Of a stretch of DNA of 64,000 nucleotides, positions 1 to 64,000 are shown one piece after another (the stretch's first letter is position 1; each line of letters starts with the position of its first letter). The DNA is from Ruegeria atlantica (lineage in GTDB: Bacteria > Pseudomonadota > Alphaproteobacteria > Rhodobacterales > Rhodobacteraceae). The stretch covers positions 1 through 64,000 of the forward strand of contig WQBJ01000015.1 in assembly GCA_013032095.1 (NCBI GenBank), in the 5' to 3' direction. The translations under genes and the position numbers were made by a program. The notes under the pieces were generated by a model. That model made no database searches, had not been told where the DNA came from, and saw only the letters and a list, made by a program, of their open reading frames with translations.

Positions 1-296
1 CGCCAGAGGTAGTGCTTGCTACCATTCACTTTCACAAAAACCTCGTCCACGTGCCACTTCCATTTCGAAAATGCGCGCAGTCGCTGGACTCGCTTTTGTC
101 TGATCTCGGAAGCAAACATCGGGCCAAACCTGTTCCACCAATATCGGACGGTTTCGTGGCTCACCTCAATTCCGCGTTCGTGCAATAGGTCTTCCACGTC
201 TCGAAGCGAGAGCTGGAATCAGATGTACAGCATTACGGCCAAGCGGATGATCTCAGGACTGGTTTTAAAGTACTTGAAAGAGGCAGGTCTGGTCAT
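1..296 (-). pseudogene. IS6 transposase N-terminal part, broken (copy 1)
   Basis: Minus-strand reading gives the helix-turn-helix start of an IS6 transposase (MTRPASFKYFKTSPE, then a run matching the intact copy at 42179-42886). The codon at 221-219 is TGA where the intact copy has the Arg codon of LYIRFPLS, so the frame is interrupted. The DDE catalytic part lies beyond the window start. Not expected to be functional. Confidence 0.8.
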
Positions 297-353
297 GGGC
301 AAAAGCTACGCAACCGCCCTGCCCCGCTCAAGCAAAGTTCTTCTGACAAGACC
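1..353 (-). mobile_element. IS6-family insertion sequence, copy 1 (cut by window start)
   Basis: This is the 5' part of an IS6-family element whose terminal repeat (reading GGTCTTGTCAGAAGAACTT on the minus strand) ends at 353. The same end closes the copies at 21894, 31081 and 42943. About 465 bp of the element lie outside the window. A diverged second copy of the same end (positions 359-378, 16 of 20 bases alike) follows immediately, so this copy landed beside an older IS6 relic. Confidence 0.9.
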
Positions 354-358
354 CAGCC

Positions 359-378
359 CAAGTTCTTTTGATACGACC
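359..378 (-). repeat. Relic of an older IS6 terminal repeat
   Basis: CAAGTTCTTTTGATACGACC directly follows the right end of IS copy 1 (CAAGTTCTTCTGACAAGACC type) and matches it at 16 of 20 positions. A similar diverged second end follows IS copy 3 near 21905-21955. I read these as scars of older insertions. Confidence 0.45.
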
Positions 379-442
379 TTCGGGAAGTATTGGAAGACAA
401 ATGCCCTTCCACTCAATTTAGGTGACGCCTTTCAATTCGAGT

Positions 443-1678
443 TTAATCAATCGTAAACAACTCCTGTCTTTCTGCGACACCACGCAATCTGTATTGCCCC
501 AGAGAAACAAGACTTGGTATGGAGTTCACTAAGTCGCCGGCCACCTTGTCAGAAACGACAATGTTCTGATCGAGCGCGCCGCACATGCCTAGAATGCGTG
601 AGGTTGTATTTACCGCTGGACCGACCACTGTGAAATCCAAGCGATACCTGCCGCCTATGTTGCCATAGAGAACATCGCCGGCGTGCAACGAGAGAGTGAA
701 GCCGGTCGTTGGTAAACCGTCCCTTTGCCTTCGTTGGTTGAGTGTATCAAAAGTATCTCGCAACTCCACCGCAGCGTGAATTGCGACGCGGCGAGCATCC
801 GGAACCCGATCGATATCGAAGATGGCAAGCATACCATCTCCCATAAATTTTAGAACGTTACCACCGTTGCGTTCGACCACGTCAACAGCTTCTGCGAAGT
901 AGTCGTTTAGCAATTCTATGATTGAATCCCCCGGAAGCGCCTCTGATAGTTTGGTAAATCCTTGCAAGTCAAAATACCAAATCACGGCTGAAATCGTTTC
1001 GGATGAACCTCGGGTGATATCCCCGGAAAGAACGCGCCTACTGGCGTCTTTGCCCAAATAAGCGGCGGTTATGTCCTCAGCCATCAGTCTGTTTGCCCCA
1101 CACTTCAGCGTCAGGCAAAGTGGAGATATCAGTTGACGTAAACCGTCAAGTTGCTGGCTTGAGAAGCCCCCGCTCGCGTCGGTTGTCAACGAGATGATGG
1201 CTCCTTCCTCCGCCTCCATTGGATCAACTGGTGTAGCGTCATCCTGAATAAGGAAGAACCGTTTAACAGCGAAGTAATCTGTCGCGCCGCGCTCGCGAAG
1301 TTCGTCGAAAATAGGAAAATTAAGCTCCGGTTCTTCGACTGTGAGGTCTTGTCTGATCTCTTCAACGTTGTTTGCCAAAAGATAGTAAATCGGGCTCAGG
1401 ACGTATTCTTCAGGAGCATCCGTTCTTCGGACAAAGTCCTCTCGTTCATTTCCCCCATCCCTGTGCCAGCGGAAAGCGACGGTCCCAATCTCGGGATGAT
1501 GAGCGCGCACGGTAATGTTTGCTCTTTGAAGAGGAATTCCTGCCGAAACAAGACGGTCGCAGAATGCTTCGAGCCAGATTTCCACCGGCGCATTCTCCAA
1601 GCCCTGTTGAACCAGCCAATCGGCCAAATCCTTTATAGCGGCGGTCAGTTCCCAGTTTTGAACTAAAGGGGCTGCCAT
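443..1678 (-). CDS. Class III adenylate/guanylate cyclase
   Basis: 411-residue soluble protein with a C-terminal class III nucleotide cyclase domain (about residues 225-400) behind an N-terminal domain of about 200 residues that I do not recognise; it resembles the N-terminus common in rhizobial and roseobacter cyclases. Both metal-binding Asp are visible in WYFDLQGFTKLSE and KFMGDGMLAIFD. The Lys of VLKFMGDG and the Asp of RLDFTVVGPAVN are the adenine-specifying pair, and AVNTTSRI carries the Asn/Arg transition-state residues, so ATP is the likely substrate and cAMP the product. Start chosen at ATG 1678, with GAGGA about 5 bp upstream. Transcribed alone; the downstream side is an IS copy. 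What signal controls it cannot be told. Confidence 0.9.
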   Translation of the reverse strand: MAAPLVQNWELTAAIKDLADWLVQQGLENAPVEIWLEAFCDRLVSAGIPLQRANITVRAHHPEIGTVAFRWHRDGGNEREDFVRRTDAPEEYVLSPIYYLLANNVEEIRQDLTVEEPELNFPIFDELRERGATDYFAVKRFFLIQDDATPVDPMEAEEGAIISLTTDASGGFSSQQLDGLRQLISPLCLTLKCGANRLMAEDITAAYLGKDASRRVLSGDITRGSSETISAVIWYFDLQGFTKLSEALPGDSIIELLNDYFAEAVDVVERNGGNVLKFMGDGMLAIFDIDRVPDARRVAIHAAVELRDTFDTLNQRRQRDGLPTTGFTLSLHAGDVLYGNIGGRYRLDFTVVGPAVNTTSRILGMCGALDQNIVVSDKVAGDLVNSIPSLVSLGQYRLRGVAERQELFTID

Positions 1679-1944
1679 GATGTCCTCACAATGAGTTATC
1701 GAACAGTTAGTTCCCAGTCTATTTCACTTCAAGGACACCTCAACTGCAATTTTCCAACAGCGCTAGCGGCCCAAAGCGGGTATTCACGACCAAGATTTGC
1801 AGCTTCTGAGATGTAAGCAAAGCCATCGCTGATTTAGGTTTTTGGCGAGCGAGCAACCACCAACTTTAATAAATATTGCGATCTTAGCGAGACAGACGAC
1901 GAGTAGGGATTTCTCGGTGTCGCTCCACGCCGCACATCGATTAC
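1679..1944. other. Intergenic region with half of the interspersed repeat
   Basis: No gene seen. It holds the upstream region of the cyclase (right of 1678) and the downstream side of the DUF4396 gene. Around 1760-1790 the string GCGGCCCAAAGCGGG resembles one arm of the interspersed palindromic repeat described elsewhere in this window. No convincing terminator. Confidence 0.4.
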
Positions 1945-2799
1945 TCAGAATATGATCAGAACAAATTTTGATGTCAGCCACAGTGCTGCGATAAGCAGGG
2001 CGTAAGTCGAAAAAATCCACGCCGCTGCATTTCTAACTGGTAGGCTTTTCATTTCCATATGATGATGCCCCACCGCTTGGTGCCCGCTATGACCTGCCAT
2101 TTCATTGTGCTCTGGTGATGCATGCCCAAGCGCCAGGGCTGGTCCATCAGCACCGGGCAGCGTCATGCAGCCGTGCTTCAGGTGGTTCGCCACCAACCAT
2201 CTGTTAATCGGAAAAGCGATCACCGCACCGACAACGGTCGCAAGACTCATGCGGAACCAGAATTGTGGGGTAAGCGGGTTCTCGGATCCTGGCCAAGCGG
2301 CCGCGAGCAGGACCATTGTCGGGATCATTCCCGTCATAACCATGTTCATCGAAACCGTTTCAGCAAAGAACGTCTTTCGAACGGCCTGCCCATAACTCCC
2401 GAACATTGGCATCATCATTAACGCCTGGAAGATGAACAAACCGGACACGAAGCCGAAGAGGTATTCGACTACGATGTCCCATCCATTGGAAAGGCTCAGA
2501 AAGTGGACCAGTGTAGCCGCGAAAATGATGCCCGTAGCGTCACCTGCCACGCAGTGCATCTCGCTGTTGACACCTTGTTTCCAAGTAGCGCGGGTATATT
2601 GGTCGTGACCTCCTGGGAAAGGACGACGACACGCAAGCAGATAGAAGAACAAGCCAATCGGGCCAGTGTAGAGCGTCACAAGAATCCACGCCGCCCGTTG
2701 AACCCAACTTGTCACACCATTGCTGATTGAGTCCCAAATAACAAAGCTCACACTGGCGCCGGTAAGAAGAAACCACACGAGCATCGCTCCATTTATCAT
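1945..2799 (-). CDS. DUF4396 multi-pass membrane protein
   Basis: 284 residues with several hydrophobic helices; the central part matches the DUF4396 family (motifs HCVAGDATGIIFAA and MMPMFGSYGQAVRKTFFAET, both recalled from family members). A His/Met-rich cytoplasmic or periplasmic loop near residues 225-250 (HNEMAGHSGHQAVGHHHMEM) suggests metal contact, and members of the family often sit in copper-response loci; that link is inference. It lies 36 bp upstream-of-stop from the next minus-strand gene (2836-3312) and may share its transcript. Function unknown. Confidence 0.8.
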   Translation of the reverse strand: MINGAMLVWFLLTGASVSFVIWDSISNGVTSWVQRAAWILVTLYTGPIGLFFYLLACRRPFPGGHDQYTRATWKQGVNSEMHCVAGDATGIIFAATLVHFLSLSNGWDIVVEYLFGFVSGLFIFQALMMMPMFGSYGQAVRKTFFAETVSMNMVMTGMIPTMVLLAAAWPGSENPLTPQFWFRMSLATVVGAVIAFPINRWLVANHLKHGCMTLPGADGPALALGHASPEHNEMAGHSGHQAVGHHHMEMKSLPVRNAAAWIFSTYALLIAALWLTSKFVLIIF

Positions 2800-2835
2800 T
2801 TCAAATTCCCTTTTTCGGTGGGCATATTGCTTTGG

Positions 2836-3312
2836 CTAAGTTCCTCCGCTGCGAGTCGAAAAGGCCCGATTAAGAATTTCTTTCACCTTCCACCCTATTG
2901 AAGGTGCTTCGGATGCGCGCGGACCCGCGATGTTCAATGTCCCAGGTGAAATTGACAAGAGCCAGGATCGCACTTGGGCAGCGCAATTTTCGATCCCCTG
3001 CCGTACATCCACGACCAAGTGCGATTTGCCGATTTCTTTAGCGTAGTTGATTGTCAGTTGAGTTCCCGGGCTCGGCGATCCATCCAGGAAAACCAGCAAA
3101 GCGTCACAATCTCTGACGTTCAGCTTTGTTCTTTCACTGACATCCTCAGATTGTGTTTCGGTCAATCCGTTAAAGCTCTCGGGAATGCGACCGGCTTCGT
3201 TTGTCCGTCCCTTCGGAACCCACCCACCACACGCAAAGCCGTTCTCTGACGCGAATTCCAATGCTGAAAGGTCGACTCCGGTCTGGCCACCCGTCACGAT
3301 TTTCACCGACAC
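2836..3312 (-). CDS. YpsA-like putative molybdenum-cofactor carrier protein
   Basis: 158-residue protein of the Rossmann-type YpsA/LOG superfamily, subfamily annotated as molybdenum carrier (cpYpsA-related). Opening VTGGQTGVDLSALEFA is the nucleotide/phosphate-binding loop, followed by GGWVPKGRTNEAGRIPE and DALLVFLDGSPSPGT. Size is right for the family. Starts 4 bp after the stop of the pyruvate decarboxylase gene (3317), so the two are almost surely co-transcribed. Why a cofactor-carrier type protein should travel with a decarboxylase is not evident; the annotated binding of Moco in this family is indirect. Confidence 0.8.
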   Translation of the reverse strand: MSVKIVTGGQTGVDLSALEFASENGFACGGWVPKGRTNEAGRIPESFNGLTETQSEDVSERTKLNVRDCDALLVFLDGSPSPGTQLTINYAKEIGKSHLVVDVRQGIENCAAQVRSWLLSISPGTLNIAGPRASEAPSIGWKVKEILNRAFSTRSGGT

Positions 3313-3316
3313 CCCC

Positions 3317-5008
3317 CTATCTACATCGATTGGGCCGACCGTTGTTTCGCGCGACCTGATTTCCCCACCTCAGCAGATTGACGTTGCAATCGTCCCGGTC
3401 GATTAGAACTTCGATCAGGCAAAGAGCATCATGATCCAGAGCCGTTCTTATGGCTTCGTCTAACTCGCCTTCTGTAGTAACCTTGCACCCCCAAGCGTTA
3501 CCCTCGCCGGCACTAAACACGTCTATCAAGCCAGCGTAGTTCCAATTTTTGATGGTGTTGTAGGGGCCGTCGTGGATCTCAACTTCGATTGTGTAGCCGC
3601 CATTGTTGATCAGGAAGATTATCGGCTTTGCATCATATCGGATCATGGTTGAAATCTCTTGGGCGGTCAGTTGGAACGAACCGTCCCCAATGCACGAGAT
3701 CAACCGACGCTCTTTGTTCCCTAACGCATATCCCAACGACGCGCCGACGGACCAACCAATGGACCCATATTGCATTTGTATCTCAAACCGCGTGCCTTCT
3801 GGCAGGTTGGTCTCCATTCCATTGAACCAGGAGTCCCCCGTTTCAACGAGTAGCGTGCTGTCCTCATCCAGCATCTTCTGAACCCGCGCGAAGAGTTGCC
3901 GAACGGTCACCGGTGTGCCCGCTGCATTGGGTTCTGGTGCGTTTTGCTCAATTCTGACACGTTCGAAAGCTGTAATCGCACCATTGTTCGGCGTCAGCTT
4001 GTCAGCCAGCGCATCTAAAAACTCATCCATACGTACATTGCTGAAATGAGTTTCACCTAACTGAATGGACGTCGGATGCACCATAACCGCTTTGCCAGGA
4101 TCAAAACCAAGTTGGTGACCTGTTGTGGTGTAATCGGTGAAAACAGGACCAACAAACAGCAACCCATCTGCCGCATCGACAATTTCCCCGCAGCCCGGCG
4201 TGCTTACAGGCCCCCAGTAAATTCCCATGAAATTCGGGTTTGCTTCGGTCAAGAAGCTCTTGGCATTTGGCATCGAAGCCTGCGCGTAGTCACAGGTGGC
4301 GGCAAGACCGCGCAAAGAGCGCTCTGCCTGACCAGCCCGCACCTTGCTTCCTGCAACAAGCACTGGCCGTTCCGCTGCATTCAGGAACTCTGATACTTGT
4401 GCAACCGCAGTCGATAGCATGTTTGGATCGCTGTTGGGCTGTCTTGCAAAACTGCGGGGTACAGGCGCTGAGGTTGGCGCACCAGCTATGTTCGAGGCGA
4501 TTTCTATATAGACAGGTTTGCGCCGAAGCATTGCCGTGTCTATCGCCCTGTCAATTGCAACAGGTGCAAGCGAAGGATGATGGATCGTGACAGCCTCAGC
4601 GGTGACACGAGCAAACATTTCGCGCTGGTAGTCATAGTCAACCTCGCCGAGTGTATGATGCAGGTATTCCCATTCGGCCTCAGAGTTTGTGTTCGGCCCA
4701 CCGGAAATCGCAATCAATGGGAGATCCTCGGCATAAGCACCCGCGACAGCATTCAACAGGCTCAATCCTCCGACCGAGTATGTTACGACCGCCGCTGACG
4801 GACCTCCTGTGGCGCGGGCATACCCGTCCGCCGCATAACCGGCGTTAAGCTCGTTGCAGCAACTGATCATTTGCAGATCCCTATTGCTAAGCAACTCATC
4901 CAGCAGCACCAAATTGTAGTCACCAGGTACCACAAAATAGTCTTTAATTCCAGCCTCTTGCAGTCTTTTTGCCAAATATGACCCGACGGTCCAGCGCTGA
5001 GTTGCCAT
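3317..5008 (-). CDS. pdc: Pyruvate decarboxylase (thiamine-diphosphate dependent)
   Basis: 563 residues, close to the length of Zymomonas PDC (568) and similar to it from end to end. Catalytic Glu sits in CCNELNAGYAADGYA (E53), the paired catalytic His in LHHTLGEVDYDYQ, the ThDP motif in GDGSFQLTAQE with a following INNGGYTIE, and the C-terminal Glu in TIEVEIHDGPYN. Predicted reaction: pyruvate to acetaldehyde and CO2 in the cytosol. Indolepyruvate or phenylpyruvate decarboxylases are related, but HDGPYNTIKNWNYAGL is the PDC-type signature. True PDC is rare in bacteria. The gene heads a two-to-three gene minus-strand group with 2836-3312 and probably 1945-2799. No alcohol dehydrogenase lies beside it. 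Confidence 0.88.
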   Translation of the reverse strand: MATQRWTVGSYLAKRLQEAGIKDYFVVPGDYNLVLLDELLSNRDLQMISCCNELNAGYAADGYARATGGPSAAVVTYSVGGLSLLNAVAGAYAEDLPLIAISGGPNTNSEAEWEYLHHTLGEVDYDYQREMFARVTAEAVTIHHPSLAPVAIDRAIDTAMLRRKPVYIEIASNIAGAPTSAPVPRSFARQPNSDPNMLSTAVAQVSEFLNAAERPVLVAGSKVRAGQAERSLRGLAATCDYAQASMPNAKSFLTEANPNFMGIYWGPVSTPGCGEIVDAADGLLFVGPVFTDYTTTGHQLGFDPGKAVMVHPTSIQLGETHFSNVRMDEFLDALADKLTPNNGAITAFERVRIEQNAPEPNAAGTPVTVRQLFARVQKMLDEDSTLLVETGDSWFNGMETNLPEGTRFEIQMQYGSIGWSVGASLGYALGNKERRLISCIGDGSFQLTAQEISTMIRYDAKPIIFLINNGGYTIEVEIHDGPYNTIKNWNYAGLIDVFSAGEGNAWGCKVTTEGELDEAIRTALDHDALCLIEVLIDRDDCNVNLLRWGNQVARNNGRPNRCR

Positions 5009-5237
5009 TCCAATAATCCAATGCGAGTTGTTAAATGAACTGGACGCATCCTATTTGCGAAAGTTGGATTTACAAAATCGAGAGTGTTGAGCACTTTTGC
5101 GAGACTGGCAAAATGGAAGCTGAAAACGATTTCAACCTAGATAGAAATTTCCGGTTTGGACCTAGTGTTTCAGTCGACAGCTTTTCTCAACAGTGATTGG
5201 TGGCAGCCCAAGACGGGCGAGCTCAAATAGCAAAAAG

Positions 5238-6056
5238 GGTGCTGTCAGACAAATTCGAACCACTCTCAGCTAGGACAGTAGAGCTGTCCCTTATATCGCG
5301 CCAAGTTCGCGCCACTCGGCGAGAGCAACGGCGCGTGTCAGCTTGAAGGTGCCTCGGCTGGTGAGAGATTGCTCCTGGTTAAAGTGGTTGTAGACGGAGG
5401 AGTGGACGGCGGCGAATTTCTGCAAACTCCTCATACGCCTGAAACGTTGCATGGCGCGTTCGCGTCGTCGAAACGGTAAATGCGAGTTCTCGACGCGGTT
5501 GTTGAGCCACCTGCCCGTCTTTTGTTTTTCCTTGGCACCAAGCTCTCTTAGTGCCGCCCGATATGACGCGAAGCGATCCGTGACCAACTCGTCTGCTGTG
5601 CCGTGTCTCTTCATTAATTTCTTGAGGAATTTCAGCGCTACCTGCTTATTTCGACGTTTCGTTACAACGACTTCCAGCACTTCGCCTTCGTGATCAACGG
5701 CGCGCCAGAGGTAGTGCCTTTTGCCATTGGCCTTCACAAACACTTCGTCGACATGCCATTTCGATTTTGAGCACGCCCGCAACTGCTGAACCCGTTTTCT
5801 GCGAATTTGCCGCCGCGAACATCGGACCGAAACGGTTCTACCAATACCGCACTGTCTCGTGGCTCACTTCAGTGCCGCGCTCACGCAACAGCTCTTCCAC
5901 GTTTCGAAGCGATAGTGGGAACCGAACATAAAGCATCACTGCCAAACGAATGGTCTCGGGATTGGTTTTGAAGTACTTGAAGGGCGACCGTTTTTTCATG
6001 CTTGAAGGCTACGAGAGCGCCCTGCCCGCCTCAAGCCAAGTTCTTATGACAAGGCC
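5238..6056 (-). mobile_element. IS6-family insertion sequence, copy 2 (819 bp)
   Basis: Left end GGTGCTGTCAGACAAATTCG at 5238, right end closing at 6056 (TTATGACAAGGCC, slightly decayed). Terminal repeats share about 13 of 19 bases. It is 1 bp longer than the intact copy at 42126-42943. No flanking 8-bp duplication. Its right end cuts an EamA transporter fragment that begins at 6057. Confidence 0.9.
5291..5999 (-). pseudogene. IS6 transposase, frameshifted (copy 2)
   Basis: Reads from ATG 5999 (MKKRS...) through the HTH region, then loses frame around 5795-5820, where this copy carries one base more than the intact copy. The downstream 163 codons keep the DDE parts: D in WHVDEVFVKANG, D in VTDRFASYRAAL, E in NNRVENSHLPFRRRE. 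Copies 2 and 3 share a different first-codon region from copies 1, 4 and 5, so two subtypes are present. Confidence 0.85.
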
Positions 6057-6206
6057 GCAGAGTTGCCGGTAGCGACCCTGTTCGGCTATCTTGTTATCAA
6101 TGACTTTCCAAACACGCTTAGCCTGCTTGGTATTGGCAACATAATCGGTGCAGGGCTGTACATGATACATCGCGAAAGGGTGGTAGCCAGACAGTTGGTC
6201 ACATAG
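6057..6206 (+). pseudogene. EamA/DMT-family transporter, C-terminal fragment
   Basis: 49 codons open directly at the IS copy 2 border and end in TAG at 6206. The reading ATLFGYLVINDFPNTLSL, then LGIGNIIGAGLYMIHRE, is the last two-helix hairpin of an EamA (RhaT/YdcZ-like) permease. The rest of the gene is missing. The EamA relic at 20504-21078 lacks just this part and also abuts an IS copy, so both could come from one gene, but that is speculation. Confidence 0.7.
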
Positions 6207-6466
6207 CGCCCAGCACCTCCAATCTGAGTATTGAAGCACTTCATGCGGCATGTTGCGCCGGACGTGGAATTGCCTGACTGCCGGAGTTCCTCGCGTCAAA
6301 CGATCTTCTGAACGGACGCCTGATGCTTTTGCTGGAGGATTACTCAGCGTTGGCCTCCGGCGGCGTCATTTTCATTCTGCGCCCGGAAACGAATTTCTTA
6401 CCGCAGCGGGTGCGCACTTTTATTGACTTCTTGGCAAACCGTTTCGCCAAAGTCGGATCAAATTGA
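6201..6466 (+). pseudogene. LysR-type regulator, C-terminal fragment
   Basis: Frame reading TSNLSIEALHAACCAGRGIA, stop TGA (6275-6277), LPEFLASNDLLNGRLM, and on to SN and TGA at 6464-6466. This is the last part of a LysR effector-binding domain: the usual serine-asparagine-Glu-Ala segment, Gly-x-Gly-Ile turn, LPEFLA and the GRL strand. The in-frame TGA replaces a residue between GIA and LPEF. No HTH part is present. It is a dead remnant joined to the EamA fragment. Confidence 0.7.
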
Positions 6467-6768
6467 GCGGCGAAACATGCTTTACTTCAGCAGCTGGGAC
6501 AGTCTGCACAACGGTGGATCTTACATACTTAGATGCGGACATCGGTGACATGTGTAGCGCTTGTTTGTTTCTGCCCGGGACTCGGATCGGGAATGTCCGG
6601 CTCGGGCTGCCATCAGCCGCTCATCAATAGCGCAGAGAACGGCAGGAGAGAGCCCGAAGCAGAAGCTCGCCTTGCGCGCCGCTTCTCAGTACTGCGGATT
6701 AATCTCTCAGCTTCTAGCGACGGCCTGTGCCGAGTTCGCAAGACAGATTAAGGAACGTCAACACTGGT
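6467..6768. other. Non-coding stretch holding one interspersed repeat
   Basis: No gene supported. It contains repeat copy R1 (arms at 6592-6610 and 6650-6660). The adjacent hydrolase gene ends at 6769. Confidence 0.6.
6592..6660 (+). repeat. Interspersed palindromic repeat, copy R1
   Basis: Left arm AATGTCCGGCTCGGGCTGC (6592-6610), right arm GAGCCCGAAGC (6650-6660). Compare the family consensus arms AATGTCCGGTTTGGGCTGC and GAGCCCAAAGCGGACA, which are inverted copies of each other. Confidence 0.75.
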
Positions 6769-8433
6769 TCACCGGTTCCGGCATCCAAGCTGGTACCCGA
6801 TATCGCAATGCGCTTTCAGCCGTTTGGTGTCAGTAGCAGTCCAGTCCGAAGGGGCCGTGACCTCGACCCAGGGCGAGATGTAATCCTGCGCAAAATAGGC
6901 GTGGCCATGTCCTGGGGGCGTGCCGAAAGATAACGCCATGTCGAGGGCCAACTGAAACTGCGTGACTACCGGGATGAAGACGAGATGCTTTGAAACATCT
7001 TCAGCCGGAGGTTCGTTCATCCAGGGCGGTGCCCGCCAAAGCGAACTCGGATCGTAGAAGACGATCGGATCGCTGGAATACTGCAGGAATACGATCCGCA
7101 TCTCCCCCCAGTCTGCGATGGCTTGCGAGGCATCCGAGAAGTGCGACGCAAATCGGACGAACGATCCGTTCCCAATGATAGGGAGCACCCATGGACTGCT
7201 AGGTTCGCGCGCGTTCTGCGCTTGCTGCCAGAACCGTGACGGAAACGGAGGACCTGCCCAAAAAGCCCCATCGATCGGGTCGTCGGCAAGGCGGAAGAGG
7301 TTTGTGGCGTACATCGACGACCAGGCACCAAGGCTTAGACCGTGCACGTAAAATCTTGGGCGGCGATCCTTTGGCAGCGTCCGCCAATAGGAGTGCACGA
7401 CGTCGAGAAGCGCGGTCGCCTGATCGAGGCCGGTCCGGGTTTCTAGAACCAGTGCCAGAGGCGATTGTAGGTAGGAATACTGGGCGCTAACCGTCGCGAT
7501 GTCGCCATTGTGCAAGTATTCCACCGGATCGTGAGAACCCGGGTCCATCCAACCGGTTCCTGTGGGGCTAGTAACGATCAGAACTTCCCGATCAAAAGCC
7601 CTCAGCCGTTTTAGCTCGGCAAGTGCCAGTTCGGCCCGCTCTTGCGGTGACTCGCCGTTTGCCCGACCGACATAGACCCGTATAGGGTCCAGCGCGGGTT
7701 TGCCTGTGAAGGCGGAAATCGCTTCGGCGTCCGGGCCATTCAGGACGAAATCTCGGCCGGGCTGACCCATCGCCGCCCAGTCAATCAGAGACGCTTCGGA
7801 ACCGGCCTGATCCGGTCTTTCGGGCAGGTCAGGCGCGATATCAAAAAGCATCTGAGCAGCCTCGTAGCTTTCATCGAGGCCCGTGACCACGCGGTCGAAA
7901 ATGCCGTCGCGGGTGACGACGAAGAGCAGCAGGGCGACCGTCACAACGCCCAGAACATTGGCCCGGCGCGGCGGCATGAAGCGATAGAAGCGGTCCCTGA
8001 CCCATCGGAACAGGGCCGCCACGAGCGCGCCGATCAGAAAAAAAAGCGCAAAGGTTCCGGTCCCTGCCAACAGGATCTGCGCCAGGTGCTTTGCATCTGC
8101 AAGCTCCATCCCCATTTTTGCGCGCAGCTCATTCTGCCATTCAAAGCTGAAGGTCAGCGTCCATATTGAAAATCCGGCAACAAGAGCCGCAAAGACAATG
8201 TTGCCGACAAGCGCTAGACGTCCGCGCATGCGCGGCAGATCAGCGGCCTGCCAAATCAGTTCGAGCACACGCCCCAGAAGGTAGCCAAGCGCCACCAAGA
8301 TCCCGCCTAATAATCCCTGAACCATCGGCTCGCGTGGAATGAGGGAGGGGGTCAGCGAGGCCGCAAAAAACAGAAGACCTAAAAGTAGGCACGGGAGAGA
8401 TACTCCGGCAATCAGTGGTTTTATCCACCGCAC
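6769..8433 (-). CDS. Membrane-anchored alpha/beta hydrolase (Abhydrolase_9 family)
   Basis: 554 residues. The N-terminal half has about five hydrophobic helices (roughly residues 5-28, 38-60, 75-100, 120-145, 160-180) like the Abhydrolase_9 N-terminal domain. The C-terminal half is an alpha/beta hydrolase with nucleophile elbow YVHGLSLGAWSS and nearby strands RVYVGRANGESPQERAEL and LIVTSPTGTGWMDP typical of that family. Start is GTG 8433, supported by GGAGGAACGATT just upstream. Substrate unknown; the family is described as putative membrane-bound esterase/lipase-like. Stands alone between two interspersed repeats. Confidence 0.85.
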   Translation of the reverse strand: MRWIKPLIAGVSLPCLLLGLLFFAASLTPSLIPREPMVQGLLGGILVALGYLLGRVLELIWQAADLPRMRGRLALVGNIVFAALVAGFSIWTLTFSFEWQNELRAKMGMELADAKHLAQILLAGTGTFALFFLIGALVAALFRWVRDRFYRFMPPRRANVLGVVTVALLLFVVTRDGIFDRVVTGLDESYEAAQMLFDIAPDLPERPDQAGSEASLIDWAAMGQPGRDFVLNGPDAEAISAFTGKPALDPIRVYVGRANGESPQERAELALAELKRLRAFDREVLIVTSPTGTGWMDPGSHDPVEYLHNGDIATVSAQYSYLQSPLALVLETRTGLDQATALLDVVHSYWRTLPKDRRPRFYVHGLSLGAWSSMYATNLFRLADDPIDGAFWAGPPFPSRFWQQAQNAREPSSPWVLPIIGNGSFVRFASHFSDASQAIADWGEMRIVFLQYSSDPIVFYDPSSLWRAPPWMNEPPAEDVSKHLVFIPVVTQFQLALDMALSFGTPPGHGHAYFAQDYISPWVEVTAPSDWTATDTKRLKAHCDIGYQLGCRNR

Positions 8434-8584
8434 AATCGTTCCTCCACGAACCAGGAAAACTCAGTCAGCTTAGTGGAACGCAGCGCGATGGGCCATGTTT
8501 ATTGTGCAAGTTCCGGGGTATCGCAAGCACCGGAGCTTTTGCGGTCCCTCTCCCTGAGGAGGCATATAATGTATGAAACGGACA

Positions 8585-8599
8585 TGTCCGCTTTGGGCT
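8585..8599 (+). repeat. Interspersed repeat, single arm (R7)
   Basis: TGTCCGCTTTGGGCT, one arm of the family consensus, 75 bp left of full copy R2. Confidence 0.55.
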
Positions 8600-8673
8600 A
8601 ACCGCGGTCATCACCTACTCATGAGGCAATGACCGTTTTTGTCCGCAAACCGGAACTGCAAAGTCTTTTTTAG

Positions 8674-8746
8674 AATGTCCGGTTCGGGCTGCGACCAGCC
8701 ATTGTTGTACGAGCGGGAAATAACTGCTGAGAGCCCAAAGCGGACA
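8674..8746 (+). repeat. Interspersed palindromic repeat, copy R2
   Basis: Left arm AATGTCCGGTTCGGGCTGC (8674-8692) and right arm GAGCCCAAAGCGGACA (8731-8746) are near-perfect inverted copies separated by 38 bp. It sits between divergent genes. Confidence 0.8.
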
Positions 8747-8812
8747 CGGAAATTAGATTGAATCCGTGATACCGTGGTACAGGCAAGACCCAACACAAGG
8801 AGGGAACGTTTG

Positions 8813-9697
8813 ATGAAACCTCTTGTTTGTTTTCTGGCGCTTTTGGTTTTTCTTATCTTTGAGGATAGTCAGGCATTCGCGGATGATGTCTCTGAAGCGG
8901 CACGATCCGGAGACATCGACCGGCTTATTTCGCTTTTGGACGAAGGTGCTCCCGTGGATGGAACCGGAGCTGTGCAGCCAATTCATTTTGCTTGTATGGC
9001 AGGGCAATCCGATGCGGTGCTGGTTTTGCTCGAACGAGGCGCAGATCCGGATGCCAAATCTCTTATTGGAACGCCATTGATAGTTGCCGCAGGTCGAAAA
9101 AATGCGGAACTCGTGGAGTTATTGTTAGCCCAAGGCGCCGATCCAACGCTTGCCGGTGGACGAGAGGAGCACACGCCATTGCACGCAGCGGCCCATTCTG
9201 GCGCTACGGACATTGTGCTCATCTTGATAGAACACGGCGTCGATCCGGATGTGCGCACAAAGTATGGTGAGCCCGCATTGCATCTTGCAGTAATGCGCGA
9301 GCATGTTGAGACCGCTGACGTGCTTCGGGACGCGTCAAAATGGACGCCGCCCCAACCACCGTCGGAAGCAGACTTAGCAGCAATCGACGATGAGACCGCA
9401 CGAATTGCGGTGGATCGGTGTACTTTGTGCCACTCTCTGAAGAAGGACGAAGTGCACAGTGGCCCGCCCTTGTGGGGTGTTTTCGGTAGCTCGGTCGCAA
9501 GTGCTCAGGGGTTTATATATTCTGAGGCCATGAAATCGACCGAAAAGGTTTGGGACATCGCAACGCTGAACGCATTCATTGCTGATCCCAGAATGGCAAT
9601 CCCAGGAAATGCTATGGCAAAGAGCGGGGACGACATAAGGGTTGAAGATCAGGAGTCCCGGTGGGCAATCATTGCGTTCCTCACAAGACTAAATTGA
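8813..9697 (+). CDS. Secreted ankyrin-repeat / cytochrome c fusion protein
   Basis: 294 residues from ATG 8813, chosen over an upstream in-frame codon because AAGGAGG lies 8 bp ahead. Signal peptide MKPLVCFLALLVFLIF...AFA, cleavage near residue 23. Residues about 25-185 make five ankyrin repeats (for example TPLHAAAHSGATDIVLILIE). Residues about 200-290 form a class I cytochrome c: haem-binding CTLCH, and a likely sixth-ligand Met in PGNAM followed by AIIAFLTRLN. It should act in the periplasm as an electron carrier with a protein-binding arm. Partner unknown; no oxidase or dehydrogenase gene adjoins it. Confidence 0.85.
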   Translation: MKPLVCFLALLVFLIFEDSQAFADDVSEAARSGDIDRLISLLDEGAPVDGTGAVQPIHFACMAGQSDAVLVLLERGADPDAKSLIGTPLIVAAGRKNAELVELLLAQGADPTLAGGREEHTPLHAAAHSGATDIVLILIEHGVDPDVRTKYGEPALHLAVMREHVETADVLRDASKWTPPQPPSEADLAAIDDETARIAVDRCTLCHSLKKDEVHSGPPLWGVFGSSVASAQGFIYSEAMKSTEKVWDIATLNAFIADPRMAIPGNAMAKSGDDIRVEDQESRWAIIAFLTRLN

Positions 9698-10104
9698 GAT
9701 TTCGTCAGATTGCCGATGTAGGCACCAAGACAATTTCAAAAGCAACGTTACGTCTGTCCGCACCTGAGGACTAATTTAGGCTCAAAGATGAATGTCCGGT
9801 TTGGGCTGCCTCCAGTCACTAATACGGTTTGCAGAGAACGTCGATTGCGAGCCCAAAGCGGACTATCCGAAGTCCGATCTCAGTAGGAGGCTTAAGAACC
9901 AAACTATTGCTGATAACCCTTGAGTTTCAGGTTTTTGATGATCAGCCAGTTAATGTCAAATATGAAGGGCATCGTCTGAAAAAACTCGACTCTTGTGTCC
10001 AGAGAGAAGTGCTTGAACTACTTGCCAAGTTGCACCTAAGGCGACCTAATACATTTCAACCAGAAAACGGCAGAACGACGCTCAACCATTTATGGAGCCT
10101 CCGA
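9698..10104. other. Intergenic region with repeat copy R3
   Basis: Holds repeat R3 at 9791-9863. The open frame running from 9829 into the permease gene begins inside the repeat and is not taken as coding. Nothing recognisable between 9870 and 10090. Confidence 0.55.
9791..9863 (+). repeat. Interspersed palindromic repeat, copy R3
   Basis: Left arm AATGTCCGGTTTGGGCTGC (9791-9809), right arm GAGCCCAAAGCGGAC (9849-9863); the best match to consensus in the window. Confidence 0.8.
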
Positions 10105-11199
10105 ATGAAGAAGGGTACCCATCATAAAGATCCTGCTCCAAACTTCTTGGGGCTCACGTTCTGGTATCAATTGGTCGTCCTTGTGTTCTTGACAATAGCG
10201 TCGTTAGTCCTCGCTTCGTCTGTACTGGTTCCCCTGTTTTTTGCGGCCCTCTTGTTCGTTCTCCTCACAGCGACTGCGGATCGCATTGGTAGATTCAAGA
10301 TACTTGGAAAGACTGTCCCGAAGTGGCTTGCGCATTTGGCCGCAATTTCAATTGTGTTAATCGGCCTCTCGCTTGTTCTGTCGATACTATCCAGTCAAGC
10401 CGGTGAGGTTTCGGAAGCTTTTCCGCGCTATGAGGACCGGTTTTCCAGCATAGTCGCAAAGTTGGTGTCACTGGTTGGGCAAGACAACTATGCAGCCGCG
10501 GTAAAGGCCTTGGAACAAATCAACCTGGCTGGGTTCGCGAAAGGAGTGATCGGGTCTGCTGGGGCGTTCCTAAGCGCTTTTTTCCTGGTGCTGCTCTATG
10601 TGCCATTCATGTTGGTTGAACGCGTTCCAATGCGCGCCAAAATCAAGCTCGCAATCAAAGACAGGGAAGCCGCAGAAAAAGTTCGCCGCGTTCTTGAGAG
10701 CACATCCGACAGCATTCAAAGATATGTTGGCATCAAAACGCTGGTGAGTGCACTGACTGGCTTGGGCAGTTATGCCGTGATGGCATCCGTCGGCTTAGAC
10801 TTCTCTGAAACCTGGGCCGTTCTTGCGTTTTTGTTAAATTTTATCCCGACAGTCGGCTCTATCGTGGGCGTCGCGCTTCCTTCCATTGTCGCACTGGTAC
10901 AGTTTGAAGAAGTCGTGCCCTTTCTTGTTGTTCTAATTGGTTGTGGCGCTGTTCAATTCTCTATCGGCAATATCCTGGAGCCAATGCTACTTGGGAAAAG
11001 CCTGAATTTGTCGCCTTTCATGGTCATTTTGGCGCTCACGTTTTGGACTGCGATCTGGGGGATTGCCGGCGCTTTGATGAGTGTTCCGATCACCGTGTGC
11101 ATCATGATTGTGCTTTCAAACATCCCGTCTACTCAGCCAATCGCCATACTGATGTCCGGTGACGGGAAGATAAGCAACACTGACGCAGCAAACAGCTAA
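10105..11199 (+). CDS. AI-2E family (PerM/TqsA-like) transporter
   Basis: 364 residues from ATG 10105, with GGAG 7 bp upstream; an in-frame extension to 9829 starts in a repeat and is rejected. Two N-terminal helices (about residues 15-60), a third near 75-95, a long cytoplasmic or periplasmic segment, then five C-terminal helices with the family motifs NFIPTVGSIVGVALPS and LEPMLLGKSLNLSPFMVIL and the closing WGIAGALMSVPITV. The family includes TqsA, linked to AI-2 export, and Na+/H+ antiporters, so the substrate is open. No AI-2 synthase (luxS) is in the window. Confidence 0.85.
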   Translation: MKKGTHHKDPAPNFLGLTFWYQLVVLVFLTIASLVLASSVLVPLFFAALLFVLLTATADRIGRFKILGKTVPKWLAHLAAISIVLIGLSLVLSILSSQAGEVSEAFPRYEDRFSSIVAKLVSLVGQDNYAAAVKALEQINLAGFAKGVIGSAGAFLSAFFLVLLYVPFMLVERVPMRAKIKLAIKDREAAEKVRRVLESTSDSIQRYVGIKTLVSALTGLGSYAVMASVGLDFSETWAVLAFLLNFIPTVGSIVGVALPSIVALVQFEEVVPFLVVLIGCGAVQFSIGNILEPMLLGKSLNLSPFMVILALTFWTAIWGIAGALMSVPITVCIMIVLSNIPSTQPIAILMSGDGKISNTDAANS

Positions 11200-11324
11200 G
11201 TCCGAAAGACGTTCGCTATACTGGACGGCGGTTTTTGCCTGACTAATCTGGCTAACGTACGCTTCGGCTCCGCACGTTTAATTCGAAACACCGTGCGAAG
11301 TTTGAGTTTAAGGATAAACCCGAA

Positions 11325-12218
11325 CTACTTGCCGTTCGGAAAAACGAAGTTTAACGCATTTGGTTTAATTGAAACCTCAAAGCGTTGATCAATCATTGGC
11401 TCGCCGTCCAAATTCATATGAAACGGCTGGAAGGTTTCCAAAACCATAGATCTCAGACGAGAGCGCTGTACAACACCATCTGTGGGGTCCGAGATATCCG
11501 GCAGCCTGCCAAAGGGCAGGTTTTCTGGCATCAATCGCTCCGTTGAGAGCACGCTTAAATCCAGCAACCCATCGGACACTTCCGCTTCAGGTGCCACGTC
11601 AAAACCGCCACCTGCATAGCGGCTGTTCGCAATCGCGATTGCGGAAATGGAAACGTCGTACGGGTCTTTATCATCAATTGAGATTTTTGCTGGAACAGAT
11701 TTTGCATCAGATAGACGAGCTAACCCAAATAGTGTGTACGCGAGTCCGCCGAGTCGTTTCTTCATTTCCTTAGGTGTTGTTGCGGTGATCATCGCTCCAA
11801 AACCGCCGCTGGCAACATTCACAAATGGTCTGCCGTTTATGTATCCGACATCAATAGGTTGCGCGTCTTCTGTTGCGGCAACTCGAACAGATGTTGCTAA
11901 GTCCAAACCCTTATCACCGAACGACCGGGCGAAATCGTTAGCAGTGCCAAGGGGAACAAGACCTAGCGAGACAGGCGACTTTATCTTCAACTTCAAAACA
12001 GCACTCGCGACCGAGTTCAAAGTGCCGTCACCACCGCCAGCGATTATCCGGGTTACCCCGTCGCCCACGGCTTCTCGAAGCGTCTTCTTCAAGTCTTTTC
12101 CTGACCAAGGAATACACACCCTAATGCCAAGCTCTTTTTCCAATGGGCGGACAGCAGAACGCAGATCGGGTCTTGCTGCGGACTTCCTATTGAGAATTAG
12201 CAGGGTACGTTTGGCCAT
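11325..12218 (-). CDS. yegS: YegS-type lipid kinase (diacylglycerol kinase catalytic domain)
   Basis: 297 residues, matching YegS length (299). Nucleotide-binding GGGDGTLNSVASA and LVPLGTANDFARSFG are the diagnostic motifs of the DAGK catalytic fold; VDVGYINGRPFVNVASGGFGA and YAGGGFDVAPEAEVSDGLLDL follow in the correct order. Predicted to phosphorylate a membrane lipid such as phosphatidylglycerol (shown for E. coli YegS). Convergent with the AI-2E gene; between them CGCACG (from 11271) and CGTGCG (to 11297) can pair as a weak hairpin. Confidence 0.85.
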   Translation of the reverse strand: MAKRTLLILNRKSAARPDLRSAVRPLEKELGIRVCIPWSGKDLKKTLREAVGDGVTRIIAGGGDGTLNSVASAVLKLKIKSPVSLGLVPLGTANDFARSFGDKGLDLATSVRVAATEDAQPIDVGYINGRPFVNVASGGFGAMITATTPKEMKKRLGGLAYTLFGLARLSDAKSVPAKISIDDKDPYDVSISAIAIANSRYAGGGFDVAPEAEVSDGLLDLSVLSTERLMPENLPFGRLPDISDPTDGVVQRSRLRSMVLETFQPFHMNLDGEPMIDQRFEVSIKPNALNFVFPNGK

Positions 12219-12373
12219 GGTCCCAGCATAAAGCTCTCACACGTAGGAGCAACCGCCTCAACATTTCTAAATGCAGAGGCGCTCCGGCAATTGAAACTTT
12301 ATTTGCGCTAGCCAACCCCTAAATGACGGTAGTCAGCTTTGTCCGCAAAGCAGACTTTGAGAAGATTTCACTG

Positions 12374-12396
12374 AATGTCCGTTCTGAGCCCGAAGC
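12374..12396 (+). repeat. Interspersed repeat, collapsed copy R5
   Basis: AATGTCCGTTCT (12374-12385) runs directly into GAGCCCGAAGC (12386-12396): the two arms without the central spacer. The preceding TTTGTCCGCAAAGCAGA near 12340 matches the upstream segment of R2. Confidence 0.6.
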
Positions 12397-12430
12397 AGCC
12401 TCCAGTTCGCGACACCAGACGAAATCAGGT

Positions 12431-13330
12431 TCAGAGAATTGTCCGCCTGCCGAGATGGTCTGCAAGCTGATCGAATACCAACCTGATCCTGCGAGCTGTT
12501 TGCAGTTCAGAATGAGTAGCCAACCAGATAGGAAACTTGAATGGCTCGCGTTCGGGCAGAACACGCTCCACACCAGGAGTCAGAGCCGCCACATCGTCTG
12601 ACATAACACTGATGCCGAACCCCTGGCGCACAAGCTCCCATGACACTATCCCGCTCCGTGACCCAATCCGAAAACTCTTTCGGGTTACCTCAATGCCTGC
12701 CGGATTGAGAAATCCAATCATCGTGTCAATATCGCCAAAGCCGACGAAATCCAACTTAGCAAGTTCGTCTTCATTTCGTGGTCGCCCAACCTGTTCGAGG
12801 TATGAAGGAGAAGCGTAGAAATGTGCCGTCGCTTCTGCCACGAGCTTTGCAATCAGGTCCGGCTGTGTTGGGCGCACATGCCGAATTGCGATATCTGCCT
12901 CGCGCCGCTGTATGTCTCGTATGTCATTTGCTGCGACAACGTCGATCTCAAGCCGCGGTGCCGCGAGCCTGATCTGTTTGAGAATAGGCGGTAGCTGATA
13001 GGCTGACATCACGTCGGACGCAGTGATCCTGACTTGCCCTTCAATTGCTTGTGACTGGCTTGTTGCGGTCAGAGAAATCCTATTCGCGACGTTTGCCATT
13101 TCACTGACATGTACCAAAAGCTCAACACCAGCGGTTGTCAGATTAAGCGACTTGCCGACCCTTTCAAACAAGGTGACGCCAAGCGCCTGTTCCAGCGCGG
13201 CGACCTGACGACCGACGGTTGGCTGGGTCTGCTCAAGCACGCGCGCCGCTGCGGAAAACGAGCCTTCTTCTGCCGTTGCAAGAAAGGACCGAGCCTGGTT
13301 CCAATCGAAATTGATAGCCTTCCAATTCAT
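12431..13330 (-). CDS. LysR-family transcriptional regulator
   Basis: 299 residues. N-terminal winged HTH (NQARSFLATAEEGSFSAAAR, QTQPTVGRQVAALEQALGV) and a substrate-binding-like C-terminal domain (about residues 95-290). Divergent from the methyltransferase gene at 13427, its likely target. The palindrome ATGCATTAATGCAT at 13329-13342 overlaps its own start codon, a good candidate for autoregulation. Inducer unknown. Confidence 0.9.
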   Translation of the reverse strand: MNWKAINFDWNQARSFLATAEEGSFSAAARVLEQTQPTVGRQVAALEQALGVTLFERVGKSLNLTTAGVELLVHVSEMANVANRISLTATSQSQAIEGQVRITASDVMSAYQLPPILKQIRLAAPRLEIDVVAANDIRDIQRREADIAIRHVRPTQPDLIAKLVAEATAHFYASPSYLEQVGRPRNEDELAKLDFVGFGDIDTMIGFLNPAGIEVTRKSFRIGSRSGIVSWELVRQGFGISVMSDDVAALTPGVERVLPEREPFKFPIWLATHSELQTARRIRLVFDQLADHLGRRTIL

Positions 13331-13342
13331 GCATTAATGCAT
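13329..13342. promoter_or_regulatory. Perfect palindrome over the lysR start, likely operator
   Basis: ATGCATTAATGCAT is a perfect 14-bp palindrome between divergent genes and includes the lysR ATG. LysR sites are usually T-N11-A dyads, which this satisfies. Operator role is inferred. Confidence 0.5.
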
Positions 13343-13426
13343 AACAGTTCTGCAATATCTGGCAATTTAATAAATCAGCGTTTTAAGATATTGGCTGCGG
13401 TGACACCAAAGGAAGAGAGAAACGAT

Positions 13427-14074
13427 ATGGCTGCATTGTCCAAAGATGCCGCATTTTGGAGCAAGATTTCGCGCAAATATGCGGCTGATCCTATCCGAAA
13501 CATGGAAGGGTATCTGAACACGCTCGAACGTACAAAGTCCTACCTGAAAGCCGAAGACAGCGTGCTGGAAATCGGCTGTGGGACGGGGTCAACCGCGTTG
13601 CTGCTGGCACCGCATGTGGCTCAAATAACTGCCTCCGATCTCGCACCGGGGATGATCGAAATTGCCAACGAGAAACGCACCGAAGAAGAGCTGGAGAATG
13701 TCACATTCAAAGTGGCCGAGGTTCTGCAGCACGATCCTGACGACGGTTCTTTCGACGCTGTCCTCGCACACAATCTGCTGCACCTTGTTCCCGATCTGGG
13801 CCACACACTCGAACACATTGCGACCCTTACAAAACCAGGTGGGGTTTTTATTTCCAAGACCGTCTGCGCTCCAGAGAGTGGAGGCTTCAAATATGGCATA
13901 ATCAGCCGCATAGCGATCCCGATTATGCAGGCGCTCGGGAAAGCCCCGTTCGTGAATTTTGTATCCGTAGCTGAATTCCAGCAAGCAATTGAACGTGCGG
14001 GCTTCGATATCCTTGAGACGGCAGATCAAGCCGGGTTATTGCCGAGCCGGTACATTGTCGCGAGAAAGCTGTGA
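13427..14074 (+). CDS. Class I SAM-dependent methyltransferase
   Basis: 215 residues from ATG 13427 (AGGAAGAGAG about 8 bp upstream; a longer in-frame extension antisense to lysR is rejected). SAM-binding motif I is VLEIGCGTGSTALLLAP, motif II ITASDLAPGMIEIANEK, and a later LLHLVPDLGHTLEHI and KPGGVFISKT fit the Methyltransf_11/25 fold. Substrate not predictable; small-molecule methylation is typical. Probably controlled by the divergent LysR protein and perhaps co-transcribed with the GNAT gene. Confidence 0.85.
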   Translation: MAALSKDAAFWSKISRKYAADPIRNMEGYLNTLERTKSYLKAEDSVLEIGCGTGSTALLLAPHVAQITASDLAPGMIEIANEKRTEEELENVTFKVAEVLQHDPDDGSFDAVLAHNLLHLVPDLGHTLEHIATLTKPGGVFISKTVCAPESGGFKYGIISRIAIPIMQALGKAPFVNFVSVAEFQQAIERAGFDILETADQAGLLPSRYIVARKL

Positions 14075-14128
14075 AACAGTATTCGCGCCATAATTACTTT
14101 GCATGCAAGGGACATCTCGGGCCATCAA

Positions 14129-14614
14129 ATGAGTACAATGATGAAAGATGGGATTTCATTTGCACGCCTTTCGGAAATCGATCCGAATGACATTGCGGTT
14201 CATATGTCCGACCCCCGGGTAGAAGAGCATATGCCGCTTTTGACGTTCAAATGGAATGTTGAAGTCGCAAGAGAATTTGTTGCCAAAAAGGAAGGCTACT
14301 GGGCGCGGGACGGTCTTGGACATTGGGCGTTTATGTCAGGTGGTCGGTATGTTGGTTGGGGGGGCTTTCAAAAAGAAGGTGACGAGTGGGATTTTGGGTT
14401 GGTTTTGCGGCCCGACGCCTTTGGACTTGGGAAACGGATTTCCATAATGGCAATCGACTTTGCGATCGCTGACAAACGTATCCCCTTCGTCACGTTTCTG
14501 TTGCCACTAAGTAGAAAAAACCTGGGTGCACTCCGGAAACTCGGTGCCAAACACATCGGCGAGATCGAATACGAAGGTGCTCAGTTTCTCAAGTTTCGCC
14601 TGGATACGGAGTGA
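14129..14614 (+). CDS. GNAT-family N-acetyltransferase
   Basis: About 161 residues from ATG 14129 (ATG 14099 or 14138 are alternatives; none has a strong ribosome site). Layout matches the RimJ/RimL-like GNAT branch: LSEIDPNDIAVHMSDPRV at the start, then GYWARDGLGHWAFMSGGR, a central WDFGLVLRPDAFGLGKRI where the acetyl-CoA loop is expected, and LSRKNLGALRKLGAKHIGEI. Its 3' end overlaps the araC-type gene end-to-end by 34 bp. Substrate unknown. Confidence 0.75.
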   Translation: MSTMMKDGISFARLSEIDPNDIAVHMSDPRVEEHMPLLTFKWNVEVAREFVAKKEGYWARDGLGHWAFMSGGRYVGWGGFQKEGDEWDFGLVLRPDAFGLGKRISIMAIDFAIADKRIPFVTFLLPLSRKNLGALRKLGAKHIGEIEYEGAQFLKFRLDTE

Positions 14615-15588
14615 ATTCCGTTCTTCCTGATTTTTCCCGGTGGTGCGCCAAATACCCGTTTGAATGCTTTGTTGAACGCAGGCTCTGACAAGTATCCGAT
14701 GTCAGCGGCAATCTGCGAGATAGGCTGATCGGTAGACACTAACCTTTCGCGCGCCAGATGCATACGCCACGTTGCAAGATACTGGATTGCTGGAACGCCT
14801 ACCAACTCAGTAAACCGCGCCGCGAAAGCGGATCTAGACATTCCGGCAACCTCCGCGAGAGATTCGACTGTCCAAACCGCAGCAGGCGTACGGTGAATGG
14901 CGACTATTGTCCGCCCGATCTGCGGGTCTCGCGCCGCTTTCAACCAGCCGCGGTTTGCGTCTGGTGCGCTGTTCAGCCAACGACGAATGGCCTCGATGAC
15001 AACCACATCCGCCAGTCGCGTGATCACGGTTTCTCCGCCCGGTCTCAATTCCCGCGCCTCTTTTGCGATGAATTGCAAAGTCGCTTGTAGCCAGCTTCCG
15101 GCATCCTCTTCCCACGGGTCGATTTTGAGCACATCCGGAAGCAAGCCCATCAACATACCACTGGCGGCGTGATCGATCCGGACGAGGCCGTACATGATGC
15201 CCGTCTCCGCTCCACCACCACCGCACTCCAGTGTTTCATAGAGCTCGGTCACCTTGCGAATGGGCAACTCTTCCAGTGTCAAAAGCGGCGTGTCTTCCGA
15301 GCTGAAGAAACCGACCGGTGCGCCGCTGGTCATCAGCACTAAATCGCCTTTTTCGACCTCAAAGGGGTCATCTTGTCCGACCTTAATGAAGCACCGCCCG
15401 TGCGTAATGACCGCAAAGCTCAGTATGTCGGGAAAGCCTGGTATGGACACGCCCCAAGGAGCGGACATGCGCGACTGGCAGTAGAATGTGCCGGTGAGTT
15501 TCAGAAGATGAAGGATTTCCCCCAGCGGATCGCCGATCGGCTGTGCCAGCGCATCTGGGTCAGGGACATGTGGTTCAACCTTGTTCAT
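14581..15588 (-). CDS. AraC-family regulator with cupin sensor domain
   Basis: 335 residues from ATG 15588 (MNKVEPHVPDPDALAQ); the frame extends further upstream but that part lies over the promoter. The N-terminal half is an AraC cupin of the cupin_6 type (GVSIPGFPDILSFAVITHGR, EKGDLVLMTSG). The C-terminal half has the two HTHs (WTVESLAEVAGMSRSAFAAR and PISQIAADIGYLSEPAFNKA). It is divergent from the NmrA-like gene at 15726 and probably regulates it. Confidence 0.9.
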   Translation of the reverse strand: MNKVEPHVPDPDALAQPIGDPLGEILHLLKLTGTFYCQSRMSAPWGVSIPGFPDILSFAVITHGRCFIKVGQDDPFEVEKGDLVLMTSGAPVGFFSSEDTPLLTLEELPIRKVTELYETLECGGGGAETGIMYGLVRIDHAASGMLMGLLPDVLKIDPWEEDAGSWLQATLQFIAKEARELRPGGETVITRLADVVVIEAIRRWLNSAPDANRGWLKAARDPQIGRTIVAIHRTPAAVWTVESLAEVAGMSRSAFAARFTELVGVPAIQYLATWRMHLARERLVSTDQPISQIAADIGYLSEPAFNKAFKRVFGAPPGKIRKNGIHSVSRRNLRN

Positions 15589-15621
15589 GTCGCGACTTTG
15601 GCTGAAATTTGGCTCTTCGTC

Positions 15622-15644
15622 TATCCAATTAGGACGATTGGATA
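15622..15644. promoter_or_regulatory. Inverted repeat between araC-type and nmrA-like genes
   Basis: TATCCAAT (15622-15629) and ATTGGATA (15637-15644) are a perfect 8-bp inverted repeat with a 7-bp spacer, placed in the divergent promoter region. A likely regulator site; which protein binds is not known. Confidence 0.5.
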
Positions 15645-15725
15645 AGAATTCCGGATTCTGAAGAATAGAACATCTCAATTGATTGCCTAATTTCGGGCCA
15701 TCAAATGAACTCATGGAGATGACCA

Positions 15726-16553
15726 ATGACACAGCAATCCATTCTCGTACTTGGCGCAACAGGCAAAACCGGATCGCGGATCGCGACACGTCTGGAAGAA
15801 AAAGGGCAGACAGTCCGGCGCGCATCGCGGAACAGTGAAACGCCATTTGACTGGGAACAACCGCAGACCTGGCCCGCAATCCTGGAAGGCGTCTCGTCTG
15901 CCTATATTTCTTACTTTCCTGACATCGCTTTTCCAGGCGCGGTTGAGCAAGTCGAAGCCTTCACAGCATTGGCTCGTGAAAAGGGATTACAGCGTCTTGT
16001 GCTGCTGACCGGGCGTGGCGAGTTTCATGCGGAACGAGCGGAAGCGGTCGTACGCAATTCCGGAGTTCCGTTCACTATCGTTCGTGCAGCATGGTTTGCA
16101 CAAAACTTCTCTGAAGGGGCATTGCTTGATCCGGTCATGGCAGGTGTCTTGCCGATGCCCGCCGGCGATGTACGCGAACCAATCATCGACGTGGACGACA
16201 TCGCCGATGTTGCCTTAGCTGCTTTGACAGAAGAAGGACACGACGGCGAACTGTACGAGGTCACGGGACCACGTCTGATGACGTTTGCCGACATGGCCGC
16301 AGAGCTTTCGCGCGCCATGGGACGGACGGTGCAATACCTGCCAATTTCATTCGAAGACTTCCACGCGGAAATTGCCCTTGCGAATGGCGAGATTATTGCT
16401 GATGTGATTACCGACATTGCGCGCGAAACGCTTGACGGGCGCAATGCGAACCTCGCGGACGGTGTCCAGCGTGCGCTTGGGCGTACGCCACGCGATTTTG
16501 CCGATTTCGCACACAAAGCCGCAACTTCTGGCGCTTGGACCAGAGCCGCTTAA
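15726..16553 (+). CDS. NmrA-like NAD(P)-binding oxidoreductase
   Basis: 275 residues; atypical short-chain dehydrogenase of the NmrA/HSCARG group. Opens with the Rossmann loop ILVLGATGKTGSRIATRLEE; VRRASRNSETPFDW is the second strand, and LQRLVLLTGRGEFHAERAE replaces the Tyr-x3-Lys of classical SDRs. A central FTIVRAAWFAQNFSEGA and the C-terminal LYEVTGPRLMTFADMA are usual in this group. May act as redox sensor or quinone/ketone reductase. Followed 27 bp later by a broken DUF4345 gene, so the two once formed an operon. Confidence 0.8.
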   Translation: MTQQSILVLGATGKTGSRIATRLEEKGQTVRRASRNSETPFDWEQPQTWPAILEGVSSAYISYFPDIAFPGAVEQVEAFTALAREKGLQRLVLLTGRGEFHAERAEAVVRNSGVPFTIVRAAWFAQNFSEGALLDPVMAGVLPMPAGDVREPIIDVDDIADVALAALTEEGHDGELYEVTGPRLMTFADMAAELSRAMGRTVQYLPISFEDFHAEIALANGEIIADVITDIARETLDGRNANLADGVQRALGRTPRDFADFAHKAATSGAWTRAA

Positions 16554-16580
16554 GACATGCCAATAGACACTGGAGACAAT

Positions 16581-16987
16581 CATGAGACTCGACTTTAAGC
16601 GCAGATTTGCCTTGGGCTTGTCCGGTTTGACGGCATTCGCCATTAGGTCTGGCCATTACGCTGGACCCACACTCCTTCTACGCTAGCTCCGGCATCGTTC
16701 TCTCGCCGCAGCCAAACCTGATGAGTGAGTTGCGCGCACCTGCTGCCAATCTCGCGGCACTTGGCGTCATAATCTTGTGCGGAGCATTTCACCAAAAACT
16801 GGTTCAGACCTCTGCCCTACTTGGGGCTACGGTTTTCTCAGCTTTCGCCATCGGCAGGACAATCAGTTTCGTCCTCGATGGTTGGCCATCCGAAAGCATT
16901 CTTGCCGCATTTGCGATAGAGGTTTTACTTGCGGTGTTGTGTTTCTGGGTTGTGGGTGAAAATGCGAAACCTGCAGCGCCGGCCTGA
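16581..16987 (+). pseudogene. DUF4345-like membrane protein, single frameshift
   Basis: From ATG 16581 (GGAG 8 bp upstream) the frame reads MRLDFKRRFALGLSGLTAFA, then shifts near 16645, where one extra A separates GCCATT from GGTCTGGCC. In the shifted frame it continues GLAITLDPHSFYASSGIVL and then four hydrophobic segments to AKPAAPA at 16987. The joined product of about 135 residues looks like a DUF4345 protein. If the extra base is real the gene is dead; it could also be a sequencing error. Confidence 0.65.
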
Positions 16988-17029
16988 GGCGGCTTTGTCC
17001 GCTATTCGGAATCGCAAGGTTTCATCATG

Positions 17030-17095
17030 AATGTCCGGTAGGGGCTGCGAGCGGTCACTAAGGTGCGACGTGGAGAACGACAGCGCTGAGCGCAA
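17030..17095 (+). repeat. Interspersed palindromic repeat, copy R4
   Basis: Left arm AATGTCCGGTAGGGGCTGC (17030-17048), eroded right arm GAGCGCAA (17088-17095). The preceding TTTGTCCGCTATTCGGAA near 16994 is the shared upstream segment. Confidence 0.65.
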
Positions 17096-17147
17096 TTTGG
17101 ATAATGCTGTGCGAACAAATGTCGGTAAGCTGATACCAATGAATCAT

Positions 17148-17591
17148 CTAAACCGATTTGGTTTCCAGCGGGAACAACCTGTCATATGCCAAAGTGAAAA
17201 CATAGGTATAGGCAACGACGAAGGACGTGACAACGACATCCGTTATTAGAGCTTCCAGTAACCCAATGCCGAGCCACCAAGCGTAGATAGGAAGTGACGT
17301 TATTACCAACGAAGCCTCAAACCCTATAGCATGCAGTATCCGCCCAAAATGCGAGCGTTGACTGGCAACGCGACCGGCACGGGCATCAATCCTGTCAAAA
17401 GCCCAGTTATAGATAAGATTTAGAACCATCGCCTTGACTGCGAGGACCACTCCGAGCGCTCCAATTTCAGCAACCGGTTTGTCAAAAAAAGCTGCGCCGA
17501 CAGGCACTAAGAAAGCCATCAACAACAGCTCAAAACTGATTGTATAACGAAGACGATCCTTGCCCGTTCTGAGAGTGACTTTGTCCGACAT
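17148..17591 (-). CDS. PACE-family efflux transporter (AceI-like)
   Basis: 147 residues with four helices arranged as two bacterial transmembrane pair (BTP) repeats: RLRYTISFELLLMAFLVPVG and, in the second half, RILHAIGFEASLVITSLPIY. YNWAFDR and AYDRLFP close the two repeats. PACE proteins are proton-coupled exporters of biocides such as chlorhexidine and, physiologically, short diamines. It is divergent from a LysR gene at 17677, the usual arrangement for AceI and its regulator. Confidence 0.88.
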   Translation of the reverse strand: MSDKVTLRTGKDRLRYTISFELLLMAFLVPVGAAFFDKPVAEIGALGVVLAVKAMVLNLIYNWAFDRIDARAGRVASQRSHFGRILHAIGFEASLVITSLPIYAWWLGIGLLEALITDVVVTSFVVAYTYVFTLAYDRLFPLETKSV

Positions 17592-17633
17592 TTACAACTC
17601 CATTGCTGGATTGCGTTCTATTGAGGTTTTCAG

Positions 17634-17662
17634 ATATTTATAGTTAATTACTATCTAAATAT
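17634..17662. promoter_or_regulatory. AT-rich dyad between PACE gene and lysR
   Basis: ATATTTATAGT (17634-17644) and ACTATCTAAATAT (17650-17662) form an imperfect inverted repeat with two extra bases in the right arm. Placed midway between the divergent starts; likely LysR operator. Confidence 0.45.
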
Positions 17663-17676
17663 CAGATAGGTTTACG

Positions 17677-18573
17677 ATGCCGTCACCTGAGAGTTTGCAG
17701 GCCTTTGTACTGGCCGCAGAGCTTGGCTCCTTCTCTGCGGCCGCGCGGAAGATGAAGAAAGCCCAGTCTGCGGTATCAACTGCAATCGCTAACCTTGAAA
17801 TCGATACGAACCTTCAGCTTTTTGACAGAAGCAGCAGGTCCCCGACGCTCACACAGGCGGGCCAATCGCTATTACCGTATGCCAGGGGCATTTTGCTCGG
17901 AAACCAGGAATTTCACGCCAAGGCGACATCGATGTCGGAAGGGGTAGAGGACAAAGTGAGCATTGCAGTCGAACAGGGGGTCAACCTGATACCGGTTTTG
18001 GATGTGTTGAGCGATTTTTCTAATGAGTTTCCTGACGTCTCGCTTGAAATCCTAACCACCGGCCCAAACGATACGGCGACCTTGCTCAAAGAGGGGCGTG
18101 CAACACTCGGCCTCATGACCGAACAGGAAAGTTACCCGACCGGCTTTCAGTTTCGGGGGGTCGGATATTCAGCCTTGGTGCCGGTCTGTGGTACATCTCA
18201 TCCGCTGGCCAAACTGGATCGTGTCGCTCACCGAGACCTCAGGCAACATCGGCAATTGGTACTCAGGAGCCGTTCAAGTGAAGTCCCTGGCCTGGTCGGC
18301 GAAATCAAGAGCGCATCGATTTGGTATGCGGAGAACCCCCACATGATCCTTGAACTGGTTTTGCGTGGTTTAGGATGGGCCGAATTACCATTGCCAGTTG
18401 TCAGAGCATTGCTGAGATCGAGCAAGCTGGCTCAAATGGAATACACCTTCCAGCAAAGCGATGCACTGGAAGGTATCGACCTTGTCTGGACAGAGCAACA
18501 CGTTCTGGGCAAAGCAGGTCAGTGGGTGCAGAGCCAACTCATTAAAATTCCGCAAAACGTTTGGAAGGATTGA
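17677..18573 (+). CDS. LysR-family transcriptional regulator
   Basis: 298 residues. HTH in ESLQAFVLAAELGSFSAAAR and QSAVSTAIANLEIDTNLQLF, then a periplasmic-binding-like sensor domain (about residues 90-290). Divergent from the PACE exporter gene, which it probably controls in response to the exporter's substrate. Confidence 0.9.
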   Translation: MPSPESLQAFVLAAELGSFSAAARKMKKAQSAVSTAIANLEIDTNLQLFDRSSRSPTLTQAGQSLLPYARGILLGNQEFHAKATSMSEGVEDKVSIAVEQGVNLIPVLDVLSDFSNEFPDVSLEILTTGPNDTATLLKEGRATLGLMTEQESYPTGFQFRGVGYSALVPVCGTSHPLAKLDRVAHRDLRQHRQLVLRSRSSEVPGLVGEIKSASIWYAENPHMILELVLRGLGWAELPLPVVRALLRSSKLAQMEYTFQQSDALEGIDLVWTEQHVLGKAGQWVQSQLIKIPQNVWKD

Positions 18574-18725
18574 GCTCAAAGCGTGTCTCGCAATAATTCG
18601 ACCATTGAGGGCAAAGTTGCGCATCTGGGAAACTGTGAGACTTGGGTCTGAAGGTCTGCTTTGGTCGTTCACTGCCGGTGCGAATTAGACGGCCAACTGA
18701 ATTCACATTACCCATCAATCGGCAC

Positions 18726-19229
18726 TCAAGCTTCAATCTTACTCATCGCGGAAAAAAGCGCACCGCGTATGTTTTCAATCTCGTCCGGACGGCGAAACTC
18801 TTCAAAATGTAGCTTGTCGTGTTCCATCACCTCTTTCATTGCACGCTCGATGAGGTGTTCGCCTGTTTCGGTCAGTTGCACAATTTTACTGCGACCATCG
18901 CTTGGGTTGGGGGCCCGTGTAACCAAACTTCTGCGCTCAAGGTCGACCAAAATATTGGCTGCACCACCTGTAGTCAAGAGCGCAGATTTACAGAGGTCTG
19001 ATGGCGTAAGCTGGCGGGGTTTCGGCTGCGCTCGAAGCGCGACCAAGACTTCGAAGGCTGCGTGAGTGAGATCGAAACTGGCCAAGGCTTCCTCCGTGCG
19101 CGCCCGGATCAGTTCGTTCAAACGGATCACCGAGAAAATAATGTCGGTTTCCGGCGAGGCTGCTTCAGGCCAGTTGAGCTTGATCCGCTTGAGAAGTGAT
19201 CGAATTGGAACCTGGTCGGCCATGAGCAT
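18726..19229 (-). CDS. MarR-family transcriptional regulator
   Basis: 167 residues; ATG 19223 is an alternative start. The winged HTH lies at about residues 60-130: LTHAAFEVLVALRAQP, LTPSDLCKSALLTTGGAANI, then the wing LVTRAPNPSDGRSKIVQLTE. Divergent from the adenine deaminase gene, with a set of palindromes between them, so it likely represses that gene and itself. Ligand could be a purine, as for PecS/HucR relatives, but this is inference. Confidence 0.88.
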   Translation of the reverse strand: MLMADQVPIRSLLKRIKLNWPEAASPETDIIFSVIRLNELIRARTEEALASFDLTHAAFEVLVALRAQPKPRQLTPSDLCKSALLTTGGAANILVDLERRSLVTRAPNPSDGRSKIVQLTETGEHLIERAMKEVMEHDKLHFEEFRRPDEIENIRGALFSAMSKIEA

Positions 19230-19235
19230 CCCCTT

Positions 19236-19255
19236 ACTACGCTTTCAAACGTAGT
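19236..19255. promoter_or_regulatory. Inverted repeat ACTACG-N8-CGTAGT
   Basis: Perfect 6-bp arms in the marR/deaminase divergent region, next to the marR start. Confidence 0.4.
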
Positions 19256-19257
19256 GT

Positions 19258-19301
19258 ACCTTTACAGAAAGGTAAATGATCATTATTCCTTTCTGGAAAG
19301 G
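19258..19301. promoter_or_regulatory. Two MarR-type palindromes
   Basis: ACCTTTACAGAAAGGT (19258-19273) and CCTTTCTGGAAAGG (19288-19301) share the half-site CCTTT / AAAGG and lie three helical turns apart, between divergent starts. A tandem operator of this kind suits a dimeric MarR protein. Confidence 0.6.
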
Positions 19302-19320
19302 TAAATAGGGACCGTGTGAG

Positions 19321-20376
19321 ATGTGCAAACTAACGGATGCTTTGATCGATAATCTGCCCAAGGCAGAACTCCATGTTCATATTGAAGGGACCTTAGAGCC
19401 CGAGATGATGCTGAAGCTTGCCCGTCGAAATAAAGTATCGCTGCCCTATGAGACGGTCGAGGACGTGCGAAGAGCTTACGAGTTCGACTGCCTCCAAGAT
19501 TTTCTGGATCTGTACTACCTCGGAATGTCCGTGCTTGTAACTGAGCAGGACTTCTTTGACCTGACCTGGGCTTACCTGAACCGCGTGCATGCAGACCGTC
19601 TGACCCATGTTGAACTGTTCTTTGACCCCCAGCCGCATATGGATAGAAACGTCGCCTTTGAAACTGTTGTCGAAGGGATCACGCGCGCGCTTGAGGCCGG
19701 GGCAAAGGAGTTAGGTATTTCGTCCAAGCTGATCATGTGCATCGTGCGCCACTTGCCGGAAGAGCATGCTTTCACCGCATTGGAATGCGCGAAGAAACAT
19801 AAAGAGCACATCCACGGTTTCGGCATGGACAGCACAGAACGTGGCATCCCTCCTGCGACTTTTGAGCGTATTTTCAAGGCGGCGCGGGAAGCGGGGTTTG
19901 TGCCCGTTGCCCATGTGGGCGAAGAAGGCACCTCTGAAAACGTCAAGGAAGCGCTCGACCTGCTCAAGATCGAGCGTGTGGATCATGGAAATCATGCTCT
20001 GGATGATCCAGCGCTGGTGTCGCGCTTGGCTCGTCAGAAAACACCGCTGACAATGTGCCCTATTTCCAACTGGCGGCTCAAAGTTATCCCGGATTTGACC
20101 AAGAGCCCGGTCAAAAAGGCATTGGATGAAGGCCTTTTGGTAACAATCAACTCGGATGACCCGTCCTATTTCGGTGGCTATATCAATGACAATTATCGCG
20201 CCGTTCAGAAGAACCTTAACCTCAGCGAAAAAGACATCATCCAATTGGCCAAGAATTCATTTGCCGGTTCGTTCTTGAGCGACTCTGAAAAACAGGCGCA
20301 GTTAGACGGAATCGACCATCAGGTTGAAACGTTGCAAAGAACCATGGGCTCATCCGGTTCATCGTCCAGACAATAG
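19321..20376 (+). CDS. Adenine deaminase (adenosine deaminase-like fold)
   Basis: 351 residues of the adenosine/adenine deaminase amidohydrolase family. Zinc ligands: HVHIEGTLEP near the N-terminus, His in VAHVGEEG, and Asp in TINSDDPSYFGGY; KIERVDHGNHAL carries the catalytic His. The FFDPQ, HLPEEHAFTALE and FGGYINDNYRA context fits the adenine deaminase branch (Aah1, Pseudomonas PA0148) better than true adenosine deaminase. Predicted reaction: adenine to hypoxanthine and ammonia. The last dozen residues (SSGSSSRQ) run into a TrmO relic, so the native C-terminus may have been replaced. Confidence 0.82.
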   Translation: MCKLTDALIDNLPKAELHVHIEGTLEPEMMLKLARRNKVSLPYETVEDVRRAYEFDCLQDFLDLYYLGMSVLVTEQDFFDLTWAYLNRVHADRLTHVELFFDPQPHMDRNVAFETVVEGITRALEAGAKELGISSKLIMCIVRHLPEEHAFTALECAKKHKEHIHGFGMDSTERGIPPATFERIFKAAREAGFVPVAHVGEEGTSENVKEALDLLKIERVDHGNHALDDPALVSRLARQKTPLTMCPISNWRLKVIPDLTKSPVKKALDEGLLVTINSDDPSYFGGYINDNYRAVQKNLNLSEKDIIQLAKNSFAGSFLSDSEKQAQLDGIDHQVETLQRTMGSSGSSSRQ

Positions 20377-20505
20377 GGCATCTCTTCGTGCCCGGCTTGA
20401 TGTCGAGCAGCTTGGTCCCGTTCAGACAATCCATGCCCCGCACCTTGATGCGCCCGTCCGTGATCGCCTCGATCTGGACGCGCGCCGCTGCAATCGGGTT
20501 GCCAC
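20376..20505 (-). pseudogene. TrmO-like tRNA methyltransferase, C-terminal fragment
   Basis: Minus-strand frame reads NPIAAARVQIEAITDGRIKV, RGMDCLNGTKLLDIKPG. This is the signature of the TsaA/TrmO family C-terminus (RGIDALDGTPLLDIKPY in typical members). Neither the N-terminal barrel nor a stop in the usual place is present. It is fused to the EamA relic upstream. Confidence 0.65.
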
Positions 20506-21078
20506 TTGCGACAGGACCCGTCCGAACGGCGCGGTGAACAGTCCTATCGCCGCCATGACCGCCCAGGTGCTTGCACTATAGGTCGATGGTGTAGCCAGGA
20601 ACACCGTAACGATGGCCAGAAAGAAACCGCCCATGCCGACACTCGCCATTCGGCTGACCGCCTGAAACCGGCGCAAAAGCACCATGTTCAGCGAGACAAA
20701 GCTGACCGCGATCAGCGCCAGTGCATCTCCAAGAAGGTTTCCTGATCCAAACGAACCGGACACGACGATGGCAATGCCGACCATCACCGCTGCGATGGCG
20801 ATCTAAGTGGCGCGCCGCGTCACCTCACCCAGGAAGACCCAACTGAGCAACGCAGCCAAGGCGGGGGATGTGCTGAGGATTACGATGGCATTGGCGACCG
20901 AGGTGTTCTTTAGGCTGAAGATCAAAGTAGTCGCGCTTCCCAGCATAAAGAGGCCTGAAACGATGACGGGCCAACCGCTTGCCCTAAGTGTTCCGATCAG
21001 TCCCTTGTCCTCGCGCAGTTGAATGAAGATCGACATGGATAGGGTAGTGAAAAGGCCAAGTAAAAAAGCCGTGTCAAA
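20504..21078 (-). pseudogene. EamA-family transporter, truncated and with a nonsense codon
   Basis: The frame enters from the IS copy 3 border (21078) as TAFLLGLFTTLSMSIFIQLR, covers helices 2-4 up to LLSWVFLGEVTRRAT, meets TAG at 20806-20804, then continues IAIAAVMVGIAIVVSGSF through the second EamA half to FTAPFGRVLSQVATR, where it joins the TrmO fragment. The first helix was removed by the IS and the last two by the fusion. Dead on three counts. Confidence 0.8.
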
Positions 21079-21894
21079 GGTGCTGTCAGACAATTTCGAA
21101 CCAGTCTCAGCTAGGCTAGTATAGCTGCCATTTATGCCGCACCAAGTTCGCGCCACTCGGAGAGAGCGGCGGTGCGTGTCAGCTTGAAGGTATCTCTGCT
21201 GGTTAGCGATCTTTCCTGGTTGAAGTGGTTGTAGATGGAGGAATGGACGGAGGCGAATTTCTGTAAACTTCGCATGCGCCTGAAACGATGCATGGCGCGT
21301 TCCCGTCGTCGGAAAGGAAGGTGTGAATTCTCGACGCGGTTGTTGAGCCACCTGCCCGTTTGCTGTTTTTCGGTTGCACCAAGCTCTCTGAGAGCGGCCC
21401 TGTATGACGCGAAGCGATCCGTTACAACTTTATCCGCTGCACCGTGTCGTTTCATCAATTTCTTGAGAAATTTCAATGCTGCCTGCTTGTTTCGGCGTTT
21501 GGTGACAACGGCTTCCAGCACCTCGCCTTCGTGATCAACAGCCCGCCACAGGTAATGCCGCTTGCCATTCACCTTCACGAAAACCTCGTCCACTTGCCAC
21601 TTCCATTTAGAGAACGCGCAGCTGCTGAACTCGCTTTAGTCTGATCTCGGAGGCAAACATCGGACCGAACCTGTTCCACCAATATCAGACGGTTTCGTGG
21701 CTCAATTCAATTCCCCGTTCATGCAATAGATCTTCCATGTTTCGAAGCGGCAATGGGAACCGAACGTACAGCATTACAGCCAGACGAATAACCTCGGGAC
21801 TGGTCTTGAAGTACTTGAATGGCGATTGTGTAATCATACGCGAAGGCTACGAGAGCACCCTGCCCGCCTCAACCCAAGTTCTTCTGACAAGACC
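21079..21894 (-). mobile_element. IS6-family insertion sequence, copy 3 (816 bp)
   Basis: Left end GGTGCTGTCAGACAATTTCG at 21079, right end TTCTGACAAGACC to 21894. Two base pairs shorter than the intact copy. No target duplication. It interrupts the EamA relic on its left, and a diverged IS6-like end follows on the right (about 21905-21955). Confidence 0.9.
21132..21837 (-). pseudogene. IS6 transposase, frameshifted (copy 3)
   Basis: Starts MITQSPFKYFKTSPE at ATG 21837 and loses frame near 21612-21640, where this copy lacks two bases (GCGCAG against GCGCGCAG). The rest keeps all three DDE-region motifs (VDEVFVKVNG, VTDRFASYRAAL, NNRVENSHLPF). Confidence 0.85.
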
Positions 21895-22044
21895 TTTCTT
21901 TATTAGTGGAAGCTACGAAAGCCCCTGCCCCCATAGCCGAGTTTTTCAAACGATACCGTGTGAAGGACTTGTAAGGAGTTTGTTTCCTTGCCGGAAGCAG
22001 AAATGTTCCTGCACCTTAAAAGCAAGTTCCTTGCTATAGAGACA

Positions 22045-22974
22045 TTAACCAGATTGAGCCACTTGACTTCCGCGCAATTCGGCTAGTTCTACAGCCTTGT
22101 CTATCAAAAACATCGCTTCCATTTTAGTTGTAGCTTCCAGCGCAATTTCTTCACCCACCAGAAAACCCAGTCCGCTTCCCAATAAAACGCCGTCCGCAAT
22201 TTCAGGCCCCTGCTGCAGAAGCTGTTCCGCACTCTTTCTGTCTTGCTTGTCGAAGACAAACAGAAACACGCCATTACCCCAATAAGTTGCTACTTTGCGC
22301 CCCTCCTTAGTGGCACGAAGGAGCGCGGCACCGGCTGAGGCCATAGATTCACGAAACTCGCTCGGAGTGACAGACTTGTAGACTTGCTCCATGTCAGTCA
22401 CTTTAACAGCCACAATATTAGCAGCCGTGGAATGCATAGTGGAAACTTGGATGACGTAATTCTCAAATTCGGCTAATCCAATGCAGCCAGGCAAGCCTCC
22501 AAGGTATTGCGGATCGCATATACGAACACCCGGATAAACTTCCGAAGTCTGCCAATATTCTTCGTCTGTTTTGAGCACCTCGATTGCGGCTCTACGTTCA
22601 GCCGCCATCCTGTAAGCGTCCGAAAGTCTTTGCTTCAAATCAGAAAACTCAAAGGGCTTTGTAACGTAATCAGTGGCTCCAACTTCGAAAGCTTCGTCAA
22701 TATATTGTTTCTGTACCATGGCTGTTACCATGATAATGGGCGTATACATGTAATCCGGCAGCTTACGGATTTCCTCGCATAGTGTAATCCCGTTCATCTT
22801 TGGCATCTGCACATCCAGAAGCAAACAGTCGAAAACCTGTGAAGGATTTGATAATAATTCGAGCGCGTCTCGACCACTGCGGGCGGTAATTACATCTTTG
22901 TATCCGAATGCAGCGAGTACGCTGTTCAACAACTCCAGAATGCTAGGGTCATCGTCTACTGCTAGTATACGCAT
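22045..22974 (-). CDS. Receiver-domain protein with degenerate GGDEF-like output
   Basis: 309 residues. Residues 1-125 form a complete receiver domain: acidic pair in ILAVDDDPS, phosphoacceptor D54 in LLLDVQMPKMNG, Thr in MVTAM, Lys in YVTKPFEF. The C-terminal part (about 165-300) has no DNA-binding motif; NIVAVKVTDMEQVYKSVTPS and ATYWGNGVFLFVF lie where a GGDEF domain has its first metal strand and RYGGDEF loop, so I read it as a catalytically dead GGDEF-like fold. A paralogue lies at 24684-25814. The gene is divergent from the luxI-type gene. Likely partner: the histidine kinase at 27512-28939. Confidence 0.85.
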   Translation of the reverse strand: MRILAVDDDPSILELLNSVLAAFGYKDVITARSGRDALELLSNPSQVFDCLLLDVQMPKMNGITLCEEIRKLPDYMYTPIIMVTAMVQKQYIDEAFEVGATDYVTKPFEFSDLKQRLSDAYRMAAERRAAIEVLKTDEEYWQTSEVYPGVRICDPQYLGGLPGCIGLAEFENYVIQVSTMHSTAANIVAVKVTDMEQVYKSVTPSEFRESMASAGAALLRATKEGRKVATYWGNGVFLFVFDKQDRKSAEQLLQQGPEIADGVLLGSGLGFLVGEEIALEATTKMEAMFLIDKAVELAELRGSQVAQSG

Positions 22975-23501
22975 TTTTTTTCACCAACTTCTTGCACCGA
23001 ACCAATTGCTGGGCATTGCAGACTAAGAGCAGCGACTGGCTGGTGCGTAAAACTCTCACGACTGCACCATGATGTCGAAAAAAGGCGGCAAAACGTTGAC
23101 CCAAGACGGGCCTCGTTATGTCTGCGCATCATTTTCTCTATTTACACAATTAACTGACAGAAACCGCAGCCAGCAGCTTCAAACCAGCAAGCTATTTGAC
23201 GTGGGTCCTACTTAATATCGTACAGTGCTATGCCCTGCGTTGCGGTGCAGCCAAATAGGAGTTTGTTCGCCTGCTCATCCGTAAGGAACAAAAATTTGAA
23301 ATTAAGCCTTAACAACGGTTTGATGGAAAATTTGTGGAGCGGAGAACCCACAAGAAAGCAAAGAAGGACTGCGACGCTTAACAGGTTCCACTCTGTCTGT
23401 GGACTATTCGACCCAAGGGATGTGAATTAGACACACTTCTGCATCAAATCCCCATAGCACTTTAATAGGTTGTGGACCTACCTAAATTAATCTTGTCATA
23501 A
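22975..23501. other. 527-bp divergent promoter region, receiver gene / luxI-type gene
   Basis: No gene is supported. It is AT-rich relative to neighbours. No lux-box-like 20-bp palindrome was found by eye. Its length suggests complex regulation of the two divergent signalling genes. Confidence 0.5.
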
Positions 23502-24266
23502 GTGTGTCGAAACTATGAGCAAAGTATGGATCGACCACTCAGCTATGAGCGGACATATCAGGCAGCGGAAGCATTTCCAGACCTGAGTCCCGCCAATGAT
23601 GCTCCGGCTACGCCAAAGGCTTTGGTTCGGCGCAAATTTTTTGCGGTCAAACGCGCAGTACCTGAACCTCGACGCGCGCTTGGCGAAGTTCGCTCGACCA
23701 CAATGAGTTTTCGCAACATGCACGAACACGGCACGTTGCTCACGAAGTATCTCGAGACGCGGAAGTCCATTTTTATTGACAAATTAAAGTGGCAAGTTGG
23801 CGAAGCTGATAGGATGGAGTTCGACCAATATGATACTCCAGCATGCCAGTGGATCGTTCTTCATGAGTTTGGCGAAATTCTTGGAGGGGTACGACTCCTT
23901 CCAAGCACGGCTCAATGTGGAATATACAGTTATATGTTGCGAGATGCACAGAGAGGCATCTTAAAAGGACTACCTACTGATATTCTGTTTTTTGACGCGC
24001 CTGTAAAACAGGCTGTTTGGGAAGCAACACGTTTTTTTGTGACGGACAGCGTTTCGTCTTCGCGCAGGCTCATAGTTCAGCAGGAATTATTTCACCAAAT
24101 GACTATTTCGGCAAAACGAAGTGGTGCGTTAAGCATACTGGGTATCGTTCCCGCTGTCTGGGCACGTTGGTCTAGACGGTTAGGCGTTCACGCTTCTCCG
24201 GTCGGAGCAAAATTCTCGATAGACGGCACTGCAAGCCAATCGGTCTTATTCAATATTGACAGTTAG
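23502..24266 (+). CDS. LuxI-family acyl-homoserine-lactone synthase (orphan)
   Basis: 254 residues from GTG 23502; ATG 23526 or ATG 23703 (MSFRNMHEHG) are alternatives, and the last gives the normal LuxI N-terminus. Conserved autoinducer-synthase residues are present: R87, F91, W97, D108 and D111 (MEFDQYD), R131 (GGVRLLPS), E174 and R177 (WEATRFF). So it should make an AHL from SAM and an acyl donor. No luxR gene lies nearby; instead it is flanked by two receiver-domain paralogues, with a P450 and a sensor kinase downstream. If the early start is right, it has an unusual extension of about 67 residues rich in Pro, Ala and Arg. Confidence 0.88.
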   Translation: MCRNYEQSMDRPLSYERTYQAAEAFPDLSPANDAPATPKALVRRKFFAVKRAVPEPRRALGEVRSTTMSFRNMHEHGTLLTKYLETRKSIFIDKLKWQVGEADRMEFDQYDTPACQWIVLHEFGEILGGVRLLPSTAQCGIYSYMLRDAQRGILKGLPTDILFFDAPVKQAVWEATRFFVTDSVSSSRRLIVQQELFHQMTISAKRSGALSILGIVPAVWARWSRRLGVHASPVGAKFSIDGTASQSVLFNIDS

Positions 24267-24683
24267 ATTTCTCAACACTGGTACAGTTTGATAACTCAAA
24301 CGAATGGAGGGGTTTCACCCTTTCTTGGATTACGCCAATTTGCAAGACATGGGATCTTCAGAGGTTTTTTTGAAGATTTAGTTGCCATTCTCACAAGGCC
24401 ATGATCAGAAACTTTTCTTCATTTTATCCAGAACCTATTGTCGGAACACATTCTAAAGTTCGTCAAGTTTATCGACATAGACTACTGCCGGGTTCTATCG
24501 CTTGACTGAGGGTCCAAAGACCCGAAATCTAGTACACATAGGTTGGCGTAAAGGCGACAATTGCCAAATTAAGGTCAAGAAAATACCTCGTTTTCTATAG
24601 ATTTCCTGCTGTTTTGCCGCTGTTTCGTCTCACTCGCCACCTAATCTAAGCACGTTAGGCAGTGTAGTAACGGTTCATCAGTA
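24267..24683. other. 417-bp intergenic region
   Basis: No gene seen. Two small dyads: ATCTTCA ... TGAAGAT around a T-rich loop near 24353-24378 and GGGTCCAAAGACCC near 24509-24522. Neither has a downstream T-run, so neither is called a terminator. Confidence 0.4.
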
Positions 24684-25814
24684 ATGAGACATTCCACATT
24701 CGGCAATGATCGGTTTCAACGAAAACTTGATCTCCAAGCGCTGAGGAAAGTGAAGCTCAATGTTTTAGTTGTCGATGACGAGCCGAGTATTCTTGAACTA
24801 CTCCAGTCGGCGCTTCCTGAACTTGAAAACTGTGAAGTTTCAGTGGCGGAATCTGCTGAATCAGCTCTTATGAAAATCAAGGCGGCGGAAGCTCCGTTTG
24901 ATTGTCTGCTGCTGGACATTCAAATGCCCGGAACCAGTGGGATTGAGTTGCTTAAACAACTTCGCAATACACCGGAGTATCTGGAAACGCCAGTAATTAT
25001 GTTGACTGCAATGACGGACCAAGAGCACATTGAAAAAGCCTTTTTGGAAGGTGCGTTTGACTACATCACCAAGCCCTTTGACTTTTTGGAACTACGCAGC
25101 CGCATGAACGCAGCGCATCTTCTGATGATGGAGCGGCTTAAAGCAAAGACTTCATCGACGTCCTTAAAGAACCTTCGCGAAGAACTGGACTACAATCAAA
25201 AGTTTAATTTTGAAGATCCACTGTCAATCGAAGGGTTAGATCGGTGTTTGCGCTATGTCGAGTTCGACAATTACGTTGATCAACTTTCAAGGCGACGCCG
25301 CTTTGACTCCTGGGTTACAGCAGTCAAACTCCGGGGTGCCGGGTATCACTTCGACATAAATGATTTTGGCGCATTTCGCCGAGTGATTTCTGACCTTGGT
25401 GAATGCATAGAAAAGACGTCAAGGAGGACCGAAGGAGTATTCTCGTACCGCGGAAGTGGACTTTTCCTAATTGTAACACACGGTCGCGACCGTACGAACC
25501 GACTGCCTACCGAAGAAGCTATAAATCTGAAACTGAGGACAGTTCTAAGCAGCCGAAGTGCTTCGGCGCATCTCAAGACGGTGATAAGTGCACCTGTGTC
25601 AATGCGCTCATTCTCCAAATCCGGCGCGAATGCCGCCTTAAAACAGGCATGTAAACAAGCAAATAAAAGAGAGAGAGAGCCGGGAAAAATCGCCGTGCCG
25701 CAATCACATATGAGGTCAAATAATGCTTCCGTCCGCAAAGAAAAGTCAAATAAAAGGCTCTTTGACACTGTGCTAAGAGAACTCTACGGCGACAATACCT
25801 ACCTCGATCGATAA
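24684..25814 (+). CDS. Receiver-domain protein with degenerate GGDEF-like output (paralogue)
   Basis: 376 residues. Receiver domain about 26-145: VLVVDDEPS, phosphoacceptor D78 in LLLDIQMPGTSG, MLTAM, YITKPFDF. The C-terminal half again lacks a DNA-binding domain; WVTAVKLRGAGYHFDINDFG and FSYRGSGLFLIVTHG align with the first and catalytic strands of a GGDEF fold but without GGDEF. A basic tail (residues 320-376, rich in Lys/Arg) is extra relative to the paralogue at 22045-22974. First codons could be later (the receiver starts at residue 26). Probably a partner of the kinase at 27512. Confidence 0.85.
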   Translation: MRHSTFGNDRFQRKLDLQALRKVKLNVLVVDDEPSILELLQSALPELENCEVSVAESAESALMKIKAAEAPFDCLLLDIQMPGTSGIELLKQLRNTPEYLETPVIMLTAMTDQEHIEKAFLEGAFDYITKPFDFLELRSRMNAAHLLMMERLKAKTSSTSLKNLREELDYNQKFNFEDPLSIEGLDRCLRYVEFDNYVDQLSRRRRFDSWVTAVKLRGAGYHFDINDFGAFRRVISDLGECIEKTSRRTEGVFSYRGSGLFLIVTHGRDRTNRLPTEEAINLKLRTVLSSRSASAHLKTVISAPVSMRSFSKSGANAALKQACKQANKREREPGKIAVPQSHMRSNNASVRKEKSNKRLFDTVLRELYGDNTYLDR

Positions 25815-25875
25815 AGGATGAGATCAGGAATACCGTCGCTCTTCAGTACGCAAAGTGGATTTACGCTTCAGGTCC

Positions 25876-27237
25876 TTATGATACCCGTTCGGTTTCAAGT
25901 ATAAGCGGGCCGCTGGTGCGCATTGTAAATGTCAAAACTGGTTCTGGTAATTGCATCTTGCTCAACGAAAAATTTATACGGCGGAGTACCGAGGCCATCA
26001 AAACCATGATCTCCGTTTCTGCATATTGCGCACCTATGCAAATTCTAGGCCCATCTCCAAATGGAATATACTGCCCACGCGGCGGAGCAGCACCCAAGAA
26101 TCGTTCCAGTCGATATTGTTCCGGATCGTCCCATAATTTTTCGTTTCTGTGCAACGAATAAACAGGGAAAAACAACGCGTCTCCCTTTTCGATTTTAACA
26201 CCTTTGATTTTGACGGTTTCTGATGCATCCCTGGCAAAAAAGGCCGCAGATGGATAAAGTCGCAGAGTTTCCTTCACGTGCGCGCGCAACAACGGCATCG
26301 CCTCAAGGTCAGAAAACTCCACTAGGCCGTCAGGTCGAATGGCCTGAATTTCAGTCCGAATTCTGTTTTGAATATCAGGGTTCAACGCCAACAGATAATA
26401 CCCCCAAGCCAACGCGTTGGCCGAGGTTTCATGGCCTGCAACAACAAACGTCAGCAGATTATCGACAGTTGTCTCTTCGTCTTCGAAGTCCGTCTTCAGC
26501 GCCTCAATCATGAAATCAAGAAAGTCGCGGGGTTCGCACCGTTTTTCAGACCGACGGTGTTCTATCACCTGCCGCGCGAGATCGCGCATCTGTGTAACCG
26601 GAGCCTTGCTAGTAAGCCATTTCTTACGCGGCAACCATTTTGGCAATCCCATCAAATCGAACAGCGATAAATCTGAAATGTAGTTAAAATATGCGATCAG
26701 CCCTAAACGAATTTGCTCAGAGCTGACCTCCTCGTTTCCAGAAAAGATCACTCGAGAAATGTTCGTCAATGTCGAGGCGGGCGCAACTTGAGATATATCT
26801 ATTGAGCCTTCGTTTTCCGCGAGGGAGTCTGCGACTTCTGCACCGGTTTCAGCAAAATGTTTAGCGATTACCGGAAGGTTTCTGGCCGCGAACAAAGGAG
26901 AATACCTGCGCCTTTGCTGACGCCATTTCTCTCCCTCAGAAAGTATCAAACCGTTGCCGACTGCCGAGCCGATTATATCCTTTGTGAACTTTGCCTTAGG
27001 AAATGCGCGGCCCTGCCCAACTAGCAATTCAGTGATCATTTCCGGATCACAAATGTAGTGTATGTTCAGTGGGCCGCGAACATAGGTCTGGCGCAGAGTT
27101 TCGGCTGGTATGACTTCAAGCATATTTCGACCGGCAGACCTAGCGAATTGGATCAAAGTCACTGGTTCTTCCGCCAATCTCGCTGCCACTGGAGTGACGT
27201 CGAACTGCTTCATTTTCGTCATGCCAAACGCAGTCAA
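25876..27237 (-). CDS. Cytochrome P450
   Basis: 453 residues with all P450 landmarks: I-helix oxygen-binding AGHETSANALAW, K-helix ExxR in HVKETLRLYPSAA, the PERF-like YRLERF, and the haem-thiolate loop FGDGPRICIGAQ with its Cys. No membrane anchor, so soluble and class I-like, requiring a ferredoxin partner not found in the window. The start is TTG 27237 with AAGGA 8 bp upstream; ATG 27222 is possible. Its CYP102/CYP4-like motif spacing suggests fatty-acid or terpenoid-type substrates, a guess only. Placed between the second receiver gene and the sensor kinase. Confidence 0.9.
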   Translation of the reverse strand: MTAFGMTKMKQFDVTPVAARLAEEPVTLIQFARSAGRNMLEVIPAETLRQTYVRGPLNIHYICDPEMITELLVGQGRAFPKAKFTKDIIGSAVGNGLILSEGEKWRQQRRRYSPLFAARNLPVIAKHFAETGAEVADSLAENEGSIDISQVAPASTLTNISRVIFSGNEEVSSEQIRLGLIAYFNYISDLSLFDLMGLPKWLPRKKWLTSKAPVTQMRDLARQVIEHRRSEKRCEPRDFLDFMIEALKTDFEDEETTVDNLLTFVVAGHETSANALAWGYYLLALNPDIQNRIRTEIQAIRPDGLVEFSDLEAMPLLRAHVKETLRLYPSAAFFARDASETVKIKGVKIEKGDALFFPVYSLHRNEKLWDDPEQYRLERFLGAAPPRGQYIPFGDGPRICIGAQYAETEIMVLMASVLRRINFSLSKMQLPEPVLTFTMRTSGPLILETERVS

Positions 27238-27511
27238 ATCGCGGTTCCTTGGAGTATCTAAGCCTGCCTAAGCTTCAACTTATGTAGGGAGACGCCACAT
27301 TAGCAACGAAATCCTAGACTTTTGACGTCAATGTAGGCACTTACGCAACAATAAGGGTACCAGGGCAACATGGGTAAAGCTTCAACTAGAGCACAACAAT
27401 TTTATCGCTTGCGCCAAATTCCTTGCCAAACTGTGAACCCAATTCCGACCAACTGCGTCCTCATTTTTCAGATATCCCAGCCCTATAAGTGCGAGTAATG
27501 AAGACATTGGG

Positions 27512-28939
27512 ATGACGGCTATCGACCCCGCGCAGCTGGACCGGTCAACCGGTGAGCCGGAAAACCGGCTTCTGCAAAATATCAAGGACTACACTGCCAT
27601 GAGCTTCGCGCTTTTATGGCAGCGGCAAGCTATATTTCTTGCTACGACCATACTGACCGGTTTCTTCTTTGATCCTGTAAATGCCTTATTGTTCTACGGA
27701 GTGATATTAATTTGCGAAATACAGGACTTGATGCTCGCTAAACGCGTACCTCGCTTAAGTCCGGACCAGCATAAAGCAATTGCAATGATGGTTGCTTGGA
27801 TACTACTAAACACGATCCTCAGCTCAACTGCGATATGCCTGTATGCTGTTTCAGTTGCTCTAAAACAGCCAACTGGTGGACACTTTACCCCTTTGTTTTT
27901 CTTGTTTGCAGCGGCGTTGTTTGCGGCGATGAACAACCATCAGTTCGTCTGGGCAATGATTGTGCGCCTAGCGATGTATGGCGTTTCATTTATGGTAATA
28001 GTTGTGAAGGATATCTGGGTCGAACGTCCTGAGCTTTCGTCTGATCTTTGGCTACAGTTTTTCACAGTCATTTTTGTAATGTACTTCTTAATCGACTGTT
28101 CCCTGGTATTTCTGAAACTGTACCGCAAAAATTTGGCGCAACTTGAAAAGCTCAAAGAAGAGCATGAAAGAACAAGGGCCGCTTACATTGCCAAGTCTCA
28201 ATTCATATCCACAGTTAGTCATGAACTGCGCACTCCTCTAACCTCAATTAAGGGATCTTTAGATCTGCTCAACACCGGTGCACTGGGTGAAATTCCGGAA
28301 CCGATGCAAAATCTCGTGCTCTTGGCGAGCAAGAACAGTGAACGTCTCGCTTCCCTGATTAACGACGTACTCGACATTCAAAAAATGGAAGCTGGCGAAA
28401 TGAACTACCGTGAGCGAGCAATTGATGTGCATGAGTTGGTTCGAGAAGCTATTTCATGCAACTTAGGATATGTTAGCGCTCATTGTGTGGAAATCTCGGA
28501 AGACATCCGCGGCAGCGGCAAAGTGTATGTACGAGGGGATGCATTGCGACTTCTTCAAGTCTTAGCGAACATGATATCCAACGCAGCCAAATTTTCCCGC
28601 AAAGGTGGAGAAATCACCGTCGGTTGCGATAGCATCGGAAAGAACGTGCGTATATTCGTAAAAGACCAAGGTATCGGTATTCCAAAAGGTTCCCGGGAAA
28701 AAGTTTTTGAACGATTTTCGCAAATTGATTCTTCTGACGAGCGTCACGTGGGAGGTACTGGCCTCGGAATGCATATCTCCAAGGAAATTGTCGAACATTT
28801 TGGTGGAATTATTGACTATCAAAGTGTTTTCGGCAAAGGCACTGAGTTTTTCATTGAACTACCCAAAATGGAAGGCGAGACGACTGAAACCATCAATCAA
28901 CGGCAAACCTTAAATACTGATATCGCATCTTCGCGGTAG
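27512..28939 (+). CDS. Membrane sensor histidine kinase
   Basis: 475 residues. Five to six hydrophobic helices between residues 40 and 205 form a membrane sensor with little periplasmic part, followed by a coiled linker (residues 205-235; no HAMP or PAS domain). H-box SQFISTVSHELRTPL with H247, N-box NMISNAAKFS, G1 DQGIGIP, F-box VFERFSQ and G2 GGTGLGMHIS are all intact. The membrane-embedded sensor could detect a hydrophobic signal such as a long-chain AHL; that is inference from its neighbours. Expected to phosphorylate the two receiver proteins at 22045 and 24684. Confidence 0.9.
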   Translation: MTAIDPAQLDRSTGEPENRLLQNIKDYTAMSFALLWQRQAIFLATTILTGFFFDPVNALLFYGVILICEIQDLMLAKRVPRLSPDQHKAIAMMVAWILLNTILSSTAICLYAVSVALKQPTGGHFTPLFFLFAAALFAAMNNHQFVWAMIVRLAMYGVSFMVIVVKDIWVERPELSSDLWLQFFTVIFVMYFLIDCSLVFLKLYRKNLAQLEKLKEEHERTRAAYIAKSQFISTVSHELRTPLTSIKGSLDLLNTGALGEIPEPMQNLVLLASKNSERLASLINDVLDIQKMEAGEMNYRERAIDVHELVREAISCNLGYVSAHCVEISEDIRGSGKVYVRGDALRLLQVLANMISNAAKFSRKGGEITVGCDSIGKNVRIFVKDQGIGIPKGSREKVFERFSQIDSSDERHVGGTGLGMHISKEIVEHFGGIIDYQSVFGKGTEFFIELPKMEGETTETINQRQTLNTDIASSR

Positions 28940-28976
28940 CTTCCGGCAGACCACAAGACTGTGTTGCTCCCAAACG

Positions 28977-29095
28977 AGCGCTGTCAGACAAATTCGAACC
29001 AGCCGCAACTAGGGCAGTAGGTTTGTCTTTTGTGAATCACCTAGTTCGTGTCCTTCGGCAAGAACGGCGCACCGTGTGAACTTGAAACCACTACG
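28977..29095 (-). mobile_element. Relic of an IS6-family left end
   Basis: GCGCTGTCAGACAAATTCG near 28978 matches the left end of the five IS copies; the following 100 bp translate on the minus strand to FKFTRCAVLAEGHELG, matching FKLTRTAALAEWRELG at the transposase C-terminus. It is more diverged than the five copies and lacks the rest of the element. It truncates a sulfotransferase relic. Confidence 0.75.
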
Positions 29096-29470
29096 TATTT
29101 CACGTCTTTGCCTGATCCGACGGACTGGAAGGGCATAGCGGGAGGCGGGGAGTGCGTCTTGAATGCTCGGCGATTGTTCGTGGGCATCGCTGCCACACGG
29201 TCTACGACGTCCTGATGCGGCTGGCCTAGATAACCTAAAAATTCAGCCCAAAGTACTTCCTCATAAACATCACGGAAATCAGCGTTCTTGCCGCCATCAA
29301 TTGATAAACAATATTCGTTGTCCAAGTCGTGCCGATTTTGAAGGGAACGGAAATGACAACGTCGCCATCACGTCATTCTATTTTTTTGAAATTCAGGCCG
29401 AATCCACGGCGGCCCTGCCAGAGGGGCGTTTCATTGCGCAGTATCGCCCATTTTATCGTCCGTCCACTTG
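29086..29470 (-). pseudogene. Sulfotransferase-family gene, decayed
   Basis: In two minus-strand frames one finds DGDVVISVPFKIGTTWTTNI (the PAPS-binding 5'-phosphosulfate loop KxGTTW) and then, after a frameshift near 29300, GKNADFRDVYEEVLWAEFLG, RRAFKTHSPPPAMPF and DVKYVVV, which is the Sulfotransfer_1 order. A TGA replaces a codon in NFKKIE-RDGD. The C-terminal half was lost at the IS6 relic. Not functional. Confidence 0.7.
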
Positions 29471-30098
29471 CTTTCATCTGAAATACGACGGCGATAGAGT
29501 CTTTTTTACCGTACCGACCTAGCTAAGCCGTTATCGTTTTTTGACATGGTTATTACCCACAGTCACGAGTAACCTGATCAAGGATTTGAGTATCATGTGT
29601 TGCAGAAGGACTCAGATTTGAGCACAGTGCGGGCGTTCGCCGAAGTATAGTGATTGCACTATGCCCACGGAGAAAAGAAACATATTAGTAGTTTTCTGCC
29701 GCGTCTAAAAGCGCAGGATTTCATTGTCCTTCAGAAGGTTTCCTCTAAAACAGGATCGACACATAGCTGGCCGCAGTCGCCTTATTGAGAAAAAAGATCA
29801 ATAAAAAAAGATACAACAATAATAGTGCTGCCAATATTGAGTTTATTTGCGCAGGTTTTAGGGAGCTATTCTTTTTCGGGCCAAATGTTTCGACCACGAC
29901 GTCATTTAAAAGCGGGAATAGCTCCCTTTTACTTTTACTTTGCTTAACCATAGTCAACTCGCACTAACTATCTATACTTTTCCACACCCATCATTAACCG
30001 AGCATTAATTCTCTGCTTTTCTTCGGTTTTATCAATTTTTTTGATCTCTGATGGAAACAATAATTGCCAAGTTGCTGCAGTTGTCGACAAACATACAG
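29471..30098. other. 628-bp stretch without a supported gene
   Basis: Contains a 70-codon open frame on the minus strand (29745-29957) with one hydrophobic helix (INSILAALLLLYLFLLIFFL) but no ribosome site; I leave it undecided. GGGAGCTATTC (29861-29871) and GAATAGCTCCC (29916-29926) are perfect 11-bp inverted repeats 44 bp apart inside that frame. Confidence 0.4.
29861..29926. repeat. Inverted repeat, 11-bp arms
   Basis: Perfect arms GGGAGCTATTC and GAATAGCTCCC with a 44-bp spacer; the right arm is followed by a short T-run (CCCTTTTACTTTT). Could be a structured transcript end or the ends of a small lost element. Confidence 0.5.
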
Positions 30099-30263
30099 GT
30101 GATGTCAGACAAATTTGGACCAGTCTAGGTTCCAGGCTCATTGATTTACAGACAGAATAGAACGGTAGCCGCGAGCGCGATGGCCGACAGAAAGACCTTC
30201 GGGCATCTGTCATATCGGGTTGCCACGCGCCGCCAGTCCTTTAGGTGCCCGAACATGATCTCG
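30099..30263 (-). mobile_element. IS5-family (IS427-like) transposase C-terminal remnant
   Basis: Minus-strand translation gives EIMFGHLKDWRRVATRYDRC, PKVFLSAIALAATVLFCL and a stop near 30146. The WRRVATRYDR and final hydrophobic IALAATV are classic for IS5-family transposases. The element's right end follows near 30100-30125. IS6 copy 4 cuts it at 30264. Confidence 0.8.
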
Positions 30264-31081
30264 GGTGCTGACAGACAAATTCGAACCAGTCTCAGCTAGG
30301 CCAGTATAGCTGCGCTTTATGCCGCACCAAGTTCGCGCCACTCGGCGAGAGCGGCGGTGCGTGTCAGCTTGAAGGTATCTCTGCTGGTGAGAGATCTTTC
30401 CTGGTTGAAGTGGTTGTAGACAGAGGAGTGGACGGCGGCGAATTTCTGTAAACTTCGCATGCGCCTGAAACGTTGCATCGCGCGCTCACGTCGTCGAAAC
30501 GGCAGGTGCGAGTTCTCGACTCGGTTGTTGAGCCGCCTGCCCGTTTGCTGTTTTTCGAATGCACCCAGTTCTCTGAGCGCGGTTCTGTATGAGGCGAAGC
30601 GATCCGTGACGACGGTTTCCGCTTTGCCGTGTCGCTTCATTAACTTCTTGAGGAATTTCAGTGCAGCCTGCTTGTTTCGGCGTTTGGTAACAACGACTTC
30701 CAGTACCTCGCCTTCGTGATCAACAGCCCGCCAAAGATAATGCCGCTTGCCATTCACCTTCACGAAAACCTCGTCCACGTGCCACTTCCATTTGGAGAAC
30801 GCGCGCAGCTACTGAACACGCTTCTACCTTATCTCAGCAGCAAACATCGGGCCAAACCTGTGCCACCAATATCGGACAGTTTCGTAGCTCACGTCGATGC
30901 CTCGCTCGTGCAGCAGATCTTCGACATTCCGATGCGAGAGCGGAAATCGGATGTACAGCATCACCGCAAGACGGATGATCTCGGGACTGGTTTTTAAGTA
31001 CTTGAAAGAGGCAGGTCTGGTCATGGGCAAAAGCTACGCAACCGCCCTGCCCCGCTCAAGCAAAGTTCTTCTGACAAGACC
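30264..31081 (-). mobile_element. IS6-family insertion sequence, copy 4 (818 bp)
   Basis: Left end GGTGCTGACAGACAAATTCG at 30264, right end to 31081. Full length but without flanking duplication. Inserted into the IS5 remnant on the left; on the right it stops 18 bp short of a SoxR/MerR-like palindrome. Confidence 0.9.
30317..31024 (-). pseudogene. IS6 transposase with two nonsense codons (copy 4)
   Basis: Same length as the intact copy, but codons at 30826-30824 and 30811-30809 are TAG, in the segment that reads EIRRKRVQQLRA in the intact transposase (Arg/Lys and Gln codons). DDE motifs downstream are intact. Two point mutations would be needed to revive it. Confidence 0.85.
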
Positions 31082-31095
31082 CTGTCATCAACTGC

Positions 31096-31126
31096 TTGAC
31101 CTCAACTTAAGTTGAGGAAGTAGCAA
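31096..31126 (+). promoter_or_regulatory. SoxR/MerR-like operator-promoter
   Basis: CCTCAACTTAAGTTGAGG (31100-31117) is a perfect 18-bp palindrome. It differs from the enterobacterial SoxR site (CCTCAAGTTAACTTGAGG) only in the order of two inner bases in each half. A -35 box TTGACC (31096-31101) is followed by a 19-bp spacer containing the palindrome and a weak TAGCAA -10, the elongated spacing used by MerR-type activators. It lies 57 bp upstream of the DUF1330-MFS-MBL operon. No merR-type gene is in the window. Confidence 0.65.
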
Positions 31127-31173
31127 CGCAAGAGGACGCTCGAATCATCGGGCAAAAAGAAGCGGAGATTGAA

Positions 31174-31545
31174 ATGTCAAAACAGAAGCCAGCCTACCTT
31201 GTGGCCAGTTCGTTCATGCCGGAAGGCCACGGCGCGCTTGATCCTTACGGTCAGGCCACGCACCCCATTATGGAAAAGTGGGGCGGAGAGTTGATCGTCG
31301 CAGGCGAGACCGGGCAATTCATGGATCATTTCGAGGGTGAGTGGAAAGATGATGCTCGGTTCACATTGTTCCGGTTCCCCTCGATGGAGGCACTGCAAGG
31401 CTTCTGGAATTCGGAAGAGTATCAGGCTGTCAAGCACCTCAGAACGGATGTGATCCCCCCGAATTTTACATTTGCGGTTGAGGGTTTCGACGCCGAAGAA
31501 TGGGCCGGGGAAAACCCAGATCACGCTTACGTCCAAAAAGACTAA
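31174..31545 (+). CDS. DUF1330-domain protein
   Basis: 123 residues of the dimeric ferredoxin-like DUF1330 family. Landmarks: YLVASSFMPEGHGALDPYG, KWGGELIVAGETGQFM and a FRFPSMEALQGFWNSEEYQA segment typical of the family. No enzymatic role established for the family. First gene of a likely three-gene operon with the MFS exporter (27 bp gap) and MBL-fold protein, under the MerR-like operator at 31100. Confidence 0.8.
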   Translation: MSKQKPAYLVASSFMPEGHGALDPYGQATHPIMEKWGGELIVAGETGQFMDHFEGEWKDDARFTLFRFPSMEALQGFWNSEEYQAVKHLRTDVIPPNFTFAVEGFDAEEWAGENPDHAYVQKD

Positions 31546-31572
31546 ACACCTGGTTCGAGCGCGGAGCGAATT

Positions 31573-32994
31573 ATGACCACAGCCGTTGAACACAAAACAG
31601 AAGCCGGTTGGCAGGAGATCTTGAAGGGAGAGTTCTCAGCAGCGTCTGCCGTCCTTGCGGCTGGCATCGCGCTTCACGCGGTGAACATAACCCTTTCTGC
31701 CACGATGCTGCCTTCCATCGTGGCAGATATTGGCGGGCACAGCCTCTATGCTTGGAACGCAACGCTCGCGACGCTTGCGGCGATCCTCAGTGCGGCCGTC
31801 ACCGGCAATTTGTTGAGGCGCACGGGTGTCCGTCTTGGGTTTGGGCTATCCGGGCTTATCTTTGCGACCGGCAGCCTGCTGGCCGCATTGGCGTGGACCA
31901 TGCCGGTTTTGCTGATTGGGCGGGTCATTCAGGGCGCTGGTGGCGGGATGCTGTTCACGCTTTGCTATTCGATGATCATCGTCGTCTATCCAGAACGTCT
32001 GTGGTCCCGAGCCATGGCGCTTTTGTCCGGGACGTGGGGCATCACGATGTTGTTCGGACCGGCCGTCGGTGGCGTTTTCGCCGAGCTTAGCATGTGGCGC
32101 ATGGGGTTCGGTATCATGCTGCCGATCACGGCCCTGTTTGTTGCGTTGACCCTGACGTTGCTTCCGCGCAGAAAGCAGGATCATAGACCGACTGAGCCAA
32201 TAGCGTTCGGACAATTGGCGTTACTTGCAGGGTCAGTCTTGGCGATTTCCCTCGGCAGTATTGCACCATCGATAACATGGGCTGTTGTGGCAGTGCTTGT
32301 TTCTGTCTTGCTTTTGCTGACGCTGATGCGCCGCGAACAGATCAAGACCGTGCGGCTGTTCCCTCGTGGTGCCGCCTTTCCCGGAACACCGCTTTTTCTG
32401 GCTATTTCGGTCATGGCGCTTTTGATCTTCTGTATCAATGCCGAATTCTTCATGCCGTTCTATCTGCAAAGACTGCACGGGCTCAGCCCGCTAATGGCAG
32501 GCTACGTGGCAGCGCTGGTGTCTATTGGATGGGCGGTGTCCGAAGTTTATTCCGCGCGCTTTACTGGTCGAAAGATGCACCAGGCGGTACTCGCCGGGCC
32601 AATCCTGATGATGGTTGCCTGTTTGGTGCTTGGCATGGCAACGCCGATGTTCAGGAATTCAGGATTGGCAATGACGTCATTGCTGTCACTCGGCCTGATT
32701 GTTCTGGGCGTCGGTATCGGCTCCGGTTGGCCACACCTCAACACATTCATCCTGCAATTTACGGATGAGAACGAACGGGACATGGCTGCCTCTGCCTTAT
32801 CCACGGTTCAGATGTTTGCAGTCGCGTTTGGGACCGCTGCGGCTGGCCTGGTCGGCAACTTTACAGGGTTCAATGAAGCTGGGAACCTGACGACCATAGC
32901 CAATTCCGCAGTGTGGCTGTTCGTGACTTTCGGGTTGGTCGCCGGGGTTGCAGTTCTTGCCAGCCGTGCCCTGATTGCCGGGCAGAAGGAATAA
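31573..32994 (+). CDS. MFS transporter, 14-helix (DHA2-type) drug exporter
   Basis: 473 residues, about 14 predicted helices. MFS motif A-like GNLLRRTGVRLGFGL follows helix 2; RVIQGAGGGMLFTLCYSMII is the helix-4 motif B and SGTWGITMLFGPAVGGVFAE is the antiporter motif C (GxxxGPxxGG), so it is an exporter. Sits in the middle of the operon started by the DUF1330 gene; a role in expelling a redox-active or electrophilic compound would suit the SoxR-like operator. Confidence 0.88.
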   Translation: MTTAVEHKTEAGWQEILKGEFSAASAVLAAGIALHAVNITLSATMLPSIVADIGGHSLYAWNATLATLAAILSAAVTGNLLRRTGVRLGFGLSGLIFATGSLLAALAWTMPVLLIGRVIQGAGGGMLFTLCYSMIIVVYPERLWSRAMALLSGTWGITMLFGPAVGGVFAELSMWRMGFGIMLPITALFVALTLTLLPRRKQDHRPTEPIAFGQLALLAGSVLAISLGSIAPSITWAVVAVLVSVLLLLTLMRREQIKTVRLFPRGAAFPGTPLFLAISVMALLIFCINAEFFMPFYLQRLHGLSPLMAGYVAALVSIGWAVSEVYSARFTGRKMHQAVLAGPILMMVACLVLGMATPMFRNSGLAMTSLLSLGLIVLGVGIGSGWPHLNTFILQFTDENERDMAASALSTVQMFAVAFGTAAAGLVGNFTGFNEAGNLTTIANSAVWLFVTFGLVAGVAVLASRALIAGQKE

Positions 32995-32998
32995 CAGG

Positions 32999-33637
32999 AT
33001 GGAACAATTATTCCCGGACCTTTGGCAAACACCGCTGGAACTACACTTTGGGACATTGAAGTACCACGGCTACGTTCTTCAGCATTCTGAAGGGCGAGAT
33101 ATGATCTATGTTGCCGAGGAACCGTCGACGCTGCATGCCATCAAAACATCAGGAAATGTCGATCACCTGTACCTCAGCCATAATCATGAGATTTCCGACG
33201 GGCTGGCCAAGGCGAGCTCTACGCTCGGTGCGCCTGTGGTTGGACATGCGGAAATGCAGAAGTACTTTCCGAAAGGTCTAAAGCTGGACCAATGCATTGA
33301 AACGGATGGTCGCACCAAAATCAGCGTCGGGTTGGAGGCGATTTACACGTCGGGGCATACGGATAACAACATCTGCTATAGATACGCCTCGCCGTACGGT
33401 AAGATATATCTATTTGTCGGTGATACTCTGTACCCCGATAACGACGAATGGAGGGCTTTGGTTATGGAACGCCACGGGGGGAACAGGCAGACGTTGATCA
33501 AGACGCTGGGGATTCTTAAAAATGTGCAGACGGACGTGATCATTCCCAGCGTCGCCGTAGGAAACTACCAGATAGCCGAACTGACCGAGAGCGACTGGCA
33601 TGCTGCGTTGGACGCAGCTATCTCGTCTTTGCAGTGA
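32999..33637 (+). CDS. MBL-fold hydrolase-like protein
   Basis: 212 residues from ATG 32999, AAGGA 8 bp upstream and 4 bp after the MFS stop. Metallo-beta-lactamase fold: LYLSHNHEISDGLAKASS at the usual metal-binding loop, then IYTSGHTDNNICYRY (third metal His in SGHT) and YLFVGDTLYPDNDEW (bridging Asp in GDT). The first motif reads HNHEISD instead of HxHxDH, so one ligand is displaced by two residues. Cytosolic; may detoxify the compound exported by the adjacent MFS protein. Substrate unknown. Confidence 0.8.
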   Translation: MEQLFPDLWQTPLELHFGTLKYHGYVLQHSEGRDMIYVAEEPSTLHAIKTSGNVDHLYLSHNHEISDGLAKASSTLGAPVVGHAEMQKYFPKGLKLDQCIETDGRTKISVGLEAIYTSGHTDNNICYRYASPYGKIYLFVGDTLYPDNDEWRALVMERHGGNRQTLIKTLGILKNVQTDVIIPSVAVGNYQIAELTESDWHAALDAAISSLQ

Positions 33638-33755
33638 ATTGGGGACTGGCAGCATCATTGGTGCCACGACGAGGCAAACTTCTCCAAACTTGAGAACCTT
33701 TGCGGCTCATATCGGCCCATTTCCGACATTCGTTCTAACGACGCTGTATGTCCGC

Positions 33756-34589
33756 TTACATTACCTTTCGGAACTTCCTGGCCACCTGCGCGGCGGTGCC
33801 CTCGTCAAACCGTGGTCCGGCGATCAGGCAGAAAGTCAACTGCAATGTGGAACTGGGTTCGCTTGATTGTGCCCGGGAGAACCCTTCGGCAACCGAAGCT
33901 GGAAGAAACGCTCGGCAGAACTCTACTTCAACCGCATCCCGTAAGGACGCAACGGTAGCAGCTTCAAGAACCAGCTCATGAGCATAGCGACCATCCCTCA
34001 GATCGCGCAGCGCACCGTCTCTCAGGACGCAGTCAGTGGTTAGCAGACCGCAGCGCGCTTTTCCGTTTTCACTCTTCGAAGACCCAAACCATGTGATTTC
34101 TTCGGTCCAGAGCTCATGGCCTTCTTCACTTTCAGGTTCTCGAGCCACAATGGCCATGTCCAGAACCCCAGAGGCGACTTTCGGCCGAAGTGATCTGCTT
34201 GGCTCAAGAACGATGCTCGGGGACACTCTTGGGAATTCGCGCTGAAAGATCGGCAACAGCTTTTGTAGCAAGGTTGGCGCATAATCGGTCGGAGCACCGA
34301 ACTTGAGAGGCCCAGCCAAGTCATCCTGCCGCAACTCTCCAAGAAGCTCATAGTTGAGCGACATCAATCTCAGCCCCTTTGCCCTGAGCACCTCTCCGGC
34401 TGAAGTTAGTGAGATGCCTTGATTGCTGCGCTCCAGCACGCGTTTTCCAAGAATTTCTTCGAGGCGTTTGATCTGCTGACTGATGGCCGCTGGGGTCTTG
34501 TTCAATTGTATGGCGGCAGGTTTGAAACCCTTTGCGTCGATCACAGTTAGGAATGTTTTGATGAGATCAAGATCAAGCGCAGGGGGCAT
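33756..34589 (-). CDS. LysR-family transcriptional regulator
   Basis: 277 residues from ATG 34589 (MPPALDLDLIKTFLTVID); a 51-codon upstream extension is rejected as non-coding. HTH: GFKPAAIQLNKTPAAISQQI. The effector domain begins near residue 90 (GPLKFGAPTDYAPTLLQKLL). Convergent with the MBL operon and divergent from the small gene at 34686; it may control either. Confidence 0.85.
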   Translation of the reverse strand: MPPALDLDLIKTFLTVIDAKGFKPAAIQLNKTPAAISQQIKRLEEILGKRVLERSNQGISLTSAGEVLRAKGLRLMSLNYELLGELRQDDLAGPLKFGAPTDYAPTLLQKLLPIFQREFPRVSPSIVLEPSRSLRPKVASGVLDMAIVAREPESEEGHELWTEEITWFGSSKSENGKARCGLLTTDCVLRDGALRDLRDGRYAHELVLEAATVASLRDAVEVEFCRAFLPASVAEGFSRAQSSEPSSTLQLTFCLIAGPRFDEGTAAQVARKFRKVM

Positions 34590-34685
34590 GATTAAGTGAA
34601 TCCGACATAAGCTGTTAAAGTTCTTTCGTTTGCCTGATCTACCGAAATTAGCCACGCTTAGCGAGAAAAATCTGGGAGGAAGGGC

Positions 34686-34949
34686 ATGCCGGAACAAATT
34701 GAACTTGTAGTAGATGTTTCGTCTCATGATCAACCTGGCCAAGCACTTGAACGTGCCGTCGAATTGGGGAGGCCAGGCCAGAAAGTAATTTATGCTCGTG
34801 ATTGGTTCCTTTTCAATCGATCGTTAGCGTCTGCTGCGTGGGCACTGTACGAAGGAGGTCTGGTTGATCTGGTGCAGAGACGTGTGCCCACCGCGCGATA
34901 CACGAAGTTCGAATATATTGCTATCAAGCGTTCAAGTGGAGTCATGTGA
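34686..34949 (+). CDS. Small uncharacterised protein
   Basis: 87 residues with a strong ribosome site (GGGAGGAAGGGC) directly before ATG 34686. No family recognised. The sequence is mixed alpha/beta: ELVVDVSSHDQPGQALERAV, a DWFLFNRSLASAAWALYEGG helix and a C-terminal KFEYIAIKRSS strand, which together could form a small winged-helix-like fold. It lies 94 bp ahead of the DddP-like operon and divergent from a LysR gene. Confidence 0.6.
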   Translation: MPEQIELVVDVSSHDQPGQALERAVELGRPGQKVIYARDWFLFNRSLASAAWALYEGGLVDLVQRRVPTARYTKFEYIAIKRSSGVM

Positions 34950-35043
34950 GACAATTTTTCTAATCCACTCGTTAAGATTGTTTTGTTTGATTTAACCACA
35001 AATACTGACGCAATATGGAATAGTCCCAAACTGCGAGGGCTCT

Positions 35044-36237
35044 ATGCTGGATCTACCCAACATCATTGACGAGAAGCGCGTGCGCGCCTATCGCCAGAAC
35101 CGAACACGCGAGTTGCTGGCCCAGTTCAAGATGGATGCAGCGGTGCTGTTCGATCCTCTCAATCTGCGCTACGCCACCGGATGCCGCAACATGCAGGTCT
35201 GGACCTCGCATCACATGTCCCGATACGTTTTTGTGCCGATTGAGGGGCCTGTGGTTCTGTTCGATTATGGTGGTGCCAAGCACCTGTCCGACGATCTGGA
35301 GACCATCCAGGAAACACGCCCCGCGAAAAGCTGGGACTATTTCGGATCGGGGCATCGCGCCGAAGAACACGCCAACAAATGGGCGGACGAGATTGTCGAC
35401 TTGCTGCATCGCACCTGTGGGCGCGGGGCAACACTGGGTATCGACCGGGCTGACCTTTTGCCGATGCTGGCGCTGCAGCATCGCGGCATTAAGATGAAGG
35501 ATGCCAAGGGCCCGATGGAAATGGCACGGTCCATCAAGTCGATGGAAGAGGTTGCGATCATCAAGAACTCGATGCAGGTCTGCACAGAGGCGATCGCCTA
35601 CATGCGAAGCTTTGCCGAACCCGGCGTGACCGAGAACTTTCTTCTGGCCAAAATGAACGAATACAATATGCGCCACGGTGGCGAGTATCAGGAAACCCGG
35701 TTGCTGGCGTCGGGTCACCACACCAATCCGTGGTTCACAGAATCCACCGACAAGAAGATCGAAAACGGTGAGATGCTGGTGTTCGACAGCGATCTGATCG
35801 GACCGGATGGCGTCTTTGCCGACCAGACCCGCGCCTTTGTTATTGGGGACCGCAAACCGACTGACGAACAACGGGTGCTCTACGCGCATGCCTATGAGCA
35901 GATGGAGCATAACATGGCATTGCTGCGCCCCGGCATGACCTTTGAAGAGTTCGGCGAGCTGAGCTGGAAGATGCACGACATCTATGTGCCCAACCGCTAT
36001 GCCGAGATGATCCACGGCATTGGCTTCGGCGTAGAGTACCCTGTGATCTACTACCCCGAGGACCATGAGACCTGGCAATATTCCGGCACCTTCCAGGAGG
36101 GTATGTGCGTCTGTGTCGAAAGCTATATCGGCCCGGTGGGCGGGGACGAGGGCGTGAAGCTGGAACAACCAGTACTGATCACCAAAGACGGCCCCGTGCC
36201 CCTGACAGATTGCCCCTTCGAGGACGACTACCTGTGA
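35044..36237 (+). CDS. DddP-like M24-family protein
   Basis: 397 residues with the pita-bread (creatinase/aminopeptidase P, M24) fold and clear similarity to the DMSP lyase Ddd[78 protein letters not shown]. Metal ligands DxD (FDSDLIG), D (FADQT), H (MIHGIGFG), E (CVESY) and E (KLEQ) are conserved. However, the Asp six residues after the metal His (proposed catalytic base of DddP) is Val here (HGIGFGV), and the N-terminal segment is about 40 residues shorter. So it is either a peptidase/hydrolase or a lyase with another substrate. First gene of a five-gene operon. Confidence 0.82.
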
Positions 36238-37880
36238 GCAGCTATGATTACGTTATTGTCGGCGCAGGCACGGCGGGCTGTGTGCTGGCGCATCGGCTTT
36301 CCGAAGGCGGCACCTATTCGGTTCTGCTGTTGGAACATGGGGGCGATGATCGCAATTGGATCCTGCAAATGCCCGCCGGGCTGCGATCGGCCTTCAAACC
36401 GACCAGCAAATACAATTACTGGTTCAAAACCACGCCGCAGAAGAACCTGAACAACCGCGAGATCGACCAGCCCCGTGGCAAGGCGCTTGGCGGGTCTTCC
36501 GCGATAAACGGCATGACCTTCCTGCGTGGCAACCCGCGGGATTATGACGATTGGGCCGAGGTCGAGGGGTGCAACGGTTGGTCCTTTGCCGATTGCCTGC
36601 CCTATTTCAAGAAATCCGAGCGCCGCGACGGTTCGGCCAACGAATACCGTAACAATGCTGGCATGGTCGGGGTCAAAGCGCAGCCTATGGAGGATCTGAA
36701 TCCGCTGAACACCGCCTTTCTTGAGGCTGGGCAGCAGGCAGGTCATGCGCTTACCAAAGATGTGAATGGCGATTCCCAGGAAGGCGTCAGCCGGTTTGAA
36801 ATGTCCGTCGAAGGGGGATATCGCAGCACCTCGGCCCGCGCCTATCTGCATTCGCAGGCCAAGCGTGAAAACCTGACGGTCACAACCGGCGCCAAGGTGC
36901 TGAGGGTGCTGGTAGAAAAAGGCCGCGCGGTAGGGGTGGAGTTCTCCAAGGGGCGAAAGAACCATACCGTGCGCGCCAATAGAGAGGTCATCCTTTCTGC
37001 TGGTGCCTTTGGCACGCCTCAAATCCTGATGCTGTCCGGCATCGGCCCCGAGGTGCATCTGCGCGGCCGCAATGTACCCGTTGTCTTCAACGCACCGATG
37101 GTGGGCGAGAACCTGCATGACCACCTTGAGGCCCATGTACAGGTCGAAACCGACAAACCTGTTTCGCTAAACAAGTATCTCAAACCACATCTTATGCTTT
37201 GGGCCGGTATCCAATGGTTTGGTTGGAAAGGCGGCGTGGCAGCGGTGAACCAATGCCATGTTGGGGCCTTCTTACGCTCCACACCTGAAACGACACACCC
37301 GGATATCCAGTTCCACTTCTTCCCGATCCTGTTCGGGCCGAACTGGATTCCGGATCCGACCAAGAACGGCTATCGCCTTGGTGCTGGCCCCATGCGGCCA
37401 GAAAGCCGGGGCACTGTTCGGTTGGCGACGAACAACCCCAATGATGCACCGCTGATTGATCCCAACTATCTAGCGACAGACCATGACTGGTTCGTCATGC
37501 GCAAAGGTCTAAAACTGGGCCGCGAGGTGTTGGCACAGGATGCGTTCAAAGACTTCCATGTGCGCGAGGATCTGCCGGGCAACCACGTCAAGACCGATGC
37601 AGACTGGGATGAGTTTATCCGCGAGGATGCGTCGTCCGCCTATCACCCTTGTGGCACTGCACGCATGGGGCCCAATGGCGACCCGCGTTCCGTGGTTGAT
37701 CTTGAACTCAAATTCCGCGGTATCGATGGGCTGCGCATCGTTGATGCCTCTGTCATCCCGGCCGTGCCAAGCGCCAATATCAACGCTGCCACGTTCATGA
37801 TCGCTGAAAAAGCGGCTGACATGATCCTTGGCCGACAACCTTTGCCCCCCGAAACGGTGCCCTATCACCGCGCCGTCTGA
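36234..37880 (+). CDS. GMC-family FAD oxidoreductase (choline-dehydrogenase-like)
   Basis: 548 residues from GTG 36234, overlapping the previous stop by 4 bp (GTGA). FAD loop [19 protein letters not shown], second motif [20 protein letters not shown], and C-terminal active-site pair: His in [11 protein letters not shown] and Asn in [18 protein letters not shown]. Predicted to oxidise an alcohol to an aldehyde. Context (DddP-like, cupins, MmgE/PrpD) argues for a catabolic step rather than betaine synthesis: betB and betI are absent. Confidence 0.88.
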
Positions 37881-37893
37881 CTGGAGACCGAAC

Positions 37894-38244
37894 ATGACAC
37901 GACTGACGGAACGTCTACTGGATTCGACCCATTTCAAACGCCGCAAGGCTACCGAAGACACAAAACGCAAAATTGATGGCTGGGAGATTTGGGAATGCGC
38001 CGATCCGGCCTTCAGCTATGACTATGATCGGACAGTAACCATGTATGTGCACAAAGGTGCCGCTGTCCTAACCTTCGCGGATGGTGAAGCAGTTGACATT
38101 CAGGCGGGCGATACCTTGACGGTTCAGGCCGGGGCAAGTGCCTCATGGGTGATTTCAGAACCTATCTGTAATAGCTACATGTATCACGACACCTTCATGT
38201 CCGCCACGAAGCGGGCAGATCAGGTACGTTGGCAGGATCGCTAG
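37894..38244 (+). CDS. Small cupin-domain protein (cupin_3 type)
   Basis: 116 residues from ATG 37894, 13 bp after the GMC gene. Single cupin of the ureidoglycine-aminohydrolase-like type: GWEIWECADPAFSYDYDR, MYVHKGAAVLTFADGEAVDI, AGDTLTVQAGASASWVI. The classic His metal ligands are mostly lost, so it may bind rather than turn over a ligand. Its stop TAG shares a base with the next start (TAGTG), a mark of translational coupling. Confidence 0.8.
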   Translation: MTRLTERLLDSTHFKRRKATEDTKRKIDGWEIWECADPAFSYDYDRTVTMYVHKGAAVLTFADGEAVDIQAGDTLTVQAGASASWVISEPICNSYMYHDTFMSATKRADQVRWQDR

Positions 38245-39584
38245 TGACATCGCACATCAATCCCACCGACTTCATCCACGGCCTTACTCCGGCGCGAATC
38301 CCGCCGGAGGTGCATCATATGGCGCGCCGTTGCCTGGTTGACACGCTGGCGGTCTGGGCTGGCGGGACGATGACCGAGGCCAGCCGGATCGCACGGAACC
38401 ACGCAGCCAAACGCTATCCCGGCAAATTGCCAATGCCCTTCGACGGTCGCCCAGTAAACTCCGTAGGCTTTGCCTTTTCCGGGGCGGCGACGGTTGATGC
38501 GCTGGATGCCCATGACGGCCACCAGCTTTGCAAAGGGCATGCAAGCGTTGCACTGGTGCCCGCGCTTTTTGCCGAATTGAGCAATGCCACGTGCACCATG
38601 GACGAGTTGCTCTGCCATCTCGTCGTGGGTCAGGAAATCGCCATTCGCGCCGGTCTTTCTCTGCATGCAACCACGCCTGACTATCACTCATCCGGGGCCT
38701 GGAACGCGCTCGGCTGCGCCGCCATTACCAGCCGTTTGAGGGGGCTGTCCCAAGAGCAGACTCGCCAGGCCCTGGGCATTGCCGAATACTATGGCCCCCG
38801 TGCCCCAATGATGCGATGTATTGAACACCCCACCATGGTCAAGGATAGCAGCTCCTGGGGGGCTCTGACCGGTCTTTCCGCCGCAGATCTGGCTGAAGAC
38901 GGGTTTACGGGGGCACCTGCCATGACCGTTGAGGCCGCCGAAGTCGATGCCATCTGGAGCGACCTTAGCGCAAACTGGCGGATCCTTGAAAGCAATTTCA
39001 AAGCTTACCCGGTTTGTCGGTGGGCACATCCGCCAGTCGAGGCGATCCTATCCGTCCTGTGCGACCATGACATTCCGCGAGACGAGATCACAAAGATCAC
39101 GGTGCCAACCTTCCATGAAGCAACAAAACTGGCGATACGTCGCCCCGAAGACAGCGATGCTGCTCAGTACAGCCTGCCGCTCGCGGTGGCGCTTGCCACA
39201 CGATTTGGCACGATCCAACCTGATCACTTGTTGCCGGACCACTATGATCAACCGGAAATCTGGCGTCTCGTCGACATGGTCAACCTGGAAGAGGACGACA
39301 ATTGCAATTTAGCCTTTCCGGCCGAGCGCTATGCACGTGTGACACTGACGTTAAAGGATGGCAGCCAATTGGGTTCCGACTTCAAGGCCGCACGGGGGAA
39401 CCATGACGCGCCTCTCACCGATCAGGAACTGATCGAAAAACTGGAGCATTTTGCGGGGCCTGTTCTTGATGCTGAAGCACGCAAAAGCATTTCAAACATT
39501 CTGTCCAATCCCAGCGAAGCCACTTCACCATCTAACCTGCTGAAGCTGTTGCAGCGGTCGCAATCAGGCAAACCCGGCGACTGA
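38244..39584 (+). CDS. MmgE/PrpD-family protein
   Basis: 446 residues from GTG 38244 (AGGA 7 bp upstream). Family motifs: LVDTLAVWAGG, a DALDAHDGHQLCKGHASVAL loop with catalytic-type His/Asp residues, SSGAWNALGCAAITSRL, VKDSSSWGALTGLSAADLAE and FKAYPVCRWAHPPVEAIL. Known members include 2-methylcitrate dehydratase, cis-aconitate decarboxylase (the itaconate enzyme) and epimerases, so a hydro-lyase or decarboxylase step on a carboxylic acid is likely. No prpB or prpC lies beside it, so it is not the methylcitrate cycle enzyme. Confidence 0.85.
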   Translation: MTSHINPTDFIHGLTPARIPPEVHHMARRCLVDTLAVWAGGTMTEASRIARNHAAKRYPGKLPMPFDGRPVNSVGFAFSGAATVDALDAHDGHQLCKGHASVALVPALFAELSNATCTMDELLCHLVVGQEIAIRAGLSLHATTPDYHSSGAWNALGCAAITSRLRGLSQEQTRQALGIAEYYGPRAPMMRCIEHPTMVKDSSSWGALTGLSAADLAEDGFTGAPAMTVEAAEVDAIWSDLSANWRILESNFKAYPVCRWAHPPVEAILSVLCDHDIPRDEITKITVPTFHEATKLAIRRPEDSDAAQYSLPLAVALATRFGTIQPDHLLPDHYDQPEIWRLVDMVNLEEDDNCNLAFPAERYARVTLTLKDGSQLGSDFKAARGNHDAPLTDQELIEKLEHFAGPVLDAEARKSISNILSNPSEATSPSNLLKLLQRSQSGKPGD

Positions 39585-39634
39585 AGTTCGTTTTGGATGG
39601 TAGCAACAGACAAATGGTTGATGGGAAGTAGTCA

Positions 39635-40180
39635 GTGGAAAAGCAAACATTGGAAGAACTTGCCGGGACCATCCGCGAGGCTGCCGCGTCTCCAGACCAC
39701 ACAGCGGCCATTCGCGCGGTGCTGCAAGCCAGCCAGTCGCGCAAGGAAGATCTGGCCGATGCCATCGCCAAATTGGACGAAGACGAGGTGATGTTATTCG
39801 AGGATGAAACCTGTTCGATCTGGACGTGTCGCTACAATTCGGATGTGGTCTTCGCCCCTCACGAACACTGCATGGGTGTGCACATCGCCGTTTATCGTGG
39901 TGCCGAGGTCGAGGTGCTGTATAAGCGCGAGCCCGGCAAGCTGCGCCATGGCGGCAACAGATTGGTCAGGGCGGGTGACGTTGTGCGCCTTGGTCCCGAT
40001 GCGATCCACGCGATCACGGCAGACGACGAGCAAAGCCTGGCCATCCATGTTTACGAGGGCCCGTTGACGCAGGTCCAACGCTCTCTTTTTGAATGGACCA
40101 CCGGTGAGGAGGTAGAGTTCACCATGGAGAATTTCCATGCCATGGCACGTCGTAAGGTGGATATGACGGAGTTCAACTAA
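39635..40180 (+). CDS. Cysteine-dioxygenase-like cupin
   Basis: 181 residues from GTG 39635. C-terminal cupin with metal-binding residues in FAPHEHCMGVHIAVYRGAE (His-x-His and Glu) and DAIHAITADDEQSLAIHVYE (His); this arrangement recalls the thiol-dioxygenase/COG5553 group. The N-terminal 60 residues are helical (TIREAAASPDHTAAIRAVLQ). Probably an iron-dependent oxygenase at the end of the catabolic operon. Substrate unknown; gap to the PrpD gene is 50 bp. Confidence 0.75.
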   Translation: MEKQTLEELAGTIREAAASPDHTAAIRAVLQASQSRKEDLADAIAKLDEDEVMLFEDETCSIWTCRYNSDVVFAPHEHCMGVHIAVYRGAEVEVLYKREPGKLRHGGNRLVRAGDVVRLGPDAIHAITADDEQSLAIHVYEGPLTQVQRSLFEWTTGEEVEFTMENFHAMARRKVDMTEFN

Positions 40181-40203
40181 TCCTGGTAACCAGAAGCGGC
40201 ACG

Positions 40204-40362
40204 ATGAATATCACCTTGGTCGACGTCCTTCCCTTGATGCCGGAGACCCGCGTGTGAATGCGCAATCCGCTTGTCCGCCGCATTCACAGCGATGAAGGCA
40301 TCTTTGGTGATGGTGAGGCCCGGATCGGCTGTGTGTTCAGTCTCGGAGCATTTAGCCGTTGA
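40204..40362 (+). pseudogene. Mandelate racemase/enolase-superfamily N-terminal relic
   Basis: ATG 40204 opens MNITLVDVLPLMPETRV, stop TGA at 40255-40257, MRNPLVRRIHSDEGIFGDGE, ARIGCVF..., stop at 40362. The RIHSDEGIFGDGEA string is the N-terminal hairpin and 20s loop of the enolase superfamily (typically RIHTDEGIxGxGEA). Truncated after about 50 codons and interrupted by a stop. It may be what remains of a sixth operon gene. Confidence 0.6.
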
Positions 40363-40764
40363 TTTACTTCGAACAGCAACTCTGCATTGCGGACGTTGGC
40401 GACAAGCGCGGCGAATGACCGCTCTCCGCCCTAAACGATAAATGCTGCGCTCATCACCTTAGTCGCCTTTGGGCTCGATGCGGACGTTCAGCAAAATTCT
40501 GTGAACGACCGGAATGCGGGACTTTGCAGACTTTGGATTACCGGGCTCCAATGGCAGGTCGCAGCCCTAAGCGGACATTCTCAACAGAACTTTGCAATTC
40601 TAATTTTGCGCATTAAGGCAGCCATCCACGAGTGCGCCGATCCTATGTGATCCGTACCAGCGCTTTAAGCATTCGGAACCAACACATTGACATGTTCGAA
40701 TTTCTTCTTTCCACTTGCCCTACCCTTTTCGTGGGCTTTGCAGAGCAACAGAAGGAAATTTTCA
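40363..40764. other. 402-bp intergenic region with repeat copy R6
   Basis: No gene is supported. It contains an interspersed-repeat arm at 40561-40579 in reverse orientation, with the shared GCAAAGTTC segment just after it (minus-strand sense). The small lipoprotein gene starts at 40765. Confidence 0.5.
40561..40579 (-). repeat. Interspersed palindromic repeat, copy R6 (inverted)
   Basis: GCAGCCCTAAGCGGACATT, the reverse complement of the consensus left arm with one change. The partner arm is degraded (GGGCTCC near 40545). Confidence 0.6.
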
Positions 40765-41064
40765 ATGACAAAAATCAGCGTGTTTACTTTGTTTTCAATG
40801 GCTACTCTTGCGCTTTCCGCGTGCGATGACACTGGTGGCACAAGCGTGTCCGCCGAAGCTACTCCAGCACAACAAGCCTGTTTGCGCGATGTAGCCGCCG
40901 CGACCAACAACACGCAAGTTGCTGTGCTTTCCTCGGCGTTCAGCGAAGCAGGAACGCAAGTACAAGTTGGAGTGGGCCCTGACCAAGCGCCTTGGAATTG
41001 CATTGCTTACAGTGATGGAACAACGGCGGGAATTGAATCTCTCAGCGACGAAGGGGCGCTCTAA
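40765..41064 (+). CDS. Small putative lipoprotein with two-cysteine module
   Basis: 99 residues from ATG 40765 (GAAGGA 8 bp upstream). Signal peptide ending in the lipobox LSAC (MTKISVFTLFSMATLALSAC), so lipid-modified at Cys20. The mature part has a module ACLRDVAAATNN..., SSAFSEAGTQVQVGVG, WNCIAYSDGTTAGIESL that recurs in the next gene. Function unknown; periplasmic or outer-membrane attached. Confidence 0.75.
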   Translation: MTKISVFTLFSMATLALSACDDTGGTSVSAEATPAQQACLRDVAAATNNTQVAVLSSAFSEAGTQVQVGVGPDQAPWNCIAYSDGTTAGIESLSDEGAL

Positions 41065-41237
41065 GCCAGTGTGTGCTTGCCGCAGTTTTGAACCTCGGTT
41101 TCGGGCGTCACACGTCCATGCATGCTTCCTGACTTAGGATGAATTAAGCGGGCGATTTTCGTCACCCGACCGAGCTAAAAAACTATCCTTTTAACACGCT
41201 AGGACAGCGGCTTTTATCGATTGGAAGGAAATATGTG

Positions 41238-41855
41238 ATGCTTAAAAAATTTTTTTGGTTAGCAGCTATTCTCCCCATGCCTGCGTTCTCAGATATCTCT
41301 GACGAAGCAAGCGCTTGTATTGATGAATTGGCAACCCGCTTCGGGAAGGTTGGGGGCGAGGTACTCGGTCAAGAATTCAGCGAAGCCGCGACTATGGTCC
41401 GACTTCGAGATGGAAATGGTGTTGAGTACGAGTGCATCGTTTGGTCTGGACCTGAAGTCGCTGACCTGCGACGTACCGGTGAAAGCGTAGACAAGGCTGA
41501 TGATGGGGGTGGCGCTATGGACGGAGCTGCGGCGCCGACAGTTTCAGGGGATCAGGTTGTTAAGTTTGATGCGGGAACGAGCGGCACCGCGATGAGCGCC
41601 ACGCTTCAATCGGGCACGTCGGTGCGCTACGTCCTAGGTGCAAATGATGGTCAATTTCTGAACGTAGACGTAGGGTCACATGGCGGAGCTTTGGACTATA
41701 AGATTTTCAATCCAGACGGCTCTCTATTGTTAGATTTGATTTCTTCAGACACGCCTTATCAAGGGCAGCTGTGGCAAACCGGCGAGCATGTCGTTGAAGT
41801 TGTTAACGCAGGCGCTCAACCGGTTTCTTTTGACATCGGGATTGGCATCAAGTGA
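41238..41855 (+). CDS. Exported protein: two-cysteine module plus PliG-like beta domain
   Basis: 205 residues from ATG 41238 (AAGGA 8 bp upstream). Signal peptide MLKKFFWLAAILPMPAFS. Residues about 25-85 repeat the module of the preceding lipoprotein: ACIDELATRFGKV, QEFSEAATMVRLRDGNG, YECIVWSGPEVADLRR. Residues about 105-205 form a beta-rich domain (SGTSVRYVLGANDGQFLNVD, YQGQLWQTGEHVVEV) like the g-type lysozyme inhibitor PliG. Likely periplasmic, with a possible role against lysozymes or as a binding domain; inferred only. Confidence 0.75.
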   Translation: MLKKFFWLAAILPMPAFSDISDEASACIDELATRFGKVGGEVLGQEFSEAATMVRLRDGNGVEYECIVWSGPEVADLRRTGESVDKADDGGGAMDGAAAPTVSGDQVVKFDAGTSGTAMSATLQSGTSVRYVLGANDGQFLNVDVGSHGGALDYKIFNPDGSLLLDLISSDTPYQGQLWQTGEHVVEVVNAGAQPVSFDIGIGIK

Positions 41856-41953
41856 TGCTGGCCGGGGCGCAGCGGTGGTAGTAGTTTCATCATTCGGGTC
41901 AAACGTGTTGGAAGTTGGCGTTGGCTGCTCTAGTGACATTACTGGGGTCCGCG

Positions 41954-42125
41954 CTAGCACGGCTTTTGGCAGACTATCTGCACCGGTTGCGTTCTTCTCT
42001 CCTCAATATTGCGCGCAGCGTTTCTGACGATCTGCGGCGCCAATTTCCCTAACAAGATGTGGACACCGAATACCGGCGCCTCACCTTTGTCTACCAGTTC
42101 CATGGCTTTCAGATACCCTTGGAGA
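41954..42125 (-). pseudogene. SAM methyltransferase-like C-terminal fragment cut by IS
   Basis: The minus-strand frame entering from IS copy 5 reads LQGYLKAMELVDKGEAPVFG, VHILLGKLAPQIVRNAARNI, EERRTQPVQIVCQKP and stops at 41954. It resembles the tail of class I methyltransferases, but the SAM-binding part is missing, so the family call is tentative. Confidence 0.45.
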
Positions 42126-42943
42126 GGTGCTGTCAGACAAATTCGAACCAATCTCAGTTAGGCCAGTAGAGCAGTCCTTTATGCCCCGCCAAGTTCGCGC
42201 CACTCGGCGAGAGCGGCGGTGCGTGTCAGCTTGAAGGTATCTCTGCTGGCTAACGATCTTTCCTGGTTGAAGTGGTTGTAGACGGAGGAATGGACGGCGG
42301 CGAACTTCTGCACACTTCGCATACGCCTGAAACGCTGCATCGCGCGTTCGCGTCGTCGAAACGGCAGGTGCGAGTTCTCGACGCGGTTGTTGAGCCACCT
42401 GCCCGTCTGCTGTTTTTCGGTAGCTCCGAGCTCTCTGAGCGCGGCTCTGTATGAGGCGAAGCGATCTGTGACGACGTTTTCCGCTTTGCCGTGTCGCTTC
42501 ATCAATTTCTTTAGGAATTTCAGTGCTGCAGCTTTGTTTCGGCGTTTGGTGACAACGGCTTCCAGAACCTCACCTTCGTAATCAACAGCCCGCCAAAGAT
42601 AATGCCGCTTACCATTCACCTTCACGAAAACCTCGTCCACGTGCCACTTCCATTTGGAGAATGCGCGCAGCTGCTGAACACGCTTCCGTCTGATCTCAGC
42701 AGCAAACATCGGGCCAAACCTGTTCCACCAATACCGGACAGTTTCGTGACTCACGTCGATGCCTCGCTCGTGCAACAAGTCTTCGACATTCCGAAGCGAG
42801 AGCGGGAAACGGATGTACAGCATCACTGCAAGGCGGATGATCTCGGGACTGGTTTTGAAGTACTTAAAAGAGGCAGGATTGGTCATGGGCAAAAGCTACG
42901 CAACACCCCTGCCCGCCTCAAGGCAAGTTCTTCTGACAAGACC
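42126..42943 (-). mobile_element. IS6-family insertion sequence, copy 5 (818 bp, intact)
   Basis: Left end GGTGCTGTCAGACAAATTCG at 42126, right end TTCTGACAAGACC to 42943; imperfect 19-bp terminal repeats. The only copy with an open transposase frame. No flanking duplication; a methyltransferase tail lies on its left and a truncated ParB-like methylase gene on its right, so a deletion probably accompanied insertion or later recombination. Confidence 0.92.
42179..42886 (-). CDS. IS6-family transposase
   Basis: 235 residues from ATG 42886 (TTG 42892 possible). N-terminal zinc-free HTH segment (SPEIIRLAVMLYIRFPLSLR, RGIDVSHETVRYWWNRF), then the DDE catalytic core: Asp in WHVDEVFVKVNGKRHYLWR, Asp in VVTDRFASYRAAL, Glu in NNRVENSHLPFRRRER. 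Full family length. Could supply transposase in trans to the four damaged copies. Confidence 0.92.
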   Translation of the reverse strand: MTNPASFKYFKTSPEIIRLAVMLYIRFPLSLRNVEDLLHERGIDVSHETVRYWWNRFGPMFAAEIRRKRVQQLRAFSKWKWHVDEVFVKVNGKRHYLWRAVDYEGEVLEAVVTKRRNKAAALKFLKKLMKRHGKAENVVTDRFASYRAALRELGATEKQQTGRWLNNRVENSHLPFRRRERAMQRFRRMRSVQKFAAVHSSVYNHFNQERSLASRDTFKLTRTAALAEWRELGGA

Positions 42944-43445
42944 CCGCTTCAGTCTCTGTAGCCTCGCCCGCACCATCGATGATGATATCGATTTCCGGTG
43001 TCTCAAATCCCGTGATGTCCAGATCGAAATCCAGCTCGCCATCAAGGCTGAGATCCATCAGCTCGGCAAATTCGATCTGCAGCGCCGTTTCGTTCCAGTC
43101 CGACAGTTCCGCCAGCTTGTTATCCGCGATGCGCAAGGCTCGCACTTCCGCTTCTGACAAGTGATCCGCGACAACCGTCGGCACGGACATCAACCCCAGA
43201 GTCTTAGCGGCCTCATAGCGGCCATGACCCGCGATAATTGTGCCCGAACCATCCAACAGGATCGGGGTGACGAAGCCAAACTGGGCCACCGACGCTTTGA
43301 GCTTGTCAATATTCTTGGCCGCATGCGCGCGGTTGTTGTTGGCGTATGGCTTGATCTGGCTGATCTGAGATTGGACGACTTTGTCCGCCATCCAGATCGG
43401 TGTGTTGGTCGCCTGAATGCCGCTTTGTGTTTTTTTGGCAGACAT
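42944..43445 (-). pseudogene. ParB-domain DNA methylase, truncated by IS
   Basis: From ATG 43445 (perfect AGGAGG 7 bp upstream) about 167 codons remain: a ParB/Srx-like nuclease-fold domain (QISQIKPYANNNRAHAAKNI, GFVTPILLDGSGTIIAGHGR, YEAAKTLGLMSVPTVVADHL, ALRIADNKLAELS). In phage and gene-transfer-agent regions this domain precedes an adenine methylase; that half is gone and the frame ends 26 bp inside the IS (42918). Confidence 0.75.
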
Positions 43446-43909
43446 AGCCGCCTCCTTTCGTTTGACGCTCGCTAGCGTCGACAAGAAAGGATCGTGTTGG
43501 GAATTCGGAGAGAGCACGACTAGCAACTCTCCGGACCAATCGATCCGGTTCGTTGCCCCTTCGAATGCTCTCGGTCTTATCCGCTTCAAAAAATGCGGCG
43601 CCGAATGCTGCCTGGGAGATGTATTCACCTCCCCGTGGGACCTTGTCCCTTGCAGGGCTGGTTAGAATTTATGCACGGGCTTCTGCAATTGCAACTCCTA
43701 AAACCAAAAGTAACCAATTAAGATTGTTGACGAATAATCGGTAATACCGCAGCAGCACCCAGCAAAACATACGCCTCCAGTAATCGCTGCAGAAAGAACT
43801 GGACTGTTGTTGCAAACCACGCATCACTGAACCCATGCCCGAGCCATTCGGGCGCTCCTCGGTACCGGGGTTCGGCATCTCGCTGACCCAAGATCAGAGG
43901 AGACAGTAC
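43446..43909. other. 464-bp divergent region ahead of DUF3489 gene
   Basis: No gene or tRNA recognised. A hairpin GCCCGA (43837-43842) / TCGGGC (43848-43853) lies 57 bp before the DUF3489 start. Otherwise nothing recognised. Confidence 0.4.
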
Positions 43910-44140
43910 ATGTCCAAAGCCAAACAAACCAAAATTGACAAGGTGCAAGATTTGTTGCGCCGCCCGAGTGGCGCCAGCCTGGAAGCGCTCTGCAAAGCAA
44001 CGGGGTGGCAGCCTCATTCGGTCCGAGCGGCATTGAGTGGGTTGCGTAAGAAAGGCGCGACCATTCAACGGTGCGCATCCGACAAACCAAATGGACCATC
44101 CACGTTTCACCTGACGGAAGGAACAGGAAAAGAGCCATGA
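43910..44140 (+). CDS. DUF3489-domain protein
   Basis: 76 residues from ATG 43910 with AGAGGAGA upstream. SKAKQTKIDKVQDLLRRPSG, SLEALCKATGWQPHSVRAAL and SGLRKKGATIQR define a small winged-helix of the DUF3489 family. Overlaps the next gene by 4 bp (ATGA). DUF3489-DUF2924-recombinase is a recurring trio in alphaproteobacterial mobile regions. Confidence 0.85.
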   Translation: MSKAKQTKIDKVQDLLRRPSGASLEALCKATGWQPHSVRAALSGLRKKGATIQRCASDKPNGPSTFHLTEGTGKEP

Positions 44141-44553
44141 CGATGACTAGCGATATCGCCGATCTGGCCGCCATGGGTCGATTGGATCTGGTCACGCTTT
44201 GGCAGCAACTGTTTGATCAACCCGCACCTGCCATGCTCAGCCAACCCTTCCTGCGCCGCTTCATCGCCTTTGAGATGCAGTCCCGCCGTCATGGCGGGCT
44301 ACCCCGGCAGATCAAAGCCACGCTTGAAAAGGTCTCTGAGAAGAAACCCCGGTCTACATGGCCTGCCCTTAAACCCGGCGGGCGCCTGCTGCGCGAGTGG
44401 AACGGCGTGACGCATGTGGTCGACGTCACCGAAGACGGCTTCACTTGGAACGGGCAGTCCTTCCGTTCGCTCTCGGCCATCGCTCAGGAGATTACCGGCG
44501 CGCATTGGTCGGGGCCGCGTTTCTTTGGGCTCACCGGAAAGGGGCCCAAATGA
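44137..44553 (+). CDS. DUF2924-domain protein
   Basis: 138 residues from ATG 44137. Family features: LDLVTLWQQLFDQPAPAML, FLRRFIAFEMQSRRHGGLP, PGGRLLREWNGVTHVVDVTE and FTWNGQSFRSLSAIAQEITG followed by HWSGPRFFGL. Overlaps the recombinase start by 4 bp. Presumed accessory protein of the recombinase; its role is unknown. Confidence 0.88.
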   Translation: MTMTSDIADLAAMGRLDLVTLWQQLFDQPAPAMLSQPFLRRFIAFEMQSRRHGGLPRQIKATLEKVSEKKPRSTWPALKPGGRLLREWNGVTHVVDVTEDGFTWNGQSFRSLSAIAQEITGAHWSGPRFFGLTGKGPK

Positions 44554-46229
44554 GCCCGCGCCGTAGAATCAGATGCGCGATATACACGCGCAAGTCATCG
44601 GACGATGGGCTGGATCAGGATTTCAATTCGCTGGATGCGCAATATGAGGCCTGCGCGGCCTATATCGCCAGCCAGCGACATGAAGGCTGGACCCTGTTGG
44701 CCGAGCGCTACGACGACGGCGGGCTTTCGGGCGGCACACTCGAGCGCCCCGCCCTGCAGCGCCTTACTGAAGAGATCGATGCAGGGCGTATCGACATGGT
44801 TGTGGTCTACAAGATCGACCAACTGACCCGCTCGCTCGCCGACTTCTCCAAGCTGGTCGAACGGCTGAAACGGGCGAACTGTTCCTTTGTGTCCGTCACA
44901 CAGGCCTTCAACACCTCATCTTCCATGGGACGACTGACTCTCAATGTGCTTTTGTCATTTGCCCAGTTTGAACGGGAAGTCACCGCCGAACGTATTCGCG
45001 ACAAAATCGCGGCGTCCAAGAAAAAGGGACTTTGGATGGGTGGCAATCTGCCCCTCGGCTATGACCGACACCCCGATCCAAAAGCAAGAACGCTGGTCGT
45101 GAATGAAGAGGAAACGAAAACGGTCCGGCATCTCTTCATTCTCTATGACGAGCTGGGTTGCCTGCGTAAAGTAGAAGAGCGGGCAACGGTAGCAGGCCTG
45201 CGATCAAAAAGGGTTGTTCGGGCAGACGGCAGCGTGAAGGGGGATTGTCCACTGTCACGCGGCCAGATTTATTACCTGCTGCGCAACCCGGTTTATCTCG
45301 GAAAAATCCGCCACAAGGATAAGATCTGGGACGGACAACATCCGGCGATCATCGACCAGGACATCTGGGACCGGGTGCAGGAAAAAATGCGACAGGCGTC
45401 GCAGCGATCCCGTGCAGACCCTACACCCGACACGCGCCAACGTTCCAATGACCCCGGCGCCTGGCTTACCGGTCTGCTGCAGGACGAAACTGGTGATCGG
45501 TTGACGCCGACCCACACCACGCGGAAAGGCCGACGGCTACGCTACTATATCTCCAATCGGCTGATCTCGGCCGGCAAGGATATCTCGGGTTGGCGACTGC
45601 CCGGCCCGGCGCTGGAAAACGCGGTCATTGATGTCATCGTCAGACATCTGCAAGACGCCGCAATCACGCATCGAGTTCTGGCGCAGCCGGAGGCCGGATC
45701 AGCCGAGCTGGTCCAGGCCTCAATTGCGGATCTGGTAAGCCGGCTTCGAGCCCAAGGCTGTCAGGTAGGCGATGGCATTCTGGCCAGCGGCAGAATTGCA
45801 CGAGGACAAATTGACCTCGACTTGAACCGCAAAACCCTGGCAAGCACGCTTGGCATCTCTGCCGATCATCTGCACCCGGATCTCACGCACATCACCGCAC
45901 CCTTCGATCTGCGCCGCCGCGGCGTGGAGGTCAAGGTCATCGCCGGGGACATGGCACCGCAACCCGATCCCCACCTCAGGTGCATGCTGATCCGCGCTCA
46001 TGGCTGGGCCCGTGATCTGAAAGCCGGAGTTCAACTGATGGAAATTGCGCGGCGCGAAAGCGTCCCAGGCGCCTTTATCCGTACCCGCGCTCAGCTCGCC
46101 TTTCTCTCACCGAAGATTCAGACCGCGATTCTCGACGGCACTCAGCCGCCCGAACTTACACTCAAGCGCCTGGTCAGCGTGACCCACTCACTTGACTGGG
46201 CTGAACAAGAACGCATGTTCGGCTTCTGA
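44550..46229 (+). CDS. Large serine recombinase
   Basis: 559 residues from ATG 44550. Resolvase catalytic domain at 8-160: catalytic Ser in AIYTRKSSDDG, with LDAQYEACAAYI, VVYKIDQLTRSLADF and MGRLTLNVLLSFAQFERE. The Recombinase domain follows (NLPLGYDRHPDPKARTLVVN, YLLRNPVYLGKIRHK) and a long C-terminal DNA-binding region; the usual Cys-rich zinc ribbon is not evident. Probably the integrase of the mobile element ending before tRNA-Ser. Confidence 0.9.
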   Translation: MSPRRRIRCAIYTRKSSDDGLDQDFNSLDAQYEACAAYIASQRHEGWTLLAERYDDGGLSGGTLERPALQRLTEEIDAGRIDMVVVYKIDQLTRSLADFSKLVERLKRANCSFVSVTQAFNTSSSMGRLTLNVLLSFAQFEREVTAERIRDKIAASKKKGLWMGGNLPLGYDRHPDPKARTLVVNEEETKTVRHLFILYDELGCLRKVEERATVAGLRSKRVVRADGSVKGDCPLSRGQIYYLLRNPVYLGKIRHKDKIWDGQHPAIIDQDIWDRVQEKMRQASQRSRADPTPDTRQRSNDPGAWLTGLLQDETGDRLTPTHTTRKGRRLRYYISNRLISAGKDISGWRLPGPALENAVIDVIVRHLQDAAITHRVLAQPEAGSAELVQASIADLVSRLRAQGCQVGDGILASGRIARGQIDLDLNRKTLASTLGISADHLHPDLTHITAPFDLRRRGVEVKVIAGDMAPQPDPHLRCMLIRAHGWARDLKAGVQLMEIARRESVPGAFIRTRAQLAFLSPKIQTAILDGTQPPELTLKRLVSVTHSLDWAEQERMFGF

Positions 46230-46603
46230 CACCCACAGATTCCGTCTCCCTGATACAGGATTCTTCTTCCCTGACCCGTAGGCACAATTCCCTGTTCCCA
46301 CTAGAAAATTCCCTGTTCCACTTTTTGGGGAATTTGCAACATAAGCTATTGGAAAAATAGAGTTTTGACATCTGAAATGTCGGATTCCAGACCTGTTTTG
46401 CGAAAATTCCCTGTAAATTGCAGGTTATCAGGGAAATCCCGCCCAAAGCGACCCCGCCAAAATGCGCCACTGAGACCAGGGCCGGAATTGCGCCCTGTGT
46501 GTACGGTCTACTCTGTCTCTGATTGAAAGCGCATGCGCCAACTCGCGGGAATTGCGGCACAATTCCGGATCAGAAAACACAGCTGAAGTGAGACAGGTAT
46601 GAG
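46230..46603. other. 374-bp region between recombinase and tRNA-Ser
   Basis: No gene supported. Dominated by repeated TTCCCTG words (46247-46435). It is the likely place of an attachment site or recombinase-binding sites. Confidence 0.5.
46247..46435. repeat. Cluster of TTCCCTG repeats
   Basis: TCCCTG at 46247, TTCCCTG at 46267, AATTCCCTGTTCCC at 46286, AAAATTCCCTGTTCCA at 46305, AAAATTCCCTGTAAATT at 46403 and inverted CAGGGAA at 46429. Direct spacing is irregular (19-98 bp). Candidate recombinase or regulator sites. Confidence 0.6.
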
Positions 46604-46693
46604 TGGCGGGGAGACAGGGATTCGAACCCTGGGAACGCTCTCACGTTCAACGGTTTTCAAGACCGCCGCATTCGACCACTCTGCCACCTCCCC
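46604..46693 (-). tRNA. tRNA-Ser(TGA)
   Basis: 90 nt on the minus strand, including encoded CCA. Acceptor GGGGAGG pairs with TCTCCCC; anticodon stem-loop CGGTCTTGAAAACCG has anticodon TGA; a long variable arm (GAACGTGAGAGCGTTC) marks class II; T-arm GGGTTCGAATCCC. Marks the change from the accessory to the conserved region. Confidence 0.95.
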
Positions 46694-46894
46694 GCGTGGA
46701 GCAGGGTCTAAGGCCATCTTGAAACGGTGGCAAGAGCAAATAGGGAAATCTCGCCTAAGCGGCCCTAGCGGTCTTTCCATGAGCCCCTACGCGCGTTATG
46801 ATTCCAGCGAGGACCGTAACAGACCGGCAAAATAGAACCGGCAATTAGCGGCGGGGTCTTGGAAACGAGTCCCCTTCAGGCAAGGGATGACAAA

Positions 46895-48073
46895 ATGAAA
46901 CGAGCGACTGAGACACGCGCAAAACCGCGATCGTTTGCGGTACTGGCCGTAGCGTTGGCAGTTCTGGCCGGTTGTGAAGAGACGTTGTCACCGGATGGGG
47001 CTTCGCCTGATGCTTCGACAGAGGACTCACTAGACAACAACCCAGTTGAATTGTTCCCATCTGCTTCGGCAGGATCTGGAAAAACCGTCGAGGCACCGGA
47101 TGCCTTCAAGGTGACAGAGGCCGGCCTGTGGGATGGGCGCCCTTCTCTGGGGGGTATATGGGTGGCACATCCGGACGTGACTCAGCCTGAACGTGTGGTC
47201 ATCAAGAACACGACGAACAACAAGTCCATCACTGGCGCTCTGTTCCGGCGGGAGAGAAGCCTTCCCGGTCCGGCGTTGCAACTGTCATCCGCAGCCGCGG
47301 AAAAACTTGGTATCCTTGCCGGCGCTCCGACAAAGGTCGAAGTTGTCGCCCTTCGGCGCAAACCAGTTGAGAAGAAAGAGCCTAAGCCTGAAGAGGCACC
47401 CGCGCCCCAGACTGCTGAAAATGAACCTGTAGATGAGGACACCAAACAGCAGGACAACGGCGTGGAAACGGCAGCTGCCGAACAGGAAAAGCCCGCCAAG
47501 CGCAAGTGGTGGCAAAAGAAAGAAACGGTTGCAGCGGCCAGCGTAGCGGGAGCCGCGGCATCTGCGGCTAGCGATACCACAGCCGAGGCTGCCACCGAAG
47601 CGGCAGAAGAGGTCGTTGAAACCGCAGCCGAGATAACCCCGACTGCGACCCTGTCGGACCCTGAGGTCACTCCGCCTGAAGAGAAGCCCGCGAAACGCAA
47701 GTGGTGGCAGAAGAAAAACCCCGACGAGATCACGGAAACGCCCCTGGATCCTATTGAAGGAGCCGCTGCCGCCATAGAAGCCTCTAACCCTACCCCGGTC
47801 AGTGCCAACACTGCCGCCACAGAAACGGCACCTCGCGGTCTAACCAAACCGTTCGTTCAGGTCGGAACCTTCAATGTAGAGGCCAACGCCAAAAGTGCGG
47901 CTAAAAAAATCGAACGAAACGGAATACCCGCGCGTGTCCGCGAGCTAAAGACCGGCGACAAAACGGTTTGGCGTGTGCTGGTTGGTCCCGCTGCTAATCG
48001 CGCAGAACGAAACGCACTGCAGAGCGACGTCAGAGACCTTGGCTTTAACGACGCGTTCACTGTCAAAAACTGA
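46895..48073 (+). CDS. SPOR-domain lipoprotein
   Basis: 392 residues from ATG 46895 (AAGGGA upstream). Lipobox VLAGC after a hydrophobic signal. A middle domain (LWDGRPSLGGIWVAHPDVTQ, RERSLPGPALQLSSAAAEKL) recalls RlpA-associated folds. Low-complexity Pro/Glu/Ala linker with two copies of KPAKRKWWQKK (near residues 205 and 275). C-terminal SPOR domain (KPFVQVGTFNVEANAKSAAK, VWRVLVGPAANRAERNAL) binds denuded peptidoglycan at septa. Precedes the D,D-carboxypeptidase gene by 17 bp, suggesting a shared cell-wall role. Confidence 0.85.
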   Translation: MKRATETRAKPRSFAVLAVALAVLAGCEETLSPDGASPDASTEDSLDNNPVELFPSASAGSGKTVEAPDAFKVTEAGLWDGRPSLGGIWVAHPDVTQPERVVIKNTTNNKSITGALFRRERSLPGPALQLSSAAAEKLGILAGAPTKVEVVALRRKPVEKKEPKPEEAPAPQTAENEPVDEDTKQQDNGVETAAAEQEKPAKRKWWQKKETVAAASVAGAAASAASDTTAEAATEAAEEVVETAAEITPTATLSDPEVTPPEEKPAKRKWWQKKNPDEITETPLDPIEGAAAAIEASNPTPVSANTAATETAPRGLTKPFVQVGTFNVEANAKSAAKKIERNGIPARVRELKTGDKTVWRVLVGPAANRAERNALQSDVRDLGFNDAFTVKN

Positions 48074-48090
48074 AACAAAGGAGGCCCCTG

Positions 48091-49257
48091 GTGCTGTCCT
48101 CACTGCGATCATCTGTTTTGACCCTCGGGCTGGCTATGTTTGCCTTGCCCGCCTATGCCTTTGATACAACGGCTCGCGCCGCATATGTTATGGATCAGAC
48201 GACTGGTACGGTCCTGCTGTCCAAAGAGGCCGACCAACCGCTGCCCCCCGCGTCGATGTCCAAGCTGATGACGCTATACGTGGCGTTCGAGGCGCTGCGC
48301 GATGGCCGTCTGACACTGAATGAAACCCTGCCTGTCTCCGAACACGCGATGAGTTATGGCGGGTCGACCATGTTCCTGAACACGCAGGACCGGGTGACGG
48401 TCGAAGACCTGTTGCGCGGCATAATCGTGTTGTCTGGGAATGACGCCTGCGTGGTGATCGCCGAGGCGCTCAGCCCCGATGGGACAGAGGCCGGATTTGC
48501 CCGCTACATGACCCAGCGCGCCAAGCAGATGGGTATGGACAACTCGAATTTCGCCAATTCCAACGGCTGGCCTGCGGCAGGGCATATGATGTCCGTCCAT
48601 GATCTCGCCGTGCTGGCCAATCGGCTGATCACGGACTTCCCGGAATACTACCCCCTGTTCGCCGAGGAAGAGTTTGAATTCGACGGTCGCGCGCCATCGA
48701 ACAAACGCAACCGCAACCCACTGCTGAAACTTGGGATCGGCGCCGACGGCCTGAAAACCGGCCACACGCAAGAGGCCGGATATGGCCTTGTCGGCTCGGC
48801 CAAGCAGGGCGATCGCCGGGTGATATTCGTGCTCACCGGCCTCGACAGCACCGGCAAACGGGCAGAGGAGGCTGAGGCCGTGGTTAACTGGTCGTTTCGA
48901 AATTTTGTCGAGAGGACAATTGCCAACGCGGACACGCCAATAGCCGACGCGCAGATCTGGATGGGCGCGCAAAAGACCGTGGGTCTGGTGCCTGAAGAGG
49001 ACTTATCGCTATTGTTCCCGGTATTGGGCGACAAGAATATCGAGGCCGAGGTGGTCTATGACGGTCCCATCAATGCCCCTGTTGAAAAAGGTCAGCAACT
49101 GGCCGAACTGGTGATCAAGCCCGAGGGCCTTCCGGAAATCAGGCGCCCGCTGGTGGCGGCTGAAAGCGTTGCAACCGGAGGTTTCGTCGTGCGCATGATG
49201 ACCGTAGGCGGCATCGTCCTGACCGACGTGATCGGCAACCCTCTGGACGCGTTGTGA
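48091..49257 (+). CDS. dacC: D-alanyl-D-alanine carboxypeptidase (PBP5/6 type)
   Basis: 388 residues from GTG 48091, with AAGGAGG 6 bp upstream. Signal peptide to PAYA. Peptidase S11 triad motifs in order: SxxK (PASMSKLMTLY), SxN (LSGNDACVVIAEAL), KTG (DGLKTGHTQEAGYG). C-terminal PBP5-type beta domain (about 285-385). Trims the terminal D-Ala from muropeptides in the periplasm. Overlaps tmk by 4 bp. Confidence 0.92.
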   Translation: MLSSLRSSVLTLGLAMFALPAYAFDTTARAAYVMDQTTGTVLLSKEADQPLPPASMSKLMTLYVAFEALRDGRLTLNETLPVSEHAMSYGGSTMFLNTQDRVTVEDLLRGIIVLSGNDACVVIAEALSPDGTEAGFARYMTQRAKQMGMDNSNFANSNGWPAAGHMMSVHDLAVLANRLITDFPEYYPLFAEEEFEFDGRAPSNKRNRNPLLKLGIGADGLKTGHTQEAGYGLVGSAKQGDRRVIFVLTGLDSTGKRAEEAEAVVNWSFRNFVERTIANADTPIADAQIWMGAQKTVGLVPEEDLSLLFPVLGDKNIEAEVVYDGPINAPVEKGQQLAELVIKPEGLPEIRRPLVAAESVATGGFVVRMMTVGGIVLTDVIGNPLDAL

Positions 49258-49877
49258 CGGACTCTGGGTTGTTTCTAACCTTCGAAGGCATTGACGGATC
49301 GGGCAAATCCTCGCAGGCGCGCATGTTGGCCGAGCGTTTGCGCGATCTGGGTCATGACGTTGTTTTGACTCGCGAACCCGGTGGCTCTGCCGGGGCCGAA
49401 GAAATCCGACGTCTGGTTCTTGAAGGCGACCCCGACCGTTGGTCCGCCGAAACGGAATTGCTTCTGTTTACTGCGGCCCGGCGGGATCATCTGGAACGCA
49501 CCATCGAACCAGCGCTGGCCGCGGGTAAGGTAGTGATTTGCGACCGGTTCGCCGATAGCACGCGCATGTATCAGGGCCTCTCACGGGGCAACCTTCGCGG
49601 ACTGGTCGATCAGTTGCATAAACTCATGATCGGGCGCGAACCCGACTTGACCCTTCTGATCGACATGGATCCACAAATTGGTCTAAACCGCGCCAAGGGA
49701 CGACAAGGCACCGAGGAGCGGTTCGAAGACTTCGGCATTGACCTGCAGCAAAAGATGCGTGCCGGGTTTCTGGCACTGTCCAAAGAGTTCCCGGACCGCT
49801 TCCGGGTCATTGACGGCAACCGGGACATGGACAGAGTTGCACAGGATGTGACAGAAATCGTTCTGCAAACCTTGTAA
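49254..49877 (+). CDS. tmk: Thymidylate kinase
   Basis: 207 residues from GTG 49254. P-loop FEGIDGSGKSSQARML, dTMP-binding TREPGGSAGAEEIR, catalytic DR in CDRFADSTRMYQG, and the lid RQGTEERFED. Phosphorylates dTMP to dTDP. Followed 10 bp later by holB, the standard alphaproteobacterial order. Confidence 0.95.
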   Translation: MTDSGLFLTFEGIDGSGKSSQARMLAERLRDLGHDVVLTREPGGSAGAEEIRRLVLEGDPDRWSAETELLLFTAARRDHLERTIEPALAAGKVVICDRFADSTRMYQGLSRGNLRGLVDQLHKLMIGREPDLTLLIDMDPQIGLNRAKGRQGTEERFEDFGIDLQQKMRAGFLALSKEFPDRFRVIDGNRDMDRVAQDVTEIVLQTL

Positions 49878-49887
49878 CAGACGATAG

Positions 49888-51009
49888 ATGAGCGACGAAA
49901 TCCCAACCCCGGATCAGGCCCCCGGAGCCCCGCACCCGCGTGAAACCCAACAATTGTTTGGGCAGTCTGCGGCCGAACAGGCATTTCTGAGTGCTTACAC
50001 CTCTGACAGACTGCATCATGGCTGGCTATTGACCGGCCCGCGCGGCGTGGGCAAAGCCACGCTTGCGTGGCGGATCGCACGATTTCTGCTGGCAACGCCT
50101 CCGGTTGAGGAGGATGGGTTGTTCGGTGCACCTCCACTGCCTGAGACACTCGAGATTGATCCTGAGCACCCCGTAGCTCACCGTATTCAGGCAGGCGCGG
50201 AACCGGGCCTTGCCGCCATCACCCGATCCATGAACGACCAAGGACGGCTGCGGAATGAAATCGTGGTTGATGACATCCGCAAACTGGGCAAGTTCTTTGG
50301 GTTGTCCTCGGCCGACGGCGGGCGGCGGGTTGTGATCGTGGACTCAGCGGATGAAATGAATGTCAGCGCGGCCAACGCCTTGCTGAAAATGCTCGAGGAA
50401 CCTCCTGCGCGCACGACACTGCTGTTGGTCTCGCACCAGCCTTCACGCCTTTTGCCAACGATCCGGTCGCGCTGCCGAACCCTGCGCCTGTCGCCATTGG
50501 GCGCCGAGGATATGCAGGCCGCCCTGACACAAACCGGCGCGGAGCTACCCGGCAAGACCGACCACCTGGCCGCACTAGCCGCCGGGTCTGTGGGTGATGC
50601 GGTGCGGTTGATCAATCTGGGTGGGTTGGAGATTTACGCCGAACTGATCGCTATTCTGGGCACCCTGCCCCGGATGGATCGCCAACGCGCGCTGGCCTTG
50701 GCGGAAGCTGCCGCCCAACGTGGAGCGGCGGACCGCTTCGACCTGTTGCTCAACTTGATCGACGTTGCCCTGTCCCGCCTCGCTCTGACCGGCGCTACTG
50801 GTGCGTCACCCAGCCCCGAGGCCGCCCCAAATGAGGCGGAAACGCTGGCGCGCCTATCCTCTTCGCCGCAGCAAGCCCGCCTATGGGCCGAGGTCGCGGC
50901 GACAATCACAGCCCGTGCGCGTCACGGTCAGGCGGTGAACCTTGACCCTGCCGCTCTGGTCCTAGATACGGTGTTCAAGATACAGGAAACCGCCGGTCAA
51001 AACAGATGA
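49888..51009 (+). CDS. holB: DNA polymerase III delta' subunit
   Basis: 373 residues. AAA+ clamp-loader core: Walker A variant GPRGVGKATLAWRI, RRVVIVDSADEMNVSAANAL, LLKMLEEPPARTTLLLVSHQ and sensor-1 region TIRSRCRTLRL (the SRC motif). Part of the clamp loader at the replisome. Overlaps tatD start by 4 bp. Confidence 0.93.
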   Translation: MSDEIPTPDQAPGAPHPRETQQLFGQSAAEQAFLSAYTSDRLHHGWLLTGPRGVGKATLAWRIARFLLATPPVEEDGLFGAPPLPETLEIDPEHPVAHRIQAGAEPGLAAITRSMNDQGRLRNEIVVDDIRKLGKFFGLSSADGGRRVVIVDSADEMNVSAANALLKMLEEPPARTTLLLVSHQPSRLLPTIRSRCRTLRLSPLGAEDMQAALTQTGAELPGKTDHLAALAAGSVGDAVRLINLGGLEIYAELIAILGTLPRMDRQRALALAEAAAQRGAADRFDLLLNLIDVALSRLALTGATGASPSPEAAPNEAETLARLSSSPQQARLWAEVAATITARARHGQAVNLDPAALVLDTVFKIQETAGQNR

Positions 51010-51812
51010 GCGACACGCCCCAGATCACCGACAGCCATTGCCATCTTGACTTCCCCGATTTCGAGGGGCAATTGGACCAGATTGTTGCCAGCGCCGCCGA
51101 CGCTGGCGTGACCCGCATGGTCACGATCTGCACCCGCCTGCGCAATGAACCCACTGTACGCGCCATCGCCGAGGCCCACGCACCCGTATTTTACGCCGCT
51201 GGAACGCATCCCATGAGTGCGGCGGACGAACCGATGGCGACTGTTGACGAACTGGTCGCACTGTCTCAGCACCCGAAATTCGTGGGCATCGGTGAATCCG
51301 GTCTGGATTACCACTACACGGCCGACAGCGCTGCGGTGCAAAAGCAATCGCTGCGTATCCATATTGAGGCCGCCCAGCGCACCGGCCTGCCGCTGATCAT
51401 CCACGCTCGCGCGGCCGACGACGATATGGCCCGCATTTTGGCTGAAGAACATCGCAACGCACCTTATTCCTGCGTCATGCACTGCTTCTCCTCATCAGCG
51501 GAACTGGCCAAAGCCGCGCTGGACCTGGGTTTTTACCTGTCTATGTCCGGTATCGCCGCCTTTCCCAAAAGCCAGGAACTGCGCGACATCTTTGCGGCCG
51601 CGCCGGTCGAACGCATTCTGGTCGAAACTGACGCGCCTTACCTTGCCCCGCCGCCATACCGGGGCAAGCGTAATGAACCGGCATACACCGCCCACACAGC
51701 CCGTAAAGGCGCAGAAGTGTTCGGGATGGACTACGCCGGTTTCGCAGCCCAAACTCAGGCCAATTTCGATAGGCTATTCACCAAGGCCGCGACCTATAAG
51801 GCGGCTGCATGA
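51006..51812 (+). CDS. TatD-family metal-dependent hydrolase (YcfH-like)
   Basis: 268 residues. TIM-barrel metal ligands: TDSHCHLDFPDFEG, E in GIGESGLDYHYT, H in LPLIIHARAADDDM, H in VMHCFSSSAELAKA, D in LVETDAPYLAPPP. 3'-5' exonuclease/deoxyribonuclease activity is known for relatives. Located in the tmk-holB operon as in many alphaproteobacteria. Confidence 0.93.
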   Translation: MSDTPQITDSHCHLDFPDFEGQLDQIVASAADAGVTRMVTICTRLRNEPTVRAIAEAHAPVFYAAGTHPMSAADEPMATVDELVALSQHPKFVGIGESGLDYHYTADSAAVQKQSLRIHIEAAQRTGLPLIIHARAADDDMARILAEEHRNAPYSCVMHCFSSSAELAKAALDLGFYLSMSGIAAFPKSQELRDIFAAAPVERILVETDAPYLAPPPYRGKRNEPAYTAHTARKGAEVFGMDYAGFAAQTQANFDRLFTKAATYKAAA

Positions 51813-52606
51813 CCGAACTGCGTTGCACCATCCTTGGTTGCGGATCCTCTGGCGGCGTGCCCCGGCTTGGCGGCCATTGGGGAGACTGCGATCCGGAAAA
51901 TCCCCGCAACATCCGCCGCCGCTGCTCGATGCTGGTTGAACGTGATGGCCCCGAAGGTACAACATCCGTTCTGATCGACACTACGCCCGACATGCGTAGC
52001 CAATTGCTGAGCACCGGTACGGGTCGGCTGGATGGCGTAGTTTACACGCACTCGCATGCCGACCACGTCCACGGTATCGATGATCTTCGGATGATCGTAT
52101 TCAACATGCGCGAACGCGTCCCGGTCTGGGCCGATGGCGATACGCAAAATGCGCTGCTTGGACGGTTCGGGTATGCTTTCATTCAGCCTGAAGGTTCGCC
52201 TTACCCCCCGATCCTGGACCTAAAATCCATCGACGGCCCGTTCGAGATTGACGGCCCCGGTGGCCCGATCCCGTTTCATCCTTTCAAGGTCAATCACGGC
52301 TCAATCGACGCGTTGGGCTTCCGGATGGGCAAAATGGTCTATCTTCCGGATGTTGCTGAGATTTATGACGACGCCTGGCCGTTAATGGAGGGGCTGGACT
52401 GTCTGGTCATCGACGCCCTGCGGCGTTCGCCGCACCCGACACACGCACATCTTGAAAAAACCCTGGGATGGATTGAACAACTGCAACCTAAACGCGCGGT
52501 GCTGACCAACATGCATATCGACCTCGACTACGCGACAGTCGAGGCAGAAACCGCCGACCATATCACTCCTGCCTATGATGGCATGGTGATCCACCAGGCT
52601 ATGTAG
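51809..52606 (+). CDS. MBL-fold metallohydrolase (PhnP/RNase Z-like)
   Basis: 265 residues. GCGSSGGVPRLGGHWGDCDP and metal motif THSHADHVHGIDDLR are typical of the PhnP-like phosphodiesterase branch; GHAS-equivalent VNHGSIDALGFRMG and VIDALRRSPHPTHAHLE follow. Last gene of the coupled operon (4-bp overlap with tatD). Likely a phosphodiesterase; natural substrate unknown. Confidence 0.9.
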   Translation: MTELRCTILGCGSSGGVPRLGGHWGDCDPENPRNIRRRCSMLVERDGPEGTTSVLIDTTPDMRSQLLSTGTGRLDGVVYTHSHADHVHGIDDLRMIVFNMRERVPVWADGDTQNALLGRFGYAFIQPEGSPYPPILDLKSIDGPFEIDGPGGPIPFHPFKVNHGSIDALGFRMGKMVYLPDVAEIYDDAWPLMEGLDCLVIDALRRSPHPTHAHLEKTLGWIEQLQPKRAVLTNMHIDLDYATVEAETADHITPAYDGMVIHQAM

Positions 52607-52648
52607 GTCGCTGGGAATGCGGGCTGCGCGATCATCCCAGGTTGCAAA

Positions 52649-53581
52649 ATGCTGCAAAACCTGATCGACGTTATCCTGCCCGTTTTCCTTGTGATTGGAG
52701 CCGGTTACGCTGCGACGTATCTTGGGTATTTCAAGGAAATCCATGTCGAAGGGTTGATGAAGTTTACCCAGGGCTTTGCCATCCCTTGCCTGCTGTTTCT
52801 GGCCATTGCCCATCTGGATCTGAGCTCCAGCTTTGACCCTCGACTACTGGTCAGCTTTTACACCGCCGCCGCGCTGTGCTTCGCCGCTGGCCTGATTGGT
52901 GCCCGCCTGATTTTTAGGCGCGAGTGGGAGGACTGCATTGCCATCGGGTTCTGCTGCCTGTTTTCAAACTCTGTACTTTTGGGCTTGCCGATTACTGAAC
53001 GTGCTTATGGTCCTGATAATCTAGCAGGAAACTATGCGATCATCGCCTTCCACGCCCCGTTTTGCTACTGCATCGGCATCACCGTGATGGAAGTTGTTCG
53101 AAACCGCGGCAATGGCGGCAGACATATGGCCCGATCGGTATTGTACGCGATGTTTCGTAACGCATTGATCCTCGGTATTGCTCTTGGGTTTATCGTCAAT
53201 CTGTCTGGCATCAGCGTGCCGTTGGTTGTGGACGAAGCGCTTGGGCTGGTAACCAGAGCAGCCCTGCCCGGTGCCTTATTTGCTCTGGGGGGAGTACTGG
53301 TCAAATACAAGCCCGAGGGTGATTTGCGCGCGATTGCTTTTGTCTGCGGTATCTCATTGTTGCTGCACCCCAGCCTCACATGGCTGTTTGGATCGTTGGC
53401 GGGGTTGCCGCAGGATCTTTTCCGCTCTGGCGTTCTGACATCTGCTATGGCACCTGGTTTTAACGCCTATATCTTTGCCAATATGTATGGCCGAGCCAAA
53501 CGGGTCGCAGCTTCATCAGTTCTGATTGGAACGGCGGTCTCGATTCTATCGATCTGGTTTTGGCTAAGTCTTTTGGGCTGA
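52649..53581 (+). CDS. AEC-family permease
   Basis: 310 residues with ten hydrophobic helices. LIDVILPVFLVIGAGYAATY opens as in auxin-efflux-carrier relatives; LFSNSVLLGLPITERAYG holds the conserved Asn/Pro unwound helix, and the second half repeats it (ALPGALFALGGVLV, SAMAPGFNAYIFANMYGRA). Bacterial members move malonate, malate or other carboxylates. Separate transcript from the upstream operon is likely (42 bp gap). Confidence 0.88.
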   Translation: MLQNLIDVILPVFLVIGAGYAATYLGYFKEIHVEGLMKFTQGFAIPCLLFLAIAHLDLSSSFDPRLLVSFYTAAALCFAAGLIGARLIFRREWEDCIAIGFCCLFSNSVLLGLPITERAYGPDNLAGNYAIIAFHAPFCYCIGITVMEVVRNRGNGGRHMARSVLYAMFRNALILGIALGFIVNLSGISVPLVVDEALGLVTRAALPGALFALGGVLVKYKPEGDLRAIAFVCGISLLLHPSLTWLFGSLAGLPQDLFRSGVLTSAMAPGFNAYIFANMYGRAKRVAASSVLIGTAVSILSIWFWLSLLG

Positions 53582-53651
53582 CGTTAGTTCTGTGCGGATT
53601 GACTTTAACGCAGCGGGAAACACCTATCGGAGAACCAGACAGGACATACGC

Positions 53652-54350
53652 ATGCCCCAAGCCTTAATCGTCGCCCACGGCCAGCCGTCGGATCCGGAAC
53701 CAGCGGAACAATCTCTGGCCACCTATGCCGCTGAGGTAGACGCCTTATGTGAAGGTGTCACTGTGCGATCGGCTACGCTTGCGGCACCAGGCATGTTCGA
53801 ACAGCGCTTATCCGAATTGACGGACACTGCCGTGATTTATCCCCTCTTCATGGCGAAAGGGTGGTTCGTCACCAGTGCCCTGCCCAAACGTCTTGCTGGG
53901 CGGGACCTCCGCATTCTCGATCCGCTGGGCGTCGATCCTGACTTGCCCGCTCTAGTCGCCACGGCCCTGTACAACAGGTTGCGCGAAAACCAATGGAAGC
54001 CGGAGGAAACCGATCTGGTTTTGGCCGCCCACGGGTCTGGACGCAGCCGCAACCCGTCTGCAGTGGCCCGGTCCTTTGTCGCCGAACTGGAAAAGCAATT
54101 AACCTTCCAATCGATCTGCCCCGGATTTGTCGAAGAGCCTCCATCCATTGCCGACGCCGCATCCGGCTTGTCAACTCAAGCCCTGTGCCTTCCCTTTTTT
54201 GCCTGTAAGGGTGGCCATGTGCTGGATGACGTTCCACAAGAACTGGAAGCGGCTGCATTCAAAGGCCAGGTCATGCCAGTTGTTGGAGAATTGCCCCAGA
54301 TCAAGCAGCATATAGCAATCACTCTAACCCGCGCGTTTCATAGTGTTTGA
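53652..54350 (+). CDS. CbiX-type chelatase-like protein
   Basis: 232 residues from ATG 53652, AGGA 8 bp upstream. Two-lobed CbiX fold: LIVAHGQPSDPEPAEQSLAT with the first active-site His, then LVLAAHGSGRSRNPSAVARS with the second, and LPFFACKGGHVLDDVPQEL. Sirohydrochlorin cobalto- or ferrochelatase activity is the family role. No other tetrapyrrole gene is adjacent, so the substrate is open. Confidence 0.8.
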   Translation: MPQALIVAHGQPSDPEPAEQSLATYAAEVDALCEGVTVRSATLAAPGMFEQRLSELTDTAVIYPLFMAKGWFVTSALPKRLAGRDLRILDPLGVDPDLPALVATALYNRLRENQWKPEETDLVLAAHGSGRSRNPSAVARSFVAELEKQLTFQSICPGFVEEPPSIADAASGLSTQALCLPFFACKGGHVLDDVPQELEAAAFKGQVMPVVGELPQIKQHIAITLTRAFHSV

Positions 54351-54377
54351 TTGCGCAGTCGGGAATAAAATACTGGG

Positions 54378-55400
54378 TTAACCCGAAGAAACACCCGAAG
54401 TCGCGTCACCCTGCTGAAGGCCCGCAAGCGTCGAGTAGAGACAGTGCCGAGACCTACCTTTCCTTTTCGCTTCATACAGCGCCAGATCGGCAGCATTCAG
54501 AATTTCGGCGGCTTTGGGAGGGGTAAATTGTGTCGACAATGCAGTTCCGATGCTGGCCGAAATCTGACAGGTGTTGTTTTCGAAAATCATCGGTTGCTGC
54601 AACCGCTCAATTAAACGTTCGGCAATTGCCGTCAGGACACCCTCGTCTGACAGCGCTTTAAAAATAATTACGAACTCATCTCCACCTATGCGCGCCACTG
54701 TGTCTTCATTGCGCGTTTCCTCGACCATTATGCGCGCCGCATGTTGCAACACAAAATCACCGGCAGCATGTCCGTATTGATCATTGACCGACTTGAAGAA
54801 ATCAAGGTCAAGATGCATCAGTGCGAAAGGTGAATTACCCGAGATCAAATGCCCCAGGAATACATCCATCGCCCGCCGGTTTTTTAGTCCGGTCAGAATG
54901 TCGGTAAAGGCTTGCTCCTCAGCCGCCAGCATCGCTCCCTGCAGTCGCAGGTTCAGCGACCGCGAAGCTTCCATTGCGGCAGATTTAGCCTCGACCAAAT
55001 ACAAAAGTTCAATGGCCAGATCGGTACCCGAGAAATCCGAGCTGGTCAGAGAATAGTCACGCACCGCATCCAGAATCGAGATACCGAACGACAGGTTGAT
55101 GACCGCGCCCTTTCCCTGCGGCAGCGGCACAATCAGTCCCTTAAGTGCCGTACGCGGTGTGTCATGAAGTTTCAGATGCAGCTTGGTTCCAACCAAGGAC
55201 ATCAGCGCCGAAAGGCTTGTGACTGCGCGCGGACGAACCAGTTCGAATACCTCCAGAAACTCTTTCCCCGCCATCGGGTGGTCAGGGTGCAGTTTCTGCA
55301 AGGTCGGGCCAACGCGCGTTATTCGGCCATCTTCGTCAACCAGAACGAACATCGGACAAAGCGTCTCTAGCAGCCCGGCCAGATCACAAGTATCCATCAT
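54378..55400 (-). CDS. Diguanylate cyclase with HNOBA-like domain
   Basis: 340 residues. N-terminal PAS-like haem-NO-binding-associated domain (LLETLCPMFVLVDEDGRITR, LHPDHPMAGKEFLEVFELVR, about 1-130), short coiled coil (AKSAAMEASRSLNLRLQGAM), then GGDEF domain with an intact active site (VARIGGDEFVIIFKAL) and an upstream metal strand (LMHLDLDFFKSVNDQYGHAA). Makes c-di-GMP. Overlaps the H-NOX-like gene by 4 bp, so the two form a sensor/effector pair. Confidence 0.9.
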   Translation of the reverse strand: MMDTCDLAGLLETLCPMFVLVDEDGRITRVGPTLQKLHPDHPMAGKEFLEVFELVRPRAVTSLSALMSLVGTKLHLKLHDTPRTALKGLIVPLPQGKGAVINLSFGISILDAVRDYSLTSSDFSGTDLAIELLYLVEAKSAAMEASRSLNLRLQGAMLAAEEQAFTDILTGLKNRRAMDVFLGHLISGNSPFALMHLDLDFFKSVNDQYGHAAGDFVLQHAARIMVEETRNEDTVARIGGDEFVIIFKALSDEGVLTAIAERLIERLQQPMIFENNTCQISASIGTALSTQFTPPKAAEILNAADLALYEAKRKGRSRHCLYSTLAGLQQGDATSGVSSG

Positions 55401-56008
55401 GACTTCCGCGCCCCTAGGTCGAAATGACGTCCTTCAGCAAACGCGCTTTCCACAAGCATTACTGAAATCAATTCGGCCTCGCCGTCTTTTCCGTCATGGG
55501 ACAGCATGGCCAAAGCGCCGTAATCGTCGGCCATCGCACGTAGAACCCCAACCATCACACTGGAATATCCCGCTAGCCCCGAATGGCAAATCAACTGGTA
55601 CTCAGTAGGGCTCAGCTCAATGAGCTCCAAAGCCGGCAGGCAAAGGTCAGAAACTGCTAGCCGCACACGGTCTGACAAATCGTCCAGAGAATGTAGAAAC
55701 TCCACATAGGTTACGCCGCCGAACCGTAGCAGGCGGCGCAGGTCTTCCATATTGGGGTGCGAGACTAAATAAGTCCCCAAATCCTCAAGAATTTCGGCGC
55801 GCGGGCGCTTCAGATCGGCGCACAACGCATCCAGCACCCGCATTGTCATCTCGTCGTCGTAAACAAGCATGGCTTCGAACTCGACGAAGCCCAGTTCAGC
55901 CACCTCGGTCACACGCAACCAGCATGACTGCCCGTAAGTCGCGCATACAAATGACTGTACCGCCCGATTGATCAGACCATGCATCAAATGCCCCAGATTG
56001 ATTTCCAC
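55397..56008 (-). CDS. H-NOX-like (HNOB) protein lacking the haem ligand
   Basis: 203 residues with the H-NOX layout (MEINLGHLMHGLINRAVQSF to VMVGVLRAMADDYGALA). In haem-binding H-NOX proteins the segment LDxLH carries the proximal His; here it reads SLDDLSDRVRL with Ser112. The Y-x-S-x-R haem-propionate motif is also gone (YQLICHSGLAG). So it probably does not bind haem in the normal way and may sense something else, perhaps through its Cys residues. It is co-translated with the GGDEF protein downstream, the normal H-NOX partner. Confidence 0.8.
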   Translation of the reverse strand: MEINLGHLMHGLINRAVQSFVCATYGQSCWLRVTEVAELGFVEFEAMLVYDDEMTMRVLDALCADLKRPRAEILEDLGTYLVSHPNMEDLRRLLRFGGVTYVEFLHSLDDLSDRVRLAVSDLCLPALELIELSPTEYQLICHSGLAGYSSVMVGVLRAMADDYGALAMLSHDGKDGEAELISVMLVESAFAEGRHFDLGARKS

Positions 56009-56104
56009 TCAATCTGGCATGAGATTCCTTAACAAAATCCCAAGATGGGCTGCGAGATGCAGATAATGTGAACAAACATCACAGTGGAAGTCATTGTTGG
56101 AAAA

Positions 56105-57664
56105 CTAGAAATCCGTCGGTGCCCCACCCTCGGCCTTGCGGCGCTCGACGAAGTCGGCCAACTCGTCTCGGATCGCATCATCCATCGCCGGGGCTTCAAA
56201 GCTAGTGATGATTTCCTTGAACATGTGGTGGGCGCGTTCCGCTGTCCAAATGCCACCTGCCACATTCCAACCTTCGAAGTTTTTCCAATCGCTGAGGAAC
56301 GGTTGGTAAAACGCCGTCGTGTAGCGATCTTGCGTGTGCTGGATGCCGAAGAAATGGCCGTCGTTGCCCACCGCGCGGATCGCATCAAGCGCGATTTCAT
56401 CAGGGCCGGTCGCTGTGATCTCTGGCTGCATATATCGCTGAATTTGCTGCAAAATCTCGCAATCCATGATAAACTTCTCGGGGCTGGCGATCAGGCCACC
56501 TTCAAGCCAACCGGCCGCATGATAGACCATGTTTGTGCCCGACTGAACGGCCGCCCAGAGTGAGTTCGATGTCTCCCAAACCGATTGCCCATCAGGCACA
56601 TTTGCAGCGCACACACCCGATGACCGCATCGGCAGGCCGTAGAACCGGGCCATCTGCCCCGTCATCTGAGTCGAGCGCATGTATTCCGGTGTCCCAAAGG
56701 CCGGTGCTCCGGACTTCATGTCTACATTGGACGTGAACGTACCGATAACGCAGGGAATACCCGGGCGCACATATTGAAACAGAGCTATCGCACAGAGCGA
56801 CTCGGCCAGAGATTGCGCCACAGCACCGGCCATCGTCACGGGCGCCATCGCACCGGCCAACGTGAACGGAGTCACCACGATTGCCTGTCCCCGTCGCGCC
56901 AAACGCAAGCAACCGTCGATCATTGGATGGTCGTGTTTCAACGGTGAGGTCGAGTTGATGTTAGAATACATCCGAGGCGTTGCTTCGAATTCCTCATGGC
57001 TCAGCCCGCCGGCGATTCGGACCATCTCCATCACATCTTCAACCCGCTCTTTCCCGAGGCAATAGGCATGCATCGCCTTGTCAGTCAGGGTCAGCTTGTC
57101 ATAGAGCACGTCCAGGTGGCGGACACTGGCATGGATGTCCACCGGCTCGACCGGGTAGCCTCCTGCGAAGTGAATGCAATTGAAATACTGAGTCAGTTTC
57201 AACAGGTTGCGACACATGTCCCGGTTTCCCGGAACCTTGGTGCCGATCTCCATATCCCAGTAGTTCGGTGGAGAAGACACGTTGCCGAAAACCATGTTTT
57301 TTCCGCCGATCTCAATCGTGCGGTCGGTGTTTCGCGGCGTGATTGTAAAGCTTGATGGCGCTTTGCCCACCATCTCCATGACAAAGTCCCGACCCATGCG
57401 GACGTTGTCACCTGCGACAGTACACCCTGCTTCGCGCAGAATGCCCTTGGCTTCTTCGTTGTAGAACTCAATCCCGATCTCTTCGAGGATGCGCATGGCC
57501 CCTTCGTGAATCGCCTCGATCCCGTCCTGATCCAGTGGCTCGGTCGGGCGGTCGATATTGACCGGAGGGTTGAAGGGCATCTGGTCGATCACCGCGCTGC
57601 CCCTGCGTTCGGCGGCTCCAGCCCGTCCGCCCCCACGACGTCTGCGAGTTTTTGTGTCAGCCAT
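56105..57664 (-). CDS. MttB-family methyltransferase, non-pyrrolysine type
   Basis: 519 residues from ATG 57664 (CGGAGGATC 3 bp upstream). Trimethylamine-methyltransferase (MttB) superfamily TIM barrel: GIEAIHEGAMRILEEIGIEF, FGNVSSPPNYWDMEIGT, MVYHAAGWLEGGLIASPEKF. No in-frame amber codon is seen, so this is a non-Pyl member like the glycine-betaine demethylase MtgB. It needs a corrinoid protein, which is not adjacent; possible substrates are quaternary amines (betaine, carnitine, proline betaine). Confidence 0.85.
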   Translation of the reverse strand: MADTKTRRRRGGGRAGAAERRGSAVIDQMPFNPPVNIDRPTEPLDQDGIEAIHEGAMRILEEIGIEFYNEEAKGILREAGCTVAGDNVRMGRDFVMEMVGKAPSSFTITPRNTDRTIEIGGKNMVFGNVSSPPNYWDMEIGTKVPGNRDMCRNLLKLTQYFNCIHFAGGYPVEPVDIHASVRHLDVLYDKLTLTDKAMHAYCLGKERVEDVMEMVRIAGGLSHEEFEATPRMYSNINSTSPLKHDHPMIDGCLRLARRGQAIVVTPFTLAGAMAPVTMAGAVAQSLAESLCAIALFQYVRPGIPCVIGTFTSNVDMKSGAPAFGTPEYMRSTQMTGQMARFYGLPMRSSGVCAANVPDGQSVWETSNSLWAAVQSGTNMVYHAAGWLEGGLIASPEKFIMDCEILQQIQRYMQPEITATGPDEIALDAIRAVGNDGHFFGIQHTQDRYTTAFYQPFLSDWKNFEGWNVAGGIWTAERAHHMFKEIITSFEAPAMDDAIRDELADFVERRKAEGGAPTDF

Positions 57665-57784
57665 GTGATCCTCCGGAACTTGCTTAAACCTATGCAAGCC
57701 CCGAAGCCGGGCGTCTGGCCGCTCTGTCTGCGACAGGTTATGTCGGTTTTTTAGTCCGAAGCGCCGAAATTGATCCGGGTGTGA

Positions 57785-58477
57785 TCAGTTTTTTGCCAAC
57801 CAGCCGGGGATGTGTCCAATATCCGGCAGCACAACATCCGCCATTGGCTCCAATGCCTCGGCCCCTGCTATCCCCGTCAGAACGCCAATCGTGGTCATCC
57901 CGGCAGCGCGCCCGGCTTGCAAATCGTGCAGGCTGTCCCCGACCATAGCCACGTTCTCTGGCGCCACGCCGACATGAGTGGCAAACGCCAGCAACTGACC
58001 GGGACCCGGTTTAAATCCGTGGCCACTGTCATATCCGGCGACAAAATCGAAATGCTCGTGAACTCCGACCGAAGCCAGGTGCTGCAACGCGGGTGCCTCG
58101 CTGTCATTGGTCGCTACACCAAGCTTGAACCCTGCTTGCCGCAATCCTTCCAGAAAAGGCACCAACGGTATGGCTTGTGCCTGAGGTGCCGCCGCCGCTT
58201 CGGTGTTCAGCACATCGAGCATTTCCTCAAACGACATGCTTGGCACATGTTCAGCAAGAACCTCAGCGATTTCCTCAACCGTTTCAGCTATCACGATGCT
58301 GTCTTCAGCATAGGTTGCCGTTTCAAGATCAAATCCGATGACGCGCCCCAATTCAGTCGCCCGCGTATGATCTCCGTCTGCCAAGCGCAGCACCAAGTTG
58401 CGGCCGAAAGCACCCCAAGTGTCCGCGAAGTCAAACAGGGTTCCGTCCTTGTCGAACAGGATGGCGTCGATGGGCAT
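57785..58477 (-). CDS. HAD-family phosphatase (phosphoglycolate phosphatase-like)
   Basis: 230 residues from ATG 58477 (CAGGAG upstream). HAD motif I ILFDKDGTLFDF, motif II VATNDSEA, Lys in GHGFKPGPGQL and motif IV MVGDSLHDLQAG. Helical cap between residues 15 and 95. Family acts on small phosphates; the exact substrate is uncertain. Confidence 0.88.
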   Translation of the reverse strand: MPIDAILFDKDGTLFDFADTWGAFGRNLVLRLADGDHTRATELGRVIGFDLETATYAEDSIVIAETVEEIAEVLAEHVPSMSFEEMLDVLNTEAAAAPQAQAIPLVPFLEGLRQAGFKLGVATNDSEAPALQHLASVGVHEHFDFVAGYDSGHGFKPGPGQLLAFATHVGVAPENVAMVGDSLHDLQAGRAAGMTTIGVLTGIAGAEALEPMADVVLPDIGHIPGWLAKN

Positions 58478-58502
58478 GGTTTGCTCCTGCAGAGTTGTTG
58501 AA

Positions 58503-58787
58503 TTAGGTCCAGTGGACGTCAGCGCCACCGGACAAAACCGCGCGAGCCTGACCCGGCAGGTCATAGGGCACGGAACTCGCGTCACAGAAAGCGATCACCC
58601 ACGAATCGTCAAGCATCAGAAACTCCAACACAGACCCGAGGAATTCAGGCTCTGCCGCACGGTCCCGCAGGTCCTGCGCCGATACTCCGGTAGAGCCTAG
58701 GAAAACAGGCAACAATTCTTCATTACCGACCAGCCAACCCAGAACATTCAAAGCCAAGGTTTCGGCAGATTGGGCAGAGATTGTCAT
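58503..58787 (-). CDS. DUF3572-family protein
   Basis: 94 residues; SAETLALNVLGWLVGNEELL, FLGSTGVSAQDLRDRA and SVLEFLMLDDSWVIAFCD match the alphaproteobacterial DUF3572 family. No function known. Usually beside a PleD-like gene, as here (divergent). Confidence 0.85.
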   Translation of the reverse strand: MTISAQSAETLALNVLGWLVGNEELLPVFLGSTGVSAQDLRDRAAEPEFLGSVLEFLMLDDSWVIAFCDASSVPYDLPGQARAVLSGGADVHWT

Positions 58788-58853
58788 AAAGTAGCCCCGG
58801 ATCAGGTCTTGGAAAGGGTTTGTTAACCAGACTCATAAACACTTTAGCAACGC

Positions 58854-60269
58854 ATGCAATCAATGGTGACCGAAATGTCCGCGCAAGGCACGATCCTTGT
58901 CCTCGACGGGACCGCAACCAATCGCATCATGCTGAAGGTTCAGCTGACCGCGGCGTGGTATCACGTCGTGCAAGGCGAACGTCTTCAGGGCTTGGCTGGA
59001 CTTTTGCGACGCAGCAAGCCCGACCTTGTGCTGACCTCTCAGACATTACCAGATGGCACTGCTGCGGATGTTAAAAAAAAGGTTATGGCCAATCCCGATC
59101 TGATCGACGTTCCAGTTGTCGCTGTCGCACCTCAAAACGACAAGGCAGCCCGTTTAAAGGCCTTATCTGACGGGTTGGATGATGTTCTGGCATATCCTTT
59201 CAAAGATACATTCCTATTGGCCCGTGTGCGTAGCCTACTACGCACACGGGCCGAGACGCAGGAACTTCAGGTGAGCAGCCCATCACATCCCATTGGCTTT
59301 GCCGAGCCTATTGCCGCGCAAATCATGCCAGCCAAGGCAGCGCGCGTCGCCATTCTAACGCAGTCGGCGGATACCGGGGCTTTATGGCGAAACGCCTTGT
59401 CAAAACAAACTCAGTACAAATTGTCCGTACATACTCCGTCAAACCTTCATGGGATTCTATTGGGACCCGTGCCGGATGCCATCTTGTTTGAGGTCAGTGC
59501 CTGCCCGTCAGGGCTGAACCTGCTGGCAGATCTGAAGTCGCGCGGGATTACACGGCACACCGTATTGATCGGCGTTCTGGAGGACGGCAATGCAGAGTTG
59601 GCTTCGGAAGCACTGGATCGTGGCGCAGATGCAATTTGCTTGACTGGTTTCTGTCCGGAAGAAACGCTTCTACGCTTGGAGAACCAGATTGCGCGTAAGA
59701 CCCGGAGAGATCAGATGCGCGCCTCACTGCGGCGGGGGGTGGTCGAGTCCTGGGTCGACCCACTTACCGGGCTGCACAATCGCCGCTATGCGATGAGAGC
59801 GATGGATCAAATTGCCTATCAGTCGGCACAGGCCGGACAAGGCTTAGCTGTGATGCTAGCCGATCTTGATCATTTCAAAGCGATAAACGACACATTCGGC
59901 CACTCTGCCGGTGACTGCGTTCTGGCCGAGGCTGCAACACGAATGGCAAAGGTCGTTGGATCGGCCGGATTCATTGCTCGGGTCGGGGGCGAGGAATTCA
60001 TGATCGGCCTTTCCAACACGACTCAAACCAAAGCGTTGGAACTGGCGCGGCACCTGTGTGACTGTATTCGAGAAAAATCGTTCGACCTGCCGGATACACT
60101 CGAGCCGATTTCTGTCACCGTTAGCATCGGCTTGATTACCACCCACCCCAACGAATCTTCGCACCCACCCGAGCCTGTACAGCTGGAAGGGCTAATAAAG
60201 TCGGCCGACTCTGCGCTATATGCGGCAAAGTCGGGCGGACGCGATCAGGTTCAGCAAAGCGCTGCCTGA
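58854..60269 (+). CDS. PleD-like diguanylate cyclase with degenerate receivers
   Basis: 471 residues (ATG 58863 or 58875 possible). REC1 (about 12-130) follows the PleD layout but reads VLDGTATNR for the acidic pair, LTSQTLPDG for the phosphoacceptor loop (Asp to Ser) and AYPFK for TKP. REC2 (about 160-275) is likewise degenerate (LFEVSACPSGLNLL). The GGDEF domain is intact: VESWVDPLTGLHNRRYAM, DLDHFKAINDTFGHSAGD, RVGGEEFMIGL. So c-di-GMP synthesis without normal phosphorylation control. A strong hairpin lies inside the gene at 59219-59252. Confidence 0.88.
   Translation: MQSMVTEMSAQGTILVLDGTATNRIMLKVQLTAAWYHVVQGERLQGLAGLLRRSKPDLVLTSQTLPDGTAADVKKKVMANPDLIDVPVVAVAPQNDKAARLKALSDGLDDVLAYPFKDTFLLARVRSLLRTRAETQELQVSSPSHPIGFAEPIAAQIMPAKAARVAILTQSADTGALWRNALSKQTQYKLSVHTPSNLHGILLGPVPDAILFEVSACPSGLNLLADLKSRGITRHTVLIGVLEDGNAELASEALDRGADAICLTGFCPEETLLRLENQIARKTRRDQMRASLRRGVVESWVDPLTGLHNRRYAMRAMDQIAYQSAQAGQGLAVMLADLDHFKAINDTFGHSAGDCVLAEAATRMAKVVGSAGFIARVGGEEFMIGLSNTTQTKALELARHLCDCIREKSFDLPDTLEPISVTVSIGLITTHPNESSHPPEPVQLEGLIKSADSALYAAKSGGRDQVQQSAA
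59219..59252. repeat. Perfect 15-bp stem, 4-nt loop hairpin inside the PleD-like gene
   Basis: GGCCCGTGTGCGTAG (59219-59233), loop CCTA, CTACGCACACGGGCC (59238-59252). It encodes ARVRSLLRTRAE at the end of REC1. The perfect pairing goes beyond what coding for Arg-rich residues requires. Confidence 0.85.
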
Positions 60270-60274
60270 CCCAA

Positions 60275-60748
60275 CTAGTCCTTGTGTTTGCGCCCATGTG
60301 GTTTGCGCTTCACCACCTCTTGTAGCCTATCTGCATAGACCTGACGTTCTGCATCTGTCATCTCTGTGATGCGCAGAAGCCATCTTTCTTGCAGCGCGCT
60401 TTGCAACTCTGCCATCGACTGCGCCTGTTGCTGCAACAAAGCCTGCACGGCGGCCGGATCAAAAGGGTTAGCGCGCAAAGCAGCTTCTAACTTCGCAAAG
60501 TCCTCAGATCGCAGTTTTGCGCCCTTAACGTGCCGCTCGGACAATTCACCGCGCAGAGCCTTGCGATCCTCCTTAGGCAGTGCTCGATACAACGCCGGTC
60601 CGAAACCCGGCGGCGCCTTGCCATGATCCCCACCCTTGACTCGGTAAACCGTGCCCAAGGCCACCCCTGCGACCAACAAGTTCAGCGCCAGCGATACGGT
60701 CAACAGAACCGTTACCCACCGTCTTTTGGGTTTGGCATTGTCGCTCAT
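60275..60748 (-). CDS. Periplasmic metal-sensor-like protein (CnrR/CpxP-type)
   Basis: 157 residues. One N-terminal anchor helix (VTVLLTVSLALNLLVAGVAL) and a periplasmic helical domain (YRALPKEDRKALRGELSERH, LLQQQAQSMAELQSALQERW, MTDAERQVYADRLQEVV) of the heavy-metal-resistance/Spy-like type with a His/Lys-rich tail. Overlaps the anti-sigma gene by 4 bp and should feed a periplasmic signal to the ECF system. Confidence 0.85.
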   Translation of the reverse strand: MSDNAKPKRRWVTVLLTVSLALNLLVAGVALGTVYRVKGGDHGKAPPGFGPALYRALPKEDRKALRGELSERHVKGAKLRSEDFAKLEAALRANPFDPAAVQALLQQQAQSMAELQSALQERWLLRITEMTDAERQVYADRLQEVVKRKPHGRKHKD

Positions 60749-61101
60749 TCGGCGTCCTCCAGAAATGTTGTGTCCAGACCAAGGTCAGCAACCACAAAGC
60801 TGGTATCCTGTGGATAGAGAATCGTGGCCGGGTCAGGCAGGAAGTCAGGTGCAGCAAAACCAATCCAGACACCTGCCGCGCTGGCTGCGACCAGTCCGCC
60901 CATACTTTGCCAGCCTCCGATCCCATCCAATATCCGTGCCCAAACAGACCGTTCGGGCGCGGCAGGTTTCAACCGATCAAGGCGTACCGTTTCGGCATCC
61001 GTCAGGATGCGCACGGCGAGGTCATCGGGCAAGTCCGGACGGGCGCTCCGAGCCTGAGCAAACAACTGATCCAGTTCCATATCGTCTTCAGCCATCATCA
61101 T
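60745..61101 (-). CDS. Putative anti-sigma factor, membrane protein
   Basis: 118 residues from ATG 61101 (61098 and 61095 equally possible). Cytoplasmic helix MELDQLFAQARSARPDLPDD, linker, one transmembrane helix (MGGLVAASAAGVWIGFAA) and a short periplasmic tail. Overlaps the sigma gene's 3' end by 14 bp, as anti-sigma genes commonly do. No zinc-binding HxxxCxxC is present. Confidence 0.75.
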   Translation of the reverse strand: MMMAEDDMELDQLFAQARSARPDLPDDLAVRILTDAETVRLDRLKPAAPERSVWARILDGIGGWQSMGGLVAASAAGVWIGFAAPDFLPDPATILYPQDTSFVVADLGLDTTFLEDAE

Positions 61102-61699
61102 ACCCCAGTTCATCTTGCCGTCCGGCCAGTATCGCTACCAAGGCGCGTTTCCCACGCGCGGTCAAACTTTCCACTGCTTCCGTCGAAATGCCCATGATCC
61201 CGGCGATCTCCGGGTTGGGCAATTCCTCGATATGCCGCAATATAACTGCTTGCCTCTGACGGTCCGGCAATTGCGACAAAGCCATCTGCAAGGCATCCTT
61301 GCGTGCAGCCTCCTGCAACCGGTCCGCCGCGCTGAGATCTTCATCCTCAGGCTCGGGCACATCGTCCAGACGGTCCGGCCGTTTCTTGCGCAAGACATCC
61401 ACACACAGATTCAACGTAACGCGATACAACCAGGTGGACACCTTGGCCTGCCCTGGCACCCATTTCGGTGCCATCTGCCACAGCCGCATCATGGCGTCCT
61501 GCGTCACGTCCTCGGCCTCAGCCCGGTTTCCCAGCATCCGCTGAGCGACCGAAAAACACTTTGGACCCAGCCGAGCCGTCAGCACACGTGCCGCCGCGGC
61601 ATCGCCTTCCGCGAATTGCAGCAACAACGCATCATCCGATGCGTCCGCGGCACAATCGGTGCCGCGAACATCCTGCAAGGGGGAGGTCAGATCCTCCAT
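61088..61699 (-). CDS. ECF-family RNA polymerase sigma factor
   Basis: 203 residues. Region 2: LLLQFAEGDAAAARVLTARL, RMLGNRAEAEDVTQDAMMRL, WLYRVTLNLCVDVLRKKRP. Region 4: LQMALSQLPDRQRQAVILRH and NPEIAGIMGISTEAVESLTA. Located between the EF-hand gene (6 bp upstream) and its anti-sigma. Confidence 0.93.
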   Translation of the reverse strand: MEDLTSPLQDVRGTDCAADASDDALLLQFAEGDAAAARVLTARLGPKCFSVAQRMLGNRAEAEDVTQDAMMRLWQMAPKWVPGQAKVSTWLYRVTLNLCVDVLRKKRPDRLDDVPEPEDEDLSAADRLQEAARKDALQMALSQLPDRQRQAVILRHIEELPNPEIAGIMGISTEAVESLTARGKRALVAILAGRQDELGYDDG

Positions 61700-61705
61700 C
61701 CTTCA

Positions 61706-62173
61706 TCAGCTGTCGTCGGAGTCCGCCTTGCCGTGCTTCCTATGCTTCCGGCCCATCCGCTCTTTCGCATCGCTATATTCCTGCTCCGAGATCGTCCCGC
61801 TGTTGTCTGCATCGATACGGTCAAACATCTTGCCAGCGCGGCGCGGCTTGGGCAACTCGTCTTCGCTTAGAAAACCGTCCTTATTGGCGTCGTGCTTTTC
61901 GAACAACTTGGTTACACGCTCATTGGCCTTTTGCTGAACCGCGGCCTGCATTTCCTCGACACTCAATTTACCGTCGCCATCGGTGTCGGCTTTCGAGAAT
62001 CGCTGCGCGCGATGGGCTTCCATTTCTTCCTGCGTCAGTTGACCGTCGCCATTGGCGTCCAGTTCTTGAAAGCTCACAGGTTCGCGATCTTTCGGTCCAG
62101 CAGCCAGAACAGAGGTGCCTGTGATGGCCACGGCCGAGATCAAGATGGCCGGAATGAATTTGGCGCTTTTCAT
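61706..62173 (-). CDS. Periplasmic four-EF-hand calcium-binding protein
   Basis: 155 residues from ATG 62173 (AGGGAAAAC upstream). Signal peptide ending TSVLAAG. Four 12-residue EF loops: DANGDGQLTQEE, DTDGDGKLSVEE, DANKDGFLSEDE, DADNSGTISEQE, all with acidic positions 1 and 12. Basic His/Lys tail. Head of the sigma/anti-sigma/metal-sensor operon. Confidence 0.9.
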   Translation of the reverse strand: MKSAKFIPAILISAVAITGTSVLAAGPKDREPVSFQELDANGDGQLTQEEMEAHRAQRFSKADTDGDGKLSVEEMQAAVQQKANERVTKLFEKHDANKDGFLSEDELPKPRRAGKMFDRIDADNSGTISEQEYSDAKERMGRKHRKHGKADSDDS

Positions 62174-62374
62174 ATCGTTTTCCCTTTGTTTTGCGGCCCC
62201 ATCGCCGCTGCTCACATAGGTTCAAACGGTGACCTGCATGCGTTCCGTCGCAAAAATCGCAAAAAAATTTGGCAGCCTTTCTCAAACCCTTCACGTCACA
62301 AAGCGACGCACCCCCCTTTTCTAAGTGATAAAACAAGCGCAATATCCGGCGCGAACGAACGCGCGAGTTTCAAT

Positions 62375-62773
62375 ATGACAGATCAGACGATCGACACCAC
62401 GACCGAGAGCGACCGCCCGACTTGGCCCGCCTTGGCCAAAGGCTTCCGTTGTCGTTGCCCGAAATGCGGCGAGGGCAAGATTCTGAAGGGCTACCTGAAA
62501 GTTCGGGACAATTGCGACAATTGCGGGCAAGAACTGTTTCACCACCGTGCAGATGATGGCCCGGCCTATTTGACCATCCTACTGGTTGGTCACTTGCTGG
62601 CCCCAGCGCTACACGTGACATATGTGGAATTTCGCCCCGAGCCGCTGACCATGTTCCTGATTTTTGCCATCGGCTGTACCGCCCTGTCGCTGTTCCTACT
62701 GCCCCGTCTGAAAGGTGCTGTTGTCGCCTATCAATGGGCGCGGCGCATGCACGGCTTCGAAAAAGCTCAGTGA
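62375..62773 (+). CDS. DUF983 membrane protein
   Basis: 132 residues from ATG 62375. Two CxxC zinc knuckles (CRCPKCGEGKILKGYLKV and CDNCGQ) followed by two hydrophobic helices (PAYLTILLVGHLLAPAL, LIFAIGCTALSLFLLPRLKG). Standard DUF983 architecture. Function unknown. Ends 13 bp before the Nudix gene and probably forms an operon with it. Confidence 0.9.
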   Translation: MTDQTIDTTTESDRPTWPALAKGFRCRCPKCGEGKILKGYLKVRDNCDNCGQELFHHRADDGPAYLTILLVGHLLAPALHVTYVEFRPEPLTMFLIFAIGCTALSLFLLPRLKGAVVAYQWARRMHGFEKAQ

Positions 62774-62786
62774 GCTGACACAAAGT

Positions 62787-63488
62787 ATGGCAGAAGACAA
62801 ATCAGCGATACGGGATGCGGCGACAGTAATCGTGCTGCGAGACCGGTTGAGCGAACCGTCGATCCTGATGGGGCAACGGGGCGCGAAAGCTGTGTTCATG
62901 CCCAACAAGTTCGTCTTTCCCGGTGGCGCAGTGGACTCTGCGGACGCAGAGGTGCCCTTGGCCACCGGGCTGCCCAAACTGTGCAGCGAACGACTGGAAG
63001 AGAAGTCCGAACCGGGTATGCAAAATGCACTGGCCGCAGCAGCGGTCCGGGAACTTTGGGAAGAAACGGGGTTGGTCCTCGGCGAACCAAACGCTTGGGA
63101 CGGAGCGGTTCCAGATGACTGGCAGGAGTTTGCTGCCATGGGGTTCCGCCCCTCGGCCCGGGAGCTTCAATTTGTGTTTCGCGCAGTGACCCCACCGGGC
63201 CGTCCCCGCCGGTTTGATGCCCGGTTCTTTCTGGTCGATGCCGAAGCGATTCAGGGCGATCTGGACGACTTCAGCCGCGCGTCTGACGAATTGTCCCATC
63301 TGCAATGGGTGCGGTTGAACCGCGCACGCGAACTAGATCTGCCTTTCATTACCGAGGTCGTTCTGGCCGAGGTGGCAGCCCGGGTAACAAACCCCGAGCC
63401 GCCCGCCACTGTACCCATGTACCTGCACACCGAGGAACAAAGCCTGTTCCTGCAACTTAAGGGCTACCCGATGCCCGACGTGGACTAA
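62787..63488 (+). CDS. Nudix hydrolase (NUDT7/19-like)
   Basis: 233 residues from ATG 62787. RGAKAVFMPNKFVFPGGAVD precedes a Nudix box whose helix reads AAVRELWEETGLVL (REx2EE present); a long insert between GG and RE is normal for CoA-type Nudix enzymes. May cleave CoA or related diphosphates. Convergent with the RNase J gene. Confidence 0.88.
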   Translation: MAEDKSAIRDAATVIVLRDRLSEPSILMGQRGAKAVFMPNKFVFPGGAVDSADAEVPLATGLPKLCSERLEEKSEPGMQNALAAAAVRELWEETGLVLGEPNAWDGAVPDDWQEFAAMGFRPSARELQFVFRAVTPPGRPRRFDARFFLVDAEAIQGDLDDFSRASDELSHLQWVRLNRARELDLPFITEVVLAEVAARVTNPEPPATVPMYLHTEEQSLFLQLKGYPMPDVD

Positions 63489-63491
63489 GCG

Positions 63492-64000
63492 TCACTTCAT
63501 CCGACTGATGACTGTCGTCACCTCGGGCTTTTTGCCAATCTCTGCCTTGGCGGTCTGGCGCACGATGCGGCGCATCGCCTCTTCCAGCTTGTCATCGTCG
63601 CGCAAGGTCTTGGCGTCCGCCCGCATCAGGAACTGGTTCAGGTCCTCTTCCAGAACCTCGACCAGTGCGGCTCGGGATGTTCCGATCTCTGGTAGGCCCA
63701 TCGTGTCACACCACGGCTCGCCCAGTGGTTCATCTTCTTCGTCCAGAATGACCGTCACCGTTACATGCCCGTTCAAGGCCATGCGAATTCGATCCCGTAC
63801 GATACCGTCCAGCGCGCCAACCTTCACGGTTCCGTCCAGGTAGGTTCGGCCGGTTTCAATGTAATCCACCACCTGTGGCGTATCCTCGGTCAAGTCCAGC
63901 ATAGTCCCGTTCACAGCCAGAATGCCTGTGCGGCCGCCCGCTTCGGCCAGCTTGGCGTGTTCACGTAAATGCCGGTGCTCACCATGCATCGGGATAACCA
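63492..64000 (-). CDS. rnj: Ribonuclease J, C-terminal part (runs off the window)
   Basis: The last 169 codons are visible; the gene continues past 64000. VIPMHGEHRHLREHAKLA is the post-MBL signature of RNase J, followed by GRTYLDGTVKVGALDGIVRD and the C-terminal domain (ALVEVLEEDLNQFLMRADAK, MRRIVRQTAKAEIGKKP). 5' exo/endoribonuclease in RNA turnover and rRNA processing. Confidence 0.9.
   Translation of the reverse strand, partial: VIPMHGEHRHLREHAKLAEAGGRTGILAVNGTMLDLTEDTPQVVDYIETGRTYLDGTVKVGALDGIVRDRIRMALNGHVTVTVILDEEDEPLGEPWCDTMGLPEIGTSRAALVEVLEEDLNQFLMRADAKTLRDDDKLEEAMRRIVRQTAKAEIGKKPEVTTVISRMK

Follow-up and report, generated by a model that had tools for sequence, protein, structure and literature searches.

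The stretch of DNA analysed here (the window, 64,000 nucleotides of Ruegeria atlantica contig WQBJ01000015.1) contains a block of five genes, all of them present where the preliminary description had placed them. The block starts with a receiver protein carrying a degenerate-GGDEF output (RR1, 22045..22974, minus strand, 309 aa; PF00072, E 1e-30), followed by a LuxI-type AHL synthase with no luxR neighbour (23502..24266, plus strand; 254 aa if the first start codon is used, the start being provisional). RR2, the paralogue of RR1 (24684..25814, plus strand, 376 aa; PF00072, E 2e-28), precedes a cytochrome P450 (25876..27237, minus strand, 453 aa; PF00067, E 8e-78), an optional accessory of luxI-type loci with the heme loop FGDGPRICIG at residue 393. 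The last gene encodes the sensor histidine kinase HK (27512..28939, plus strand, 475 aa), which consists of six membrane helices, HisKA, and HATPase. The edges of the island are formed by two decayed IS6-family-like elements, both on the minus strand, on the left at 21079..21894 (transposase ORF 21132-21593) and on the right at 30264..31081 (transposase ORF 30317-30778). The two copies are direct repeats (92% and 76%), and the left one matches the NCBIfam model transpos_IS6 over model positions 72-201 of 202 with an E value of 1.5e-34, a match under the cut-off. An Rfam scan of positions 17000-34000 gave no match, and no NCBIfam model among the matches listed for the five module proteins exceeded its cut-off.

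In Ruegeria sp. HKCCA6707 (L146), the order and strands of the five genes are identical to those in the window, with identities of 73% for LuxI, 67% for RR1, 60% for RR2, 86% for P450, and 79% for HK. The complete set is found at loci L034, L035, L037, L146, and L153, which rules out a chance neighbourhood and removes the objection that the five genes might never co-occur elsewhere. They form a real, conserved module.

The synthase scores 53.9 bits against PF00765 (cut-off 24), and its alignment with the solved AHL synthases 3p2f and LasI shows that R..F, W, D..D, R, and E..R are all kept, including the residues that we take to be catalytic. The earlier assignment as a LuxI-type gene with an intact active site is therefore confirmed, as is the absence of a luxR neighbour, since no luxR match was found at E 1e-4 in the entire 64-kb window. 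The usual LuxR/LuxI pair is present at the two other luxI loci of the same genome and missing at the luxI of the module. This difference extends to other genomes. No luxR accompanies any of the 24 sensor-linked luxI loci in 248 genomes of the family, whereas all 45 examined luxI loci without the sensor, the two others of this genome included, have a luxR within 2 kb, a pattern expected of a receptor swap. These 45 loci comprise 40 hand-picked among the matches listed, together with L049, L050, L052, L054, and L055; their weakest luxR matches, at 56 bits, are found at L192 and at L158, which is located at the end of a contig. The luxI neighbourhoods compared initially were those of 20 of the 21 top luxI matches in other genomes, the one left out, G042, being added later as L155.

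HK contains no Pfam domains other than HisKA and HATPase, and thus no PAS, HAMP, or receiver. Hydropathy predicts six hydrophobic helices, the last of which is continuous with the kinase helix in the AlphaFold model (pLDDT 83), in agreement with the purely membrane-embedded sensor proposed previously. The sensor domain has no Pfam match, and its profile has none among solved structures. Among 50 rows of a Foldseek search with the whole HK model, histidine-kinase entries were aligned through the kinase part, leaving the membrane part without a fold assignment. Among 367 genomes of the class, the six-helix sensor is present in two, both from the family of the window.

RR1 and RR2 share 35% identity across 252 aa, and their output domains have no Pfam match. 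The profile of the output domain, built from 34 relatives, weakly matches 12 solved chains, 11 of which are diguanylate cyclases or c-di-GMP proteins (best E 0.0023). The 15 best Foldseek matches of the RR2 model (pLDDT 81) are REC-GGDEF proteins, such as WspR, DgcR, and PleD (E 4e-15 to 4e-11), although the overall TM scores are low, 0.30-0.36, so the placement of the domains is not fixed. VIA-align of RR2 returned mostly receiver domains, so that the output was hardly tested by it. The similarity to the GGDEF fold is nevertheless evident in both the Foldseek and the profile matches. GG[DE]EF is present in none of the 34 family members, being replaced by GNGVF in RR1 and GSGLF in RR2, and active diguanylate cyclases are thus ruled out. 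By contrast with this motif, Asp78, Thr108, and Lys130 of the receiver are found in 34/34 members and the whole phosphorylation site in 33/34. Two paralogous receivers with inactive-looking GGDEF outputs, as first described, are therefore indeed present. In the family set, 21 of the 24 luxI-HK loci have a receiver of this type nearby.

The sensor was followed through the 248 family genomes, in which 36 strong loci (E<1e-50) are found in 33 genomes, omitting two fragments in G212 and eight matches with E above 1e-9. At 24 of these loci, luxI belongs to the same cluster, at a distance of up to about 4 kb, and five others have FeeM, another acyl-amino-acid synthase, together with a methyltransferase, so that a synthase of either kind is present at 29/36. 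The remaining seven, one of them on a 5-kb contig, have neither and include the second sensor of this genome (L069). A second set comprises the best 80 of 207 relatives of the sensor, with luxI at 43 loci, FeeM at 29, and neither at eight, four of which are near contig ends. Since the first row of this set is a FeeM-linked sensor, its luxI:FeeM ratio is biased towards FeeM, and since the same genomes recur in both sets (for example, L152/L037, L143/L036, and L075/L056), the tallies are not independent. Among the best 80 of 207 relatives, the methyltransferase is present at 29/29 of the FeeM loci and within 3 kb at 0/43 of the luxI loci, and in 27/28 type-A loci the methyltransferase, FeeM, and HK follow in this order on a single strand. 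The degenerate-GGDEF receiver is seldom found there, within 6 kb of 7/28 FeeM-type loci. At four of the 43 luxI loci (L097, L103, L105, and L106), luxI lies 4.2-4.5 kb from the sensor, and these sensors are closest to the FeeM type. The neighbours of the synthase-free sensors are only partly annotated, and a third type of synthase is possible at these loci.

The search of the 248 genomes for FeeM gave at least 172 with a match at E 0.001 and at least 92 over the Pfam cut-off. With a limit of 1e-30, chosen after viewing the matches at a gap from 1e-33 to 1e-10 among those listed, six genomes carry FeeM and in five of them it adjoins the sensor. The sole exception, in G010, is of a different type (19% identical) and is found in another setting. 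PF21926 is over its cut-off at the five family-set loci, in Roseovarius tolerans (E 2.8e-42; DSM 11457, L081), and in Loktanella salsilacus. R. tolerans, which is one of the 29 FeeM loci with a methyltransferase in the second set, and Loktanella both carry the FeeM genes.

In the tree of 105 sensors (119 before removal of duplicates, the L. salsilacus plasmid sensor being among those dropped), the synthase label switches twice when the synthase-free loci are set aside. Three sensors associated with type-B FeeM are nested in the 12-row clade of the window itself (SH-aLRT 100). Three sensor positions were compared between the types. Asn141 and His143 are present in 57/59 and 55/59 luxI-type sensors, respectively, and both are retained in 3/3 type-B FeeM sensors, whereas type-A FeeM sensors have Tyr141 (27/29) and Ser143 (29/29). 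His124 is found in 59/59 luxI-type sensors and in 0/3 of type B. These residues follow phylogeny and do not cleanly track the synthase.

In the Vibrio LuxM/LuxN and AinS/AinR systems, an AHL is read by a membrane histidine kinase rather than by LuxR, and LuxN, a hybrid kinase that carries a receiver domain of its own, is paired with a synthase that is not LuxI-type. A membrane kinase in the place of LuxR would be common to these systems and to the module described here, although HK has no receiver domain and is not a LuxN-type hybrid. Its architecture, with six membrane helices leading straight into the kinase core, is instead that of CqsS, LqsS, and PhcS. The likeness of the module to CqsA/CqsS, LqsA/LqsS/LqsR, and PhcB/PhcS is one of architecture and published description only, and those systems use hydroxyketones or fatty acid methyl esters as signals rather than N-acyl amino acids. 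A Vibrio quorum sensor with six transmembrane helices is likewise described in part of PMC4821796 as a six-helix membrane sensor kinase, and the partial account of PhcB/PhcS consulted gives a methyl-ester signal that a methyltransferase produces and a kinase perceives. LqsR and PhcX are response regulators with a degenerate GGDEF, a feature shared with RR1 and RR2 as far as the published description (PMC10653808, in part) allows comparison.

The pairing of an orphan luxI with a kinase is already known. Where a histidine kinase adjoins an orphan luxI, Cude and Buchan (2013, PMC3824088) proposed a possible LuxN-like phosphorelay, and the relevant parts of their paper assign the I-delta orphan luxI genes of roseobacters to topologies H, I, and J, with seven strains in Table A1. 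The module resembles I-delta in having an orphan luxI adjoining a kinase gene, a likeness drawn from the description. Compared with those parts of the paper, the sensor family, the analysis of the receiver outputs, and the FeeM counterpart are additions of the present analysis. For the FeeM exchange at sensor loci and for the genes behind N-acyl alanine methyl esters (NAMEs), no account was found in the literature searched. NAMEs are made by Roseovarius and Loktanella strains and are inactive on LuxR-type receptors (PMC6296433, in part), and the consulted part of a 2024 paper states that no candidate for their synthase has been found so far (PMC11580390). Membership in the FeeM family is shared with known FeeM synthases, but here FeeM and a methyltransferase adjoin a sensor kinase. 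This arrangement points to the two genes as candidates for NAME synthesis.

We consider it probable that the six-helix kinase replaces LuxR in this module and senses the N-acyl amino-acid ester of the adjacent synthase. LuxI would produce an N-acyl homoserine lactone, and this lipophilic signal would be perceived within the membrane by HK, the sensor of which is neither periplasmic nor of PAS or HAMP type. HK would then phosphorylate, or dephosphorylate, RR1 and RR2; having kept the GGDEF fold and lost its catalytic motif, their outputs may act through binding to a target instead of producing c-di-GMP. The P450, in some luxI-type loci, might oxidise the acyl chain as an optional tailoring step. 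AHL perception through a phosphorelay rather than LuxR, suggested in the preliminary description, has become more likely with the luxR counts given above. The conservation of the module, which that description had made the condition of its own refutation, also speaks for it. What it missed is that the P450 is dispensable to such loci, and that the sensor family pairs with FeeM and a methyltransferase as well, a pairing which says more about the ligand of the sensor than the local genes do. The common ligand class would be N-acyl amino-acid esters, with the lactone from LuxI at most sensor loci and a presumed open-chain methyl ester from FeeM and the methyltransferase at the others.

HK could instead sense something else, such as the state of the membrane or another metabolite, and only time the adjacent synthase, with a LuxR located elsewhere reading the signal. 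The genome does encode a LuxR without an adjacent luxI (C1:606573), which could read the AHL of the module; gene adjacency looks alike for sensing a product and for controlling its synthesis; and NAMEs have antibiotic activity, the role favoured in the consulted part of PMC11580390. Such an arrangement is nevertheless unlikely, since every examined luxI locus without the sensor keeps its own luxR and no sensor-linked one does. Moreover, the sensor persists through the exchange of LuxI with FeeM and methyltransferase, where the class of product is common and no shared regulation is obvious.

That the FeeM and luxI loci represent unrelated uses of a general-purpose sensor, with antibiotics or surfactants rather than signals as the products of FeeM, appears improbable. 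To our knowledge, FeeM-type N-acyl amino acids have no proven signal role, and NAME levels in culture are higher than the doses reported to inhibit two other organisms (PMC11580390, in part), but one of only two kinds of acyl-amino-acid synthase accompanies most of the strong sensor loci, and methyltransferases of both types go with FeeM and never with luxI in the counts above. Very improbable, finally, is a central role for the P450, in a pathway to an oxidised AHL readable by this kinase only. Terminally oxidised NAMEs exist (PMC6296433, in part), and P450 orthologues (60-86%) occur at 10 fetched loci besides the window, nine of which have luxI and HK, including luxI-HK-P450 on a Sulfitobacter pontiacus plasmid (L200); two of the loci, L037 and L152, belong to one genome, and L147 has a P450 match over 36 residues only. 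Most luxI-HK loci, however, lack the gene, which is found at 5/43 luxI loci from the best 80 of 207 relatives and at 4/24 in the family set, window included. The P450 is therefore present in the block as described but is neither a regular member nor a core part of the module.

Returning to the kinase as receptor, we lean slightly towards a broader reading, in which the sensor family, specific to its lineage, is a general receptor of N-acyl amino-acid esters with an interchangeable synthase, LuxI making a lactone in one step or FeeM and a carboxyl methyltransferase making a methyl ester in two; FeeM modules of two kinds would have traded places with LuxI. In Roseovarius and Loktanella, NAMEs would then be genuine signals of quorum sensing, read by a dedicated receptor other than LuxR, the methyltransferase-FeeM-HK operon would be the locus of their synthesis and sensing, and the synthase-free sensors, one of them in this genome, would be eavesdroppers. 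If so, AHL signalling would belong, as one branch, to a broader language of N-acyl amino-acid esters with exchangeable membrane receptors. The genes named here make two questions testable, namely which receptor responds to orphan LuxI signals in roseobacters and which genes are behind NAMEs.

The sensor is also found on 12 plasmids. On five of them, by coordinates, FeeM is matched at a distance of no more than about 2 kb from the sensor. Three of the 12 were examined in detail, one of them standing for all seven plasmids of the Sulfitobacter pontiacus type. A luxI search of a phage collection returned three records, with 26-27% identity.

All five reading frames of the preliminary description lie where it had placed them and carry the domains it named: the receiver RR1, with a degenerate-GGDEF output (22045–22974, minus strand), luxI (23502–24266, plus), a second such receiver, RR2 (24684–25814, plus), the P450 (25876–27237, minus), and the sensor kinase HK (27512–28939, plus). 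The host draft genome (6.14 Mb, with the window in its contig C57) has three luxI genes. Each of the other two has a luxR (Autoind_bind and GerE) directly upstream, and they thus provide an internal control for the label "orphan" given to the luxI of the window, from which luxR is indeed absent. The G+C content of the block is 45–49%, compared to 49–59% in its surroundings, and two decayed IS6-like elements, directly repeated and 9.19 kb apart, flank it, so that the block probably arrived as an island. Additional partial copies of the IS end are present within the right side of the island (28971–29086 and 30092–30123). Elsewhere in the window, positions 17151–17591 hold two stretches of BTP, a family of chlorhexidine efflux transporters (PF05232).

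A luxI search of 248 genomes of the family (247 genera) gave matches in 150 of them. With the own genome set aside, neighborhoods were compared for 20 of the 21 best-scoring matches. Of these 20, 17 have the kinase near luxI, 14 carry a degenerate-GGDEF receiver, and three (loci L034, L035, and L037) have the P450; the three loci that lack the kinase (L049, L050, and L052) have luxR in its place. The joint occurrence of the five genes, to which the preliminary description had pointed, recurs with both receivers in other named genomes, namely Ruegeria sp. HKCCA6707, with the gene order and strands of the window, Thalassovita aquimarina, and Alexandriicola marinus (the genome of L037). The set was found with one receiver in Roseibacterium sp. 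SDUM158016 and in an uncultured Roseovarius, and a plasmid of Sulfitobacter pontiacus carries luxI–HK–P450, its inspected flanks of 5 kb containing no annotated receiver. Orthologues of the P450 (60–86% identity) accompany luxI and HK in nine fetched loci, two of which (L037 and L152) belong to one genome. The metagenome-assembled genome MSM9 has two sensors, one (L107) with luxI and the other (L111) beside a P450 orthologue, with no luxI in reach.

At 45 luxI loci without the sensor (40 chosen from the luxI matches, L049, L050, and L052, and the other two of this genome), luxR lies within 2 kb in every case, and neither the sensor nor the receivers were found at any of them. In turn, the same queries detected no luxR in the stretch covered at any of the 24 luxI loci linked to the sensor. 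A luxI tree of 69 rows, which has long branches and from which clustering alone is taken, requires two changes of the receptor label, compared to about 20 when the label is shuffled.

Built from the membrane part of 18 kinases, profile A3 found 36 strong sensor loci (E < 1e-50) in 33 of the 248 genomes. In a class-wide sample of 367 genomes the sensor is present in two, both of the family of the window. luxI belongs to the same cluster at 24 of the 36 loci. Five of the other 12 carry a gene of the N-acyl amino acid synthase family FeeM (PF21926) together with a methyltransferase, of class I type in three and PEMT/ICMT-like in two; the remaining seven, including a second copy in the genome of the window and a locus on a 5-kb contig, have neither luxI nor FeeM. 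FeeM matches below E 1e-30 are rare (6/248 genomes), and five of the six adjoin the sensor; weaker PF21926 matches are many (172/248 genomes at E 0.001), with the LuxI on contig C207 of the own genome among them.

When 36 sensors (A5) were used to search named genomes, the best 80 of 207 relatives were retained; of these, 43 have luxI within 6 kb, 28 a type-A and one a type-B FeeM module, and eight neither (four near contig ends). In these best 80, a methyltransferase lies within 3 kb at all 29 FeeM loci and neither of its two types within 3 kb of any of the 43 luxI loci; the type-A order, methyltransferase, FeeM, and HK on one strand, is kept in 27 of 28, the exception being L084, where the first two are swapped. 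Bearers of the FeeM type include Roseovarius tolerans DSM 11457, R. confluentis, R. atlanticus, Roseovarius sp. 217, three Loktanella, Pseudotabrizicola, and Maritimibacter, as well as plasmids of Sulfitobacter faviae (methyltransferase, FeeM, HK) and Loktanella salsilacus (HK, ICMT-like methyltransferase, FeeM). No P450 match was found in the FeeM loci among the fetched loci compared. In the L. salsilacus locus, FeeM is followed by another methyltransferase of a different kind (PF04445; L198:7796–8392).

With loci lacking a synthase set aside, the tree built from 105 distinct sensors shows two changes of the synthase label, and the type-B FeeM sensors sit inside the clade of the window itself (12 rows, SH-aLRT 100), as they do in a careful tree of 36 rows (7 rows at 100/100). 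Since the sensor tree is unrooted, any direction of the synthase exchange is a reading and not a result. The sensors of L097, L103, L105, and L106 are closest to the FeeM type, yet these loci have luxI at 4.2–4.5 kb and no FeeM match; perhaps they were caught between synthases.

The membrane part of HK consists of six helices, and in the model (mean pLDDT 83) the last of them runs on into the helix of the kinase. Arg38, Asp72, and Arg152 in these helices are invariant in all 105 sensors. Sensors linked to luxI have Asn141 (57/59) and His143 (55/59), type-A FeeM-linked sensors have Tyr141 (27/29) and Ser143 (29/29), and the three type-B sensors keep Asn141 and His143 and are missing His124. As these positions follow the tree, their use as markers of the synthase would be at most a prediction.

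FeeM-family enzymes produce N-acyl amino acids, and we infer that carboxyl methylation of such a product by the adjoining methyltransferase would yield a methyl ester; the type-B enzyme, PEMT/ICMT-like with an ICMT match under its cut-off, would fit this activity. N-acyl alanine methyl esters (NAMEs) are described in parts of PMC6296433 as products of Roseovarius tolerans EL-164, with related methyl esters in Roseovarius sp. D12_1.68 and Loktanella sp. F13, F14, and D3, and as giving no activity with LuxR-type receptors. According to a portion of PMC11580390, no candidate for the NAME synthase had been found. Among the titles and abstract openings listed from an open-access library, none showed a FeeM–methyltransferase–kinase locus or NAME genes. 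In R. tolerans DSM 11457 all three frames (methyltransferase, FeeM, and HK) are open, the ester measurements being from other strains.

The simplest account is that the sensor would read N-acyl amino-acid esters, since it is kept through the exchange between LuxI and FeeM plus methyltransferase and luxR is absent exactly where it is present. The main rival, in which the kinase merely regulates the synthase, is kept alive by a solo LuxR of this genome, encoded with no adjoining luxI at C1:606573–607046, which could read the AHL of the window. Sections of Cude and Buchan 2013 (PMC3824088) already describe orphan luxI genes of roseobacters that adjoin histidine kinases, and suggest a phosphorelay. 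The logic of synthase, membrane kinase, and degenerate-GGDEF regulator resembles that of Lqs as published, since the output of LqsR is described, in an excerpt of PMC10653808, as GGDEF-like with a degenerate motif. For the model of RR2 (mean pLDDT 81), the top Foldseek ranks are WspR, DgcR, and PleD, with low whole-chain TM.

The second sensor of this genome (contig C237, approximately 13132–13728; L069:9094–10461) lies among further receivers and kinases and is possibly an eavesdropping copy. The sensor profile also matches, weakly (E 1e-8 to 1.5e-4), frames of 494–1272 residues in genomes G099, G193, G247, G238, G131, G067, G004, and G052; other proteins may thus contain a remotely related form of the membrane domain.
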